A DNA stretch of 64,000 nt from Golubevia sp. BC0850 (Eukaryota > Basidiomycota > Exobasidiomycetes > Golubeviales > Golubeviaceae), in contig JAAVVG010000032.1 of assembly GCA_012976225.1 (NCBI GenBank), positions 62,001 to 126,000 on the forward strand. The letters run 5' to 3'. The position numbers and the translations under genes were made by a program. The notes below the pieces were generated by a model. That model was not told where the DNA came from, did not search any database, and worked only from the letters and a program-made list of their open reading frames with translations. Below, piece after piece: positions 1 to 64,000 of the stretch; within the stretch, counting starts at the first letter, position 1; every line of letters starts with the position of its first letter.

Positions 1-1335
1 TCAGGTGCCATACTAACTGGACCTCCTTCTTGCTCGCTTGCTCGACGTCTAATAGCAGCCAGATCCTTCCTTCCTAGACCTGTTTCGAAGCCTGACTCGC
101 TTCCACGAGAGAGATCTGGATCACTGATCCTGTCCACCGAAGACTCTCGGCTGGAAGAAAGCGATTTGAAGTTAGGATCGGCAGCAGAGTCGCTGTCTCG
201 GCGTCTAGAGAAAGGTTGTCTTCCTGCCACCAGCCTTTCATCCACTGAGCTATCTCTAGAAGAAGCGTTCCCAGCTCGACCTGATCTCTGGTTGTCCTCA
301 CTTTCCGAAGTGTTCTGCCCAGATCTGCCTCGACTCTTTCGCCTGTTGCCAGTAGCTGAATGATGAGGAGGTTCCGCTAGAGAAGAGACCCAGTCGGCGG
401 CAGCAGAATGAGAAGAAGAACTTCCGGAGGACTTGATCTTGGGTTTCGGAGATGACGAATCGCCAGCTAAGCTTGAGCTTGCGGTGGAGATCGAAGTGAT
501 GGAGCTGGAACGTGGAACTTGAGGTTTGACATCTAGAAGTGGAAGAGGTGGGACAGAGGAGATGGAAGTCGAGTTGGATTGACTTAGGCCCTCTGCTGAA
601 TTGGCAGGATCCGATCCAGAAGAGGTTCTAGCAGAGGTAGTAGGAGAAGTAGTGTCTAGTGGATCTACTGCTTCACCTCCATCGAGCACTTCCATATCCA
701 TGGCAGCTTGAGGCAAAGTCATGGAGAGTAAAGAGGTGGAATTCCTTAGAATGTCTTCGCCACTCTTTCTTCTAGCCTCCATATCTTCCATTAAAGGACT
801 CAATGGCAGCTTTGACTTTCCAGAGGAAGCACTGTTTGCTGGCATTGAAGATGCTTTCCTCTTTTGACCTTTTCCAACTTGCCCAGCCTTTCCTTTCCTT
901 TTCCCTATTCCTGAGTGATAAGCGTCGTCGTCTGAAGTGTTGTTACTCGCCAGATCACCATGAGAAGACATTTCCGATTCATCTCCCTCGTGTCCATCTT
1001 GCTGTTGATCCTCTTGTAAAGCTTGAGTCTCCTCTGAAGGCGCAGCTCCTTCCATCAGTTCCCTCAAGACATCAGCTCCTAGTCCCAAGCTCTCTAACTC
1101 GGCCACGACTCCATTGATAAGTTTCTTGAGCTGTTTGTAAGATGAAGTTAAGGGGAGGATTGAAAGGATAGGAGATGGTGAGTTGAATTATAAAGGGTCT
1201 CGATTAGAACTTTCAGTGATTAGGAAATAGCAACAATGGAGAACTCACATGCTTGTACTCGATGGCTCCCTCTCTCCACTCCTTTGGGAAAGAGGGATTC
1301 GCAATCGTTTCCATGTAGGTCTTGCCAAACTTCAT
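1..1335 (-). CDS. SPX-domain protein, 5' part (runs off window)
   Basis: Exon 1 is 1335-1249 and exon 2 runs from 1130 past base 1, so the C-terminus is outside the window. The start is set by MKFGKTYMETIAN, followed by WREGAIEYKH and, across the intron, LKKLINGVVAEL. This is the hallmark SPX N-terminus (MKFGK..., then Y..LKK.I). SPX domains bind inositol pyrophosphates and act in phosphate sensing. The rest of the visible protein (about 370 residues) is a Ser/Thr-rich, low-complexity linker with acidic stretches and no visible domain. In fungi such SPX plus long-linker proteins often end in a RING finger (ubiquitin ligase), but that end cannot be seen, so this is only a guess. Donor GTGAGT and acceptor AACAG fit the other introns here. 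Confidence 0.75.
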
Positions 1336-2641
1336 CTTCAGGGTAGATGGGTGGGATAGAGGACAGGAGTATGAGATGAGGACTTGGGGAGAAGAAAAAG
1401 ACCTCGGATGTTTTCTGCCAACGTTTCTCGCGGGTACCTGGATTCGGCGGAGACTGGAATCGTATCTCGCTTTCCTGTACTTTGTAGACCTTTGGTGGAA
1501 CTTGGAAGAGCGGGAGGTGGCTCAAAGTCTCAGTCGAGTGATTTTAGGGTTGGGAAAGGACAGGTTGGGGGATCGAGAAAGGAGAGAGCTTCTGATTAGC
1601 ATCGTAGAGATTCCGAAGAATAGGATGCGACTTTCGGACTCACCTTTTGATGGAAGGAAGGGAGTGAGAAGTTCGTTTGAGACTCTCTTTTATATACCAT
1701 CGAAGAAAAAAAGGCAGGAAGAAAAACAAGGGGAAGGAAAATAAGGTTCTTAATCACTTCTTACGCCACTAAGCTCACTGCGGCAGGAAGATCCTGCTCG
1801 ATCTTTCCACTTTTCTCTCCTCAATTCCGAATTGAAAAGTGCATTCCTCTGGATTCAGGCTTCAGGGAACATACATTCAAAACGCAGTCTCGCAGTTGAA
1901 TGTCGCAGGCAAGTGGGTAGGTCAAAGGATCCTTCCTCCTGTGAGTCGTCGACACGTTGTCACTCAGAATCTCGGGTGGGACGGGAACTTGAGGCTTCAA
2001 GGCTCTCTTTGAAGACTTGTACCTGAACCCATTGAGGGAACTTGTTTCCTGAGTTGTCCTTGGGAAGTACATAAAGGACTGTAGCGGAAGATACAATAGG
2101 TGCAACACCTGGCAGACCCCCCCCCTTCCTCCAGACTCCAGAATAGAAGGAATTCTCGGCGCTCTAGGGACTCTCTAGCCAATTGGAAGGAGTACTTATC
2201 TAGAAAGTCATTTGAACCTTTTGAGAGCGCGTTGAGAACAAAGCTTCAAGGCTTTCCGATTTGACAAGATACAGAAGCTCTTCAGCCTCTGGCGTTCGGC
2301 TTCCTCCCCTCTTCTTCCGAAATTGAACTTGTTCTGAGAGTCATGATGTCCAAGATGTTGTACCAGTGAGCTGAGAGGCAAATCTTTGGGTTCAGATTCT
2401 GGTAAGTCTGACCGGAAGAGGGAAAGTAAGGTCACACGAGTGTCTGAAGATTCGCCACACATTTGTCTTTCCTGAAACATAGCAACGTTCGTTGGGAGAG
2501 GCAATTTCTTCCAATTTGAATAAGTTGAGAATACATACATGAAGTTGATTGTGAGCGCAAAGCCCAGAAGAAGGCGAGGGAAGGTGACTTGATTTTTTTT
2601 CGAAAGAGCAAGGGGCAGTTGCACTTGGGGCTACGAAGTCT
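1336..2641. other. Intergenic region, no supported gene
   Basis: About 1.3 kb between the SPX gene start and the end of the next minus-strand gene. Two minus-strand open frames of about 95 and 138 codons (1821-2108, 2208-2624) lie here. Neither shows a recognisable motif, splice partners or a convincing start, so they are not called. A C-run is present near 2115. Confidence 0.4.
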
Positions 2642-3306
2642 TCACTTCGACTTCTTAGCTTGATGTCCAGCAGCAGCCTTGACCGCCGGCAAAGAGAGTT
2701 GCCACCTGAGTTCCAACAAATCAGTGCACATGAGATGCAGGAAAGGTCGATGGACGGAAGTCAGTAAAAGGACAACACAAGGAAGACGGTACTTTCTACA
2801 GACTAACCAAGTCATGATAGTTAGGGCTCCAAGTACATGGACCAGAGCCCAAGCTCTTTCAGGATAAAGGCCTAAGGCCTCAAAGTGCTGACCAAAGGAA
2901 TGGACGATAACGCGTGGTCCAGTGGATAAAACCCAAGCAAAACTTGAATGGTGAACCAAATGAAGAATTGCCATGGCCCTTTTACAAGGAAGTGCGTCTG
3001 ATAGGGGAGCACATAGGAAGGTCACTAGACCAAGACCGAAGAGAAGAGAAGAAAGAAGCTTGACGAAGGGAAGAGAAGGAGAGATAAGGAGTTCAGCGCA
3101 TAGTCAGTCTTGTTCGGAGCAGAAGTTGCTGAGAGAATCGAGTTATAGGATTCAATTTCAGCATATCAAAGTCTTACCTTGATTGCGACGAGGGTAGCAT
3201 TTGTTAGGTTTGCGATAGGCAAGGATGCGGCGAAGAGGAAGCCATAAATTCCAAGAGGGAGATCGATAGCTGCGTTAAGGAACCAGAGCTTTGCTAAAGT
3301 CGACAT
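2642..3306 (-). CDS. Small membrane protein, 147 aa
   Basis: Three exons: 3306-3178, 3058-2808 and 2705-2642 (444 nt, in phase). The protein has three to four hydrophobic segments: LWFLNAAIDLPLGIYGFLFA near residues 7-26, LLSSLLFGLGLVTFLCAPL near 44-62, a segment rich in His and Ala (MAILHLVHHSSFAWVLSTGP), and AWALVHVLGALTIMTWW. The tail is short and basic and ends KKSK, which would suit an ER-retrieval-type KKxx signal if the C-terminus is cytosolic. I do not recognise the family. The start codon lies 133 bp from the eIF2B-alpha start on the other strand, so the two probably share a promoter. Intron 2 (102 nt) has no stop in frame and could be retained. Confidence 0.7.
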
Positions 3307-3439
3307 GTTGAAGATGAAAGAATGAAAAGAAACTAGGGAATGAAATCAATCAGTGACTTGAGAATTGGATAGGATGCGATGGGACGGAAGGTAAAAGATT
3401 AGAATCTTCTCTTCCCACAACGACTCAACTCTATAAGCG

Positions 3440-4838
3440 ATGCCTGAATCGACTTCTTCTTCCTCTTCTTCTGAATTCTCAATTCATTCGAGATACACGT
3501 CTCATTTACGATCTTCAATTGATACGCCAGCTCCCATCGCAGCCATTCTATCTCTATGCGATGTCATCACTTCCTCTTCTTCTTCTACAACCTCTGAACT
3601 CATCTCTCTAATCCGAACCGCTTCAAATGAACTCAAGAATTCTTTACCAAATCCAGTTCCTGCATCTGCTGGAATTGACCTTTTCACAAGATTCGTTCTA
3701 ACAAAGAATTGGGACACAGGCATCGATTTCGATTTCAGAAATCAGAAGGAGATGGAAAGGAACTTTGAGATTGGGAAAAATCAGCTGGTGGAAACTGCTA
3801 GAGAGTACTGCAAATTCACTGTACCTAGCTGTAGAGAGAGAATCACTGGTTTGGCAGCTCCTTTCATCAAGGATGATGCTGTGAGTTTCTTTGTAGGAGA
3901 GAGGGAGAGGAAGTGAAGGAGTCATTAGCATGGGCTCACTTTGGAGAACTCCTTAAGATCTGGTTACCGCTTGAAGGAGGTCGTTTTAATCATAAGTACC
4001 CAAGAGTTTTGAACCAGCCGAAGCAAAGACATCAAAGCAGCTTCTCATTCTCACTCTCCTCCTTCTCCTTCTACTCTCTCTCTCTCCAGGTCATCCTAAC
4101 TCACTCCTACTCTCGAGTAGTAATGCAGACGTTAACTTCCCTAGCTCAAACTAAGAGGATTTCTGTCTACGTGACGGAGTCTCGACCAGCCGGTTTAGGG
4201 TTAAAGACTCATTCTGAGCTCTTAGAAGCTGGGATCCCTTCAACTTTAGTCTTAGATTCAGCCGTAGCATATACTCTGCCAAGATGTGATATGGTTTTAG
4301 TAGGAGCTGAAGGAGTCGCAGAGTCAGGAGGTGTCATCAACGCAATCGGTACTTATCAGATAGCTTTGATAGCAAAGGCTTTGGGGAAACCATTCTATTG
4401 TGCCGCTGAGAGGTGAGTCTTTCCAGTTGCTTTGACTTTGAAAGGCATTCACTCTTGACGTCTTTCATTTTCCTTTCTCTTCAAACCAGCTTCAAATTCC
4501 TTCGAATCTTCCCTCTATCTCAAGACGATTTACCAGGCCCTTCAAATCGTTCCATTCTACCTTTCCCTTCGATAGGTATCGATGCTACAGGTTCTTCTTC
4601 AACTTCCAGCGCTCCAACTCCAACTCTTTCAACTCCTCCTGAAATAGAATCTAACAAGGTTGAAGAATTTGAAGAAAAAGATAGGGCAAAGTTGATCATG
4701 TCAAGGGAACTAGAAGTTCAAAATCCACTGATAGATTATACTCACCCTGAACTCATCACGTTCGTCTTCTCCGATGTTGGAGTTTTGGCTACTTCGGGAG
4801 TGGGAGATGCTCTGTTGAGCGTGTATTCGGATCAGTAA
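3440..4838 (+). CDS. GCN3: Translation initiation factor eIF2B alpha subunit
   Basis: Exons 3440-3880, 4090-4412 and 4490-4838 give 370 aa. eIF2B exchanges GDP for GTP on eIF2, and the alpha subunit lets it sense phosphorylated eIF2. Family motifs are plain: DLFTRFVLTKNWD, the VILTHSYSRVVMQTL block at the start of exon 2, VYVTESRPAGLGLKTHSELL, and DMVLVGAEGVAESGGVINAIGTYQIALIAKA, followed by FKFLRIFPLSQDDLP across the last intron. The ending PELITFVFSDVGVLATSGVGDAL is also typical. A Ser/Thr/Pro-rich insertion of about 50 residues (GSSSTSSAPTPTLSTPPE) lies near the C-terminus and is probably disordered. The first 15 residues are a Ser-rich extension. Confidence 0.93.
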
Positions 4839-5497
4839 ATGCTAGAAACTTAAATGAAACATTGCAAGAGAAATTGGGTGTTTAGTGTGACAGTTTTCTC
4901 TCCCGTCGCACTTCCAACAGTCTTGATCACCTAGACCCTAAATTTGAGAATGAGAAGCAGAGATGGCGGGAGGGCTTTTGAAGCAGCAGAACCCGAAACA
5001 CAAGGGAGTGAGGGGGAGGAGAGAAAGTGAGGAAGGAGGCAACTCGCTGACTCCAACTTCCCAACTAGATGATTGAAGCGATCCCTTTTTATTCTGTCGT
5101 ATATGGTTTCAAGTTAGGTAGAATAGCTACTACCGCAACGCCTCAGCATCATCCCTTCATCGAAGAAGTGAAAACGCCCTCCTCTACCCACTAGCGCGAT
5201 TTTGACACTCAGAAGAGGCCAGTGAATGAGATCTTCATCTTGTCTCCCTTCTTACTAACCCATCCGATAATTCTCAAGAGAGAAAGAAAAGAAATTTGAA
5301 ACCTTTGTATTTCTTGTTTCTAACTTTCTTTTACTACTTCTTCTTTCCTTCCTCTTTTAAAAACCTCGAATCTTTTCTATCTGTCCAACTTTTAACGCTT
5401 CAACGGTCAATCAAACCCAATCCTCCTCTGCAGTAAGGGAAACTCTTCAACTCTCAGCGTCTTTATTCTATCAATCTACAAAAGAAAGACCTAAAGA
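4839..5497. other. Intergenic / SHO1 upstream region
   Basis: 660 bp without an open frame of note. The last 200 bp are CT-rich with T-runs, as expected of a fungal promoter and 5' leader ahead of SHO1. Confidence 0.4.
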
Positions 5498-7322
5498 ATG
5501 AATCGCGGTGCAAAAGGTGGCGGAGGTTTCGATTTCGGGTGAGTTCTTGGCTCAGGGAGGGCAGCGACTGTCAATGTGGTGGATGGAAGGAGAAGCAGAT
5601 GGCATCATGATCACCGACAGAGTTGCATCCTCATGGCACAAAGAGGCTACTGGATTCTCTTACGGAGTATAGCACTAGAGCTGAGATGCTTTCACCAGTT
5701 CAGAGATGCCAACATAGAAGGGGCAACCGGGGCCAGGAAGGCTGTGTAGCAGATCCAGCTTAGGTCCTTCTACAAAGATGAACCTGGGTCGCTGGCTAGC
5801 ATAGATGCTCCTGAGGATATTCCAAAACATACTCGAGAACGGTGATGTGTCGAGCGTGCTCGTCGTGGGAGCTGCTAGTGTCCTGCGTCCAGTCTTCTTC
5901 CTCCTCAGGATGGCAGAGCAAGTCTCTGAGGTGGCCGTCTCTCCTTATCGAATCGGGGCCTCGCAGTCCAGGCTGTGTTTTTGAAAGCAGTTCATCTGTT
6001 CTACACACGCCAGAGGGATTCAACTCTACTCCTTCCTTCAGCTGGAGTCATCGGGTTCAGGATAGGGGAAGGAGCAGTTCCCATTGACTCGAGGCATTTC
6101 GAGCTCAAAAGTCGTATTTCATATTTCACCTAGGACCCTTGTAGCAAAATAGATCTTTGTTCCGCCCCTCTCCGATCCAAGGTACGAAGGCAATTCTCGA
6201 AGAGCTAAATCCGTCTACTCCTTCTCTCTCCTCCAGGCTGCTTCTCTCAAACCTAGCTTTGGTGATCTCCTTAGCTCTCGCTGTCATCGGCTGGCTACTT
6301 GCCTTTATCGGAACAGCAGCCGCAGAAGCGGACAAGCTACAACATCAAGGAGTTCTCTGGTTTGGAGTCTTCCTCGAACTCTTCTTAATCCTAGGAGTGA
6401 TTCTAACACTAGGGACAGATTCCATTGGAATGGCCAGACTTCAATTATCAGCATTCTTAGCAGTAGCTCTAGTCTTTTCAGTCTTTGGTATCAATGCAGG
6501 AATTTATGGAGGACCATCTTCTCAAAAAGCTTCTGCGGCCGGATTCTTCATTTTAACTATCGTCAATGTGATTTGGTTAGCATTCTTCACAAGTGAAGAT
6601 GGATCTCCTTTTTTCAATTTCATTTCTAGTTTCGGAGGAGGTCAATTAAGTGGAGGTGGAAGGTTTGGTTCTAACAATAATGGTGGGATCTCAGCTGGTG
6701 GAATCGGTGCTCCAAGTGTGAGAAATGGAAACGCTTCAACAGGTTATGGAAATGGTGGAGCTTTTGGTGGAGGTTCGAATTCTGTTGGTGGATCTTATCA
6801 ACCTGCTTATGGATCTAGTCCTTCGGCTGTTGACATTCATGCTCCAAGCAGTGGATCTGCTGTGGGGAAAACAACTGCTCCAAGTATGAGATCTAACACC
6901 ATTGGAAATGGTAACACTGCTAGAAGTCAAACTGGTCATGGAAATGGGTCAGTTGTTGGGGCTGGAAGTGAAATCCATTCTCCAATTTCGAGACCTGGTG
7001 GAGCAACTTTAGATGGTCAGAGTACGAATGGGGATGCTATTCCGGACTACGGATACAGAGCTAGGGCTCTTTATGCTTGTGAGTGTCCATGACTTGAATG
7101 GCGAATCCGAACTTCGAGCAGAAAGATTAGCGTTCGACTTAATTTTTTTCCTCTCTCTTCCTCCCTTATCCAGACCAAGCCAACGCTGACGATCCAACAG
7201 AGATCTCTTTCTCCAAGGGAGAAGTTTTAGACATTGTCGACAATTCCGGAAAATGGTGGCAGGCGCGGAAAGCGGACGGAACTAGTGGAATCGTTCCTTC
7301 GAATTATTTGGCTTTACTCTAA
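5498..7322 (+). CDS. SHO1: High-osmolarity sensor SHO1
   Basis: Exons 5498-5538, 6237-7078 and 7174-7322 give 343 aa. Sho1 is the plasma-membrane scaffold of the HOG MAP-kinase branch. After a Gly-rich start ([14 protein letters not shown]), four membrane segments follow: [60 protein letters not shown] and [19 protein letters not shown] long Gly/Ser/Asn linker of about 150 residues comes next, then a C-terminal SH3 domain starting [19 protein letters not shown] and ending [11 protein letters not shown], with the conserved ALYAY, WW and PSNY elements. Order and length match fungal Sho1. Intron 1 is 698 nt, far longer than most introns here (see findings). The acceptor before GCTGCTTCTC restores frame exactly. 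Confidence 0.93.
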
Positions 7323-8071
7323 ACAGATGAATCTTCAAATAAAGAACCACGAACGCTTCTTCTCTTTAATTCAGCTTTCAGTCTATTACTTCAAGAAATC
7401 AGCCCGGGGCTCAACTTGGAATGCCTCTCAATATTTCTTTTGGTCAGGTGGAACCAACAACAGGTTTCTCTAATTCTCAACTCTCTCTATATCTTGAACT
7501 TTCGTCTTTCTTCTGCTGCCATCTGGATACTCCCTTCTCATTCCTTCTTTGACTCAATCCCCCTTTACCCTGATGTCTCTTTTATTTTAGTACTCCACTC
7601 TCTTTTTTTTGAATGCCCTTTTCTGTTTTCTCTTTCTTGTCTCGAATGTTCCTCTTCCTTTACTTGCTCTCCCCCCTCCTGCTATCTTCTCCTTTCCTTG
7701 TTCTCGTCTGCTTTCACCTTTGTTCAATTGTTTTAGTTTCCAGAAATCTAACTCAACAAGTGAATTGTCTTCTCGAGCTGTTTGACAGTCCAAACCCATT
7801 CATGTTTCAAAGTTACATGTTTCAAATTTCGGGTTGGTAAATATCGATGAAAGATTTCGAGAAGGAGTAGTTTTCCGAAAAACCAAGGATTGGTTTGGAG
7901 AAGAGAGAAAGGAAACATCGGGACAGAATGTGGGCATCAGGGAGAAAAGGAAGGTAGCAGTAGGTTGATCGTGAAAAGGAAAGGTGTATCTTGAAGAGAA
8001 AAGTTGGAAGAAGCATCTATTTGAAAAAAAGACCTTTAAATTTGGGTAAATCTGAAAGGCAAGATTCAGAT
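7323..8071. other. Intergenic region
   Basis: 750 bp between the converging ends of SHO1 and SEC24. It is very T/C-rich on the plus strand from 7500 to 7740, with an open but repetitive frame. No gene is supported. Confidence 0.4.
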
Positions 8072-11000
8072 TTACGATCCACCATTGACCTTGTCTCTGA
8101 GAGTTCCCAAGAACTGCATATACGAATTGCTCTGTTCGAACCTGTCCTCGATGAGCTGAGATAGAGCCCAGAGTCTGAGAGAAGGTTCACCATCTTCTTT
8201 GATGATGTATAAATGAGGACGGTAAGGTCCTCTACGCATCACACGGATCTCATCGACAAGAGTGTTGACTCTCTGGTTCATCGAGTTTTGCAGAACTGGG
8301 AGCGTGGTCTGAGGAGAGAGGGAAAGGTAAGAAGGTCGAGAAAAGGAGAAAAGAAACATCAGCATCGACTTTCACCAAAACAATGTTACTCGGTAATTCC
8401 AACTCACCTTTCCACCTTTCAAAGCAGCGTAGTTTGGAGCATCGAACACATCGACGCAGAGCTGAGGAACTGCTTCCCTTCCAACCCAGAGGAATATGTT
8501 TTGACCATCTTCGATAAGATAGAGACCGTGCCTCTCCAGCCTCTCCGAACTCAAGTTCAACTTCTGAGGGAAGATAACCTTACCGAACTTGGGTTTCGAA
8601 ACGACTTCTCCATTCTCCTCGTTCTCGTCTTCCTCTTTGATAGTGTTGGATTCCGCTTCTGAAACAGCTTGACGAGTTCCGGCTTCTGGAGCCATGTTAT
8701 GAAGACAGTAGAAGTTCGGATGAAGATACGGGATCAACAATTGAGTTGGTAGAGTAGTGAGGAGTGCTTGAGCGTAGGCTCTTAGATCTGAAGGGATTTG
8801 AGGAGAAGCTCTAATTCCGACATGCTTGAGGAGAGCTAAGGTTAAGATTGGAAGAAGGTTCATGTTGGAGGCTATTGAGAGTTGAGGGCTTGCTCCACTT
8901 CCAGCTGAAGTCATAGTAGCTTTGTAGGTTGAGAAGATGTCTACTAACTTGTTCATCAGAGCGTCTCTTGCGTCTTCCAATCTGTGATGAATCGATCTTT
9001 CGACCGCCTTGTTTGCTAGAAGAGTGATGATAGCGATTTGATCTGCCGAAGAGTAGAGTTCGGAAAGGCTCGAAGTGGTTGGTAGAGCCAAGTTGGTGAC
9101 TCTCAATCTCCTTTCTCCGAATGAGGTCGAGTGCATGACTACTGATTGGAAGACTACAAAGGGCTGGTTGATGGTCTCCTCGATCTCACATTCGATAGCG
9201 TAGGATTGATCTAGTGGCACAGCTGGTAGAGCCAGAAGATCGGTAGACCTGACGAAGAAGTTCCCGTGGAAGCTGGTTGCACGAAGACCCTTTGTCATCC
9301 TCAACCTGAGGACGGCTTCGTAGCAGATCGGGGAAGCTAGGACATGAGCAAATTCGTGAGCGAACTTCTTGGAGTCCTCTTCTCTACCAGCATGGAATGC
9401 AGGGTAGAAGTAAGTCTGTCCACCAGTGTAACGTGGAAGACAAGAAAGGGTAGCGACGTCGTTGTAAGCTGCTCCGAAAAGCCACATGTCCACCGAGACT
9501 TGAGACCTTGAGCAATCGATTGGGAAGGTCTTGTAGAACGTCGAAGCTGCTTGAAGTAGCTGACTCTCCTTCGATGTTCCGAGTAGCTTTGGATCTTCTC
9601 GGTTCTTGAGAGCTCCAGGTCCAACTGAAGGAAGGGAGGCAGTGAGACACATGATCTTTCCTCCAGTTGGTGAGACCAACTTATAGGCCGCTTGAAGGGC
9701 TGCTCCTAGAGCTGACCCGACGACGTTGTTGTCTGCGAACATCTCGCCGAGGCGAGAGAGAAGGGATTCGATTCCGGCTCTGCCTTCAGTCAAGTTGACG
9801 AGGAGATCGTGAGGTTTGGGAAGAAAGACGTCGTCGAGGTCCGATACGACTAGCATCTCTGGTTCAGTGCTTCCGACCTGAGCAGACAGAGAAGGATGTT
9901 GAGTCAGGAATGGCCATCTTTCCCTTGTCCTGACATTCAGTCCTCGGCATCTCTTGACTCACAGGTAGACAGAAGAAATGCAAACTGGTATCGACTCCGA
10001 TGATACAGACTCTAGTCCTGTCATCGGCGTTGGGAAGCTGGTCCAAAGTTTCCAAGATGGTCTTGGCAGCGACAGAGACCATACCACTCTGGATAGCTGT
10101 ATGGGAGACATCTATGAGGAAGGTGTACACTGGAGGTTGAGGTGGACGGACCTGGAGGAGCAAAAGCGAGAAAGACGTCAGTTGAAAGGCTGATGGAGGG
10201 CATGCCTCTCACTTCAACGGTCGCTGAACAACGGTCACTGAAAAGTGTTTCTGTGATTTCTGTACTCACCATGTATTCTCTAGGAGCTACGAATTCAACT
10301 ACCGAGTGGTTCAACTCGTGTCTCTTCCACCTATCAGCTGGCTGATTCTTCTCCTGATCCCAGTCAAAGAGCTGAGGCACTTCGTTACTAATATTGCACA
10401 TACAACACTTCCATCTGTTTCCTCCCTCAATGAAAGTGACGTAAGGATTGATGTAAGTTCTACATCTTCTACACCTTGCAATCACTGTATCAGTAACTAG
10501 AGGGACCGGTTCGTCTCCATCTTCTTCCCGCACTGAGCGATAAGGTGATAAGATCACACCCAAAGGTAATTTGGACTTTTGAAGCAATGAGTGAGTAGTT
10601 GGAATGGCGTTCAAAGTTGAGCGATGATAAGAAGGATGAGCGTTGGCCTTTGGATTGGAAGAGATGCAGGCATTTGGAGGTAACTGAATTGCAGGTGGAC
10701 CTTTCTCTAGATCGGCTATTTGAGGAAGAGCATTTGAGAGATTGACAGTGTAGAGTGGGTTCTGTTGGGAGGAGGAAGTCGTGAGGAGCGGAGGGTCAGA
10801 ATCATCGAAAGCAGATAGACTTGGACTCGCGATGCACTCCTCGCGTGATAAAGGCCTGTTGGTTGGGCTTCCATAAGCTTGAACGAGTGAGCAAAGCCAT
10901 CGCAGATCGATCTGATCCTTCTGAAGGGTGACTTTCACAGCTCCCTTCCTCATTCAGTCCAGCATCTCTCCTCCTGCCACATCGGTTCCCAGTTTCGCCC

Positions 11001-12007
11001 CTCAGACCTCAATTGAACCAAGCGAGCACTCACCTTCTGAGCACCCTGTTGAGCTCCCATTCCCATCCCAGCGAACTGATTCGTCAAACCTCCAACTCCA
11101 GCAGCTTGTTGACCTGGATAACCAGCATTAGGCTGCTGACCTTGACCATTCTGAGTTCCATAAGGAGAGTGAACAGCTCCAGTTTGAGGTTGTTGTTGCT
11201 GTCCATAAGCTCCACCAGCTTGATTTTGATTTTGGTCTGGCATTCCAGGAGTGAAGAAGCTACCAGCTCCACCAGCACCTTCGCTAATTGAAGGTTGAGA
11301 AGGTTGCATTCCGCCATAGCCCCCACCTGAAGAAGCTTGAGCACCTAGATCGAATCCACCAGAATAAGAAACTGAGTTGGCAGCTAGATGAGCAGTTGGA
11401 TAAGCTCTCCTTCTTGAGTTACCTGGACCAATGCTGGCAGGAGGTGAACCTGGTCCAACTGGTGGAGTACCACTTGAAGCTGAAGGTGGTCCAACTGGGG
11501 CTCCTGGTCCTACTAATGGTGATGGAGAAGAACCTCCTCCTCGGAAAGAAGGTGGACTTGTCATTGGTGGTAAGGACATACGAGCTGCTCCAGTAGGATG
11601 AGTTGGTCTAGGCGAAGGACCAGTGGAGGCTGTGGGTGGAACATAAGAGGTACGACCAGTAGCGGTTTCTAATTATCAGAAGTGGGAGAGTAGATTAGAG
11701 AGATGGGAAGTTGATGTTCAGCTTGGTTGGAGAGTGAGAGAGTGACAGCAGGATGGGCAAGCTCTTGAGGCTGAGGAAGATCAAACCACAAGAGTAGCTG
11801 ACAATGACTCACCTACGAAAACATTACGACCTGCAGTTGGATCCCTGAAGTAAGGTAGAAGGGAAGTAAGGTGGAAGGGAGAGAAGTCAGCAGAAGTTGC
11901 AGCAGCAGGAAGGTTCGCTGGAGGAGTAAAACATAGATAAGTGAGAGATTCATGACTAACCATTGAGAGATCCAGCCTGGAGGCAGAGGAGCTAGAGGTG
12001 CAGACAT
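8072..12007 (-). CDS. SEC24: COPII coat cargo-binding subunit SEC24 with WW-like N-terminus
   Basis: Seven exons: 12007-11961, 11844-11813, 11668-11034, 10920-10270, 10151-9963, 9877-8408 and 8308-8072, giving about 1086 aa. Sec24 selects cargo in COPII vesicles leaving the ER. Order: a WW-like stretch (residues 10-39), a Pro/Gly/Gln-rich disordered region (40-238), the zinc finger ([11 protein letters not shown] then WKCCMCN), the trunk domain starting [15 protein letters not shown], beta-barrel and helical parts, and a gelsolin-like end ([24 protein letters not shown]). The acceptor of exon 4 is the least certain; an in-frame alternative lies about 15 nt upstream. The start is chosen because exons 1-3 assemble the WW-like motif exactly in frame. 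It is divergent from TTI1, 377 bp away. Confidence 0.93.
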
Positions 12008-12384
12008 TGTCTTCTCCAGAAGTTTTCAATTCTAGTTGGATTGGAAGGAGTGACTTGAAGAGAGGTTGAACGTTTGATGATACGATCTTCTCGTGTGCAG
12101 AGAGATCGGATTGACACCGAGCTTGGAGGATTGGTTTCGCTTACGAGATTTGACTATTGAGTTTAGTTCGAGATAAGGAAGTTATCTGTTCGAATCTCGA
12201 GCTGTTTGAGCAATCCTTGAATTTGTTAGAAGCTGGATCTGGGGAATGAGTTTGCTGTGGTGGTGCTTGGTCGCCACGTTACGCAGGATATATTGCAGAG
12301 GATCTCGGAGGGAATCTTCTTCTTTCTTCTGCATCTCCCTCCTTAAAAAGTGAAACGCTACTGTAGGTTGGTGTAAGGCAGAAG
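12008..12384. promoter_or_regulatory. Divergent promoter region SEC24 / TTI1
   Basis: 377 bp separate the two start codons, so this segment must hold both promoters. No specific element was identified. Confidence 0.4.
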
Positions 12385-15300
12385 ATGAAGGATCAGAACC
12401 AGCTCAGGTTCCTCAAGGTGAGTAGAGCAGTAGATTTTTGAAGAGTGCTGCTCGATTCTTCCTCGTCTTCTATCTCTTACTCTCTTCCCTTCCTCTCCCC
12501 TTGTCTCTCTATCTTATCCCTCTATTCATAACTTCTATCTTCGTAGCTGAAGCCAGTCTGCGTTGCACTTCTAGGTCTCACTTCAAAGCCGACTTCACCT
12601 CTTCTTGCTACTTCCCTCGAAAAGCTTCTATCAGTCTTACGATCGCTTCATACCGAATCGATCCCATCTTCAACTTCAGTAAAAGGAAAAGAAAGACAGA
12701 AATCAGAAGAAGAAATTGGATTATCACCCTCCTTAATTCACTACGTCTTCTTTCCTTTATCTCAACTTTTAAGATCTTCTCCCTCAACCCAACCTTACTC
12801 AAACGGAATCGGTTTACCAGATAGAGTCCTCGAGCTCATCTTCGAATGTCTAAGTCATTTAGCCAAAGACTGGTGGAGAGTATGGATAGAAGAAGAGGAT
12901 CAGATATCTCATTCAAATCCTTCCACAAATTCCAATGGACCTCCTGCCTCATCTTCGTCTTCAAGTCGGAATGGTCCCTTCAATAAGAATTCTATACAAT
13001 CTGAGTCTGAGTCTACTCCCTTCTCAACCAGATACATTCCTTCGAAACCTCTTCCAGATCCGAACCTTCAAGGAGCAAAACGACCTGAACTAGTAGATTT
13101 GAAGAAAAGATATCAAGTTTGGGAACAGTTGTTGATCTTAGGAAGTATTAGTCTAGGTGGAAGTCCAAACAATCCAAATCCAGATACTAAAGAAAATAAA
13201 CAGAAGAAGGCAAAGGAGAAGAGCGACGAAACGAGACTTTCGATCTTGAAGTTTCTGAATGAACTACTGAGACCTCGATTTCAGGAAGCTAGTCTGAAGT
13301 TTGCTGATCTAGAGGGATCAACTTCTCGAGGAGTAACGACGGAGAAGAAACAGGAAGAACTAAGTAAGGATTGGGAGTGGGATGGGGTTTCTGAATTGCC
13401 TTCTCTGGATGAATTCGATTCTCAGCAAGAAGTCAAGCCTTCTCTCTCGGACAAAAACGATGAGAAACTCAAATCTCAACCAAACAGCAACGCACCAGAA
13501 CCAACACGACAACTTCAACTCTACCCTTCTTCAAACCACCTTCTATTCTCTAGATCTCCGACTCCAAGAGGTGCATTATCGCATCTCCTCACTACGTGCC
13601 TCAATCTATCCTGTGGAATCTCGAAATCTCAACTCAAAGCTGGAGTAATTTTTCAGTCTCAAGTCGATGGAGAAGGAATGCAGGAACTGAGAGAACTAGC
13701 ATTGGTTCTTTCAGGTAGGGTTCTAAGAACGTGGATCGGGGGTGTCAGAGAAGTCGAGGTCGATGCTAGTTGGGATTGGAGCTTGGATTTCAAATTAAAC
13801 GAGAACCAATCCATTCAAGAATCATCTCTTCATGCCCTTGTGACATCGAATAACCTGGGAGCTTCTCATCTCTCCACTTCAACAACAACGGAAGCCTCAA
13901 GTTTGAGAGTTTTCTTTCCAGGTTTCATCTCTTCTATGACTCGATTGCTTTCAACTCTGCCTTCAGGATCTGGAGCTGGAGTTGGTCATGAATCAAACTT
14001 TTCAAATCCTCAAAACTCAAAGAACTTCAAACCTGCTACAGCAAAAATGTGCTCAATCGCTTTAGACCAAATGAGAGAACTGATTCATAGATGTCTGGGA
14101 GATGAGCTTACTAAGGAAGAGAGGGTCAAGATCCAAAATGAGTTGCATTTGGGGATTCAGATTAATTCAGTTCAAAGCAAGATTTCTTCTCTGGAAGATT
14201 TCGCTGGAATTAAGCTTTCAGATGAAGAGGGCGACGAGGCTTCAACTTCCAATCCAGCTCAGTCAACGCCAACTTCGGATTCATCTTCACAGATGCATAA
14301 AAAGGAGAAAGGCGTTCCAGTCGTCAACTCATTCCTGCAGTCTTCTTTCCCTCCTCTACATTCCTCTTTGGTTTCTCTATCTCCTCTGATCAGCCACTCT
14401 TCTCCTCGAGTTCAATCAGCAATGCTTCTTTTAGCTTTTGAACTTCTATCGAAATGTGAAGATACTCTGCGGATAGGGGATGTAGTCAGAAGTCGAAGTA
14501 GAGCGTCAAACAGAGGTCCCGGAGCTTCTCGAAACGAAGGAGAAGGAGAAGAAGTGGCTGAACAGCACTTCTCAGTAGAAGCGGAGGTTGAGGAATTGGG
14601 AAGGGAGAAGAGCAGTATCAACTTGCTTTTGGGATGGATGTTGGATTTAAGTTCTAGTTCCAACAGCTTTTCAGACAATCTTTCAGAACTCGGCAAGTTT
14701 TGCTCGAGGCATCTATTGGTCTCCTCTCCGAACTACAAATCCAAGCAGAGTCTACTTCTTCAAGTTTTAGGCTTAGCCCAATCGTCGCTCACAAGGCTTC
14801 CAAAAGCTATCAAGAGTAGAAAAGGAGATGCGGTTATCAGAGAAGCCGGACGAATTAAAGCGATGTTATATCTCATTGGTGGAGATTCAGATCCAAGGCA
14901 CTCTGTTTCTGCTGAATTAGAGGAAGCGAGAGAGCAGTTGGCAGCTTTGCTAGGTCCTAAAGGAACAGTTCAAGACTGGGATTCTTCTCTATTGGATTGT
15001 CTATCCCTTTCTCTTAGTCCGATGGCTCGGTCTAACACTACCACTGGGGACACAGAAGAAAGCAAAGATCAGACTGGAGATGGCTGGTCACGGTCTTTCG
15101 AGAATCTAGAAGAAGATCCGAAGAGTGGCAGAGAGGTGAGAGGAATGTTTCAAGAGATTGGAAAGGCGATTGGGAATCTACTCCTCCAGAAGGTTAAGAA
15201 ATCTGAGTCGCAGAAAGAAGAAAAGAATACGAAAAAGAAAGCTAAAAAGGAAGAGGAGGAGGATTTAGAGAAACTTCTGCATTCGGTTTATCATTTCTTG

Positions 15301-17664
15301 GCCATCTCTTCTTCGTATCGTAGCGTTCGACTCAAGAACGACGCCTCCAATTCCAAGCTGTCACTGACGGCAGCTTTATTCGCTGATGAGATTATCAAAG
15401 GAATTGCTTTTATTCTTGCAGATGAGAGACTCAATCTTATGCCTGGTAGAGAGGGCAAAAGACTCAGGAAGATTTCTCAGAAGCTTGGGAAGGAAATTCA
15501 AGATTGGGTCTCAAGGATTTGGGAAGAAGATGGTGCCGAAGGAGTCGAGAACGATGACCGAAGGGAGGGCAACAATTCTGCTTCTGGGGCAGGAGATCAA
15601 TTGACGAAGAGGGTCCAAGATCAAGTGGCCAACGACACTCAGATCCAACATCTCAGGGGAATGGATGCTTTCCCGAACCAAGGCAGCAATCAAACCAACG
15701 TGGAAGAAAGTTCTTTGAGACTAGGTGGAGCTATAGATCTGTCTTTCGTCAAACATGCCAAGATGTCTTCAAGCTTTGAAACTAAACCCCTAAGCATCAC
15801 TCCGATTCGTACCCATCTTTCATCTCTCAATCTTTCTACTTTACTTCAACTATCGATTTTGGCCTCTTCCTCCAAATTACTGGGCCTCAAGTTCCGACCT
15901 TTTCTTCAAAGCCTTCTGTATCCTCTAGTAGCTTCTCTAGCAGCAAACTCATCCAACTCTCTAATTCCAGATGCTACTTTCAGAATCCTTAGCACGATTG
16001 CAAATGAGAGTGGATACGGAGACTTAAGGAATATGATCATGTCAAATAGTGATTGGATCCTAGGAGAAAGTAGTTGGAGACTTGTCAACGGATTGGGTCA
16101 GGCTCTCGAAAGCAGTCTACGGATCGCTGCCTACTCTTCTGGTTCGAACATCTCTAACGACATTCAGCCCAGAGTCTCTCAAGTTTCAGTCACATCTCTT
16201 CGAAGTAGCAAGCAACAGCAAGATTTCCTTCCTCTGGTTTCAGCTTTGACAGCTCCTCTAGTCTTGGTCCAGACACTAAGACTCCTTGGGTCAGAAGCTT
16301 TGCCTCTTGTCGAAGATGCTGTCGACGAAGTTCTAGATGCTTTGGACCGTTTTCATGGAGAGGAAGCTATCTGTGCAGGTCTGTGGAACGTTCTCGATGG
16401 TATGGTGGATTGCATGTTAGAAGACAAGCAAAAGGAAGGACTAATCGACCAAGGCGGCAATGAGAATCCTTCTGAAGCAAATCCAACGAAGGCAAAGTTG
16501 AAAACCAAAACTCCTCTAGAGCATCTGGAAAGATGGTTCAAATCAAGATCAGGAGTTCAGAAAGGACAAGGAAAAGGAAAGGCTGTCGACGGAGCCGACA
16601 GTGAGCTACCTCCAGCCTTCGATCTTCCTCCTAATTCAGATGAAGATGACGATGGGAACAGAGGAGACACTCCAGCCCCTCCTGCAACCAGGTCTCAAGA
16701 AGTCTTGATCTCGATCATCTCCAAATCAATTCCGTTCCTTTCGCATGCTTCTCCCTTCATGCGAACCAAAGTTTTACGGCTGATCTCAAATGGGGTTGAA
16801 ATCTTCTCCACCTATCCCAACTTCAACTCCAACACTACACTCAGTCCGAGTGTTCAGAGATCAGAGGATCTCTTGCCAATCTTGAATCGTGCGTGGCCTC
16901 TGATTCTCAGTAGGTTGGGTATCAACTCTTCGATTCAATTCTCGGATCTCAAACCTGCTTTAAGCGAAAGGGAAAGACAGAAGGAGAAACGCAAGCTGCA
17001 ATCTCAAAGCTCTGAGATGGAGCCAGTAGTCTGGCTGGAGTCAATCAAGCTTCTCAACACGATTTCAAAGTACGTCAACGAGTTCTTGGGGAAGAAAATA
17101 GCCCAAGAGGCTCTGCCTCGAATGACTCTCATCTTGGACAGAATCGGGGAAAATCTTCTACTTCAAAGGAAAGCAAGTCTCAATTCAAAGCTCATCAATC
17201 AAACAAGTCCAACATTTTCAACTTCAACTGCTTCTCCTTCTTCCTTAAACTTCTACCGGATTCCGTCTAATTCGCTTCAATCTGAGATCTTCATCTCCAT
17301 CTTCAAATGCATTTCTTCAAATTTAACCTCTCAAGGTCCTTTGTTCTCAGAAGAAACTGCTTTTCAAATCTTGACCAATCCTTCGTTTTTGGTGGCTTTG
17401 GACGTTAGGCAAGATCCAAAGGTCAGAGCTGAGGCTTTGGAATTATTCAGGAATTTAGGGAAATTGAATCCTGATGCTGTTTGGTTGGCTCTTCATTGCA
17501 TTGGGAGTAAGGAAAGGGGACAGGTTGGGATAGCCGCAAGTGGGTGGTCGAAAATCAGCTGGTTGAAAGGTAGAATGGGAGGGGATGGGTTGGTCCTGGA
17601 GAAGAGCGAAGGTGGGGAGAGAAATGAGATCAGGGGTATTTTGAATGGATTGTACTCTGGGTGA
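12385..17664 (+). CDS. TTI1: TTI1, TEL2-interacting protein 1 (TTT complex)
   Basis: Exon 1 is 12385-12417 and exon 2 is 12547-17664, giving 1716 aa. Tti1 works with Tel2 and Tti2 to mature PIK-related kinases such as TOR and ATM/ATR types. The spliced start reads FLKLKPVCVALLGL, the typical TTI1 opening, and IHYVFFPLSQLL and VLELIFECLSHLAKDWW follow near residues 80-120. The rest is helical-repeat (HEAT-like) sequence broken by charged and Ser-rich loops. Near the end PFMRTKVLRLISNGVEIF, RAWPLILSRLG and VWLESIKLLNTISKYVNEFLG are characteristic, with NPDAVWLALHCI at the C-terminus. It is one of the longest uninterrupted coding exons here (5.1 kb). Identity rests on pattern, since the family diverges fast. 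Confidence 0.85.
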
Positions 17665-17724
17665 AAGTTACATTATCTTGTCAAATTACTGTCTGGTCAG
17701 TGTTGTTTCTTTCGGATATGCCAT

Positions 17725-17915
17725 ACTGCTGGTGGTTTAGCTCCTGAGAACGTAGGAGAAGCTATCAAAGCTTTGGCTCCTCCTTCAAGTTTAATTGGAT
17801 CGCTCCGGCTCTATTGGCTGTGGATACTTCTTCGGGCGTGGAAAATGAGAAGGCGGATAAGGATGACGAGAATATCAGAGAGTTTTTGAGAAGCGGCAAG
17901 ACCACTTTCGATTGA
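17725..17915 (+). pseudogene. Relic of TRP1-type phosphoribosylanthranilate isomerase C-terminus
   Basis: Right after TTI1, one frame reads AGGLAPENVGEAIKALAPP. A second frame, shifted by one, reads LAVDTSSGVENEKADKDDEN then IREFLRSGKTTFD and a stop at 17913-17915. Together these are the last two phosphate-binding segments of PRAI (consensus LAGGL.PENVGEA... W.VDVSSGVE...KD..KI..F), the N-(5'-phosphoribosyl)anthranilate isomerase of tryptophan synthesis. The rest of the barrel is absent upstream, where TTI1 ends 61 bp away. It is therefore a truncated, frameshifted remnant of a host gene, alone or from a fused TRP gene. No whole copy lies in the window. Confidence 0.7.
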
Positions 17916-18060
17916 ATGAACCTTTTAGATCTTCTTGTAAAATGATTTCAGTCGACACCTCCAAACCTTTACTTGAAACAGTACCAGTCTCCTGCTTTAC
18001 CTTCTTCGCTTACTTCCATTCCTTTTTTTTATTCCGCTATTTTCGATCTCGTCAACCCAT

Positions 18061-18890
18061 TTATTCACTACGAGCAAAACCGTAATCGAAAGCTCCTTTC
18101 ATACCGAGACGAAGCAGGCGTGGAAAGTTTGTAGAAGCGACAGCGTCAGCGTAGACCGTTTCAGTGAGAGAGCGGGAGAGAACTACCGAATAAGTGTTTT
18201 ATTCTTGAAAGGGATAGAAGTAGGATGCAAAAAGAGGGTGGGAGTACATTCAACAGAGAGCTGGATCTTTCCGTGGGACATCGATTTCACTTTTTCTGCT
18301 GCAGAACTTCAAAACCTAGTTGTGGGAAGTGGGTTTGGCTTGGAATTATTGATAGCCTTGCCAGAGAAACTGAAGATTAACGTAGCTGTGGGATAACGGG
18401 GACTTGGTGTCGTCTTACGAGTCGTAGCTGGAAGTGCAGCCCGAGCAGATGAGATGGAGGAATGAAGAGCCATCACTTGAGTGGTCGGATGAGTTTGAGT
18501 AGTTCGAGCTAAATAGAAGTAGGTAGATTGGATAGTGGATTTGAATGCTGGATACCGGCTGTAGGAATCGAGCGAAGGGAGGTCGATGCTTGAGGGGGAA
18601 AACCAGTCTGGATGGCTAGAGGAGGTGCATTTGGAGTTGAAAACGGCTGAGTGAGGATCTTTGAGCTCTCGGAAGCTGGGCTTGGAGACAGAAAAGGGTT
18701 GATTCCGTTTGCGATCCCATTGGCGTTCAAGCTGTCGACTGATGATTTGGGAGTTGGGTTGTACTCGCAAGCCTCGACTTCGTTTCCGTGGGTAACCATT
18801 CCTTCTGTTCCATTTGAGATTTGGCGTTTGCATCCTTTGACGTTTGAGGCTCCTGTTTGTTGTTGTTGTTGTTGTTGTTGTATTCCTGAG
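18061..18890 (-). CDS. Unrecognised minus-strand gene or pseudogene, poly-Q bearing
   Basis: Coding signal is clear but no single model closes. Going 5' to 3' on the minus strand, a frame with eight Gln codons (the 18857-18880 trinucleotide run) leads into KGCKRQISNGTEGMVTHGN and a Ser/Pro-rich stretch. Then a different frame carries LPSLDSYSRYPAFKSTIQ, TYFYLARTTQTHPTTQV and SFSGKAINN. A final exon, ending at 18061, reads LTETVYADAVASTNFPRLL then LGMKGAFDYGFARSE and stop. The switch near 18610 has no good GT-AG pair, so either an indel has broken the gene or a non-standard splice is used. I do not recognise the family; a regulator or lipid-droplet-like protein are guesses only. It converges on TTI1 and the TRP1 relic. 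Confidence 0.4.
18857..18880. repeat. TGT/ACA trinucleotide run (poly-Gln codons on minus strand)
   Basis: Eight perfect copies of TGT on the plus strand. On the minus strand, in the frame that leads into the neighbouring coding signal, they read as glutamine. Confidence 0.85.
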
Positions 18891-19484
18891 GAAAAGCCGT
18901 TGGTCTTTTACCGTCCAGACAGTCCCAAGCGCTGGCTCTCGAGCTGCCTCCGCATTCATCTCTGCCAACTCCTCAGCGCTAGCACCTTCGCGCTAAATCG
19001 CAAGCGCCTCGTTTTCTATGGCTCGGACAGGTAACCTACGTCTGCTGCGAGATGCTTCGTGATTCTTAGAGAATTCGATATCCTGCTTTCGCGTCGTTTT
19101 GGTCGTCCTGACGAAGGGGCCCACCGAGGGAGTCCTTGGGGCTGCGGGTTACGTTCTTCAGCTCGGCTTTGCATTTCCCAGTATTCCAAAAATTCCAGTA
19201 GCTGCTCGGGACGTGTCTGAAAATTTCCCAAGGACTCCTCTGGAGAACCATATTCCATGGGCACAACTGAGTCGAGGAGTGCAAACAACCTCCCGATTGC
19301 ATGCCGCTCGAAAGAGAGGATCATCTTAAAGGAGGTGATCATGCCCGTTGACAGCTCTCTCGGGGGAAAGGCTAAGACTATTTCTGAAGTCTTTGCGTTC
19401 TTTGGGGGAAAAAAGCAAGCGTCTTGTCAGACCCAAACCTCTCACTTTACGACGTTGTTGAGGACAGAGATTTCTCACCTTTTC

Positions 19485-20104
19485 TCAGGCAATGATTCTC
19501 GAGAAATATCGTCCTTTGAGGAGGTTCAGTCTCCCGTTCAACAGACGTAGATTGTCTGGTCCGTTGATGATGTCCCTGAGCTTCTGAACATTTCCACTCT
19601 TGCGCAATCGGTCACAGAAAATTGGCCTTTGGATTGGATGCTGTACTTGAATAACGTGTCGAATGTATTGAGCCTCTAGCACACTGGAGAGATGGAAGAC
19701 ATATAGAGCTTCAGAATGTGCTGTGCAGGGTAGTTTGTGTGGTGGATCTGAAAGATCCATCGAGTGTGCAATGCACAGAACTGGAACTGATGTACAATCA
19801 TGACTCACTACTCACTGATCACAGTGAATCTGAGAAGCCGGGCCTAGTTTGAGGGCTGTTCCCATCGATCCCGAGTCTATCGCCACCAAATTCCCACCTG
19901 GAAAAGAAGCCACACCTGGTAGTGCAGGACCGTTGGGTTTTGCGAGACAAGTATCTCGATAATTGACGACTTGATGGAGATATCATAGATTGCCGGTGTT
20001 CTGTAGGTTTCTCTCTTCTGCAGGGGAGCCGCGGAGCTTGAGGATAGAAGGCAGAATAGAAGAATGAAGGGAAGTAGAAAGCTGATAGATCGACCTGCAA
20101 TCAT
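19485..20104 (-). CDS. Secreted-like Cys protein, duplicated-locus copy A
   Basis: The ATG at 20104 opens a clear signal peptide (MIAGRSISFLLPFILLFCLL then SSSSAAPLQKR, ending in a KR dibasic site). A second frame gives VVNYRDTCLAKPNGPALPG and, at the exon end, QIHCD. The donor at 19815 (GTGAGT) joins to 19683, where VLEAQYIRHVI, FCDRLRKSGNVQKLRDIING and LLKGRYFSRIIA then stop at 19485. Copy B (50895-51737) has matching IHCDH-VLEVQYIKRLI and MLKGRYTRRMM blocks, which is what supports these exons. The signal-peptide frame and the YRDTC frame do not join without an indel or an unseen intron, so the gene may be broken. Three cysteines are shared with copy B. No known family was recognised. It lies head-to-head with the F-box-like gene at 20596. 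Confidence 0.5.
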
Positions 20105-20269
20105 TTCGAGCGGAGATATGATGAAACGAGAAGTGGAAAATTGAGCTCAAAAGTAGAAAAAGCGTAGAAAGTGTGTCCTTGACCAGCAAGAGCGAAAGAA
20201 GAAGAAGGAAGGGGTGGGGTGGGGGGGGGGGATGAGATCACAGCGCCGAGTCCCTCTTATAGTTTTCAA

Positions 20270-22198
20270 GTCGAGAGACTCAAAAAAGATTGTTGCCCCC
20301 AAATCTGACTTGAAACGAGGTCCACCTTGCGTCCTGCTCGAAATGGCGTAAAGGAAAAAGGGATGAGATACTCACTGATGGACGCCCCGATGGGATGGGC
20401 GTCAATCCACTTTCTGGAGGTTCAATTCTATGTTTTCGTACCTCTTATAAAGCTTTGATATTGGGAGATTTGTATAAGTCGCCATCGTTCAGAGAAGAAG
20501 ACCAATCTGGACCGCGTGGCCGGCTTTGGCGTTAGATTTCTACTGAGTCTCGAACTTTGATCATTTCTCTTCCTTCCTCTCCTCATCCCATCAAGATGCC
20601 TTTGTCAATCCTCTCAGGAAAGTTACTTCCGGGCGACCTATCAAGGTGAGTAGAAGAGAGACATGCTGGTTTGATGGGTTATTGTTCTTATTCGCCCCCA
20701 TTTTGTCCAATTGCAGTGAGATCATGAATTACATCTGGACAGGAAACGAGGGACGTCTAGCCTACAAGCAGGTCTTCTGTCTTAGCGGCTCCAAACTCTG
20801 CACTGAAGAAACATATCGAAAAAGAAAAGACGTGATAGTGTGGGACTGCCTCCTCTCTCTTTCTCGGACCTGTTCGACTCTTCGCAAGCTCTGCCTACCT
20901 CGAATGTACGGAACGCTCACGCTAGGAAACTGCAATATGATAGGTCAGATCTGGAAGTCTCTACAAGCAAATTCTTCTCTCGGAGCCTATACTCACACCT
21001 GCTAAGTGGAATATCGTCCGTTTCTCTGGCCAAACCCTATCATCCCATCAGAGGCAATTGGCAGGCTGTTCATCGCCCGTGATATGGCTGCCACGATCGA
21101 GGAGCTGAATGTTTTGAAACCAGGAAGGATCCAGTTTGATGAGTAATGTCATCTCAGAAGCTATTCGTCAACTGGTCCGGACGGAAAAGGGTTCGATGCC
21201 AACATCACATCTCCCCAACAGTTCAAGCTAGCCCTCGAAGAGATCTTCGGCTCCTTGACGAAGCTCGGGGAACTTCAATGGCATAGCGATCTCGTTGCTT
21301 TCTACTCCTCAATGATTCATCGGCTGGAAGCCTTGACTACGCTGGATACTCTTTACGTCGCATTCTCTGCCTGCGAAGAGGATTATTTGATCCCACCAGA
21401 GTCTCTCCCTTCCGAAGGACAACCACCACCAAGTGAGTTTCACAAGCACGTCAAATTAATCCTGTTTCGCTGACGTGCTCACTGCCTTTCTTCAGCGCCC
21501 GTTTGGAAGCTCTCCAAAAACCTCTCGTGTCTAGGAGTCGCCAATTTAGGAGAGGGTCTCCGAGATGTCATCGGTCTCGACAGGGAGCCAGGTACTGGGC
21601 TGACGGGCGAGAGAGGTCCACTTTTTGATCATCAATGTAGTGCGTTCACCAGGTTCGTCAATTCTGCGGAGAAGATCACCTCAATCGATCTCGGCGGAAT
21701 GGGATGGGTGGGAGAAGAATGGGAGCGACCGGACGTTCTCGCCTTGATTCTTCCTACTCTCGCTTGCATTCCAGTGAAAGTGAGAGAATTCGGTCTACCA
21801 GGTTGGAGAGAATGCACTATGGCCCTTCATTCAGCCATCAAGGAGCTGGCGGAACGTCATCACGTTCTGAGTGGAGAGGTCATCCTAGCCTTTGGAAAAG
21901 AATGCACAGAGACGCAAGATCATCCTCTAGCTCAAATGGCAGGTCTACTTCAAGGTGGAATAGGAGGTTTGTCAGCAAGGCGAGATAAAACGCTGGTGGC
22001 AAGCTTGAGGGTGAGTGGATCTCTCGTCGGTGAGTTTCCTATACAACTTCTCTCAGGCTCTGCTTAATCCAAGTTTTTTCATTTTTTTTCCTATAGGTCT
22101 GTCTCTCTGATGGTTGGAAAAAGTCTGATGAGGCTCGGGAGCAACGGGATTCTGTTGAAGGATTCAGATTCCACTTCTCTCGAAAAATTCCTGGCTGA
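20270..22198 (+). repeat. Duplicated segment, plus-strand half of copy A
   Basis: The upstream block (about 20310-20590) and the F-box-like gene match the segment at about 51920-53660. Shared landmarks in order are GAAACGAGGTCCACCTT, AAAGGGATGAGATACTCA, ATGGGCGTCAA, AAGCTTTGAT and CTGGACCGCGTG, then a 50-nt first exon of equal length in both. The minus-strand partners (19485-20104 and 50895-51737) are also related, so the whole unit was duplicated; the copies are about 31 kb apart in the same orientation. Confidence 0.75.
20596..22198 (+). pseudogene. F-box-like protein, duplicated-locus copy A, two in-frame stops
   Basis: Exons 20596-20645, 20717-21432, 21496-22010 and 22097-22198 add up to 461 codons in one frame, with stop codons inside exon 2 at 21003-21005 and 21144-21146. 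The start MPLSILSGKLLPGDLSSEI looks like a divergent F-box (LP.dL..EI...W), followed by LSLSRTCSTLRKLCLPRMYG. The later part has leucine-rich spacing (SLTKLGELQWHS, HRLEALTTLDTLYVAFSACE). F-box proteins are substrate adaptors of SCF ubiquitin ligases, but the match is by pattern only. Exon lengths and splice phases agree with copy B except for the last exon, which copy B lacks. Because the frame is otherwise whole, decay is recent, or the stops are spliced out or read through. Confidence 0.55.
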
Positions 22199-23061
22199 AT
22201 TGTCAAACTGAGCTTTCTTCCCCTTTCCTACCTCCGATCACTTGAGAGAAGATTCCACGTTGTTCCAGTCAGATTTGAGCCTCCTTTCTTGAAATGAATA
22301 CTTTCGATCCCGTTCGACGTCACGCCTTGATAGGAAAGATAGCCAGCGAAAGCATCAACTTGTTTCTGGTCACCTTCATTCCGCTTCTTACTTTGGTTGC
22401 CAAACCGAATTCCTTTAGTTCTTATCAATCCTTCTTTTTAAGAGGTCTCCAAAAGTCCATTTCAGTAACCCAAGGTTCATTTCCAAGAGCATTGCACATG
22501 AAATCAGCTTCTCCAGCGTGAAACAGAAATCTCAACACATCTTCGATGAGATCTGGAAGTAACAGAGAAGTACCATGCATGGATTTTCTCTCCATTAGGA
22601 AGGCCTGATTTCTCAGTGTGATGGGAAGGAGGGGAGGAGAGACGCTTTTTAGGTCAGGACTGCCTTCTTGTCGATATCATAAATTCCAGTCGAGAGAACT
22701 TTCATATATTAAGAAGATGACAGAAGATCAAAAAGTGAGAAACAGAAACGAGAAAGAGAAGAAAAAGGAAAGAAAGGTAAAGAAAACCATGTTGGTCGAA
22801 GAAGAGGGAGAAGGGGGGGGGGTTCCTTTTTTCGTGGTCGTGACGTGATAGAGAAAAGATGGTCGTAGACAAACCGAAGAAGAGTTCTGGAAAAGGGCAA
22901 CTGAATGAAGAAAAGAGTAAAAGTGAAGGTTTGAGAAGAGTGAAGGGAAGAAAACCGGATTGTTAAATAGAAAGTTGAAAAGTGAACCCTAAGGTGTGAA
23001 AAAGAGAAAAAGAGAAGATTTCCTTTTTTTTTTCTCAAGATCCAAAAATGTGATAATCTTT
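22199..23061. other. Intergenic region
   Basis: 860 bp between the copy A F-box-like gene and the end of CDC10. Purine-rich on the plus strand from 22700 to 23040, with G- and T-runs (near 22813 and 23025). No gene supported. Confidence 0.4.
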
Positions 23062-25352
23062 TCAAGCTCCGTTGACCCCACTAGAAGCCTGTTGTTGACC
23101 TTTATTACTACTTTCCTTCAAAGCCAAAAGTTGTTTAGATCTAAAAGCTTCATAATGAATCTGAGCCGTGGTTTCAATTAAATCTTGTAAATGAGTTCTG
23201 GTTAAGAAATTTCTCAAATAAATGAATTCGCAATGGTTTTCATTTTCAACGTTGATAATTCCATAACGATTCTTTCTACCTCTAACTTCTTTTCCATCTA
23301 TGAGAACGTTTTTCTCTGATCCTACCACTGCGAATGGGATTAATGACCTGATACGTTCATTCAATTCACGTTCTTCTGATTCATATTCATCTGAGTCGAA
23401 GGGGTAGGCACGGATGTTGTTGTATTGCATTTCGGCACGGATCTGGAGAGGGAAGAGGGAGGTTAGAAGAAAGGGTTGGAAGGGAAACCTTGGAGCCTCC
23501 TTCATTTTGCGAGTTCATTGAAATGGGACTTCAGCTACTCACTCTCTCCTTGAAAAGATCCCTCTCGTCAAGAGTCAAGGAATCAGATTTGGCAATGACT
23601 GGAACTACATTGACGACATCAGCCAACTTCTTCATGACAGTGACATCGATTGGACGAAGTCCATGTCCAGTTCTAAAGGTCAGCGAAGAGCAGAGAGAAA
23701 AGAGTTAGCGATGGGGAACATTGGAGAAGAAGATGAACGTTTGACTTGCAACTCACGGGTTGATGAAGAACAAACAACAATGAATTCTAGTATCAGTGAT
23801 GTAGCGGTCACGCATGGCCGTCAATTCCTTACGTAGGTAAGCTGAATGTTGATCTTTGATGTACTTGATGATTGGGTCCCAACTGTGCGTTGAGGGAGAG
23901 TAAACGAAGGAAGAGAAAGATCGAAAGGCAATTTGGACAGAGCGATTACGGAGTTAGCCTTGGAACCCGGAGAATGAAAGAGAGAACTTCAAAATTTCCT
24001 TGAAAAATTGTAGGTGGGGGAGTAGATGGCAGTCGAAGAGAGCCAACTGGAGTAGGAGCAAAGTAATGCAAATCTGCAACTTCAAATCGCATCTACTGCC
24101 CTCTCGGCTTCTTTCATCTCAAGATCCAAAGAGGGGAATTCTCTTCTTCTAAGCTTCCATCTCTTCCTTTCAAAAGAACGCTTTCAATGGACTCCCCACA
24201 GTCCAACCTCCCAATCTACCTCGCGACTCCCAGAACCAGACTACCACATTCTTTCCCCATCTTTATTGGAGATACGCACCATCCTTCATTGTTAACTTGA
24301 TCGCCGAAACCAGGTGTATCGACGATGTTCAAACGTAACTTGACTCCGTTCTCAACAACCACTGTGAGGAGTAGGGAGAAAGGAAGGTTCAAGAGGTTTG
24401 GGAGAGGTCAGAATCGGTCCTTTCCAAAGGTATTTCTCACATCTCGATAAGATTGTAAATGTCCAGTTGGTCCGATAGTTCAGAATTAAGCGTCTTGAAA
24501 TTGGCGAGAAGGCACTCCTTGCTTGCTTAGCATGCATTTGAATGGCTTTGAGGTAGGACGAGCGAAGGGTTGAATAGGATAGAACTTCTGTCTTGATGGG
24601 AGCTTTCCTAGGCTCCATCTTTGTTGGCCTTGTTAACTTGATCTATTCATCTAGAATTGAGATCTTTGCTTCCAGAAAGCGATTTGCCCTGTCTCGTTGA
24701 ATTCGTCCTCGAGACTTGTTCTTGATTGAATCCAACTTAGGTCTTCCTTTCTCCAATCCCTCTACTTCGGTGCCTATCGTTCCGACTCTCAGCACCTCTT
24801 GAAGTAACATCCCATCAAACCTCATCTGAACCCATGCATTCGAAAGACAGACTCACGATGAGAAGCAGCCTGAATCTCTACAGTAGATCTTGGAGTCTCA
24901 TAAGCTTCCAATCTTCCCTTTGAATCGATCAAGTGAGAAGAGAAGAGAGTGTTGACCATGGTTGACTTTCCCAAACCCGTCTTGAGAGTTCACATGATTA
25001 AGAGTTGAGGTGTTGAAGGTGGTAAAAGAGATAGAAGAGTCAGTCTAGGAATGGGGAGGAAGGAAGGGTTAAACGTTATGGACTAACCTGACCGACAACC
25101 ATCACATTGAATTGGAAACCTCTTTTGAGTAATTTACTCTCAATCTGTTTGGTGATACTGTCAAACCCGACTGGAGAGAGAGACAGGGGAGAGGAGAGGG
25201 AGAAGAGAGGAGGCCAAGATAGTAGAGTAGATGGAGATGAGAGAAGGTTCAGCTTGCTGGCTTGTGCTCATCTCTCGGAGTGACAAGTTGGTTGATGTTG
25301 AGGTTGAAGACTTACCATAAGACTGAAGCGGAGTTTGTTCAATGTTAGCCAT
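23062..25352 (-). CDS. CDC10: Septin CDC10
   Basis: Seven exons: 25352-25316, 25170-25088, 24980-24857, 24361-24280, 23882-23757, 23672-23543 and 23442-23062 (963 nt, 320 aa). Septins are filament-forming GTPases at the bud neck and septum. The P-loop [15 protein letters not shown], switch II DTPGFGD and the G4 motif AKSD are intact. The septin unique element ([12 protein letters not shown] then [13 protein letters not shown]) closes the fold. The short N-terminus ([20 protein letters not shown]) and absence of a C-terminal coiled coil fit the Cdc10 class rather than Cdc3, Cdc11 or Cdc12. Introns 3 (495 nt) and 4 (397 nt) are unusually long for the window. Its start lies 138 bp from the DAP1 start on the other strand. 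Confidence 0.95.
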
Positions 25353-25490
25353 CTTTAAGGAGGAAGAAAGAGGAACAAGAGATAGGATGTTTGGGATGGG
25401 AGCTTCGCTTCGTCCTATGCTTATAGTGGATATCAAGTTGTCTCCTCCAGACTTGCCTCTATCTTCTCTATCTTCTATTCGAACAAAGCC

Positions 25491-26691
25491 ATGATGGAAC
25501 CAACTACAGCACCAACTCAGTCAGTTCTTTAGATTCAATTTCGTTCAACTAGGAAGGGCACCCTTCAAGCTTTGAGATTCGGAGTGGAGTGCAGCGAGCT
25601 ATCTAATCTCTCCCTCTTCTCTCCTCTCCTTCTCTCTACCTTGTATCTCTATCCTCTTTCAGTCCACCCAAAGATGACCCAATCACTCAAGAAGAATTAG
25701 CAAAACACGATGGTTCAGATGAATCACTTGCAGTTTGGGTTGCAATCAAAGGTGCGTCAGCCTCAATTACTCTCTGTTCCAACTTCTTAGCCTTTTCCTC
25801 AAGACTGACTTTGATTCTCTACTTCTTCGATCTTTTTCTCCTCACTCTGAAACTGATTTATGGAAAAAGGTTTGGTCTTCGATGTCACACCAAAGAAGGA
25901 AATGTACGGTCCTGGAAAAGGTTACAATGTCTTTGCCGGAAAGGTTAGTAATCTAGCTCTACGAAGAGGTGGTACCCTTAGAGGATGACTTAGTGGAAGA
26001 AATGTTTCTGGTAGAATGATCACAGCTACATAAAAGCTGTCTATGACTGCAAGGAAGGGAAGGGAAGGAGAGGCTAGCCTTCTTGTACTCAACTCTTCCA
26101 TCTCTTCCGGCTCTCAATCATCTGCTCTCTGAAGCTCCTTCTGGAAGGGTTCCTTTTCCCTCGAATGAGTCTCCTACTTCTCTTCATCTGACGATTTCTA
26201 TCTCCCAATGCTTTCCTACATCACAGGACGGTTCTCGCGGCTTAGGAATGTCTTCTCTAAAACCAGAAGATGCAGTTTCAGATTATTCCACTTTAGATGA
26301 AGCTCAGATGAAGACTTTGAATGACTGGGTTAGTTCTTTCATATCCTTCTTCTTTTTTCTGAAACTTGTGAACTTTGGAGTTTCGGATCTGGGAAGTCAG
26401 AGAGCAAAACCAAAACCATCGTGAGACTTCGAGAGTCTCGAGTTGACTGTCCCTCATCGCTGACCTCTCCTCTCTCTTATCTTTCCTACAAATCTGTGGG
26501 TCACTTGATTTTGTCGATCAGGTTGCTTTCTTCACCAAAGTGAGTAAAGGCTATTGAATCAAGAGGGCTTGAGTCGGAAGTTGCTTGAACACTGTGTGAA
26601 AGCTGACTTTCGACTTCTTACTTCTCTCCACCCTTCTCTCACTCAAATCAACTTACAGCGATACAACATCATTGGCAAACTAGTTCAATGA
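25491..26691 (+). CDS. DAP1: DAP1/PGRMC-type heme-binding protein
   Basis: Six exons: 25491-25519, 25663-25751, 25870-25943, 26227-26328, 26522-26539 (18 nt) and 26659-26691, giving 114 aa. This is a cytochrome-b5-like heme/steroid-binding domain of the membrane-associated progesterone receptor family. Yeast Dap1 binds heme through Tyr and supports sterol synthesis by P450s. Motifs: ITQEELAKHDGSDESLAVWV, then KGLVFDVTPKKEMYGPGKGY with the heme-ligand Tyr region, NVFAGKDGSRGLGMSSL, and LNDWVAFFTKRYNIIGKLV at the end. As in Dap1 there is no HPGG motif of true cytochrome b5. There is no N-terminal membrane anchor, as in yeast. A second ATG directly follows the first. The 18-nt exon 5 encodes VAFFTK. 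Confidence 0.93.
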
Positions 26692-26917
26692 TTCCTTCGG
26701 CAATTTCTCTCCTTCCTTTCTCTCTCTCTCTCTGTGCTTGTATTTTTTGCATTCTTCAATGGGGAAATTCTATTTCGATCTATGATGAAACTTGACTACA
26801 AAAGACAGCGAATTTTTTGTTTTGTTTTTAAAACAAGATCCCAGACTAATGTTCAATAAAGGAAGGATAAATTAAAAGGTATACTAATCTCAAGAGGACC
26901 TCAAATCCTCCTCATCA

Positions 26918-28281
26918 TCACTTTTCCTGGTCTTCTTTGATTTCCTGCACTTCTTTCTCTTCCTTCACTTCTTTCTCTTCCAAAACTTCCTTCCCTCTTC
27001 CTTCACCCACCAACCTCAATTTCCCATCAAAAACCAACGGACCTCTAGGAAATTCCTCCACCCCCAAAGCTTCTTTAATTTCCAGATCCAAACTAGGTTC
27101 ATCCTCATATTTCCATTCCAGCTCTCCACCATAAATGCTAGGAAGGTTTTCCTTTTGAATGATTCCTCTTAAAACCTCTCCTGGATTTTTCCCTAAGATA
27201 TGAATTTTGTTTCGAGTGCCTTCATCCATGATGGTTTTGATCCAAGACCAAAGAGTAGGCATCCAACTTGGAGCGTTTACAATTCCAATTGTCGAGAGAG
27301 TTTCTGGAGCGTGTGCGCTGTTTAGGGAAACCGATTGCTGAAGATGAGAGCGGAGAGACCACAGACTTCGTAGAGATAGGTTTCTGAAATTGGGTAGAGA
27401 TTCCAAGAGTGTCAGTTCTGCTTTGCCGTATCGAAAGGTGAAAGGTTGGCGAAAACTTACTCCAGATCTATGATTGTCGTAACGCAGGAGATGGGAGTGG
27501 GAGAAGAGGGAGATTGGAGAGAGGAAGTAAGGGGGAAGATGAAGCGGGAGAGAACTTCTGTTAAGGCAATACTGTGTTTGATGCAGAGTGAATGAGAAGA
27601 AGATCAGAAGGATCCTGAACCCAAAACATCAAGCAATCACGGAAGATAGTCTGAGCCATCAAGCATGAAGGATTCAGAGCCGAAGGAAACTCACATTCGG
27701 TCATATCTTTTACTGTCATCATTCTTAAACAACTCCCTTGTATTTTCACCAGATAAAGACGCTAGTCTATAAACGTAAACCGGTCTACCAATTAAATCTC
27801 TTCTTCCAGTAAACCTAGGATAGTACTTTCTAGCATCTTCAAAATCCTCAATCGAAAAATTCTCATATAGTTGATCTACTTTTTTCTCCTTTCTCCATTT
27901 ATCAGAAGCTTCAAATTGTTTGAAAGCTAGATCCAAGTTATAAGACCTTGCTCTTAGGTATCGTCTATGAAGATCAAGTCGATTGGGAGAGATAGGGGCA
28001 AGACGAAGAAAGGTCAAACAAGCTCTACTTGCTCTCTCTCTCTGCATTGCATATATGGTCTTGCGATTTTTCTTCTTTGAAAAGACTCACAATAGAGTTG
28101 GATCATCCCACCATTTCTCTCTTCCTCCTTCGTACTTTGAAACCTCAATCTCGTTTTCTACTTTGGTTTTGAACGAATCGAAAGCCGCTTGTTGTTTCTC
28201 ATCTAGATGTCCAAGATGTCCTCTCAAATCGAAATCTGCTGCTTTGATTGAGGAAGCTGTTTTGTCTTCTTGGGCAACCAT
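26918..28281 (-). CDS. SEC14-like CRAL-TRIO lipid-transfer protein
   Basis: Exons 28281-28091, 27964-27695, 27571-27461 and 27383-26918 give 345 aa. CRAL-TRIO N region: DDPTLLRYLRARSYNLDLAFKQ (residues 60-80), then YYPRFTGRRDLIGRPVYVYR. The lipid-binding part has SCVTTIIDLENLSLRSLWSL, TIGIVNAPSWMPTLWSWIKT and the KIHILGKNPGEVLRG then LPSIYGGELEW block. This is the Sec14 phosphatidylinositol/phosphatidylcholine transfer fold, which links lipid supply to Golgi traffic. The C-terminal 25 residues are Glu/Lys repeats (EEKEVKEEKEVQEIKED). Which of several fungal Sec14 homologues this is cannot be told. It converges on DAP1, with 226 bp between stops. Confidence 0.88.
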
Positions 28282-28762
28282 CACTTCTTGATGGTAGGGG
28301 TGGGAAGAAGAAAAGTGGAACGAGCTTTTCAATCTTCTTCTTCCAACCAATCAAGCAAGAAAAGCTCTCATCTTCAGCCGCTTCTTACCGCTGTTCAAGA
28401 TTCTTAAGAGTCCTTTTTTTGCATCCGAAAATACAAAACAGGAGTGTGTGAGACAGCTCCACGGCTGATCTCTTTGGGCAATCAGAAGCACTCGGTACTT
28501 CTTTCAGCCAAAACACTCGGAACACTCTCATTCAGACTTCGAAAATGATGGACATAAAGTCCTCTACCAGTCAAGTGAAGACAGAGGTATCAGCTCCTAC
28601 TGCCGGAGAGAAGCTCTTGAATAGTCAAGTCCGAAGAAAATAGAGAGAAGAAAGCGAAGACAAGAGGAGAGACAGAAATCCGAGGAAAAAGACCAAATAG
28701 CGAACAAAAGATGGCGTAAAGATGAGAAGTAGAGCAGGTGAATTCGAAGCAGTATCCTTCTA
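28282..28762. other. Intergenic region
   Basis: 480 bp between the SEC14-like start and the aspartic-protease stop. A 60-codon minus-strand frame at 28597-28782 merely extends the alternative frame of the protease. No separate gene seen. Confidence 0.4.
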
Positions 28763-30255
28763 TCAGAAATTGTAGACCGCAAACCCGATTCTCTTGTTCC
28801 CGTAGTCGAAAATGGTATAGACTGTGGGAGTTGAGAAATCAGGGAAGAACGGATATCTGTGAGTCAAAGATTGACGGACGATCTACTTCGAAGCTCGATT
28901 TAACAACTCACCATTTCTCAGCAAAGTTAAACCAAAGACCACTATCCCACCCGTCTCAGAAGGAAGCACAGCACTGACACAAAAAGAAGACCCTTCACTT
29001 TCTCTTCCAAGATTGAGGTCTTTAGAATTGAGCTTGAAAGAAGTTCCATCTGTCATCTTGAAAGTAGCCTTAACACTTTGAGAGCAGGGAAATACGAAAT
29101 AACCATTCTTACGATACTTCGAGCCTTCTACACCTTTGTGAAAATCTCTAGCTTTATCCTCCGGCATATGAATGACAGTAGTTCCAGTATCAATGATCAC
29201 AGATATGTCTCTAACTCCTTCAGTTCCACCAGTGAAGAAAGAATCCATGTTAATCCTCCAAAAGTCAAGTGAAGTAAGAGGAGTGTAATGAATTTCACCT
29301 TTGAAGAGATCTTTGTTGACAGATCCAAGTGACATCTCTGCTTTATCCTCAGTTCCTCTTGAAGCAGCACCGAAAGCGAAAGCTACAACCTTATCTTTGA
29401 ATTGATGTTGATCGAACAATCTTTGAATTACAGGAATCTCTCTTCCAGTTGTGAGACTTCTCCATCCGAGACCCATAACCCCTTCAGTTCGATCACGTAG
29501 GTGATCACTAGAGATCTTGGTGGCCTGAGCTATAGTTTGATTTTGGATCTTGATTCCAGCCATTTCGAAAGTGTCTCTGAAAAAGCTACCACTAGCCCCT
29601 CCGATTCCATAGGAGATGTAGAAGTCTTTGTTTCCCTTGGCTTGGAACGTTTTCGACTCTTTGGAATCGAATTTGTGCTTCTTAGTTGAACAGTTCTTCG
29701 ATTGACACTTTTGAGAGACTACCCAGAAGTCAGCTGAACCAGAGTCGGGAACCACCTTGAAAGTTTGACCAGGCGTACCGACCTTGACCGTCGCACTGCG
29801 AGAAGGAGAAGGGTAGAAGGGTCAGACAAGATGTGGGAGTCTCCTCTCGAGATCCAGAGTGATTAATCCCTCGATTCCCACTTACTTGACCGATTCACTC
29901 ACAAGTACTCCATGTCGTCTTGGTTTGAGAGCTTGTCAATTCCAACCTTTCCAGCTCTTGCTGAGAGATCCGACTTGATCGATTGAGAGTTCCCTACCCA
30001 TTTCTCTTGAAATTTCTTCCTGTTATTGATAACTTTGGGATCATCTTGATTTGGAGAGTATCTTCCCTCGATCTTGACGACCCTTCTGTCGAGCTGTTCG
30101 AAGTCGCAAACAGGAATTCTGTCTTGATTATGAGAGTGAGAACGTTTGTGTAGAGGAATACGAAGGGATCCTCCCTCTAAATCTGCAAAGATTGGAAGTG
30201 ATTGAGTAAGACAGAGAGCGAGGATGAGGCCTGAATTGCGGAGAGAGAACTTCAT
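28763..30255 (-). CDS. Secreted aspartic (pepsin-type) protease
   Basis: Exons 30255-29903, 29795-28908 and 28856-28763 give 444 aa. Signal peptide: SGLILALCLTQSLPIFA. A propeptide of about 90 residues follows, then the mature fold from about YFATVKVGTPGQTFKVVPDSGSADFW. The two catalytic motifs are DSG (PDSGSADFWV) and DTG (IIDTGTTVIHMP), with YGIGGASGSFFRDTFEMAGI as the flap region. The C-terminus, YTIFDYGNKRIGFAVY, is the family signature. Splicing of the last intron is odd: the strong GTGAGT donor at 28911 gives the wrong frame for this ending, while a weaker GTTGTT donor at 28907 keeps it. The likely role is secreted or vacuolar proteolysis. Confidence 0.87.
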
Positions 30256-30898
30256 TCTGGATGCGGAAATCGAGGTCGACTTTGCAAATGAGCCAAGTCG
30301 AAATTGTCTTTCGATGGCTAGAGATAAGAAAGGAAGATATGAGGAGAGGGTGAAGAAGAAGAACTTGAAGAACTTGAGGAATTCGAGAAAAACACTTGAA
30401 GAACTGGAGGAACTTAAAGAATGTGGGCAAAGACTTGCTTGCGGTTACAAATGAAAGTGGGGAGGAATCTGACGTCTAAGAAGACCAGAATCCAAGGAAG
30501 TGAATAAATGGACAGAAAAGGGAGTTGAAAAGGAGGGGAAGAGGAAAGAAGAAGAACAAAAAAGAACATAAATCTTTGAGTTTCGAGGTCAGTAGCTGCT
30601 AAGCCACCTAACTTTACCTGCAAGGGGTAAACCAAACCGGGAGACCCTGGCAACGTCGCCGTAGCCTACCAAGAGTGGAGCTGGCAGAGAAAAGCAATAC
30701 CAAAGGACACGATCCATGAACACATCGCTTTTCTGAAGCGTAATCTTGGTGCCCGAGCTTACTCTTTCGAACGTCTAGCTTCAGCTCCAAACCTCAGTCA
30801 TAGCAAGCGAATCTCTCACTCGAGTCGAAAGCCAACGACTTTGAGATTTTTCTAATGGTTTTTGTTTCTGCAAAAATGTAAGTGAGCAAGAAAGTATC
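30256..30898. other. Intergenic region
   Basis: 640 bp without supported genes; purine-rich on the plus strand between 30320 and 30560. An inspected stretch at 30590-30700 did not fold into a tRNA. Confidence 0.4.
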
Positions 30899-31876
30899 TC
30901 ACTTCTTTCTCCAAATCATCACTTCCTCCACACCAACATGGGTCTCCTTCTGCTCCTTCGGGACGGCATGGTGGAGGAGCTCGAAGGTCTCTGACAGCAG
31001 AGAAGAGTAGATGTCTGGGTGCACTGAAAACGGAGGTCCACCTTCCCTTGGGCCATGAATTGGGTAGACAGTGGCAAAAAGAATGCCACCTTTCTTGATG
31101 TTGCGAGCATAGGATTCAGCCCACTTTTTGTGAAGAGAAGGAGGAATAGCACAGAAGAAACTAGAAGATATTGAACGGTACACCATTGAAATTCAGAAAA
31201 AGAGATTGTCAGTCGTAGAAAGGGAACCTTATCTCCATTGAACTCAGTAATATCTCTTCTTTCTCCCTTTTGGACTCACGTGTAATCGTATGCTAGATCA
31301 AACCCATCTCCTGCAAGTTCCTTGTTTCCTTCTTCAGTTCCAAGAGCAAAGAAGTCGATCACGGAGAAGGAAGAACGCGAGCGAGCGTCTGAAGGAGGCT
31401 GTGTTTCTAGCCACTAGAAGAGCAGGACAGCGCTGGAAGTCAGTATTAGGTCTCCTTCAAAAGGACTCCTCATTTCCAAAGTGTTCCAATCAACTCTCCG
31501 AGCTCCCAGATTCTGTTCTGCTTGCTCTGTTCTCTGTCTAATGACTCACCTCTCGAGCTTTTTGTACAGCTGTTTCAGAGATATCAGCTCCTACGACTTC
31601 TAACCCTCTGTCCGCCAGGCATAAGACGTCATAACCTCTTCCACATCCGGCAACTAGACCTCTGCCCTTTGTCGGAATCAACTTGGAGGTTTCCGGGTCT
31701 TGAAGCGTCGAAGTGAGAGCTGGCTGAGGAGAACCAGCATCCCAAGGTGTTGCTCCTCCCTTCCAGCTATCATCCCAACCGCCTCCTTGAGTTGAAGAAG
31801 CTGCTATGAATTCTCTGACTTTGTTTAGTCCATTTTCTCCGCCTGAGAGAGCTGGATCTGGATGGATTTTGGTCAT
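30899..31876 (-). CDS. TPMT-like thiol methyltransferase
   Basis: Exons 31876-31550, 31413-31280 and 31160-30899 give 240 aa. SAM-dependent methyltransferase of the thiopurine-methyltransferase family. Family signs are the opening WDDSWKGGATPWDAGSPQPAL, SAM motif I GLVAGCGRGYDVLCLADRG followed by VVGADISETAVQKA, then GFDLAYDYTFFCAIPPSL (the YD.TF.CA.PP block) and GGILFATVYPIHGPREGGPP. Fungal members methylate thiols or halides, but the substrate here is unknown. Its start codon is 90 bp from that of the PfkB-like gene on the other strand, so the two share a very short promoter. Confidence 0.88.
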
Positions 31877-31966
31877 GTTTGATGAAAGGTGCGAGTGGTT
31901 TGAAGGTGAAGGAGATAAGGATTCCTCATTCTTCTTACTAACTCCAACCTTATTTTCTTCAAAGAA
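31877..31966. promoter_or_regulatory. 90-bp divergent promoter between methyltransferase and PfkB-like genes
   Basis: Only 90 bp separate the two opposing start codons, so 5' leaders and core promoters must overlap. No named element identified. Confidence 0.45.
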
Positions 31967-33497
31967 ATGGCTCTCATCGGAACTCTTGGGATGTTCATCA
32001 TTGACACTTTCTCCTTCTACGATCCAGATAATCCAGAAGCGGAACCTACTGACAGAGGCTTGGGAAAACAACTTGGTGGAGGTGGGACTTATTTCATCGT
32101 CGGTTCCCGAGTATTTTGCGAGCCTCAACACCTTTTGATGGTCATAGATAGAGGTCAAGATTTTCCTCAAGAGGCTCAACAAAATCTGGACAGATTCGCT
32201 TCGACGCCTGAAGGAACAGAAAGTGGTGCGATGTGGAAGTTTCGAGATCGAGAGGGTGATGTCAAGACGACAATGGCTGTCAATATCTATCGAGGCGAAC
32301 ACAGAGGGCGAGTAAAAATTCAAGAGAATCGACTGATCAGATCATACAGTTTGATTCGATTGAATTTCATTGAAGCAGAGAGTGTGCTGATCTTCTTCCA
32401 CTCTCTATCCACTCTCGCAGGTTTGAATATCTGACTCCCAAGCAACGACTCGACCCTCCCGATCTTGTAACGGAATCTTCGAGCTCTTCGCTTCCACAAT
32501 TTCTGCACTGCATCTGTTCTCCTGAGAGAGCTATGCAAATCTTCGACCAAGTCGAAGAGTTGGGCAGAAATAATGCATCAAGGACCAAGATCGTATGGGA
32601 GCCAATCCCTGACAGCGCAAAGCCCGAGAACTTGGCTACCTGTATCAAAGTAATGGAGAGGATTGATGTCTTCAGGTGAGTAATCAGCTCTGGAGATTGG
32701 ACCAGCTAGAGACGCTAACCACATTCAAGCGGAAGTTTTCGTTTCGCTTCCAAAGCTGACCTTCTTTCATCGGCTCTTCCTTTCCTTTCGAAACTACCTC
32801 TTTTCTCTCAGTCCAAATCACGAAGAGGCAGCTGCTTTCCTAGGGGTCTCTTCATCTTCTCTAAAAGGCGAATCAATTTCTCAGACAAAAGACCATCTAG
32901 CATCCCTTTTAGCTTCGGAATTTAGCAAGAAGTGTGAGAAGCCAATAGTTTGCATCAGATCTGGAGCGCTAGGTAGTGTGATAGGGAGAGAAGACTTAGG
33001 TTGGCGATGGGTAGAGGCCTGGCATTCAAGTGAAACGCAAGACCGAGTGTAAGTTAATTGGATCGGTCCTTCTCTGTCCGTCCGCTCTTCTGCTCTGATC
33101 TGATTCGCTCCCTTCTAATTTCTCCCTTCGTCAGCGTCGATGTGACTGGCGCTGGGAACGGTTTCTTGGGCGGTCTGACAGCTTGTCTAGCCCAAAGTGC
33201 GGCCTTAGGATCTCCGGAATGGACTTTAGATCGACTCGAGGAAGCTGCCATTTGGGGTTCAGTTTCTGCTTGTGAGTTCGAGTAGCGGATCGCAACGAAG
33301 TCGATTCTCGAGGTCTCACCTCTCCCACTTTTGCCATTTCTCTGGGTTCATTTTTCACAGCCTTCATTGTCGAACAGCTGGGCCTTCCGACGATCTCAGA
33401 TACAGTAGGCACTGAGACCTGGAATGGAGATTCGGCATGGTCGAGGGTAGAGGTCTTGAAACAAAGGATGAGAAAAGGTCGAAGTCGGGAGCTCTGA
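31967..33497 (+). CDS. PfkB-family carbohydrate-kinase-like protein (MAK32-like)
   Basis: Exons 31967-32307, 32421-32675, 32812-33048, 33135-33271 and 33361-33497 give 368 aa. Ribokinase/PfkB fold: GTLGMFIIDTFSF at the start, QLGGGGTYFIVGSRVF (the GG..Y.A-type motif), KIVWEPIPDSAKPENL, PNHEEAAAFLG, and the anion-hole region VVDVTGAGNGFLGGL. Where active kinases have GAGD, this has GAGN, as in fungal Mak32-like proteins, so catalysis is doubtful. Yeast MAK32 is needed for maintenance of a dsRNA-virus toxin phenotype; its activity is unknown. Intron 1 appears to be GC-AG (GCGAGT donor at 32308), because only that junction restores frame into GFEYLTPKQRL. Confidence 0.85.
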
Positions 33498-34090
33498 AGC
33501 TTTGCCGACTCGAAACCGCTCTGTGAATGACACTCATTACTTGTAATAGAACATATTTCTAGGTTCTCGATGCTTTCATGTTGTTACAGGAACAGTGTAG
33601 AAGGGTGAGAGAAGAGAAAGAGAAAAACATAGAAACGTTAAAACAAGAGACAGCAAACAAAGGATCAACGGAGATGAAGGGGTGAAGATAGAGGAGAGAG
33701 AAGGGTTGCTCGGAAAGGTTCGGTAGGGTTGAAGTCGAGAACCTGGAAAAAGGAGGCAAAAACAAAAGAGGCATGAAAGAGAAAAGGAGAGGGAGAAAGA
33801 GACAGGCGTGCGAGGACTGGGGAAGGGATCTAAAGACAGAGGTGAGATTTCAGAGATTTCTGCAATTTAACGGCACAGAAAGAGAACGAAGGGTTGAGAC
33901 TAGAATGGAAATGCAAGGGAAGCGAATGGAAGAGAGAAAGGGACCAAACAGAATAAAGTTAGGACGGAATGGTTTTGTTCAGGCGTTGAATCTTGAAGGT
34001 TTCCTTTTTGCGGCTCGAGGTCTGCCGATCAAGTAGAAGACTTCCACTATTGATCTGTTCCCTTGAAATTTCAGACTATATCGAGGGTCT
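33498..34090. other. Intergenic region
   Basis: 590 bp between converging genes; A/G-rich on the plus strand. No supported gene. Confidence 0.4.
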
Positions 34091-37000
34091 CTACTTCCTT
34101 CTGTCTCTACCTCCGCCTCCCGAGTTTCCGTTCCACGATGATTGAGGACCGAAGTCAACGGGCTTGATTACCCTTTCGTCTCGCTCACGTGGAGGCTTGA
34201 CTCGGAATTCGGACAGGATGCAGACATGACTGTTGGAGGTTGAGTGAAGTCGATTCAGGAAAAGAGGGGAGTGGAGGGTAGGAAGAAAGGGAAAGTGAGT
34301 GAGCGGAAGGAAAGGAAAGAGTAAACGAAGTCAGCTTTGTCAGATGGAAAGTCCGATTCTCTGCTCAAATTTCTCGAGTAGGACCTGTAGAAAAGCTTCC
34401 AGAAGGAAGATTGGAAGTAGATCGAGGTCGCTGAAACTCACTCAGAAGGGAAGTGAGCATTTGGGAACCCAACGACTTTCTTGAGGTACTCCTTATCAAC
34501 ATCCCCCAATAAACCAGTCACAGTCAAAGAATTATGAGAGAACCAAATGTAATCAATGACTCCTTTGAAATCTGGAGTATAATTGGTAAAAGAAAGGACC
34601 TGTCCATTTCTACCATTTGAGTTGCCATTGGAATTAGAATTGGAATTTTCCGCATCAATATCTGAATAATTCAAATTGTCAGGATAAGAACTCTTGAAAT
34701 TCCAACCATGAGTAGCCCCATTCTCTGTATAATTTCCATAAGTATAACCCAAGAAGTCTTCATGAGCACCTCCGACTTTCCCACTTCTCAAATATTGATG
34801 AACACCAGAATCAGGAGTTGAATTGAAATCACCACAAACTAGAGTTGGGATTTGATTCCAATGACCATATTTTGGAGCTGGAGGATAACCTTTCTTGACA
34901 TTTAACTTTTGAGGGAATTTAGAGAAACGTTCTGAGATCTTAGTTAATTCATCAATTAACATTGCAGTTTGAACCAGTTTGACATCTTTTTCTTCTGGAT
35001 CCCAATGAATATGAGTGTTAGCTACGATTAATCTTGAGCCTGAATCTTTGTTTTCTAGAAGAGCGACGATAGCGATATTGTCTTTAGTCATAACTCTGTT
35101 GAACATGTCTTCAGTCTTCTTGAAATCATCTCTTCTTAATGCGATTTGATTGAATTCAATGACTTGTTGTTCGATTAAACTGAATTTACTAGACTTGAAG
35201 AAAGTAGCGCAACCATCAACATGTTTCCTTTCGTCTTCTCTCATAGTTCTAGCTCTTGATTTTGGACTAAAAATTCCTGAATATTCTGATGAGGAAGATA
35301 AATGATGTAAGAAGTAATCTTCATATTGTTCAACATCGACTTCTTGAAGACAGCAGATATCAGAAGAGTAGGACATGACTTCTTGTAAGATGAATTCTTT
35401 TCTGTAATCCCAAGATAAAGCCCAAGAGGGAGTATAACCATGCATTTGAGAAGTAGCCATTCTTTCGCATAGAACATTATAAGAGAGGACATTGAAGGTT
35501 TCCACTGGAAGTTCGTTCCCTGAAGCATCTTTCTGAGGAGGAGGAGCATCCGTTTCGAGTGAGATCCATTCTCTTTCAGGAGGTGGAAGGGGCACTGGAC
35601 AGCTGTCTCGTAAGTAATTGACCAACGAGATTGTTCCTTCTTTCACTATGAGCTCTCGAAGATTCTGATTCAGCGGATTCCCCTCTAAACCTAGAATTTC
35701 CAATTGATGCAGAAACCCAAGTTCGGAAGGTAAATTGGACAGCAGATTATCGAAAAGGAAAAGTTCTCTTAAACAACTCAACATCCCGATTTCTTCTGGA
35801 AGTGAGCTTAGCTTATTCCCAGAAGCATCTAGTACTGTTAAATGTCGAAGTTGAACGATTGAGGAAGATAAAGAAGATAGAGAATTGTGATTGATGAATA
35901 ATGAAGTTAGGAAGTCGTACTTGAAGATTGCATTTGCTAGGTTCTTCAAGCCTAAACCACCCATATCGATTGTCGTCCAAGTTTGCTCTGAATCCTCGGG
36001 TGGGTTCGAAGAGAGAGGTTTCCTACCTCTTCCACCTGTTCGTCCAATTGTTCCGTTGGTATCTCCTTTCGAATTCCCAGACTTCTTCTCTTCTTCACTG
36101 CTTCCATTCTCTTTCTTGGAAGGAAGATGAAGTCCATTCGCCGCTGTGTGAGGAAGTTGAACTCCTCCGCCTTTGGTTGGATCTTGGATCGTGACTGCTG
36201 AGGAAGTTGCGCTTCGAGCTGCAAGAGCGGCTGCTCGGGCGTGATGATGAGGAGAGGCTGACTGTCGAGAGATCTGGAATTCGAAAAGTAGAGAAAAGAA
36301 AAGAATCAGCTCGCGCTCTTTCGAAGCTCTCAAACTCGATCACAGAGCAAGCGGGAGAGAAGGTACGAGATACAGCTCTTGACTACCAGCTCGCCAGAGT
36401 TCTTCTCTTCTTCCTCGTCCATCTTGTGAATCCAGAGAAGTAACGAGATTTACACGACCTTCATCCCCGCGTCGATCCCGGCTCCTCCCTTCCTTTAGAA
36501 AATGGAAGAGCGAGATAGGGAGGAAGGGCAACGATAGTCGTTGCCCAACGACGCTCCCGCTTCGTTCTTCTCCTTAACCCCGCCCAAGATTGACAGATTC
36601 TTTGACTTATCATTCTAGCTCTCATCCAGACGAGCTCGTTCTCATTCCCTCCTTCCACGTTGTGACTCACCTCAGCTTTGAGCATCTGCTGACTCCATTG
36701 CGAGCAAGGTTGACCTTCAACATTATTAGCCAAACCAATATGATTTCCACCTCTACCATTCAAATGACTATTAGTAGTTGTAGAAGAACCATTAGAACTG
36801 CCCAACATCAAACCACCATGATTGCCCAAATTAGAATGATGAGGACTTGGACTACCATTCATGAAAGAATGACTTCCTCCTGCTCCTCCCAGACCGGATT
36901 GATTTGAAGGAGTAGAATGAGACTGATGGGAAGAATGTGAATGATGTAAAGGAGATTGGGATTGTAGTTGTGAAGGATGTTGAAGATGATGAAGAGCGTA

Positions 37001-37444
37001 ACCACCAGGAGAAGCTGGAGCTCCAGATTGATTATTGGAGATTGAAGAGGCACTGTTGTGAGCTCCTCCTCCTCCTACTAAAGATCCAGGTAAAGAACTT
37101 AGAGATGGGTTTTGTTGATGGTGAGAAGTTGAATTCAAGCCTCCTAAGATACCAGCTAGTCCACCTCCGTTGTTACTACCTGAAGCTGTCGTTCCTCCTG
37201 CTCTGGAAGGGATTGGACCCCCCCATGCTTGTGAACCATTAGTTCCAGTTGGGAATCTTGAGTTGTTTGAATTTGAAGAATTGTTTGTTAAGGAAGGGAA
37301 AGGAGATGAGGCTGGATTGGCGGATGAGAAGGCAGAGGAATGAGAAGCTGGATTGGATGAAGAGGAAGAGGAAGTTGAACCAGAGTAAAGGTACGCTGGC
37401 CCAGGAGATGGAGAAGGTGACGGCGATGTTGAATGTGAGAACAT
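34091..37444 (-). CDS. CCR4: CCR4 deadenylase (CCR4-NOT catalytic subunit)
   Basis: Exons 37444-36671, 36273-34442 and 34229-34091 give 914 aa. Ccr4 removes mRNA poly(A) tails in the CCR4-NOT complex. Order: a disordered Ser/Asn/Gly/His-rich N-terminus (1-260), a basic linker, leucine-rich repeats (about 330-440: FLTSLFINHNSLSSLSSSI, LTVLDASGNKLSSLPEEIG, LELFLF-type repeats that anchor to NOT1), then the exonuclease-endonuclease-phosphatase domain. Catalytic motifs: NVLSYNVLCERMA, DICCLQEVDVEQYEDYF, NTHIHWDPE, VCGDFNSTPDS, and the final DHVCILSEFRV, whose DH is formed across the last intron. The extreme C-terminus is Gly/Arg-rich. Confidence 0.95.
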
Positions 37445-38633
37445 CAAAAAAGTGGATAGATTATAAGAAGAAGAAGTAGGGAAGGGAAGGATGTAAGGTG
37501 AAGGGATTAAAGGCTAGGCCAGCTGATGTTCGTGTTTGGATTGAATCAGCTGCCTATTAGAATTGAAAGTTGAAGAGACTGAAAGTTGGTGAGGCTTGAT
37601 TCCCATGCTATGTCGGCTGAATGGAAGCCGTTTATTGTAATGAATAGTGAATGCGATGGTTCAGACGTTCAGGCCGTTCAGGTTGCGATGATAGCTTGCG
37701 CGTAGCCATAGCCTGGATAGTCAGCCAGGGAGCCCTATGATACTGATGCTCGCCGCCTCAGATGTCGTCCGAGTTCGATCTTTGGTAAGTTTGAATACCA
37801 GTTTCTGGAAGATTGAGGAGATCGAAGAAAAGCAAAGCAGTAAGTTACTACTGCGAGATTAGAGCTTGGAGTTTGCTGCTTGCACTACTCGATAGTGACT
37901 TTCTTGCCCATTCCTTCCCAGATCTTATTCACCCTCGGATCGAGGTGAAACTAGTACTGATTCAGAGATTCTCCTCGAAGAGCAAGAAGTGAACTCTGAC
38001 TGAGCGAGCCTGCAGGACGTCGACACCTCCCTGGAAGATAGAAGTGATAGACTTCGAGATTTCTTTGAAGATCTCTTTCGTTGTCCTCTCTATCAGTGGT
38101 GGTGAGTCGGTTTCTGATCCACTCCATCTAAGAGCATTTCCTGTTGAAACCTGAACTGTCATCACCTTGCAACTTTGCAAAAGCCTCGAGCTGTGGCTAA
38201 GTGTCGTTCCGAGCAGATCCTGGTGTAAGGCGATAGATGGCGATAAGAGGTCTGAGGATCTGAGATTTTCTCTTCTTTTAGGGAATCCCAGGTGCTGTAG
38301 AGACTCACCGAAAGTTGGTGGCAAATCGAAAGGGTTTCTGGAGTGTAGTGAAGCCAAGTGACGCAGACCGCTTAGATGTTGAGTCTTTCCTTGCCTTTTC
38401 ATTTCGGTTTCAGCCAATCCAGGCAAATCTTTTCTTGTCAAGGAGGAGACAGTGTTGTTCTTTCGCAGAAGCGGTCGTTGTACAGGCAGCGAAAAAGTCG
38501 AGCTCATATATATATCTCTTGGGAAAACACTTCTCATTGCACTTGCATCTCAACCACCTGTATCCTCGTACAACTTACAACTGGCCACCCTTTCAACACT
38601 CCTTTAACTCTTCAAGAATCTCCAGTCCTCTCC
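37445..38633. other. Intergenic region with one unexplained minus-strand frame
   Basis: 1.2 kb between the divergent CCR4 and transporter starts. A 191-codon minus-strand open frame (37962-38537) has no recognisable motif and overlaps the transporter's upstream region. By length alone it could be chance, so it is noted but not called as a gene. Confidence 0.3.
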
Positions 38634-41225
38634 ATGTCACCTTCGCCTTCCCCATCCAGAAGGGATAGAGACAGTGAGAATCAAAATGGAGTCTCAACCT
38701 CCTCTCAAGATGGAGATCAATTAGGTTCAGCCACTCTTTTATCTTCAATCGCGAATTTAACCAATACAATCATTGGAACTGGAATGTTAGCAACTCCTCA
38801 TTCTTTCGCTTATACCGGTTTGTTACTAGGTATCATCTTGATTCTCTTTTGTGGCTTCACTGCTTCTTTAGGTCTTTATCTCCTAACAAGGTGTGCTGCA
38901 AAAATTGGTGGTAGGAAATCTAGTTTCAACAATATTACAAAGAGGAGTCTACCAAGTATGGCTAGATGGTTCGATGCTGCTATTGCTTTAAAGGTTAGTT
39001 CCATGCGATGCGACACATGAGGAGAGTGCAGGGTCAGATAGGAGTAGATGATTCCTTGGAGGCAGTGGCGATGGAGATTCAAATGTATGAGAACCACTTC
39101 TAGAAATCTCCAGTAATGGTTTCAGGAAAGGAGAGGGGAGATAGCTGGGCACCACGGAACATGGATTCCATTCCTGCTACCTTGTGTCGTCCAGTCTTCT
39201 CAGTCTGCTGGAGCAGACGCATAGGCAGGTGGCCTGCTGAGATCGAATGCAATGTTCCCTAGCACTGGTCAATGCCACTCGAAGTAGAGGCCAAGCTTAA
39301 GCAGAAGCTCTCTGAAATCTAGCCTCGCAGCTCTTCAGGTAGATGAGTTCCCTCCTATGGTCGAAACTTTCTATGCTGGTCCAGATCAGGGAAAGATCTT
39401 CCTCAGGTCTCTTTCTCGTTCTTCGATATCGGTGACGATGGCGAGGTCACGCAGCAGCTCCAAAACCTTTCTCCCCCGATCCCTTCAGGTTCTGTCTGTT
39501 TCGCAATCACTTTCGCTAATTTCCCTTCGTCTTTCTCTCTCCTCTTTCTTTTTCACAGTGCTATGGAGTGTCGATCTCCTATCTAATCATCTGCGGACAA
39601 GTCATGCCTCAAGTCATCATCTCTTTCTTCAAAGCTTTCCACAGAGACACCCATCAAATTCCCGAGTTCCTTCTAGACAGAGCTTTTTGGATCTTAATTC
39701 TGATGCTTGTTCTCAGTGAGTGACTTTGAAAGTTCCATTATCCTCACTATCCCTCTTTTCCCTTCAAAGCAAATATATGCCGACTCATCTCTCCTTTCCT
39801 CCACCCCATTCCTAAGTCCCACTCTGTTTCCTCCGACGTCTAGATTCCCTTCGACATACTTCCTATCTCTCACTTCTAGCTGTTTTGTTCCTAGTCCTAA
39901 TAGTCATCTATTATGCTCTGTTTCCATCAGCTTCAAAATCTCTACCACCAAATTCAAAAGGTGAAATCTCCTTCTTCAAGTTTGATTATCATTTAATTGC
40001 AATCTTTCCGGTTTTTGTTTTCGCTTATACTTGTGCTCAAAATGTTTTCCCGGTTTATAATGAACTCTGGGATAATTCGGAAGAGAAGGTCAACTCGGTT
40101 ATTGGTGGTGCCATCAGTAGTGGAGGTGTGATTTATCTCGTGAGTTAAGGATGGAAATTTGGATAGGGGAACATTGGAGATTGAATTTGCTTACAAGGTT
40201 TTCAATCTTCTTCCTCGCCTTGCCTTCTCGGTGCTGTAGATCGTGGGGATTCTTGGATACCTCACTTTCGGATCCAAGACTCCAGACAACATCATCACGA
40301 ACTATCCTTCTGACAGCTTGTTCGTTTGTATTGGGAGAGTTTCCATTGTGATTCTGACATTGTTCAGCTATCCTTTGCAGTGAGTGACCATTCAATCTCC
40401 TCGATCCGCTGACTTTCCCTTTTGTTCGTTCGATTCTGCAGAGGACCCTTTACTCTCGACCAGCTTCCACTAACTTCTCCTTCCCGCCTTCGTTCTTTCT
40501 CTCCCCGGATTTATTTTTCACTGCAATTAGGATTCATCCTTGCCGAGCTTCTTTAGACAAAGTCCTCTCCTTCTCTTCTTCTCAGCCTGAAGAAATCCAA
40601 ACTCAAATGGATTCGGAATCTCTCTTACGGGATCTAGATGACGATGAGGAAGAGAGGTTGGGCGAAATTGGAACAGGAAGAGTCGCAGCGAATGGAGAGA
40701 GGAACGGGAAGGCCAATAGAAGAGTTCAAGCTAGGCGGAAAAGAGAGAAGGATATCGATGAGATGCCTCTTTGGAAGTGGTGAGTTGTCTTGACTTGAAT
40801 TCCTCGTCTTCTGTCCTGTCTCTTTTTGAGAATCTAGGTGGCTTCCCATCAAACCTTTCAGAGACAGGCGCTAGTAGGCAGAATCGCTCCCAAGACTGAC
40901 ACCTCGTCCCTCTCTTTACTTCCTCAGGTGCACTCTAACTTGTTTCCTCCTCACAACAACCTTCATCATTTCACTTCTAATCGAAGATCTTTCAATCATC
41001 CTAGGATTTGTTGGATCCATTGGAAGTACAACTATCTCTTTCATTCTACCCGGAATCCTTTACGCTACTTCGCATTGGGATGAGCCTAACAACAAGCTGA
41101 GGAAGCCAGCGGTCGCTCTTGCTTGTTGGGGAGTTTTGGTCATGATTACAGCGGTCACTGCCAATATCTGGAAGCTAAGGAACTCGAATGGAGGAGCTGG
41201 GGAGGGAGTCATTGTCATCGGGTGA
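38634..41225 (+). CDS. AVT-type vacuolar amino-acid transporter
   Basis: Six exons: 38634-38993, 39559-39715, 39817-40139, 40240-40379, 40531-40779 and 40928-41225, giving 508 aa. Amino acid/auxin permease (SLC38-like) family; fungal AVT proteins move neutral amino acids out of or into the vacuole. The N-terminus TLLSSIANLTNTIIGTGMLATPHSFAYTG is the signature first helix; KCYGVSISYLIICGQVMPQVI, PLCFLRRLDSLRHTSYLSLL, FPVFVFAYTCAQNVFPVYNE and ILGYLTFGSKTPDNIITNY follow. A charged loop of about 75 residues (QPEEIQTQMDSESLLRDL...) separates helices 8 and 9. About 11 membrane spans are expected. Intron 1 is 565 nt, long for this window. The stop falls at the start of a GGGTGA tandem repeat. Confidence 0.9.
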
Positions 41226-41245
41226 GGGTGAGGGTGAGGGTCGAT
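41222..41245. repeat. GGGTGA microrepeat over the transporter stop codon
   Basis: About four tandem copies of GGGTGA, the first of which supplies the TGA stop of the transporter. Each unit also looks like a splice donor. Confidence 0.6.
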
Positions 41246-41874
41246 TGGATACAGTCAAGCCCTCTCTTTCAATCACAAATCTATACCCTTCCTCTTAGGA
41301 ATCCACTTTCTTTTCTTTCTTTACTTGCTCTCATGTCAACCTGTAACATATCCAAGCTCTCTCTAATTAGAGACTCTAGAAATCGATTTCTTCATAGAGA
41401 AGTTGGCGACGTACGTTCAATCGTCGATCGTTCTGAGCAACCTCGGTCAGGAACAAAGCCCTCTTAATTCTTTCAGAGCCTTCTTCCAAGATCACGACGC
41501 ATAGATTGCAACCCCAAGAAAGGAGACGAGCATAGGATAGATCGTGTTGAGAGAAGTTCTGATCGATGATGAACAGACCAAAAGAGGTTTGAGAAAAGTT
41601 TGTTATTGCCGAGAATGAAAGTGGTAAGAGATGAAAAGAACAAAGAGAAAAGAAAGTGAGCAGAAAGCATTCGAAAAGAGAGCGTGGGATGGAGAAAAGT
41701 GAGAGAGGTGAAAATGAGAGTGGAAAGAAAAGCAGAAAACCCGAGAACATTTTTGAACGAAAGTGAAAGGATGAGAGTTAAGAAATTTGAAGTTGAGAAG
41801 ATCGGAACCAATCTTTAAACCATGACTTAGTCGATTTCTCAAATGACTAAAATTAAAGAGAAGGTAGAGGAAAT
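41246..41874. other. Intergenic region
   Basis: 630 bp between converging genes. Minus-strand open frames here are T-rich, Phe/Ser/Leu-biased and look like chance. No gene supported. Confidence 0.4.
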
Positions 41875-42399
41875 CTACCATTTGTGGTGACAGCTGTCTT
41901 CTTCCTTTCCATCGTTTCCTCCATGACCATTATCCGGCGTGACTTGATCTGGTTTAGATTTTGGAGGAGATTGATCGCCACCTTTGACTGGTTTAGGCTT
42001 GGAATGCTGGTGCTCCTTCGAAGGATTAGATGAACCTTTAGGAGGTTGACCATGATGAGGCTCGTTTGGAGTAGATGAACCTTTAGGAGGTTGACCGTGA
42101 GGAGGCTCGTTTGGAGTAGATGAACCTTTAGGAGGTCGACCATGTTGAGGCTCTTTAGGAGGTTTAGTCTCTCCATTTCCTCCATTTCCACCCTTGTAGT
42201 CGCTGTCTTCTTCATCTTCTTCCTTCTCCCCTTTAGAATTTCCATTTCCACCGAACAGATTGTTTACAGTATTTCATACTCCTTCCAACAGAGATTGACG
42301 TACGTTTAATTCGTTGGAGTCTGAGTTGACGCTGATGGGAGCTGCCATCGTAAAAGAGACGAGGACGAGAGAGATGAGAAGGGATCTGTTGAAGAGCAT
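41875..42399 (-). CDS. Small secreted repeat protein with an in-frame TGA
   Basis: The ATG at 42399 opens a signal peptide (MLFNRSLLISLVLVSFTMAA then PISVNSDSNELNVRQSLLEG). After about 42 codons a TGA occurs, but the same frame then stays open for about 130 codons: FGGNGNSKGEKEEDEEDSD, three tandem 15-residue units of the form HGQPPKGSSTPNEP, a Lys/Pro/His-rich tail and a terminal HHKW before TAG at 41875-41877. The repeat periodicity and one shared frame argue that the two halves belong together. Splicing between a GTACGT donor and a weak GAG acceptor, stop read-through or recent decay are all possible. No family recognised; surface or secreted protein by composition. Confidence 0.55.
42020..42155 (-). 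repeat. 45-bp coding tandem repeat, 3 units
   Basis: Three near-identical 45-bp units inside the secreted protein gene, encoding HG(R/Q)PPKGSS(T/N)P followed by four variable residues. Confidence 0.8.
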
Positions 42400-42666
42400 C
42401 GTTGCTTTTGAAGAGAATTTAGATTTAGAGAGAATGCGTGGCTTTGAATTGAAGTAATTGATAGAATGAACGTGTGTTGATGAGTGGGAGTGTGCTTGAG
42501 AGAGGATGAGTTCAGAAGAGAAGAGAGAGGTGGCGGATGAAGAAAGTGGGGAAAGTATCATATCCCCCCCCCCTTTATACATTTTTGCTGGGACTCAATG
42601 ATCCTGAGAGTAGGATTATATGATCAAAGTTTCAAAGTCAGGTTACACGAGCTAGAGAAGCTAGGT

Positions 42667-43290
42667 CTAGAAAGGTGACGTTGTGCTTTGCGAATTGACC
42701 TTTGCCTCAAAAGGGAGATTCCTCCCGTCCTGATCTTCCAAAACCTTTCGATCATCCACCCCATCCCGACGCGGTTCTGCTTTTGGAAGCTTTGTCGATC
42801 CTGGGGGTAAATTTAGGAGAAATTCATCTGTGAACCAACCCCTCGTCCCAGTGAATTTTCCAATTCCCCACTTTTTCTCCACTCGATATACCCCCAAAAG
42901 CTTCTTTTCAGGATGTATCACTCATTCGAAAAGCTTACTTCTTCATGGAATGTTGTCCTCCTCCAAAGTCTAGTCCATTTGTAATAGGAGAGGAGGCTCG
43001 TTCGAAAGTGGGTTGAGAAACGTCCGACAGTCCGCCTTCTCCTTGCCGTTCTCGTGACTGAATAAGAGTGCAGTTCTCAAGATCAGAAGCTTGCATTGCT
43101 CAACTTGAGAAGGGAGATCCCCGAGAAAGCGAATCCTTCCAAGTTGAGAGTGACTTCTCAACTCAGAGGCGAATCTTTCCGCGTCACAAAGAATTGGACG
43201 GCTCGAACTCACACTGGGAAGCTTTCAACTAAATCATCAACTTGTTCGATTGGATCTGGGAGATTGATGCCTGGGAGGAAGGGCTTAACC
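42667..43290 (-). CDS. Possible extra exons or unrecognised gene downstream of the TTL gene
   Basis: Two stretches look coding but I cannot connect them. One (about 43213-43310, minus) reads KRWVEGKVKPFLPGINLPDP then IEQVDDLVESFP and ends at a GTGAGT donor; it might be a further exon of the TTL-family gene. The other (42667-42960, minus) reads EKKLLGVYRVEKKWGIGKFT, GTRGWFTDEFLLNLPPGSTK and DGRNLPFEAKVNSQS before a stop. No family recognised. Confidence 0.3.
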
Positions 43291-45388
43291 TTACCCTCTA
43301 CCCATCTCTTCACCAAAGCAAAGAGTCATTCCGTTTCTGCTTTCTCCAACTTTCCAGTCGTCTTTCTTCCCTCCTTCCCCACTTCCTACTACCAACTGTA
43401 AACTTGACTTGAATAGTTCATCTACAGTTTCTGAAAGTCTAGATCCAGTTTGAGCAAAGTCAGGTTGCTGATCGAAATGGGAGGAAGAGGTCGTAAGAAG
43501 GGAAGTTAGGAAGGGAAGGTAAAGCTCGTTGGCAAAGGACAGTCTTGAACGGAGAGACAAACATCGAACTGAACACCCACTGCGTTGATTTCTAACAACC
43601 AGACCTTCAGCGTCTTCTCGCTTTCACTAGCACTTGATCGGATTTGAGAGTCGACCTCCTCTTCTTCTCCATCCCAGCCAACCATTAAATCCACTCCGAA
43701 GATCTCCCAAGCATTCGGCCAAATCTGCCAGTGAACAGCTCCAGCTTTAGCAGCAGCCATAAAAGTATCACCAACGTTTCTAGCTGCCAATTCCTTGACT
43801 TCTTGGATTTGCTCTTGACTCAAGCCTTCGGTTCTCTTCTCATCATCCTTTGAAGAGGGAGAGCTGAATTGACTACCAACTAGATCCGACCAAAGATAAA
43901 CATTCTCTTCTTCAGGTCTACCGGTTCCCAGAAAACCGTCTTCTTGTAGACATGTATTTGTTAGATGTCTTCGGAGATCTACCATTCCTTTGGATTCTGA
44001 TGATGAATTCTCATCGTCTGATTCTTGTTCGTCTTCAGGCTTTGCAGAGCCTGAATTTAACCGGATGGAAGGAGATTGATAATCTAGGGGAGCGAAAAGT
44101 GCTAGCATTTCATCGAAAAGACAAACCTGCAATCCTCCGATGCACAGGACGTAAGCTCGAAGGTGAAACTTACGACCTGAAGATAAAAGTGACGGATTTG
44201 AAGAGGATGGAGGGGCAATGAGAAGTGGCTGAGATAGGTATTCCTGTTAGATAGTAGGGTGTCGAGATAATGAGATGAGTCAAGAGTATCAGAGAAGGTT
44301 TTGACAGGTGGCAAACGATGAGACTTCTCCGAGATCAGAAGCAAAGCTCTTTGCTCAGTCTAACAGACATTGGACTCACTTGAATTACAAAATGCCGTAA
44401 TTGACTCATCATAACTGAGGTGGACTTCGTCTGCCCATAATCATTTCCACTTCCATTGACGGGGTTCTCTTCTTGCTCATCTTGATCTTCCTCTTCTTCA
44501 TCATCGTCACTGTCATCTTCGAATTCTTCGAAGATATCTCGTAGTTCCTCCAAAGTGGAGAAGAGCCGTATTCCATTCCCTCTGTCGGCCATTCCTGGCT
44601 TGAGCTGGGTAGGGGGAGAGAAGAAAGAGGAGGCGGAGAAGGTAAGTCAAGCCTTAACCGGATGCTGGGTTCCACACCACTAGACATCAGTGGCTTTTCT
44701 TTCAAAATCGAGTTCCAAAGAAGAGTTCAAAAGAGATCGAGGCTAAGCGTCTCCCACCTCCGTATCTTATTGGAGCTTCTACTCTCCTCATCGTCTCTGC
44801 CTCTGACCTCACTCTTCATCATCTGTAACTCACAATGAACCACTTAATATCCTGATTCTCCTTTCCTTTTCCCTCTCCTCCTTGATCGATCTCCTTTTCC
44901 CTCTCTTCATTCTTCTTTAACTCCAAATCCAGATCGAATAAATCGTCAACAAGAAGCTCATCAAGCTCATCTGCGAACTGAATTTCTATCCTCCAAGTTT
45001 TAGGAGTTAATCCTCTTATCCTTTTACCGACCTCTTCATCAGACTGCTTAGTAGCGAAGACATTCAAGGAGTGAGCTAAGTAGTGTTTTCGAATCAAAGC
45101 CTTTCTGATCATGTAGGAAGAACATTTTGGATAGCTGGTTGAGGTAGTTAAAGGGCTTGGAGATAAATACTCGAATGGAAGGTAATCGTAATCGCAGAAG
45201 TAGAGTGAATGGTTTGATGGAGCTACTGCATCTGATTGAGAAGTTGAAGAAGATTCATCTGTTGGGGGAATTCCTTGACCATCGATGATCTCCCAATCTG
45301 TTAGAACCGTTTGAGCCGATTTGATGGCTGCTGAATGAGTGTAAGGTGCTCCTGGAAAATTGATGTAGACTGATTTTGAGGAACTCAT
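43291..45388 (-). CDS. Tubulin-tyrosine-ligase (TTL/PBY1) family ATP-grasp protein
   Basis: Exons 45388-44834, 44604-44380, 44243-43581 and 43467-43291 give 539 aa. TTL-like enzymes ligate amino acids onto proteins with an ATP-grasp fold; yeast Pby1 is a P-body-associated member. Signs are SSYMIRKALIRKHYLAHSL, WFILKPGMADRGNGIRLF (the ATP-grasp K-P-..-DRG.GI block), RHFVIQEYLSQPLLI, KFHLRAYVLCIGGLQVCLFD then EMLALFAP, LTNTCLQ and WLLEINAQPDFAQTG. An acidic loop of about 50 residues (EEFEDDSDDDEEEEDQDEQE) interrupts the fold. The last few residues are uncertain: conserved-looking sequence continues downstream in another frame, so a further intron is possible. Confidence 0.87.
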
Positions 45389-45584
45389 GTTGGAGAAAGA
45401 GAGGAACTTCTGAACTTTCCAATATTACTTTGAAGTTTGATCAATCGACACTGCCGCCAAGGCACCCCGTTTTTCAAGAGCTGAATGATGTTTAGAGAAA
45501 TGAGAAAACAATTTTGTTGACATGCCTGTATGATACAATCAAATGCGAAATTGGAAAAGTTCGAGAAAATGAAACACTTTTGAG

Positions 45585-46791
45585 CTAATGGCAAGCTAAC
45601 GATTTATCTACTCCTTTCTGATCAAGGAAATCTCTGGCAAAAAGATAGTGACCTATTACTGCTCCAACTATAGTAGCAGATATTCTGTGAGGAGAGTTAC
45701 GCAAGAGAAAAGAATAGAGGAGAGAAGGGGAAGGTAACGAGCTGAGAGATTGGACACGATAGCTCCTTCGCAGAGGTTTGTTTCGCTGCTCAGAAAGGCA
45801 AATGAAAAGAGGAAAGACTAACTTATACTCACACTGATTTGAAGCGAGCGTTCAAGGAGACATCGATGAGGAGTGAAAAGGAAGAGAGATTGAAATCAGC
45901 AACTTCAGACTTGCGGTCACCTCGATTATGTAGTTCGGATATTTGGAGATTGACAGCATCCCGTAGGTTTGATTGGTTTATCAGGAACTCACGATAAGCG
46001 CTGGGAGATAGAGTGTAGTGATAAGTTACTTTTCATTCGTCTGTTCTACCAAACCTCTGCTAGCCCAGCAACTTACTTGTACGTCATGAAAACAAGCATC
46101 ATAAAAAATGAGAGAGAAACGATTGCTCCATATAGGAGGGAACGATAGAGATGAAGTCTACGAGAGATCGGAAGGGGAGCTCTGTATAGAACAGAAGAGG
46201 AGGAAACATTCAGCCGTTTTGACCCTCTGACTTGCATCTTTAGAGAATGATATGGCTTCTTTAGATATCGAATGACAGAACTCAAAGGTAAATTGTGCAT
46301 CTCATGTCTTCCCAGACCTATCATAAAGTGTCCGAGCAAGAGATGAAATCTCCAGTCCCTCCCATCGTCCCCCATCATTGAACAAGTTGTAGGAAGATGC
46401 TCTGAGAAGATACTCACATCCAACCTTTTTCCCTATTCCTCCTTCCACCGCTCAGTAAAGTCTCGCTATCAGCTCTGGAGGATGTCGTCCCACTTGTAGG
46501 TAGAATTGAAGCTCTCCTCCTATGACTTCCTCCATTGCCCAATGAAGCAGCTATCTTTGAATCTAGTCTCCTACTATAGCACCTGAGTCCCTCAAAAGCA
46601 ACTCCGAGAAAGGCTATGACTAGAAGAGAGAGGTACCAATAATCTTTCCTTCCGTGAGAATGCCACCATGGAAAGACGATGCATGGAGTCGGATCCAAAG
46701 TATAGTAGTTCCAGAGCATCGGGGTCTGACAATCAGATGGCATTGGCATTGATGGATCCATTCCTGGCATTGAGTGATGAGAGTGATCCAT
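45585..46791 (-). CDS. CTR-family copper transporter, with 8-nt and 1-nt exons
   Basis: Exons 46791-46418, 46226-46077, 46000-45993 (8 nt), 45833 (1 nt) and 45684-45585 give 210 aa. The N-terminus MDHSHHSMPGMDPSMPMPSD is the Met/His copper-binding region of Ctr proteins. Helix 1 (DYWYLSLLVIAFLGVAFEGL), helix 2 (LLYGAIVSLSFFMMLVFMTY, with its MxxxM motif) and helix 3 (ISATIVGAVIGHYLFARDFL, with GxxxG) are in order. The spliced junction NAYLISATIVG between helices 2 and 3 matches the family only if an 8-nt exon and a single-base exon (T) are both included; without the latter the frame is lost. Ends in CH. Cytosolic loop of about 70 residues after helix 1. Type (plasma membrane Ctr1 or vacuolar Ctr2) is undecided. 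Confidence 0.85.
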
Positions 46792-47260
46792 GTCGAGGTA
46801 GGTGTGATGGAGTGGAGATAAGAGGCATTTCATTTTTCCTCTCTTCTTATTCTTCCAAGCGTCCAGAGCTGTCAAAACCCCTTTTCGCTTCCATCTCTTC
46901 CATATTTCCATCGTGAGAACGGTCTCAACTTAGCTCTTACATATTCATTTAAGCGGACATCTCCTTTGGGAGTGAGATCTCAAAAATGGGCGATATGCAG
47001 TATTAGCCCTTCGACCCCTTCTTTTTTCCCGTCGCTCCTTCCAGAGCCGTCCCTTCTCCCAAATCCCTTTTAAGAACCTACCGCAACTTTTCTAACATTT
47101 TGTCCTCTTCTCTCAATCTCTCCCAAATTTCTACTTCTTCCACTACAACTGCTCAGATCCTTTCATTGCAAACTCGCTACTCCTTTTCTGCTTCTTACAC
47201 CAACGCTCCACTCTCCACCCACTCTACTGCTTCCAATCATCCCTACGACTTCCTTCCACC
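46792..47260. promoter_or_regulatory. Divergent promoter region, CTR transporter / membrane protein
   Basis: 469 bp between opposing start codons; C/T-rich on the plus strand towards 47261. No copper-response element was identified with confidence. Confidence 0.35.
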
Positions 47261-49582
47261 ATGCATTCTTTCGTCAAGCTGGCCCTTGGTCTTCTGCTCT
47301 TTACTTTCTTCACTCCTGCTTTGGCAAGAGATTGGAACTCTCCTCAAGAGCTCATGTTAGATCTCAAAGTTTACCAAGTGAGTCAAAGGTTACCGAGTCC
47401 GCTTTCTCCCTAGCAGCCACTTCTGGATCCTTGCCAGTTTACTAACAGAATTCTCACCTTGGTTCTTTTATCTCTCTGTCTCTCAGGGTTTCGTCTTCTG
47501 CACCGTGAGTCTTCCCATTCTTCTGTTTCACCGTCGACCCACTTCACTGACGGTCGATCTACTGTCTTACTCCCCATCCTTTCTCCTTACCTTCCTCACT
47601 TTAGCTCGGTATCCATGTATGGGAACACTTGGTGTACGGTCTACCTTGGGAGATCAAGGTTTACACTGGTAGAGTGCCTTTTAGATATGGGTGAGCTGGA
47701 ACAACGTCGATTGGGAGGCGTGGAGTCCATTCCTCTAACGCCCCCGTTCATCTTCCACTTCTATTTCTCTCCTCTCTTCAGTATGATCCCTTATCTGTTG
47801 ATCAGGTGAGTGTACCTTTCGTTCGAATTGTTCGGCAACGAGGCGACCGAAGACTTTGGAATCGTTTTCGTCACCACCGTCGCCCGTCTAACTCCCATCT
47901 TAAATTCCATCCCTTTCCTGCTTTCTTTAGATACTCTCTCTACCTGCATCTAGTCGCTACTATGATAAACATCAATGCTGTCAAAGAAGTCGACTGTCAA
48001 GCTTGGCTCATCGTCCTGCTAGTCACCTTAAGTTTGGCGACTTGTCTAACCACTCTCATCTTCTTGGTACGGTGAGTCTCAAGATGTCCACTCACAACGC
48101 CTACTTTCCAGAACAAGGCTAAGAATCTGACTCTTTCTATCTTTTCAGCACCGTCGCCATCTGGAGAAAGAACTTCTACGTTTCTCTCTTTCTTTCCGCT
48201 CTGTGGTTGGCCGAGGTGAGTGAACCGCACACCCTACTCACCTTCTTTTCAGCTCCAACTGACATTCCCTGCGTCTTCTTCTCTCAGGTAGCAATGCATT
48301 TCACTTCTCCTCTCCGTATCAAGAGTTTCTGGTATCCTCTTGCTAGCGGTTGTGCTACTTCGTTTACTCGTTCGACCGCAGAGTACTCTATCGCCTATGT
48401 CTTTGTGAGTATGACCTTAGAGATATCCATGGATGGGGTTTCACTACTGATCGATTGACTTTCTGCATGAAAATCGACAGGTCTTGGTCACCGATTTTGT
48501 CTGCTTCGTCCTCGCCGTCTGGAAGCTACGTAACATGACTGGAAGCGGTGTTGCCAGACTCCTTTTCAGACAGGTAAGTGCTGTTACGAATCGAACGGTT
48601 GATTACCAGAGAGATCTTACAAGCAGAGGATGTAGAAGATCTACGTCGATTGAGCTTAGATCTTCACATAAATCGACGTCTTCTAGGCCTCCCTTCTTCC
48701 TGTTAGAAGTACTTCTGACTCTGCTTCTCTCGCTCTTTCTCCTTCAGGGTATGGGATACTTTGCCGTAGCCTTCGTCTTGAACGCTCTCTGTCTTGCTAT
48801 GCTCTACGCCGACGTCAATCCCATCATGGATTACATGGTCAGTCCTTTCACCGTCGTGGTCTCTGGAATCATGGCTTGCAGAGCTTTCCAAGGTGAGTCT
48901 CGGGTAGCATACAGTCAACCTTCTTCGACTAAGATCCGGAGTCTGACCTTCTCTCCGATTCTTTTCTTTCTCTCTCTTAGAGTTACAAAAGGGAGTCTCC
49001 AGAAGCGCTCGTCAAGGAACCAGTCGTGGACAGGTTTGGGTCAAGGATACTACTGCTACCGATGCCAAGAACGTTGGAGGAGGTTTCGATTCACCTTCAG
49101 AGGATCAACTCAATCGTCATCAACGTTGCGAAGCTCAACAGCAGGTCACTACTACCTTTGGAGGATTCGGGTCCGAGGACGGAAACGATGATGACGACAT
49201 CCCCATGCCAGTCACCACTCGTCAAGCACGTTCTAACTCCAATCCAGTCAAGTCCATCTCTTCAGACACTTTGTCAAAGAATGAGCTTGGAGAGAAAGAC
49301 GACGAGCTGCATGAAGTTGGAACTCTAGCCTACGGAACTTACGGACACAACGAGAATGGAGAGTTCACCACTACCGCCAGTCCAAGTTCTGAACAAGCTC
49401 CATTTGATAGCTCCTTCGGCTCAACTTCTTCTTCTCCTTCAAGACCAAATCCTCACTCAAGTCCATCTCCAAGACGTAATCAGAACTACGGACCTCAATT
49501 CAGAGTCAATCCTCCTCCAGTCCCTGCTTACAGTTTCACTAGAGAGGTTAGAATTGACACTGACGAAGCTTCCCAAAATTGA
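47261..49582 (+). CDS. Multi-pass membrane protein, about 7 TM, basidiomycete type
   Basis: Ten exons: 47261-47377, 47487-47504 (18 nt), 47605-47690, 47782-47805 (24 nt), 47931-48071, 48149-48215, 48288-48404, 48481-48573, 48748-48892 and 48981-49582; 469 aa, all phases consistent. A cleavable-looking signal (MHSFVKLALGLLLFTFFTPA) is followed by GFVFCTLGIHVWEHLVYGLP, then GMIPYLLIRYSLYLHLVATM, LIVLLVTLSLATCLTTLIFL, YVSLFLSALWLAEVAMHF, YVFVLVTDFVCFVLAVW, YFAVAFVLNALCLAMLYADV and VVVSGIMACRAF. The C-terminal 170 residues are polar and Ser/Pro-rich. The W-E-x-L...R-x-P-F-R-Y-x-M-I-P-Y-L-L-x-R pattern resembles a large group of uncharacterised basidiomycete membrane proteins. Function unknown. 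Confidence 0.85.
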
Positions 49583-50446
49583 ATTGACTTAAAGTTGAAG
49601 GGTCGATTCAAAGAGTTCTTCTACTCACCAACATTCTCAACTCTAAATGGACTTTCAACTGATGACGACGGCCCAAAGACTCCACTTCCCTTCTCTGTTT
49701 CTTCCAATCTATAGTCTCGTCTTTTAAACCTCAAACCTCAAACCTGAATTCCGGCTTCTTATCAAAAGCCCAAGTCAATGTTAATCTCTCATATTCATCA
49801 AGGAAAACCCTTTTTGATGAGGATTTGATCAACTTGGAAAACAAATCAAGCTTGTCTCCCCCAGTCATACCAAGCCTTCTTTCCCTTTCCGTCCTCAGAC
49901 TTACTCTCCTTTGACCTTTTCTTTTCTTTCATTTTGTTTCTTCTTCAAATTTTCAAATTCGTGTCTCTCTTCCTTCGCCGTATTTCGAAATTTGTCTTTT
50001 CTAGTTTTCTTTTCGCCTTCTTACCCGTCGGGTTTCGCAACTCTTCGGACTCTCCATGTCTCATTTTCTTATCTCTATTGTCTTCAGAAAAATATCTCTT
50101 CGAATTTCCTGTTTGACCTTCGAATTCAGTGTGAACCTCTGATCCCCCTTTACTCTGATTTGATATTGTAGGAGCTTATGACCTTATTCGATCTGAAGAT
50201 GAAGCTGAAGAAAGAGGGCTACGAGATTGAAAGGGTCAAGCTCCGAAATGAGTAGACAACGAAGGTAGACCCTCGGGTCTTTTCTATCAGTTTAAGGTTA
50301 CTTTACGGAGATGTTTCGATGCTGGCTAAGATCGGCGGACTATTCGAGAAGAATTCTCGGGTATTGATAAAAGCTTATTAAAATTGCTTGGTGTGTGAAC
50401 GACTCCGTCATCGATTGTCGTTTGAACTTGCTTCAGTTTTGAAGGG
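49583..50446. other. Intergenic region
   Basis: 860 bp without a supported gene. Plus-strand frames at 49911-50171 are T-rich and Phe/Ser-biased. A short frame after an AG at 50172 (AYDLIRSEDEAEERGLRD then stop) looks a little like a final exon but has no partner. Confidence 0.35.
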
Positions 50447-50760
50447 TCACTCTTGCTGTTCCGCATTATCTTTCAGAAATTCAGTTCTTTGTATCGGTGC
50501 ATCTTGACCCCGCAACTCGATCAAGTGGTCATTATCATTCTCCTCTCTTTCCAACTCGACTCTGTTTTCTGCGTCGATTATTAGGAGCGCGAAGTCTGAG
50601 ACAAAAAGGGTCTCAAAGCAGAAGCGGAATTGAGTCACGGAGTGAATGAATGTCACTACATAGATGGCAAAAAATTGGAAAACCAGAAACAACTTGGGGG
50701 AGAGGTAAAAGAAAAGCAGGTAAACGATTGATACATTGAATAAAACGGTCCACCCAGAGA
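50447..50760 (-). CDS. Hydrophobic C-terminal exon of unknown gene
   Basis: Minus-strand frame reading LSGWTVLFNVSIVYLLFFYL then SPKLFLVFQFFAIYVVTF, followed by an acidic tail ending KDNAEQQE. Two membrane spans are likely. A TAG acceptor sits just upstream (about 50768), so it may be the last exon of the copy B secreted-like gene or of a separate gene. No homologue recognised and the upstream link is not established. Confidence 0.3.
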
Positions 50761-50894
50761 GCTCTAAAGATGCAACCCCAGGAAGCCGCCCCTAGAGCCC
50801 GGTTTTGAGGTGCTAAGAGCAGCTGGATTCCTCGTTGAAGAAGGCGGGTAGTTGAACAAGCCCGCCAGATTGATCCCCTTGGGATTTGCGGTCG

Positions 50895-51737
50895 TCAGTG
50901 GATAGTTGGGCGCTCCAGTAGCGATCGGCGGGCGGCGTGTAAAGGAGCGATGGTAGCCGGAGGTCTTGGTGAGTGACGTGTTGAAGCTAGATTGTCTTGC
51001 CGTTTGAACGTCTCTGGAGATAGAGGTTGGAGGGGCTTCGGTGGTGTTGACGAGGACTGTTCCTCTGCGGTCATCATTCGCCTGGTATAGCGACCTTTGA
51101 GCATATTCGTCTTTAGAAGGAGAGAGAGTCAAGAAGTCGATACGATTGTCAGTTCTGTGATCCCGAGCGGTGGAAAGTTTGGAAGACTTACTTCGCCATC
51201 GAGAAAGAGAAGATTCCGTCTTCCAGTGATTATGCTTTGTAGCTGTTTGACAAATCCTGGATTCTGCCTGACAACAATGCAGAACTTTTTTTCTGCAGGT
51301 TCGATAAGACGTTTTATGTATTGTACTTCTAAAACACTGAATGGGAAAGAATCAGGGATAACATTTTAACGCATGCCTTCATCTCCGCAATCATCTGCCC
51401 AGGACTCACTGATCACAGTGGATACCCGAAGATTCTGCCCCTAGAACATCTAAGGTAGCTCTCATCTCTTGCGAGGAAAGCCACTTCAAAGACGCTTGGT
51501 CATTCAGAGCTGCTAGTCCTGGCTGAGCGATTGGATTTGGTGAACGTAAGGCGCTCATTGTTGATGGGTCGAAACGTCCAAAGCAGACCTCTCGGTATTG
51601 CCGTATTTTCAAGGGTGTTTTACAGATGGTCGGGCCATCAGCTCCTCGAGCTTGAAGGGGAGCTGCGGTGATGAATTCTGAAAGAAGGCGAGGACAATTA
51701 CTCCAAAGAAGCCTGCTCTTGAAGTAGGTGACCGCAT
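50895..51737 (-). CDS. Secreted-like Cys protein, duplicated-locus copy B
   Basis: Candidate exons: 51737-51410, 51336-51192 and 51110-50895. The frame carries ITAAPLQARGADGPTICKTP, IRQYREVCFGRFDPS and SSGIHCD, then across the intron HVLEVQYIKRLIEPAEKKFC and QNPGFVKQLQSIITGRRNLL, and across a second intron TNMLKGRYTRRMMTAEEQ with a long basic Pro/Ser tail. Copy A shares the IHCDH-VLE.QYI, K.L..II.G..NL and LKGRY blocks but lacks the second intron. The ATG at 51737 opens a hydrophobic start (RAGFFGVIVLAFF) in a frame one base off from AAPLQ, so the 5' end is broken or mis-modelled. The start lies 502 bp from the F-box-like gene, nearly the same spacing as copy A. Confidence 0.5.
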
Positions 51738-51919
51738 TTGAGTGAGATAAAAGATGACTCAGAAAGAAATGAGAGAAGAAAGGAGTCTCGACCAGCGAGG
51801 TTGAAGAAGAGAAAGAAGATGGAGGAGAAGGTAGGGATGGGGAAGAAGGGGAAGAGTTGTCCAGTCGCTCTTGTACTGTTTCCAAATGAGAGACTAAGAG
51901 TGATGTTGGGCCCAAAATT

Positions 51920-53660
51920 TCCAGATCGAAACGAGGTCCACCTTGCATCTGCGGAGTTGGCGTAAGGGAAAAGGGATGAGATACTCAGTAATAGGTGACA
52001 GGCGACGCCCCCATGGAATGGGCGTCAAAGGATTTTCTTGGGAGTTTGGCTACACTATATACCTCCACACCCCTTCTGAAGCTTTGATCTGTACAACATG
52101 AAGTGCTATGATGTCGCCAATCCTGAGGAGGAAAACCCTGCTCTGGACCGCGTGATCGGCGTTGGCGTTCTACTGAGTCCTTGACTTTGATCTTCCTTTC
52201 TTCCTTTCAAACCATCACTCCTCTAACAACATCCAAAAAATGTCGACGATAATTCTTAACTGCAAAATTTTTCCATCGGATCTCTTCAGGTGAGTCGGAA
52301 TGGAAGCATCTTGCTATCTGTCAGCTGTCAGGAACTCACCTCTCACAATGCCCCTAACCGCCCTTCACAGTGAAGTGCTTGACCACGTCTGGACAGGCCG
52401 AGAAGATGAATCTGAGAAGTGGGGGTCCCTTTTTGCTCCTGTCAGTGAACAAGGGTCTGAGCTTGACTTCGATGCCATGCTTTCACTTTCTCGGGCGTGC
52501 TCGACGATTCGTTAGCTCTGCCTCCCTCGCATCTTCGGTACCATCTGGATTTGGAAATGCAAAACCATCGGCTTGCTATGGAGAGCTGTCCAGCTCAATC
52601 CGTCACTTGGATCACACATCCACACCTTTCGAGTTCGTTTCGAAACGAAGGTTTGGCCAGAGCACCTCATACCTTCTGAAGCCATGGAGAGGATGTTCAC
52701 GGAACGGACGATGGAGACATTGGAACGAGAGGTGGAAAGCCGGAACCCTGGAGCCTGGAAAGATAGCAAAAGAGAGTTCTGGCGTAACCGCTTCAAAGGA
52801 CCGGATGGTCATGGGTACGACACCAACATCAAAAATCCTCAAGACCTCAAGTTAGCTCTGGTCGAGATCTTTCAGTCTTTCACCAAACTCAGAAAACTTC
52901 ATTGGGGCACGGAGAGTCTGCCTTTGTTCTCTTCTATCATCAAGCACCTGGAGCAGCTGGATTCACTTCAAGTTCTCACAATCAATCCTGCCGCCTGCGA
53001 AGAAGACTACTTCCTCCCTTCGCCTCCAGAAGGCAAGCTTAATCCTCCTAGTGAGTAACTTCTCTACTTGGCCGTCCAGAAAAGATTACCGCTTACTGAT
53101 CATCTTTTCTTGCTCCTCACATTCCATCAGCCCCTCTGTGGCTCCTTTCTAAGCATCTTGAGCAGCTGACAGTGATGCCTCTGGGCCCTGGGCTGAGAGA
53201 TTGCTCTGGAGTCTTGGACGAAGATTTTGCAGCAGATGACCACCTCCTCCAGAGACAGATCCAAGCTTCCGTCAAATGCGTCAACCTAGCAAGCGACTTG
53301 GATTTCTTGGACTTGTTCAGAGTTGGCGGATTCGAGGGAGCGAGGGACGTGCTCGCAGATTTTATCCCGGCCACTCTCCCTCGACTTGCTTGCATTTCCA
53401 GCATCGTGATAACAAGAGAAGGCCTGGATTCGCTATCCCCAAGCTGGGAGATTTGGGGACCTCCCATCAAGGCTCTGCACCCCAATCTAGCTGCTCTCTG
53501 GAATCGGAAGGGCTCTTTCAAAGCAGAAGTCATCCAGGCTCTTGGAAAAGCAGCTGGGGAAGAGGTGGATCATCCGTTATCGAAGTTGGCGGAGCATTTG
53601 AAGAAGTCAGAGGTCGCTGAGGAGATGGCTGAAAATTGGAACAGAAAATATTCAAGCTGA
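51920..53660 (+). repeat. Duplicated segment, plus-strand half of copy B
   Basis: Counterpart of 20270-22198: the same ordered landmarks upstream (GAAACGAGGTCCACCTT, AAAGGGATGAGATACTCA, ATGGGCGTCAA, AAGCTTTGAT, CTGGACCGCGTG), the same 50-nt first exon, then a related but diverged F-box-like gene. Confidence 0.75.
52240..53660 (+). pseudogene. F-box-like protein, duplicated-locus copy B, one in-frame stop
   Basis: Exons 52240-52289, 52371-53050 and 53131-53660 sum to 420 codons in one frame, with a single TAG at 52513-52515. Copy A has a Lys codon (AAG) at this place, so one base change explains it. Apart from that the frame is intact: LFSEVLDHVWTGRED (F-box-like start), LSLSRACSTIR before and LCLPRIFGTIWIWKCKTIG after the TAG, LNPSLGSHIHTFRVRFETKV, HLIPSEAMERMF and leucine-rich segments such as LEQLDSLQVLTINPAACEED. 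A charged C-terminus ends WNRKYSS. Either a young pseudogene, or the TAG lies within an unrecognised intron. Function as an SCF adaptor is inferred from pattern only. Confidence 0.55.
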
Positions 53661-53817
53661 AGCCTCTGAGGATCACGGAGGCGCTTCATTGTCTTTTTGC
53701 GATCAATGTAAACGACGAGATGCACAACTTTGCGATCAGATGTTTTGAAATTCTATAGTTGAGTTCTACAAGAAATTTTTCCAGTTTCAGCATCCTGGCT
53801 TCTTGATCGCACCCTCC

Positions 53818-55403
53818 CTACATAGCAAAGTCTTCGAAGATGAACCTTAGATTCTCCTTCGCCTTTTCAGGGATGACTTCCTTCTTGGTCATAACGGCCC
53901 ATTTCATGCTACCTTTCATGTTCTTCGAGATTTCACCTTGTGGATCTAGAGCTTGATGAATAGGGTCTAACAAAGCCAAGGTGACCTTTTGAGATGCTTC
54001 TACGTTTGCTTTGAGAGCTTCTAGTACTTCAGCGACGTTTACTGAAGCGGAAGATGGGCGCCAGGCATCGTAGTCGGTAGCTGGAGAAGGGGAGAGAGAG
54101 GAGAAGGAGGAAGAGAGGGAGAACAAACCAAAGACAATGAGAGACAGCGAATTTTAGGCAAAGCGTTAGTTTCCGAAAGAGCACCTCAAGGAACGAGAAG
54201 GCGTCGGAAAATCAATCCGCGTGAGAGGTGAGGCTGGAGAGGGAGGAGGAAGAGAGAGAGGAGAGGCAAAGCGACTTCTTTCGCCCTCTTTGTCCTTTCT
54301 CAATCACAAGCTAATTTCGAAGAGCGGATCTCTATGTATGCACTCCCATTTGCACACTCACCAGTAGCGACCAAGACGTAACTCAATTCAGCCTCCCTCG
54401 CTAGTTTACTCTCAGGTAAAACACTCATGTTGATGATGTCACCACCCCAAGATCGGTACATTAGAGATTCAGCTCTAGTCGAGAACTGAGGACCTTCCAT
54501 ACAGATTACTGTCTTATCTTCGTGAACTTTGACGGAGTGGTTGTTGGACTTCAAGGTTTCAGCAATCCTATGGAAGCGAATGGAGTAAGGAATTTTGAAA
54601 GGAAGGGCATTAGCAAGACCCAGATAAGGGTCGATTCTCAAGCCTGATAAAATTTAAGATCGAATTACTCACACTCTACCAACCAAAGGTCTCAAACCCT
54701 CTTCGAAAGGATCTCCGAATCCAGCATGAGCAACAACTCCAATTTCCTCTCCTTCTCCGAAAAAGGAAGCTCTTCTGATTCCTTTGGTTCTATCAATGAT
54801 CTGAGATGGAACTACAAAATCTTTTGGTGCAATTTCTTCTCTCAAGGAACCAACCGCTGAGAAAGCTAGAATTCCTTTGACTCCCAGAGATTTCAAGGCT
54901 GAGATATTGGCTAGAGATGGTACTGAGGAGGGAACTAGAGAGTGAGAAAGACCATGTCGTGCTAGGAAAGCTACATGGACTTCAGTCGAAGTTTTACCGA
55001 TTGAGATTGGAGAGGAAGGAGAACCCCAGGGCTGAAAGAGGAGTAAGAGAGGGTTGAGAAGAACTGGAAGATTAGAAATGTTCGACTGTTGAACGTTCGT
55101 TTTCGCTTCATCTGAAGAAAAGACTTATGCTACAAATATTACAAATTATCTCTGATTTCTCTCGGATGTGTCGTGACAGTAGTAATTGAGCTGGAATGCT
55201 TTCTTCCGATCCACCTCCAATCTTCTCAACTAGCTTCTTCCCTCTGTTCCCTCACTCTGCCAATCTAGAGTACTCACAGTCTTGACTTCTACCTGTCCCA
55301 CCAATTCCAAACCTTCCAATTTGTAGAGACCACTGCCACCGATAACCCCGACTCTAATCTCTGGACCTGAACCAGCTTTGTGAGGCCAAGTTGGTAAAGA
55401 CAT
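53818..55403 (-). CDS. MEU1: S-methyl-5'-thioadenosine phosphorylase
   Basis: Exons 55403-55278, 55031-54673, 54567-54362 and 54080-53818 give 317 aa. The enzyme splits methylthioadenosine to adenine and methylthioribose-1-phosphate in methionine salvage. Motifs: [18 protein letters not shown] (phosphate-binding GGSG), [20 protein letters not shown] then [60 protein letters not shown] then [20 protein letters not shown] (substrate-binding Met of INMS), and YDAWRP. Length and order match the eukaryotic MTAP family. Confidence 0.95.
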
Positions 55404-57200
55404 CTTTCCACTTCTGTTTCCAAATTTAATTCTACTTGCTCTTGAGATTGCAACTTTGAACAGCCTTGAGGACTTGAACAGTGTTGATTGGGTTCAGAGG
55501 AAAGAGATGTTGGGACGTTTCTGGAAGGAAGAAATCTTGATAGTGTCTTGCCATTTCGTGATAGGCTCGCCACGTGCGATGACTTCTTACATGACGCCTT
55601 GGTGTGAAACGCGAGATTTGTTCTTTTGATTTAGAAATCTAAGGTTGTACATGGACAAAGAAGAAAGAAGAAGGGAGGTGGGGAGGAGAAGTGAACTCGT
55701 TCTCAATGCTGAGTCTACTGTAGACACTATCGTCGACACACACAAATCGAACTGGAGGAACGAATTGAGTACAAAAACAGACGGGGTTGGATGTAGAAAC
55801 ACTGCAAAATTGACAGAGGACAGGACAACCCTGAAGAACGAACGAAGGATTCCAAACGTAGACTGAAAGCGAGAAGGTAGGATAAGAAAGCAAATGATTA
55901 AAGATTAGGTTTGAACAGATTGCCTAAATGTAGAAATATGACTAACTTGAGTGTAATATGTACAATTGAAGATACTCAGATGTAATGAGAGACAGACTTG
56001 AAGTGATAAATAGAGAGGGGTGCTTGACCTCTTCGTTCCATTTCGATGAGAGCCTTCGAGTATGAAGTCGATGTACGATGCGCATTCGTTGTACGATGCA
56101 CATTTGTTAGATTTGGGGGTAATTTTGAATTATCCATCTGTCCTTTGCCTTTTGTTTGAAGTTGAAGGAACAGGTCCCATGCCCATAAATTAAACTTCGT
56201 CATCCTTTTCATCTTTCTCCTCCTCTTGACCCCATAAATTGTCTCTTGCTCATATTCCTCCTCGTCTCCCTCCTCATCCTCACTCAAATCAATCTATGTC
56301 TTTGAATTATCATCAACCAACCTCTCCTCGACTTTGACTGAGACGTAATGTGGCATGTTATGATTTCTCCATCCATCTTCGCATTTCCAGGCCCGTCGAT
56401 ACAAACCTCCTCTAGAGTAATACAGAAAGTCAATCGCCCACCAATTCTTGCATCAATTGATCAAAGTTCCTGAAAATCGTCTTTGTGACGTCCTCGGCTA
56501 TTTGATATGCCTCTACTAGAGAATCGTAGATGCCTCTCGCTATCGGCGGGCAGGGCTGGCAATAGGTCACTAAGGCATTCTTGTAGATAGGATGAGTATG
56601 TACAGTGAGCATTGAGGAGTGACATCATCTTCAGATTCCACCAATCGGATATGAGATAAATCAATGTGCCGCTACCCACCACGTGTCGAGCTCTCAAGGT
56701 TTTCAAAATCGAGACTCGAGAGATCTTCCCTGCTCCTTAGCCATCTCTACTTTCTACATCATGCCTTCTTCTTACTAGTCCACCTTTCCTGAAGCTAAAT
56801 AACTCGAAATTCTTCAAACCCTCAGCAATCTTATAGAGAGATCTACAGATCTGAAGCCTCAGACCTTGAGCGTTAAGCGACGAGGTTAAAAACGGGAATT
56901 ATCTCCTGCGGACTTCAGACCCTTACCGAGTAAATTGAACATGCTCAAGCCCGATAATTTGTTCAACAAAATAGATCAAGAAGAAGAAGTTGGTAAAAGT
57001 GTATAAGATTATGCATTGGAGTTCTCCCACGAGCATCTGCTCTTACTGTGGTGCTGACTCTAAAACGCTGTTGGGTAGGTTTGAAGGAGACTTGAAGTCG
57101 AGATATATGTGAGATTGTGTTTTGAAACTTGATCAACAGATCTTTGCTTCTGCAATGTTACTTTGCAATTGAATTCTTCCTCTTCTGCTTTATCTTCTGT
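55404..57200. other. Long region with only weak minus-strand coding signal
   Basis: 1.8 kb. On the minus strand two frames look partly coding: 55976-56287 (an acidic start DEEGDEEEYEQETIYGVK then basic residues) and 56430-56706 (VHTHPIYKNALVTYCQPCPP then SLVEAYQIAEDVTKTIFRNF). They could be exons of one unrecognised gene, but start, splice sites and order were not resolved. The rest shows nothing. Confidence 0.3.
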
Positions 57201-57224
57201 CACCACTGACTCAACCCATTTGAC

Positions 57225-57352
57225 CCGGGTCAACCCAGGTCAGGTCAGGTCGGGTCAGGTTGGGTTGGGTCAGGGTTTGGGTCACAAGTACTGGCTTTCG
57301 TGTCGGTTCAGCGAAGATCTCGACCCAACCCGACCCAACCCAACCCAACCCT
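57225..57352. repeat. Inverted GGGTT/AACCC-type repeat with about 50-bp loop
   Basis: The left arm (about 57225-57284) is built from CAGGTC, GGGTC and GGGTT units; the right arm (about 57318-57350) is GACCCAACCC units, the reverse complement of the GGGTT part. A single strand could form a long G/C-rich hairpin. It lies between genes, with no coding signal. Confidence 0.8.
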
Positions 57353-57803
57353 GTGACGGCGGGTTGGCTAGAACATCTCGATTGTGGTAGTTTCCGTAAT
57401 GACTTTCGACTGAAACCACGATGTAGAGCTTTTGGCTGTTTGGTGTCATCGAGCGACGAGGGAATTGCTGAGAGTGAGAGAGAAGACGAAGTCAGCGTTC
57501 TTTCTAATGGTCTGGGAGAGAGAAGCCTTGCAACTGGTGTAGTCATCAACTCTTGATCCAAAACCAATGTAAACAGAAGGGGCACTTGTTCTGATCTCTT
57601 TGAAGAACTTTTTCTTCGAGACTTTGTCTGCGAGGCGTCAGCTTCACGACACTGTAGACGAGAAGAAGAGAGGACGAGCTTCTAGAGCAGCCAGATGAGT
57701 GCATGTGAGCGCCGAGAGAGTATGGAGACCGAGGTAGTATCTCAACTTTTCTTCTAGACTCTATCTTTGGATCACATCTGAATCAACCTAATCTTTTTCT
57801 GGA

Positions 57804-59891
57804 ATGCCAGGAGTCAATTCTATCAAATTACTGACTGGTAAGCAATCACTCAAAGCTGGAACCATGTCCAGTGGAAGGAGGAAGAGAGATAGAGAGAGAG
57901 AGAAGTAGCTTGGCTTGTCCTTATCCCGCTTCTTGCCATTGAACCTCTCCATCTCCTCAGGTAACAGTCATCCTGAACTTGCTCAACAGGTAGCAGATCG
58001 GTGAGATGAAAGGAGAATGAATAAGAGCGAATAGCGGAGGGAGCTATGACTGAAGCCTCTCTCTACCACCTCTCTCCAGTCTCGGAATTCAATTAACTCC
58101 CTGCGTCTGTAAGAAGTTCGCAGATCAATCGATAGACGTTCGCATTGGAACTTCAGTAAGAGATGAAGATGTCTTCGTCTTACAAACTGGCAATTCACCT
58201 TTCGTAGATCCAAACGATTCCTTAATGGAATTGTTGATCATTCTTTCAGCCTGTAAAACAGCCAGTGCTAGAAGGATTACAGCTGTCATCCCCGCTTTCC
58301 CTTATGCAAGACATGACAAGAAGGACAAATCAAGAGCTCCAATCACTGCTAAATTGGTGGCTAACATGATCACGGTGGCAGGAGCAGATCATGTTATCAC
58401 TATGGATTTACATGCAAGTCAAATTCAAGGTTTCTTTGATATTCCGGTGGACAATTTGACTAGTGAACCTAGTGTTGCTAGATGGATTAGGACAAATGTT
58501 GAAGGTTGGAGAGATGCTATCATCGTTTCTCCTGATGCTGGTGGAGCTAAAAGGTGAGTTACTGGTTGAGAGAGGGAGGAGCAGTCAAGAGAAAGTGAGA
58601 GGACGGCAAGCATCAGAGACACGAGAAGGGGAATGGATTTGAGCTTTCCTCGAGGACTGGAACATTCTTATTTATAGTCTGAAAGCTGCTGGGTGGCTCG
58701 AGAAGCGATTTCATCGAACTGTGTTTTGCATGTTCTCTTATCTCTCCCAAACCTCTCATCCTTCCCCATCTCGCCCCTCCAGAGCAACCTCTCTAGCGGA
58801 TCTCATAGGAGTAGATTTCGCGCTTATCAACCGCAACCGAAAACGTGAACAGAACAAGCGTATCCGAGCAGCTCAACGTTCAGCCAAAGGAATTCTATCC
58901 ACTCAATCTTCATTCTCAGACTTAAGATCAGGTTTAAGCACTCCAATGGAAGCTTCTCTTGCTTCACTTCCACCTCAAGGATCTACCAGTACAAGCGCAT
59001 CTAGATCAACCAGTATGTCAACAGAAGATAATGGTAGAATCCCACGATCCATTTCAGATGATTTAGGTAGAGTCTCTTTAGATTCTTCAAGCTCTGCTTT
59101 AGAAGTTGGAAATGGAAATGGGACAGCAACGGGAAGTAGGCCTCAATTATCACAAATAGCAAATGGAGTTCATCAAAATGAATCTGGTGAATGGGTAGTT
59201 CATGATGAAGATGGTAGAAGAATCACAAGTGGTGGAAGTAGATCTAGGGAAAGAAGAGAAACTTATAAAAATCCTATTGGTTCCAATTTTAATTCCAACT
59301 CTACTTCAAATATCAGGGAAGAAGAACAGAAAGTTAATGAAGATGATGGAGAAGAAGAAACTAAGATGGAAATCTTAGTTGGAGATGTTGCTGGGAAAGT
59401 TGCAATTTTAGTGGATGATATGGTTGATACTGGCCGTACTTTGGCTTTGGCTGCTAAAACTCTTGAAGACGCTGGAGCTGCAAAGGTGTATGCTATTATT
59501 AGTCATGGGCTTTTGAGTGGCAAATCTGTGGATTTGATTAAGAAGTTGTGTTTGGAGAAGTTGGTGGTGAGTTTCAAGAGCTGGGAAGGTCTTCTTTGAA
59601 AGCTCTGCCTCAGTAGAACGTTTCTTTTGAATCTAATTACTCATCTTTTGTCCCATCCGCTCTGTTCCTCTCATTTTCTTTCTCTCTTCTCACGCCACTC
59701 TTGAATTTTCTCTACAACCTTCCTTCTCTCAGGTGACGAACACAGTTGCAAACACAGCCAATTCGGTTGCTTCAGGAGGTAAATTAGAGATTATGGACAT
59801 CAGTTCTGTCATCGCTGAAAGTATTAGGAGAACTCATCATGGTGAGAGTATTTCGATACTCTTTAGAGAAGACGCAGCTGCTGTCTTCTAG
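57804..59891 (+). CDS. PRS5: Ribose-phosphate diphosphokinase, PRS5-type with long insertion
   Basis: Exons 57804-57837, 57961-58000, 58080-58553, 58783-59566 and 59733-59891 give 496 aa. It makes PRPP from ribose-5-phosphate and ATP for nucleotide, His and Trp synthesis. N-terminal half: [60 protein letters not shown] (ATP site), [35 protein letters not shown]-terminal half: [20 protein letters not shown] is the PRPP loop, then ISHGLLSG and VTNTV. Between them (about residues 210-375) lies a Ser/Asn/Glu-rich insertion, the non-homologous region seen in yeast Prs1 and Prs5, which links Prs5 to cell-integrity signalling. Which paralogue it is rests on this insertion. Confidence 0.9.
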
Positions 59892-60180
59892 CTCTCTTGG
59901 ATGTAGGGTTTAGGGCTTCGAAAGTGCTAAGGAGAAAGGAGATCATTTTACTTTATTCCGAATCGTTCTCTTTTAATCAGGCATTCTCAATCGAAATAAA
60001 ATCAGTTGTTTCTTCGACAATGTGAAAGGAGAAGTCTTGACTATGACAAATGGAAATACAAGAAAGGACTGCGTTCTGATTTGTTTTTGTTTTGGAGAAA
60101 ATTTACATTTGCTTGAAAGGTGCGATTCATTTTTACTTCCCAAATACCAAACTCTTCTTCTTCTTCTTCAACTCTCTCCT

Positions 60181-63100
60181 TCAATTTTCTGCTTCATTCT
60201 CCACTTCGATATTCTCTAGAGCCCACTTATCCATCTCTTCTTGGACTTCTTCTTGGACTTCTGCAACTTTCTCTTTCTCTTTCTCCGATTCATTTCCTTT
60301 AAATTCCTCGTCTTGCACAACGATCTCTTCGATAGAGCTGCTCCCAACACTATGGCCATTCAAGAACAGAGGAGCAGTAGAGGCTGGAGCGACAGTAGAG
60401 CCCGATTGTTTGGTAGAGTCGGACTGATTAGTGGTGGAGACCGATGCTTCATCAGGCTTCTGAGTTTGAGTTTTGTAGGGAGGGAGTCCAATTCTTGATA
60501 GGAAGTTGTTCTCCCTCTTCCTCTCTTTCTGAGGATTCTGACTAGAAGAATTGGTTTCCTTCCGAAGCGGAGACAGCGGTTTGGTGACTTGCTTTGACGA
60601 AGAAGTAGAGGCACGAGATTTGGCTGTTGACTTGACTGGGAAGAGTGGCTTTGGACTAGAGTCTCTATCAGAATCTAGCTCGTCTTCTTCTTCTGAAAGT
60701 TCGATTATAGGAGGAGCGGAAGGCTTTTTCGGTTTGAAGGTGAAGGACTTGAGAGGATCTGGAGTTTGAGAGAGGAATTCATCTTCACTGTCTTCATCTT
60801 CATCCTGAGCCAGATCGATAACCTCATGGGCTTCCAAAGAGATGAAGCCATTCGGCTTGTCGGTTGGTTTGGACTTCTTACCTTTGGAGGATGCTTTGAA
60901 CTCGTTGATACTCTTCTTGCCAGAACTGGAAGTGAAGAGTTCCGAAGCCTTCTTCGGTTTCTGCTTGAGCTTCTTGAGAGGCACCGAATCATCTTCGTCA
61001 ACTTCGTCGGTAAGCCAGTTTGGTTCCGGCTCTTTCTGTTTGAGCTTCTTGAGAGGTACCATATCATCTTCGAAGTCATCTGCAAGCCAGTCTAGATCTG
61101 ATTCGACCTCTTCAGTTTTGCGTTTCTTGTTTGATGTATCGGACTTGACCTTTGAGTTGGATTTCTGAGCTTGTTTTGTTGAAGAAGTCTTGGTGGAATT
61201 AGTAGAAGGCTTGTCTTTCTTGGAGAAACTGTCCAGTCTGTCGAGAAAAGAGGCTGCTAATTCGTCCGACTTTGCTTTCTCCGCTAACTTTGCAGCTGAT
61301 AAAGGCTTCGGAGGCTTTGGCATTCCTTCTCTACAGCATAGATGTCTACAGGCCATCTTGTCCTTACACGCATGATTGCAGCGGTAGTTTCCATTCGCCA
61401 ACTTGACAGGTTCGTCTGGTACGATGGAAGAAGGAGTTGTAGTGGACGTTGAGGGTCCAGCTTTTGAAGCGGAAGAAGTTCTTGAGGAAGATACTGAAGG
61501 CTGACCCTTCTTGTGAGTTGCTTTCTTGGATGTTGGAGGAGGGGTATCGTCCAAGGAGATGTCGTCAAAGACGTCGACATCGAGTCCCTCCAGTAGCTTC
61601 TCCTCCTCCTCGACCCGCATCAGTACCTGAGAGTCTTGGTTCGATTGAGAGATCTGAGGAAGAGAGAAGAATTTAGATTCCACTTCCGGACGAAGTGTTG
61701 CTATGATTGAGGAGCCTCTGATGAAAGCAAATGAAAGAGGTAGAAATTAGGATTGAACTTCTGGTCAATATATCTCACACGACAGACTCACGCTATCTCG
61801 TCGCATCCCACGATGGTGACGATCTTTTGTGAAGGACGAGTAAGAGGACAGAGGACCGTGAAGGTCTTGTCTCCATTATCGGTTCCGTCAGCTGAGGGTA
61901 CTAGACGACGAACGGGTAGGCGTCTGTAATCGAAGAACTTAGTGCGAGGACAAAAAGGAGGGAGGGAAGGGATGAGAGAACGTCCCTGAGAATTTGTTTG
62001 ATCCAAATCGAACTCACAGAATTGTCTGACCCAACAGTTAAGCAGCAGATGAAGAAAGGCACGTTGGTCTCTCTCTTTGTAAACCGAAGCTGATCACTAG
62101 ACTTCAGGCCGACAGTGATACTGCAGCTCACTTCGACCGCGTCTGAGAGCTTTCTGAAGTACATTTGTTCCACGGAGAGATGAAAGCTCGGGAGAGAACG
62201 AGCAGCAGCCACGATCTTGTTTCCGAAGGGAGCGTTTCTGGAGAGGAGCATCTCGACTCTTCTGGGATTGGCTTGGGCTAAGCTCTCCAGAGTCGACAGA
62301 CCTGCTCCAGCGAGGACTTTGATGCTCTTCTCTCCGATGCCTTCGATTTGACGGAGAACGACAGGAGAAGCGTCCCAAGCTCTGCCATTGACGGAGCGAA
62401 GAAGTTCGAACGCTGATCTGGTGGTTCCTCCATCTCTTTGCAAGAGAGCAACGTCCATAGTCGCTCTCAAGATCCGCGAAGAATGACGAAAGATGGCGAG
62501 AGCATCAGCTCCAGGGTTGACTGGAATGTTTCCCGTGTTGAGCACTTCACCTGAAGATGCACAGAAAGGAGAGAGGCAGAGAGGAGAGTGTCAATAAAAT
62601 GAAAGACGACAGAAAAGTTTCGAAATCGAACTCACCGAATGAAATTCCAGCTAAGGTAATTTGCAGAAGGAGAGAGATCTTGTCCTTGCGGTCGGCGATC
62701 TTTGCAGGAGGGAAACGAATCTCTTGATGCGCCCTTGCCTTGACGTAAGCTGACTTCTCTCCTTGTCGCATTCTGATGTCTTCGAACTCTTCAGCCTCAC
62801 AAAGAAGGGTGATAAGATCTCGAACAGAAGAATTCGTCTTCACCTGCGAGAGCTTGAGCATCGTTCCATAGCGCAGGAAGTACTTCGCGAGAATCTCTCC
62901 CAAGTCAGTAGACATGATAGGAGACGAGCCTGCCACTCCTGGCGCATCCAAGAACTTGTGCTCCTTGAGTTTCGAGATGGCGTTCTCGCAGATCGATCTG
63001 AGCAAAGCTTCAGGAGAAGCGTGAGGATCTGCTCCCTCCAACTTGTAGTAGCTCGGATTCTTCGCTAGCCTGACCCAAAGATAGGTTCCTGTAAGGAGTC

Positions 63101-64000
63101 GGGAGCAGCAAGAAGGGTCGGATCGAGAAAAGCTGGCAACTCTGCTCTTTCGTTTCACTCACCTCTGACCCATCTTTGAATCATGTCAATGCTAGAGTTG
63201 CCGCTGAGAGTCACTTCAGCTGTGATGTGCTCTTTGAGTTCTAGGTGAAGAGAGGACTCGATCGTCGTTCGACCCGTAGCCAGATCGGTGTAGTGTCCTT
63301 TCATCTTTTGTTCACAAAGAACGACGCAGACTCCTTCGACATCGTACTGAGGTCTTCCAGCTCTACCTACGAATTGTGAGTGGGAGATTCAGATGACGGA
63401 GAACGTAAAGATCACAGCATCAGAGAACTGGCTCAGCTCAAAGATGAAGATCAGGAGAACAACTCACCAAGAGCTTGAAAGAAATCCAAGTCTGACATCT
63501 CTGACCAAGAAGCACCGGTGAAGACTCTCGTTCCACGAATGATGACGCAGTAGGCTGGAAGATTCACGCCGGTCGCTAGAGTCGACGTTGAACCTGGTAG
63601 ATAAGGAAGGAAAGCAGTATCAGAGTTCAATTCGTCGAAAGAGAAAGAAGAAGTGACTGCATCGAATGACCAGACTCGATGGAGTCGCCTAGCGAGAATG
63701 GAAAGTTGGTCTTCTCACTCACACAAAGCTCCCATTTTGCCTTCTCTGAAAGTGGCTTCGACAGTTCTTCTATCATCGACAGAAAGTCCAGCATGATGTA
63801 CTCCGATACCTTGAAGGGCCAATTCTTGAAGCTTGGGATCGTCAAAACGACCTTCAAGGCTGAGAGAGGGGGAAAGAAGAGACATTTTCAATAAATTGAC
63901 CTCTTAGCTTCTGATGCGATTCGGACTCACCCTCTAGGCTTGTCCCATGGAAGACGTTTTCCTGCACTTGACAAGGCAGAGTAGTCTTTGGCTACACGAC
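60181..64000 (-). CDS. HFM1: Meiotic DNA helicase HFM1/MER3, 3' part (runs off window)
   Basis: Visible exons: 64000-63931 (partial), 63859-63723, 63593-63468, 63366-63163, 63088-62636, 62550-62018, 61937-61792 and 61717-60181, all phase-consistent. The N-terminal helicase core is beyond the window edge. Seen here: GIGVHHAGLSVDDRRTVEAT and CSTSTLATGVNLPAYCVIIR (helicase motifs IV-V), QALGRAGRPQYDVEG (motif VI), the winged-helix and Sec63-type domain (GEVLNTGNIPVNPGADALAI), a helix-hairpin-helix (IEGIGEKSIKVLAGAGLSTL) and the C-terminal Cys cluster YRCNHACKDKMACRHLCC, a mark of HFM1/MER3. The last 330 residues are Ser/Lys/Asp-rich and disordered. It unwinds recombination intermediates and promotes crossovers. 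It converges on PRS5, 290 bp between stops. Confidence 0.92.

Follow-up and report, generated by a model that had tools for sequence, protein, structure and literature searches.

A back-to-back pair of secreted-protein and F-box-like genes stays linked across deep divergence in Golubevia and may form a functionally coupled module

Why should a gene for a secreted-looking protein and a gene for an F-box-like protein stand back to back, and do so twice within a short stretch of one fungal genome? We addressed this question in Golubevia sp. BC0850, in a window of 64,000 nucleotides (contig 25, 62001-126000) of a genome of 25.77 Mb in 64 contigs; its 34 matches to the fungal transcription factor domain PF04082 fit a fungus. 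Positions are those of the window unless another contig is named. The original prediction had placed two head-to-head pairs in this window, and that is where we found them, with 491 nt between the two start codons in copy A and 502 nt in copy B. The reading that we favour, tentatively and with somewhat less than even confidence, is that they belong to a long-standing two-gene module of a single fungal lineage, a back-to-back pair with a constrained spacer that has co-diverged, has mostly decayed and is functionally coupled. Taken by themselves, the anatomy of this module is very probable and some functional coupling of the partners is rather probable. Elsewhere, the window holds conserved ordinary genes at 8372-10953, 13678-17664, 34438-35964 and 58730-59599 (Sec23/Sec24-type, TTI1, CCR4-type and phosphoribosyl synthetase-type genes), and short local direct repeats are present at 42023-42161 and 60958-61091 (49 bases at 90%, 62 columns at 81%).

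In copy A the secreted gene starts at an ATG at 20104 on the minus strand and the F-box-like gene at an ATG at 20596 on the plus strand. Exon 1 of the secreted gene (19816..20104, minus) was placed by spliced alignment to a contig-62-type reference, with a score of 611 versus a maximum of 65 in 40 shuffles; it encodes what by eye is a signal peptide, MIAGRSISFLLPFILLFCLLSSSSA, followed by APLQKR, and the frame of the gene changes near 19965. The core exon (19485..19683, minus) reads VLEAQYIRHVIQ...FC...NLRLLN..LNLLKGRY. Position 19485 had been taken as the end of this gene, which does not hold: what stands there is an in-frame TGA (19485-19487), and fragments akin to the remainder of the gene in the contig-62 copies run on over 18309..19342 (minus) in open reading frames at 19016-19342, 18509-18799 and 18309-18968 that share no single frame. 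The spacer, a likely shared promoter (20105..20595), aligns with that of copy B over 20191-20581 and contains the motifs GGGCGTCAA at 20397 and ACGAGGTCCACCTTGC at 20315-20330. On the plus strand, the F-box-like gene has exon 1 at 20596..20645, exon 2 at 20717..21432, with in-frame TAA codons at 21003-21005 and 21144-21146, and exon 3 at 21496..22198, where 22198 is the end given by the original prediction; our alignment of exon 3 reaches 21953 across a doubtful internal gap of 45 nt, and the 3' end is uncertain.

Copy B is built in the same way, with the ATG of the secreted gene at 51737 (minus) and that of the F-box-like gene at 52240 (plus). Exon 1 of its secreted gene (51410..51737, minus) shifts frame near 51690, within the signal-peptide stretch, relative to its sister on contig 2; the core exon (51192..51336, minus) reads VLEVQYIKRLIE...FC...NLLFLDGE, and the last recognisable exon (50895..51110, minus; TNMLKGRYTRRMM...) has its end from the open reading frame. 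The spacer at 51738..52239, again a likely shared promoter, aligns with copy A over 51808-52208. Exon 1 of the F-box-like gene (52240..52289, plus) encodes MSTIILNCKIFPSDLF, exon 2 (52371..53050, plus) carries an in-frame TAG at 52513-52515 and exon 3 (53131..53660, plus) runs to a stop codon; at the DNA level, similarity to the contig-2 copy stops at 53661. The F-box-like genes of both copies thus have at least three exons and in-frame stops. Both A and B are decayed, and neither looks functional.

The resemblance between the two copies is nonetheless real. In a whole-window self-comparison the spacers of A and B share 68% identity over 422 columns (E 4.5e-24), and the proteins share 41% (F-box-like) and 39% (secreted cores). 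The minus-strand similarity is better than chance: the copy-A minus-strand reading frame reaches other loci at E 2.7e-18 and 4.0e-15, and a query from the secreted gene on contig 4 picks up both window copies, at E 4.9e-6 (B) and 0.0015 (A). It could be argued that the whole pattern is an artefact of chance similarity or faulty assembly, and sequencing mistakes might in theory account for the stops and frame changes of either window copy; we consider this exceedingly improbable, since the spacer E-values stand at 1e-24 and below and those of the protein matches far lower, since the lesions differ by copy and sit within otherwise conserved stretches, and since secreted cores almost equal to those of contigs 22, 55 and 14 occur in further public contigs (source 'lgn'), in parts that do not cover the window lesions. 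Chance similarity as such is refuted by the recurrence of the pair across the genome.

What did not stand is the view of the two pairs as one duplication, of A into B. Judged by sequence, the closest relative of copy A is a pair on contig 62 and that of copy B is a pair on contig 2, and the partner trees assign A and B to different subfamilies, so that a simple local duplication is rejected. Between B and its contig-2 sister at 168 kb the spacers are 92% identical, and identity lies at 88-97% in windows over 51490-52239 (secreted exon 1 and spacer), at 66-77% over 51040-51489 (the side of the secreted core) and at 74-97% along the F-box-like gene. The whole comparison (51040-53660 versus contig 2, 167.5-170.1 kb) is a mosaic of 66-97%, lowest in the secreted core and in parts of the C-terminal half of the F-box-like gene, which gene conversion could have produced.

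What kind of proteins are these? The secreted protein has a signal peptide, as seen by eye, in several copies, followed by a Kex2-like KR in the A and contig-62 type, and a core of the form [VI]xExQY[IV] ... FC ... N[LI]xxLDxxxNxxKg with four invariant columns in 13 sequences. The secreted proteins of contigs 14, 26 and 55 have an RRRC stretch, an alanine-rich hydrophobic stretch and a P/S/T-rich linker, and end in the common motif NL.SLLSS.SS.F. In the F-box-like protein, readable N-termini (MKIATLDLPEQVTS, MSTIILNCKIFPSDL, MPLSILSGKLLPGDL) show no hydrophobic leader by eye; the contig-22 protein has 440 residues in three exons and an F-box-like start, LDLPEQVTSRILDLIW ... LLSLSLVSKALRAACLPRLFGTVHL, interrupted by an insertion. 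Its assignment is that of a putative, degenerate F-box with a sub-threshold match: PF00646 and PF12937 are the commonest weak Pfam matches of 10 members (four each, best E 0.018), and the N-terminal piece of the contig-22 protein scores 13.6 bits with PF12937 versus a cut-off of 24.3, the whole protein giving no match.

The original prediction had recognised no family in either protein, and our searches agree, with none found in Pfam, in PDB or in 5.8 billion proteins, a search that reaches only relatives sharing short exact words. By this same search the F-box-like protein had zero matches, and the secreted protein had four, all of them fragments that over the shared part are by eye identical or almost identical to the contig-22, 55 and 14 copies. 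No Pfam family passed its cut-off, and no RNase T2 domain was found, in the contig-22 secreted protein or in 13 aligned cores. A pox-protein match on the secreted side (E 0.011, 14.6 bits versus a cut-off of 30), ferritin matches (E 0.18 and above) and an UNC-45 match (E 1.3) were attributed to chance. With a mean pLDDT of 40.9 for the secreted protein (5 sequences) and of 44.9 for an F-box-like piece (3 sequences), AlphaFold2 models were too poor for a fold search.

If the pair is a unit, it should recur as one, and it does. The secreted family has 14 loci on ten contigs (13 clear, 1 weak): A and B, contig 2 at 168, 302 and 440 kb, contig 62 at 623 and 760 kb, contigs 4, 11, 64, 22, 26 and 14, and contig 55 at 901 kb. 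Every one of them has an F-box-like neighbour in divergent orientation, although at 623 kb on contig 62 this partner is only a remnant, recognised by a DNA match of 209 columns; on contig 26 the F-box-like partner (bases 1-816) is truncated by the contig start. None of six secreted-side queries across the genome, run at E limits of 0.01, 0.1 and four times 1, turned up a secreted copy without a partner. As the weak contig-11 member also escaped these queries, they may likewise have passed over a diverged copy that stands alone. The secreted genes of contigs 4, 11 and 64 were first spotted next to F-box-like genes: that of contig 64 was later reached by a query from another locus (E 0.13), that of contig 4 only by a query from contig 4 itself, and that of contig 11 by no secreted-side query, its membership resting on an aligner score of 101 versus 65 for the highest shuffle and on a profile E of 0.036. 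The other 11, query loci aside, were found with queries from other paired loci.

On the F-box-like side, queries with the copy-B piece and the contig-22 protein gave 26 loci, or 27 with the remnant at 624 kb on contig 62, and about 13 of these have no divergent secreted partner. In 12 of these solo regions no secreted-family match with E below 1 lies within a flank of about 1-1.5 kb; the thirteenth is a fragment at 255 kb on contig 14, behind the secreted gene of that contig. Near-identical local duplications (98.6-99.9%; three of four inverted) containing an F-box-like gene or part of one, and no secreted partner, are found on contig 62 (759-769 kb), contig 12 (41-48 kb), contig 14 (255/259 kb) and contig 55 (902/928 kb).

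Few of the pairs appear to be in working order. By sequence reading, two of the 14 look intact, those of contigs 22 and 14: both genes of contig 22 read clean, and contig 14 is counted as intact because two frame changes that the aligner marked in its secreted gene were re-read by eye as an intron. The remaining 12 have lesions or are not readable as intact. The contig-2 pair at 168 kb has one stop in its F-box-like gene and one frame change in its secreted gene, the copies at 302 and 440 kb have several lesions, and at 760 kb on contig 62 the secreted gene has no ATG and an early stop and the F-box-like gene an internal loss. At 623 kb on contig 62, in turn, the secreted gene is clean across 265 residues next to the F-box remnant. 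Gene models of the distant copies come from a purpose-made spliced aligner, and their lesion calls are less certain than those made in the two window copies, the 168-kb copy of contig 2 and the copies on contig 62.

Have the partners of each pair stayed together throughout? Protein trees of 13 pairs (the 623-kb remnant omitted) show the same groups for both partners and disagree solely in the branching order within contigs 14, 26 and 55 (one node); two deep splits common to both trees have low support in one of them (0.19, 0.38). The distance matrices of the partners correlate at 0.875 over the 13 pairs and at 0.62 over 10 dereplicated pairs, with none of 20,000 permutations as high in either case, and pairing is kept between groups at a protein identity of only 16-53%. 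Trees and distances therefore give no sign of partner exchange. Duplication of the pair as a unit would yield agreeing trees by itself, and thus it is lasting linkage, rather than interaction, that this agreement demonstrates.

Both genes also carry traces of selection. Between B and the contig-2 copy dN/dS is 0.41 in either gene. Across all comparisons the F-box-like genes range over 0.28-0.89 (11 pairs of sequences) and the secreted genes over 0.35-0.41 (5 pairs); both reading frames were therefore under constraint, and whole-gene positive selection was not seen, dN/dS being below 1 throughout. As a separate observation, dS climbs with distance from the spacer in most comparisons, not in all. 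The spacer diverges by 0.08 per site between B and the contig-2 copy, versus a dS of 0.37-0.38 for the whole genes and of 0.19 and 0.26 in the gene parts adjoining it, and by 0.25 per site between A and the contig-62 copy, versus 0.67 and 1.09 for the whole genes and 0.54 and 0.72 in the adjoining parts. In these two comparisons it thus evolves 2-5 times more slowly than synonymous sites, which suggests a shared promoter. The 16 bases of ACGAGGTCCACCTTGC have three exact matches in the genome, all in pair spacers, and the single site with one mismatch falls in a fourth; with up to three mismatches there is no enrichment (166 sites versus 362 for the reversed control). GGGCGTCAA occurs in 7 of the 14 pair loci, in the stretches examined and without a shuffle control, with reversed orientation in contig 26. 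The idea that the two genes act or are regulated together gains from both results, the co-divergence of the partners and the constraint on the spacer, and neither of the outcomes named beforehand as speaking against it, unpaired genes in all other copies or a minus-strand similarity at chance level, was found.

Linkage may of course persist without coupling: an ancestral pair with a two-way promoter could have been copied as a unit of DNA and have decayed by birth and death, its proteins having unrelated roles. That most copies are broken, that F-box-like genes duplicate by themselves and that agreeing trees are expected from unit duplication alone all fit this account, as does the abundance of F-box genes in general, since the F-box profile has at least 148 matches genome-wide (150 of 336 candidates scored). 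This is many for a 26-Mb genome. Several of the F-box matches are adjoining and nearly equal. We nevertheless place this account on the unlikely side: the six queries found no unpaired secreted copy, yet solo F-box-like copies are common, two independent comparisons show tighter constraint on the spacer than on synonymous sites, and pairing was retained down to 16-53% protein identity.

We return to the coupled module and to how it might work. The spacer would act as a two-way promoter and the F-box-like protein would be part of an SCF ubiquitin ligase; this protein and the secreted factor would affect one another or work on one process. The F-box-like protein might, for instance, remove or restrain its own partner, or an incoming partner protein, inside the cell, in the manner of linked toxin-antidote or self/non-self pairs. 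For the two to meet, one being secreted and the other a cytosolic adaptor, the secreted protein would have to stay in the cell or come back into it. A coupling that dispenses with contact can also be imagined, in which the secreted protein acts on a host, a competitor or the cell surface while the F-box-like protein contributes to the same programme intracellularly. The signal peptides of several copies, the KR site and the constrained spacer favour such a co-regulated, outward-facing pair, and in Fusarium the pairs Avr2-SIX5 and SIX8-PSL1 are described in PMC10942635 as functional head-to-head units of divergent effector genes with shared promoters. We judge it rather unlikely, as the F-box-like partner, unlike those of the Fusarium pairs, has no evident signal peptide and as dN/dS below 1 gives no indication of whole-gene selection for change.

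Toxin-antidote or self/non-self action in particular is unlikely on present evidence, and more specifically we find it quite improbable that these pairs constitute a toxin-antidote or self/non-self family of fungi whose secreted partner, a harmful or recognition factor, is sent to the proteasome by the linked F-box-like partner. The two tightly linked genes that such a system entails are seen at every secreted locus, with the weak member and the remnant included. A strict toxin-antidote reading is weakened because the clean secreted gene at 623 kb on contig 62 adjoins a mere F-box remnant, and by our own criterion no intact toxin candidate should stand beside a lost antidote; a rescue of this gene in trans by other copies is possible.

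Known systems offer analogies at best. The adjoining peel-1/zeel-1 genes of C. elegans encode a toxin and an E3-adaptor-like antidote; their proteins are not known to be related to those of the Golubevia pair. This system is named in PMC12680543, which describes KLMT-1/KSS-1 of Caenorhabditis tropicalis, linked and fast-evolving toxin-antidote genes with a hard-to-see F-box in one partner. The likeness extends to an F-box family that exceeds the known antidotes and to duplication of the module (PMC12680543); there, however, the toxin is derived from a tRNA synthetase and its binding and degradation were studied directly, whereas the Golubevia partner has a signal peptide, the organism is a fungus and the pair is known from sequence. 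In the self-incompatibility of plants a secreted S-RNase is genetically linked to S-locus F-box (SLF) genes (PMC4106197, PMC2686617), where a single multi-allelic locus holds an RNase and several SLFs (PMC4106197); our 14 divergent pairs, in contrast, are dispersed and one-to-one, and no RNase domain was found in them. The Fusarium effector pairs share with ours the divergent genes and the common upstream block, but both of their members are secreted effectors, whereas here the F-box-like partner is apparently intracellular and the copies number 14. The closest working analogies are the C. tropicalis F-box antidotes and S-RNase/SLF, and the closest fungal layout the Fusarium divergent effector pair. 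None of these systems is matched as a family, with no RNase domain found and the partners not both secreted-looking, and toxicity is a candidate property.

A search of open-licence PMC text by title and abstract start yielded, among the papers listed, no earlier description of a fungal secreted/F-box pair. F-box antidotes are reported in worms and rice (PMC12680543), F-box proteins are reported to neutralise a linked cytotoxin in plant self-incompatibility (PMC4106197), and the worm paper proposes that F-box antidote systems may arise in other taxa (PMC12680543). Even without toxicity, Golubevia holds two lineage-specific families, undescribed in the literature so searched, that have remained linked through deep divergence. 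With two pairs that read as intact, many decayed copies and a fixed partner for each copy, this genome would be a natural place to test for fungal F-box antidotes, and if the toxin-antidote reading were true, the F-box-antidote logic of worms and plants would have had an independent origin in fungi, where it would have spread as a unit of two genes.
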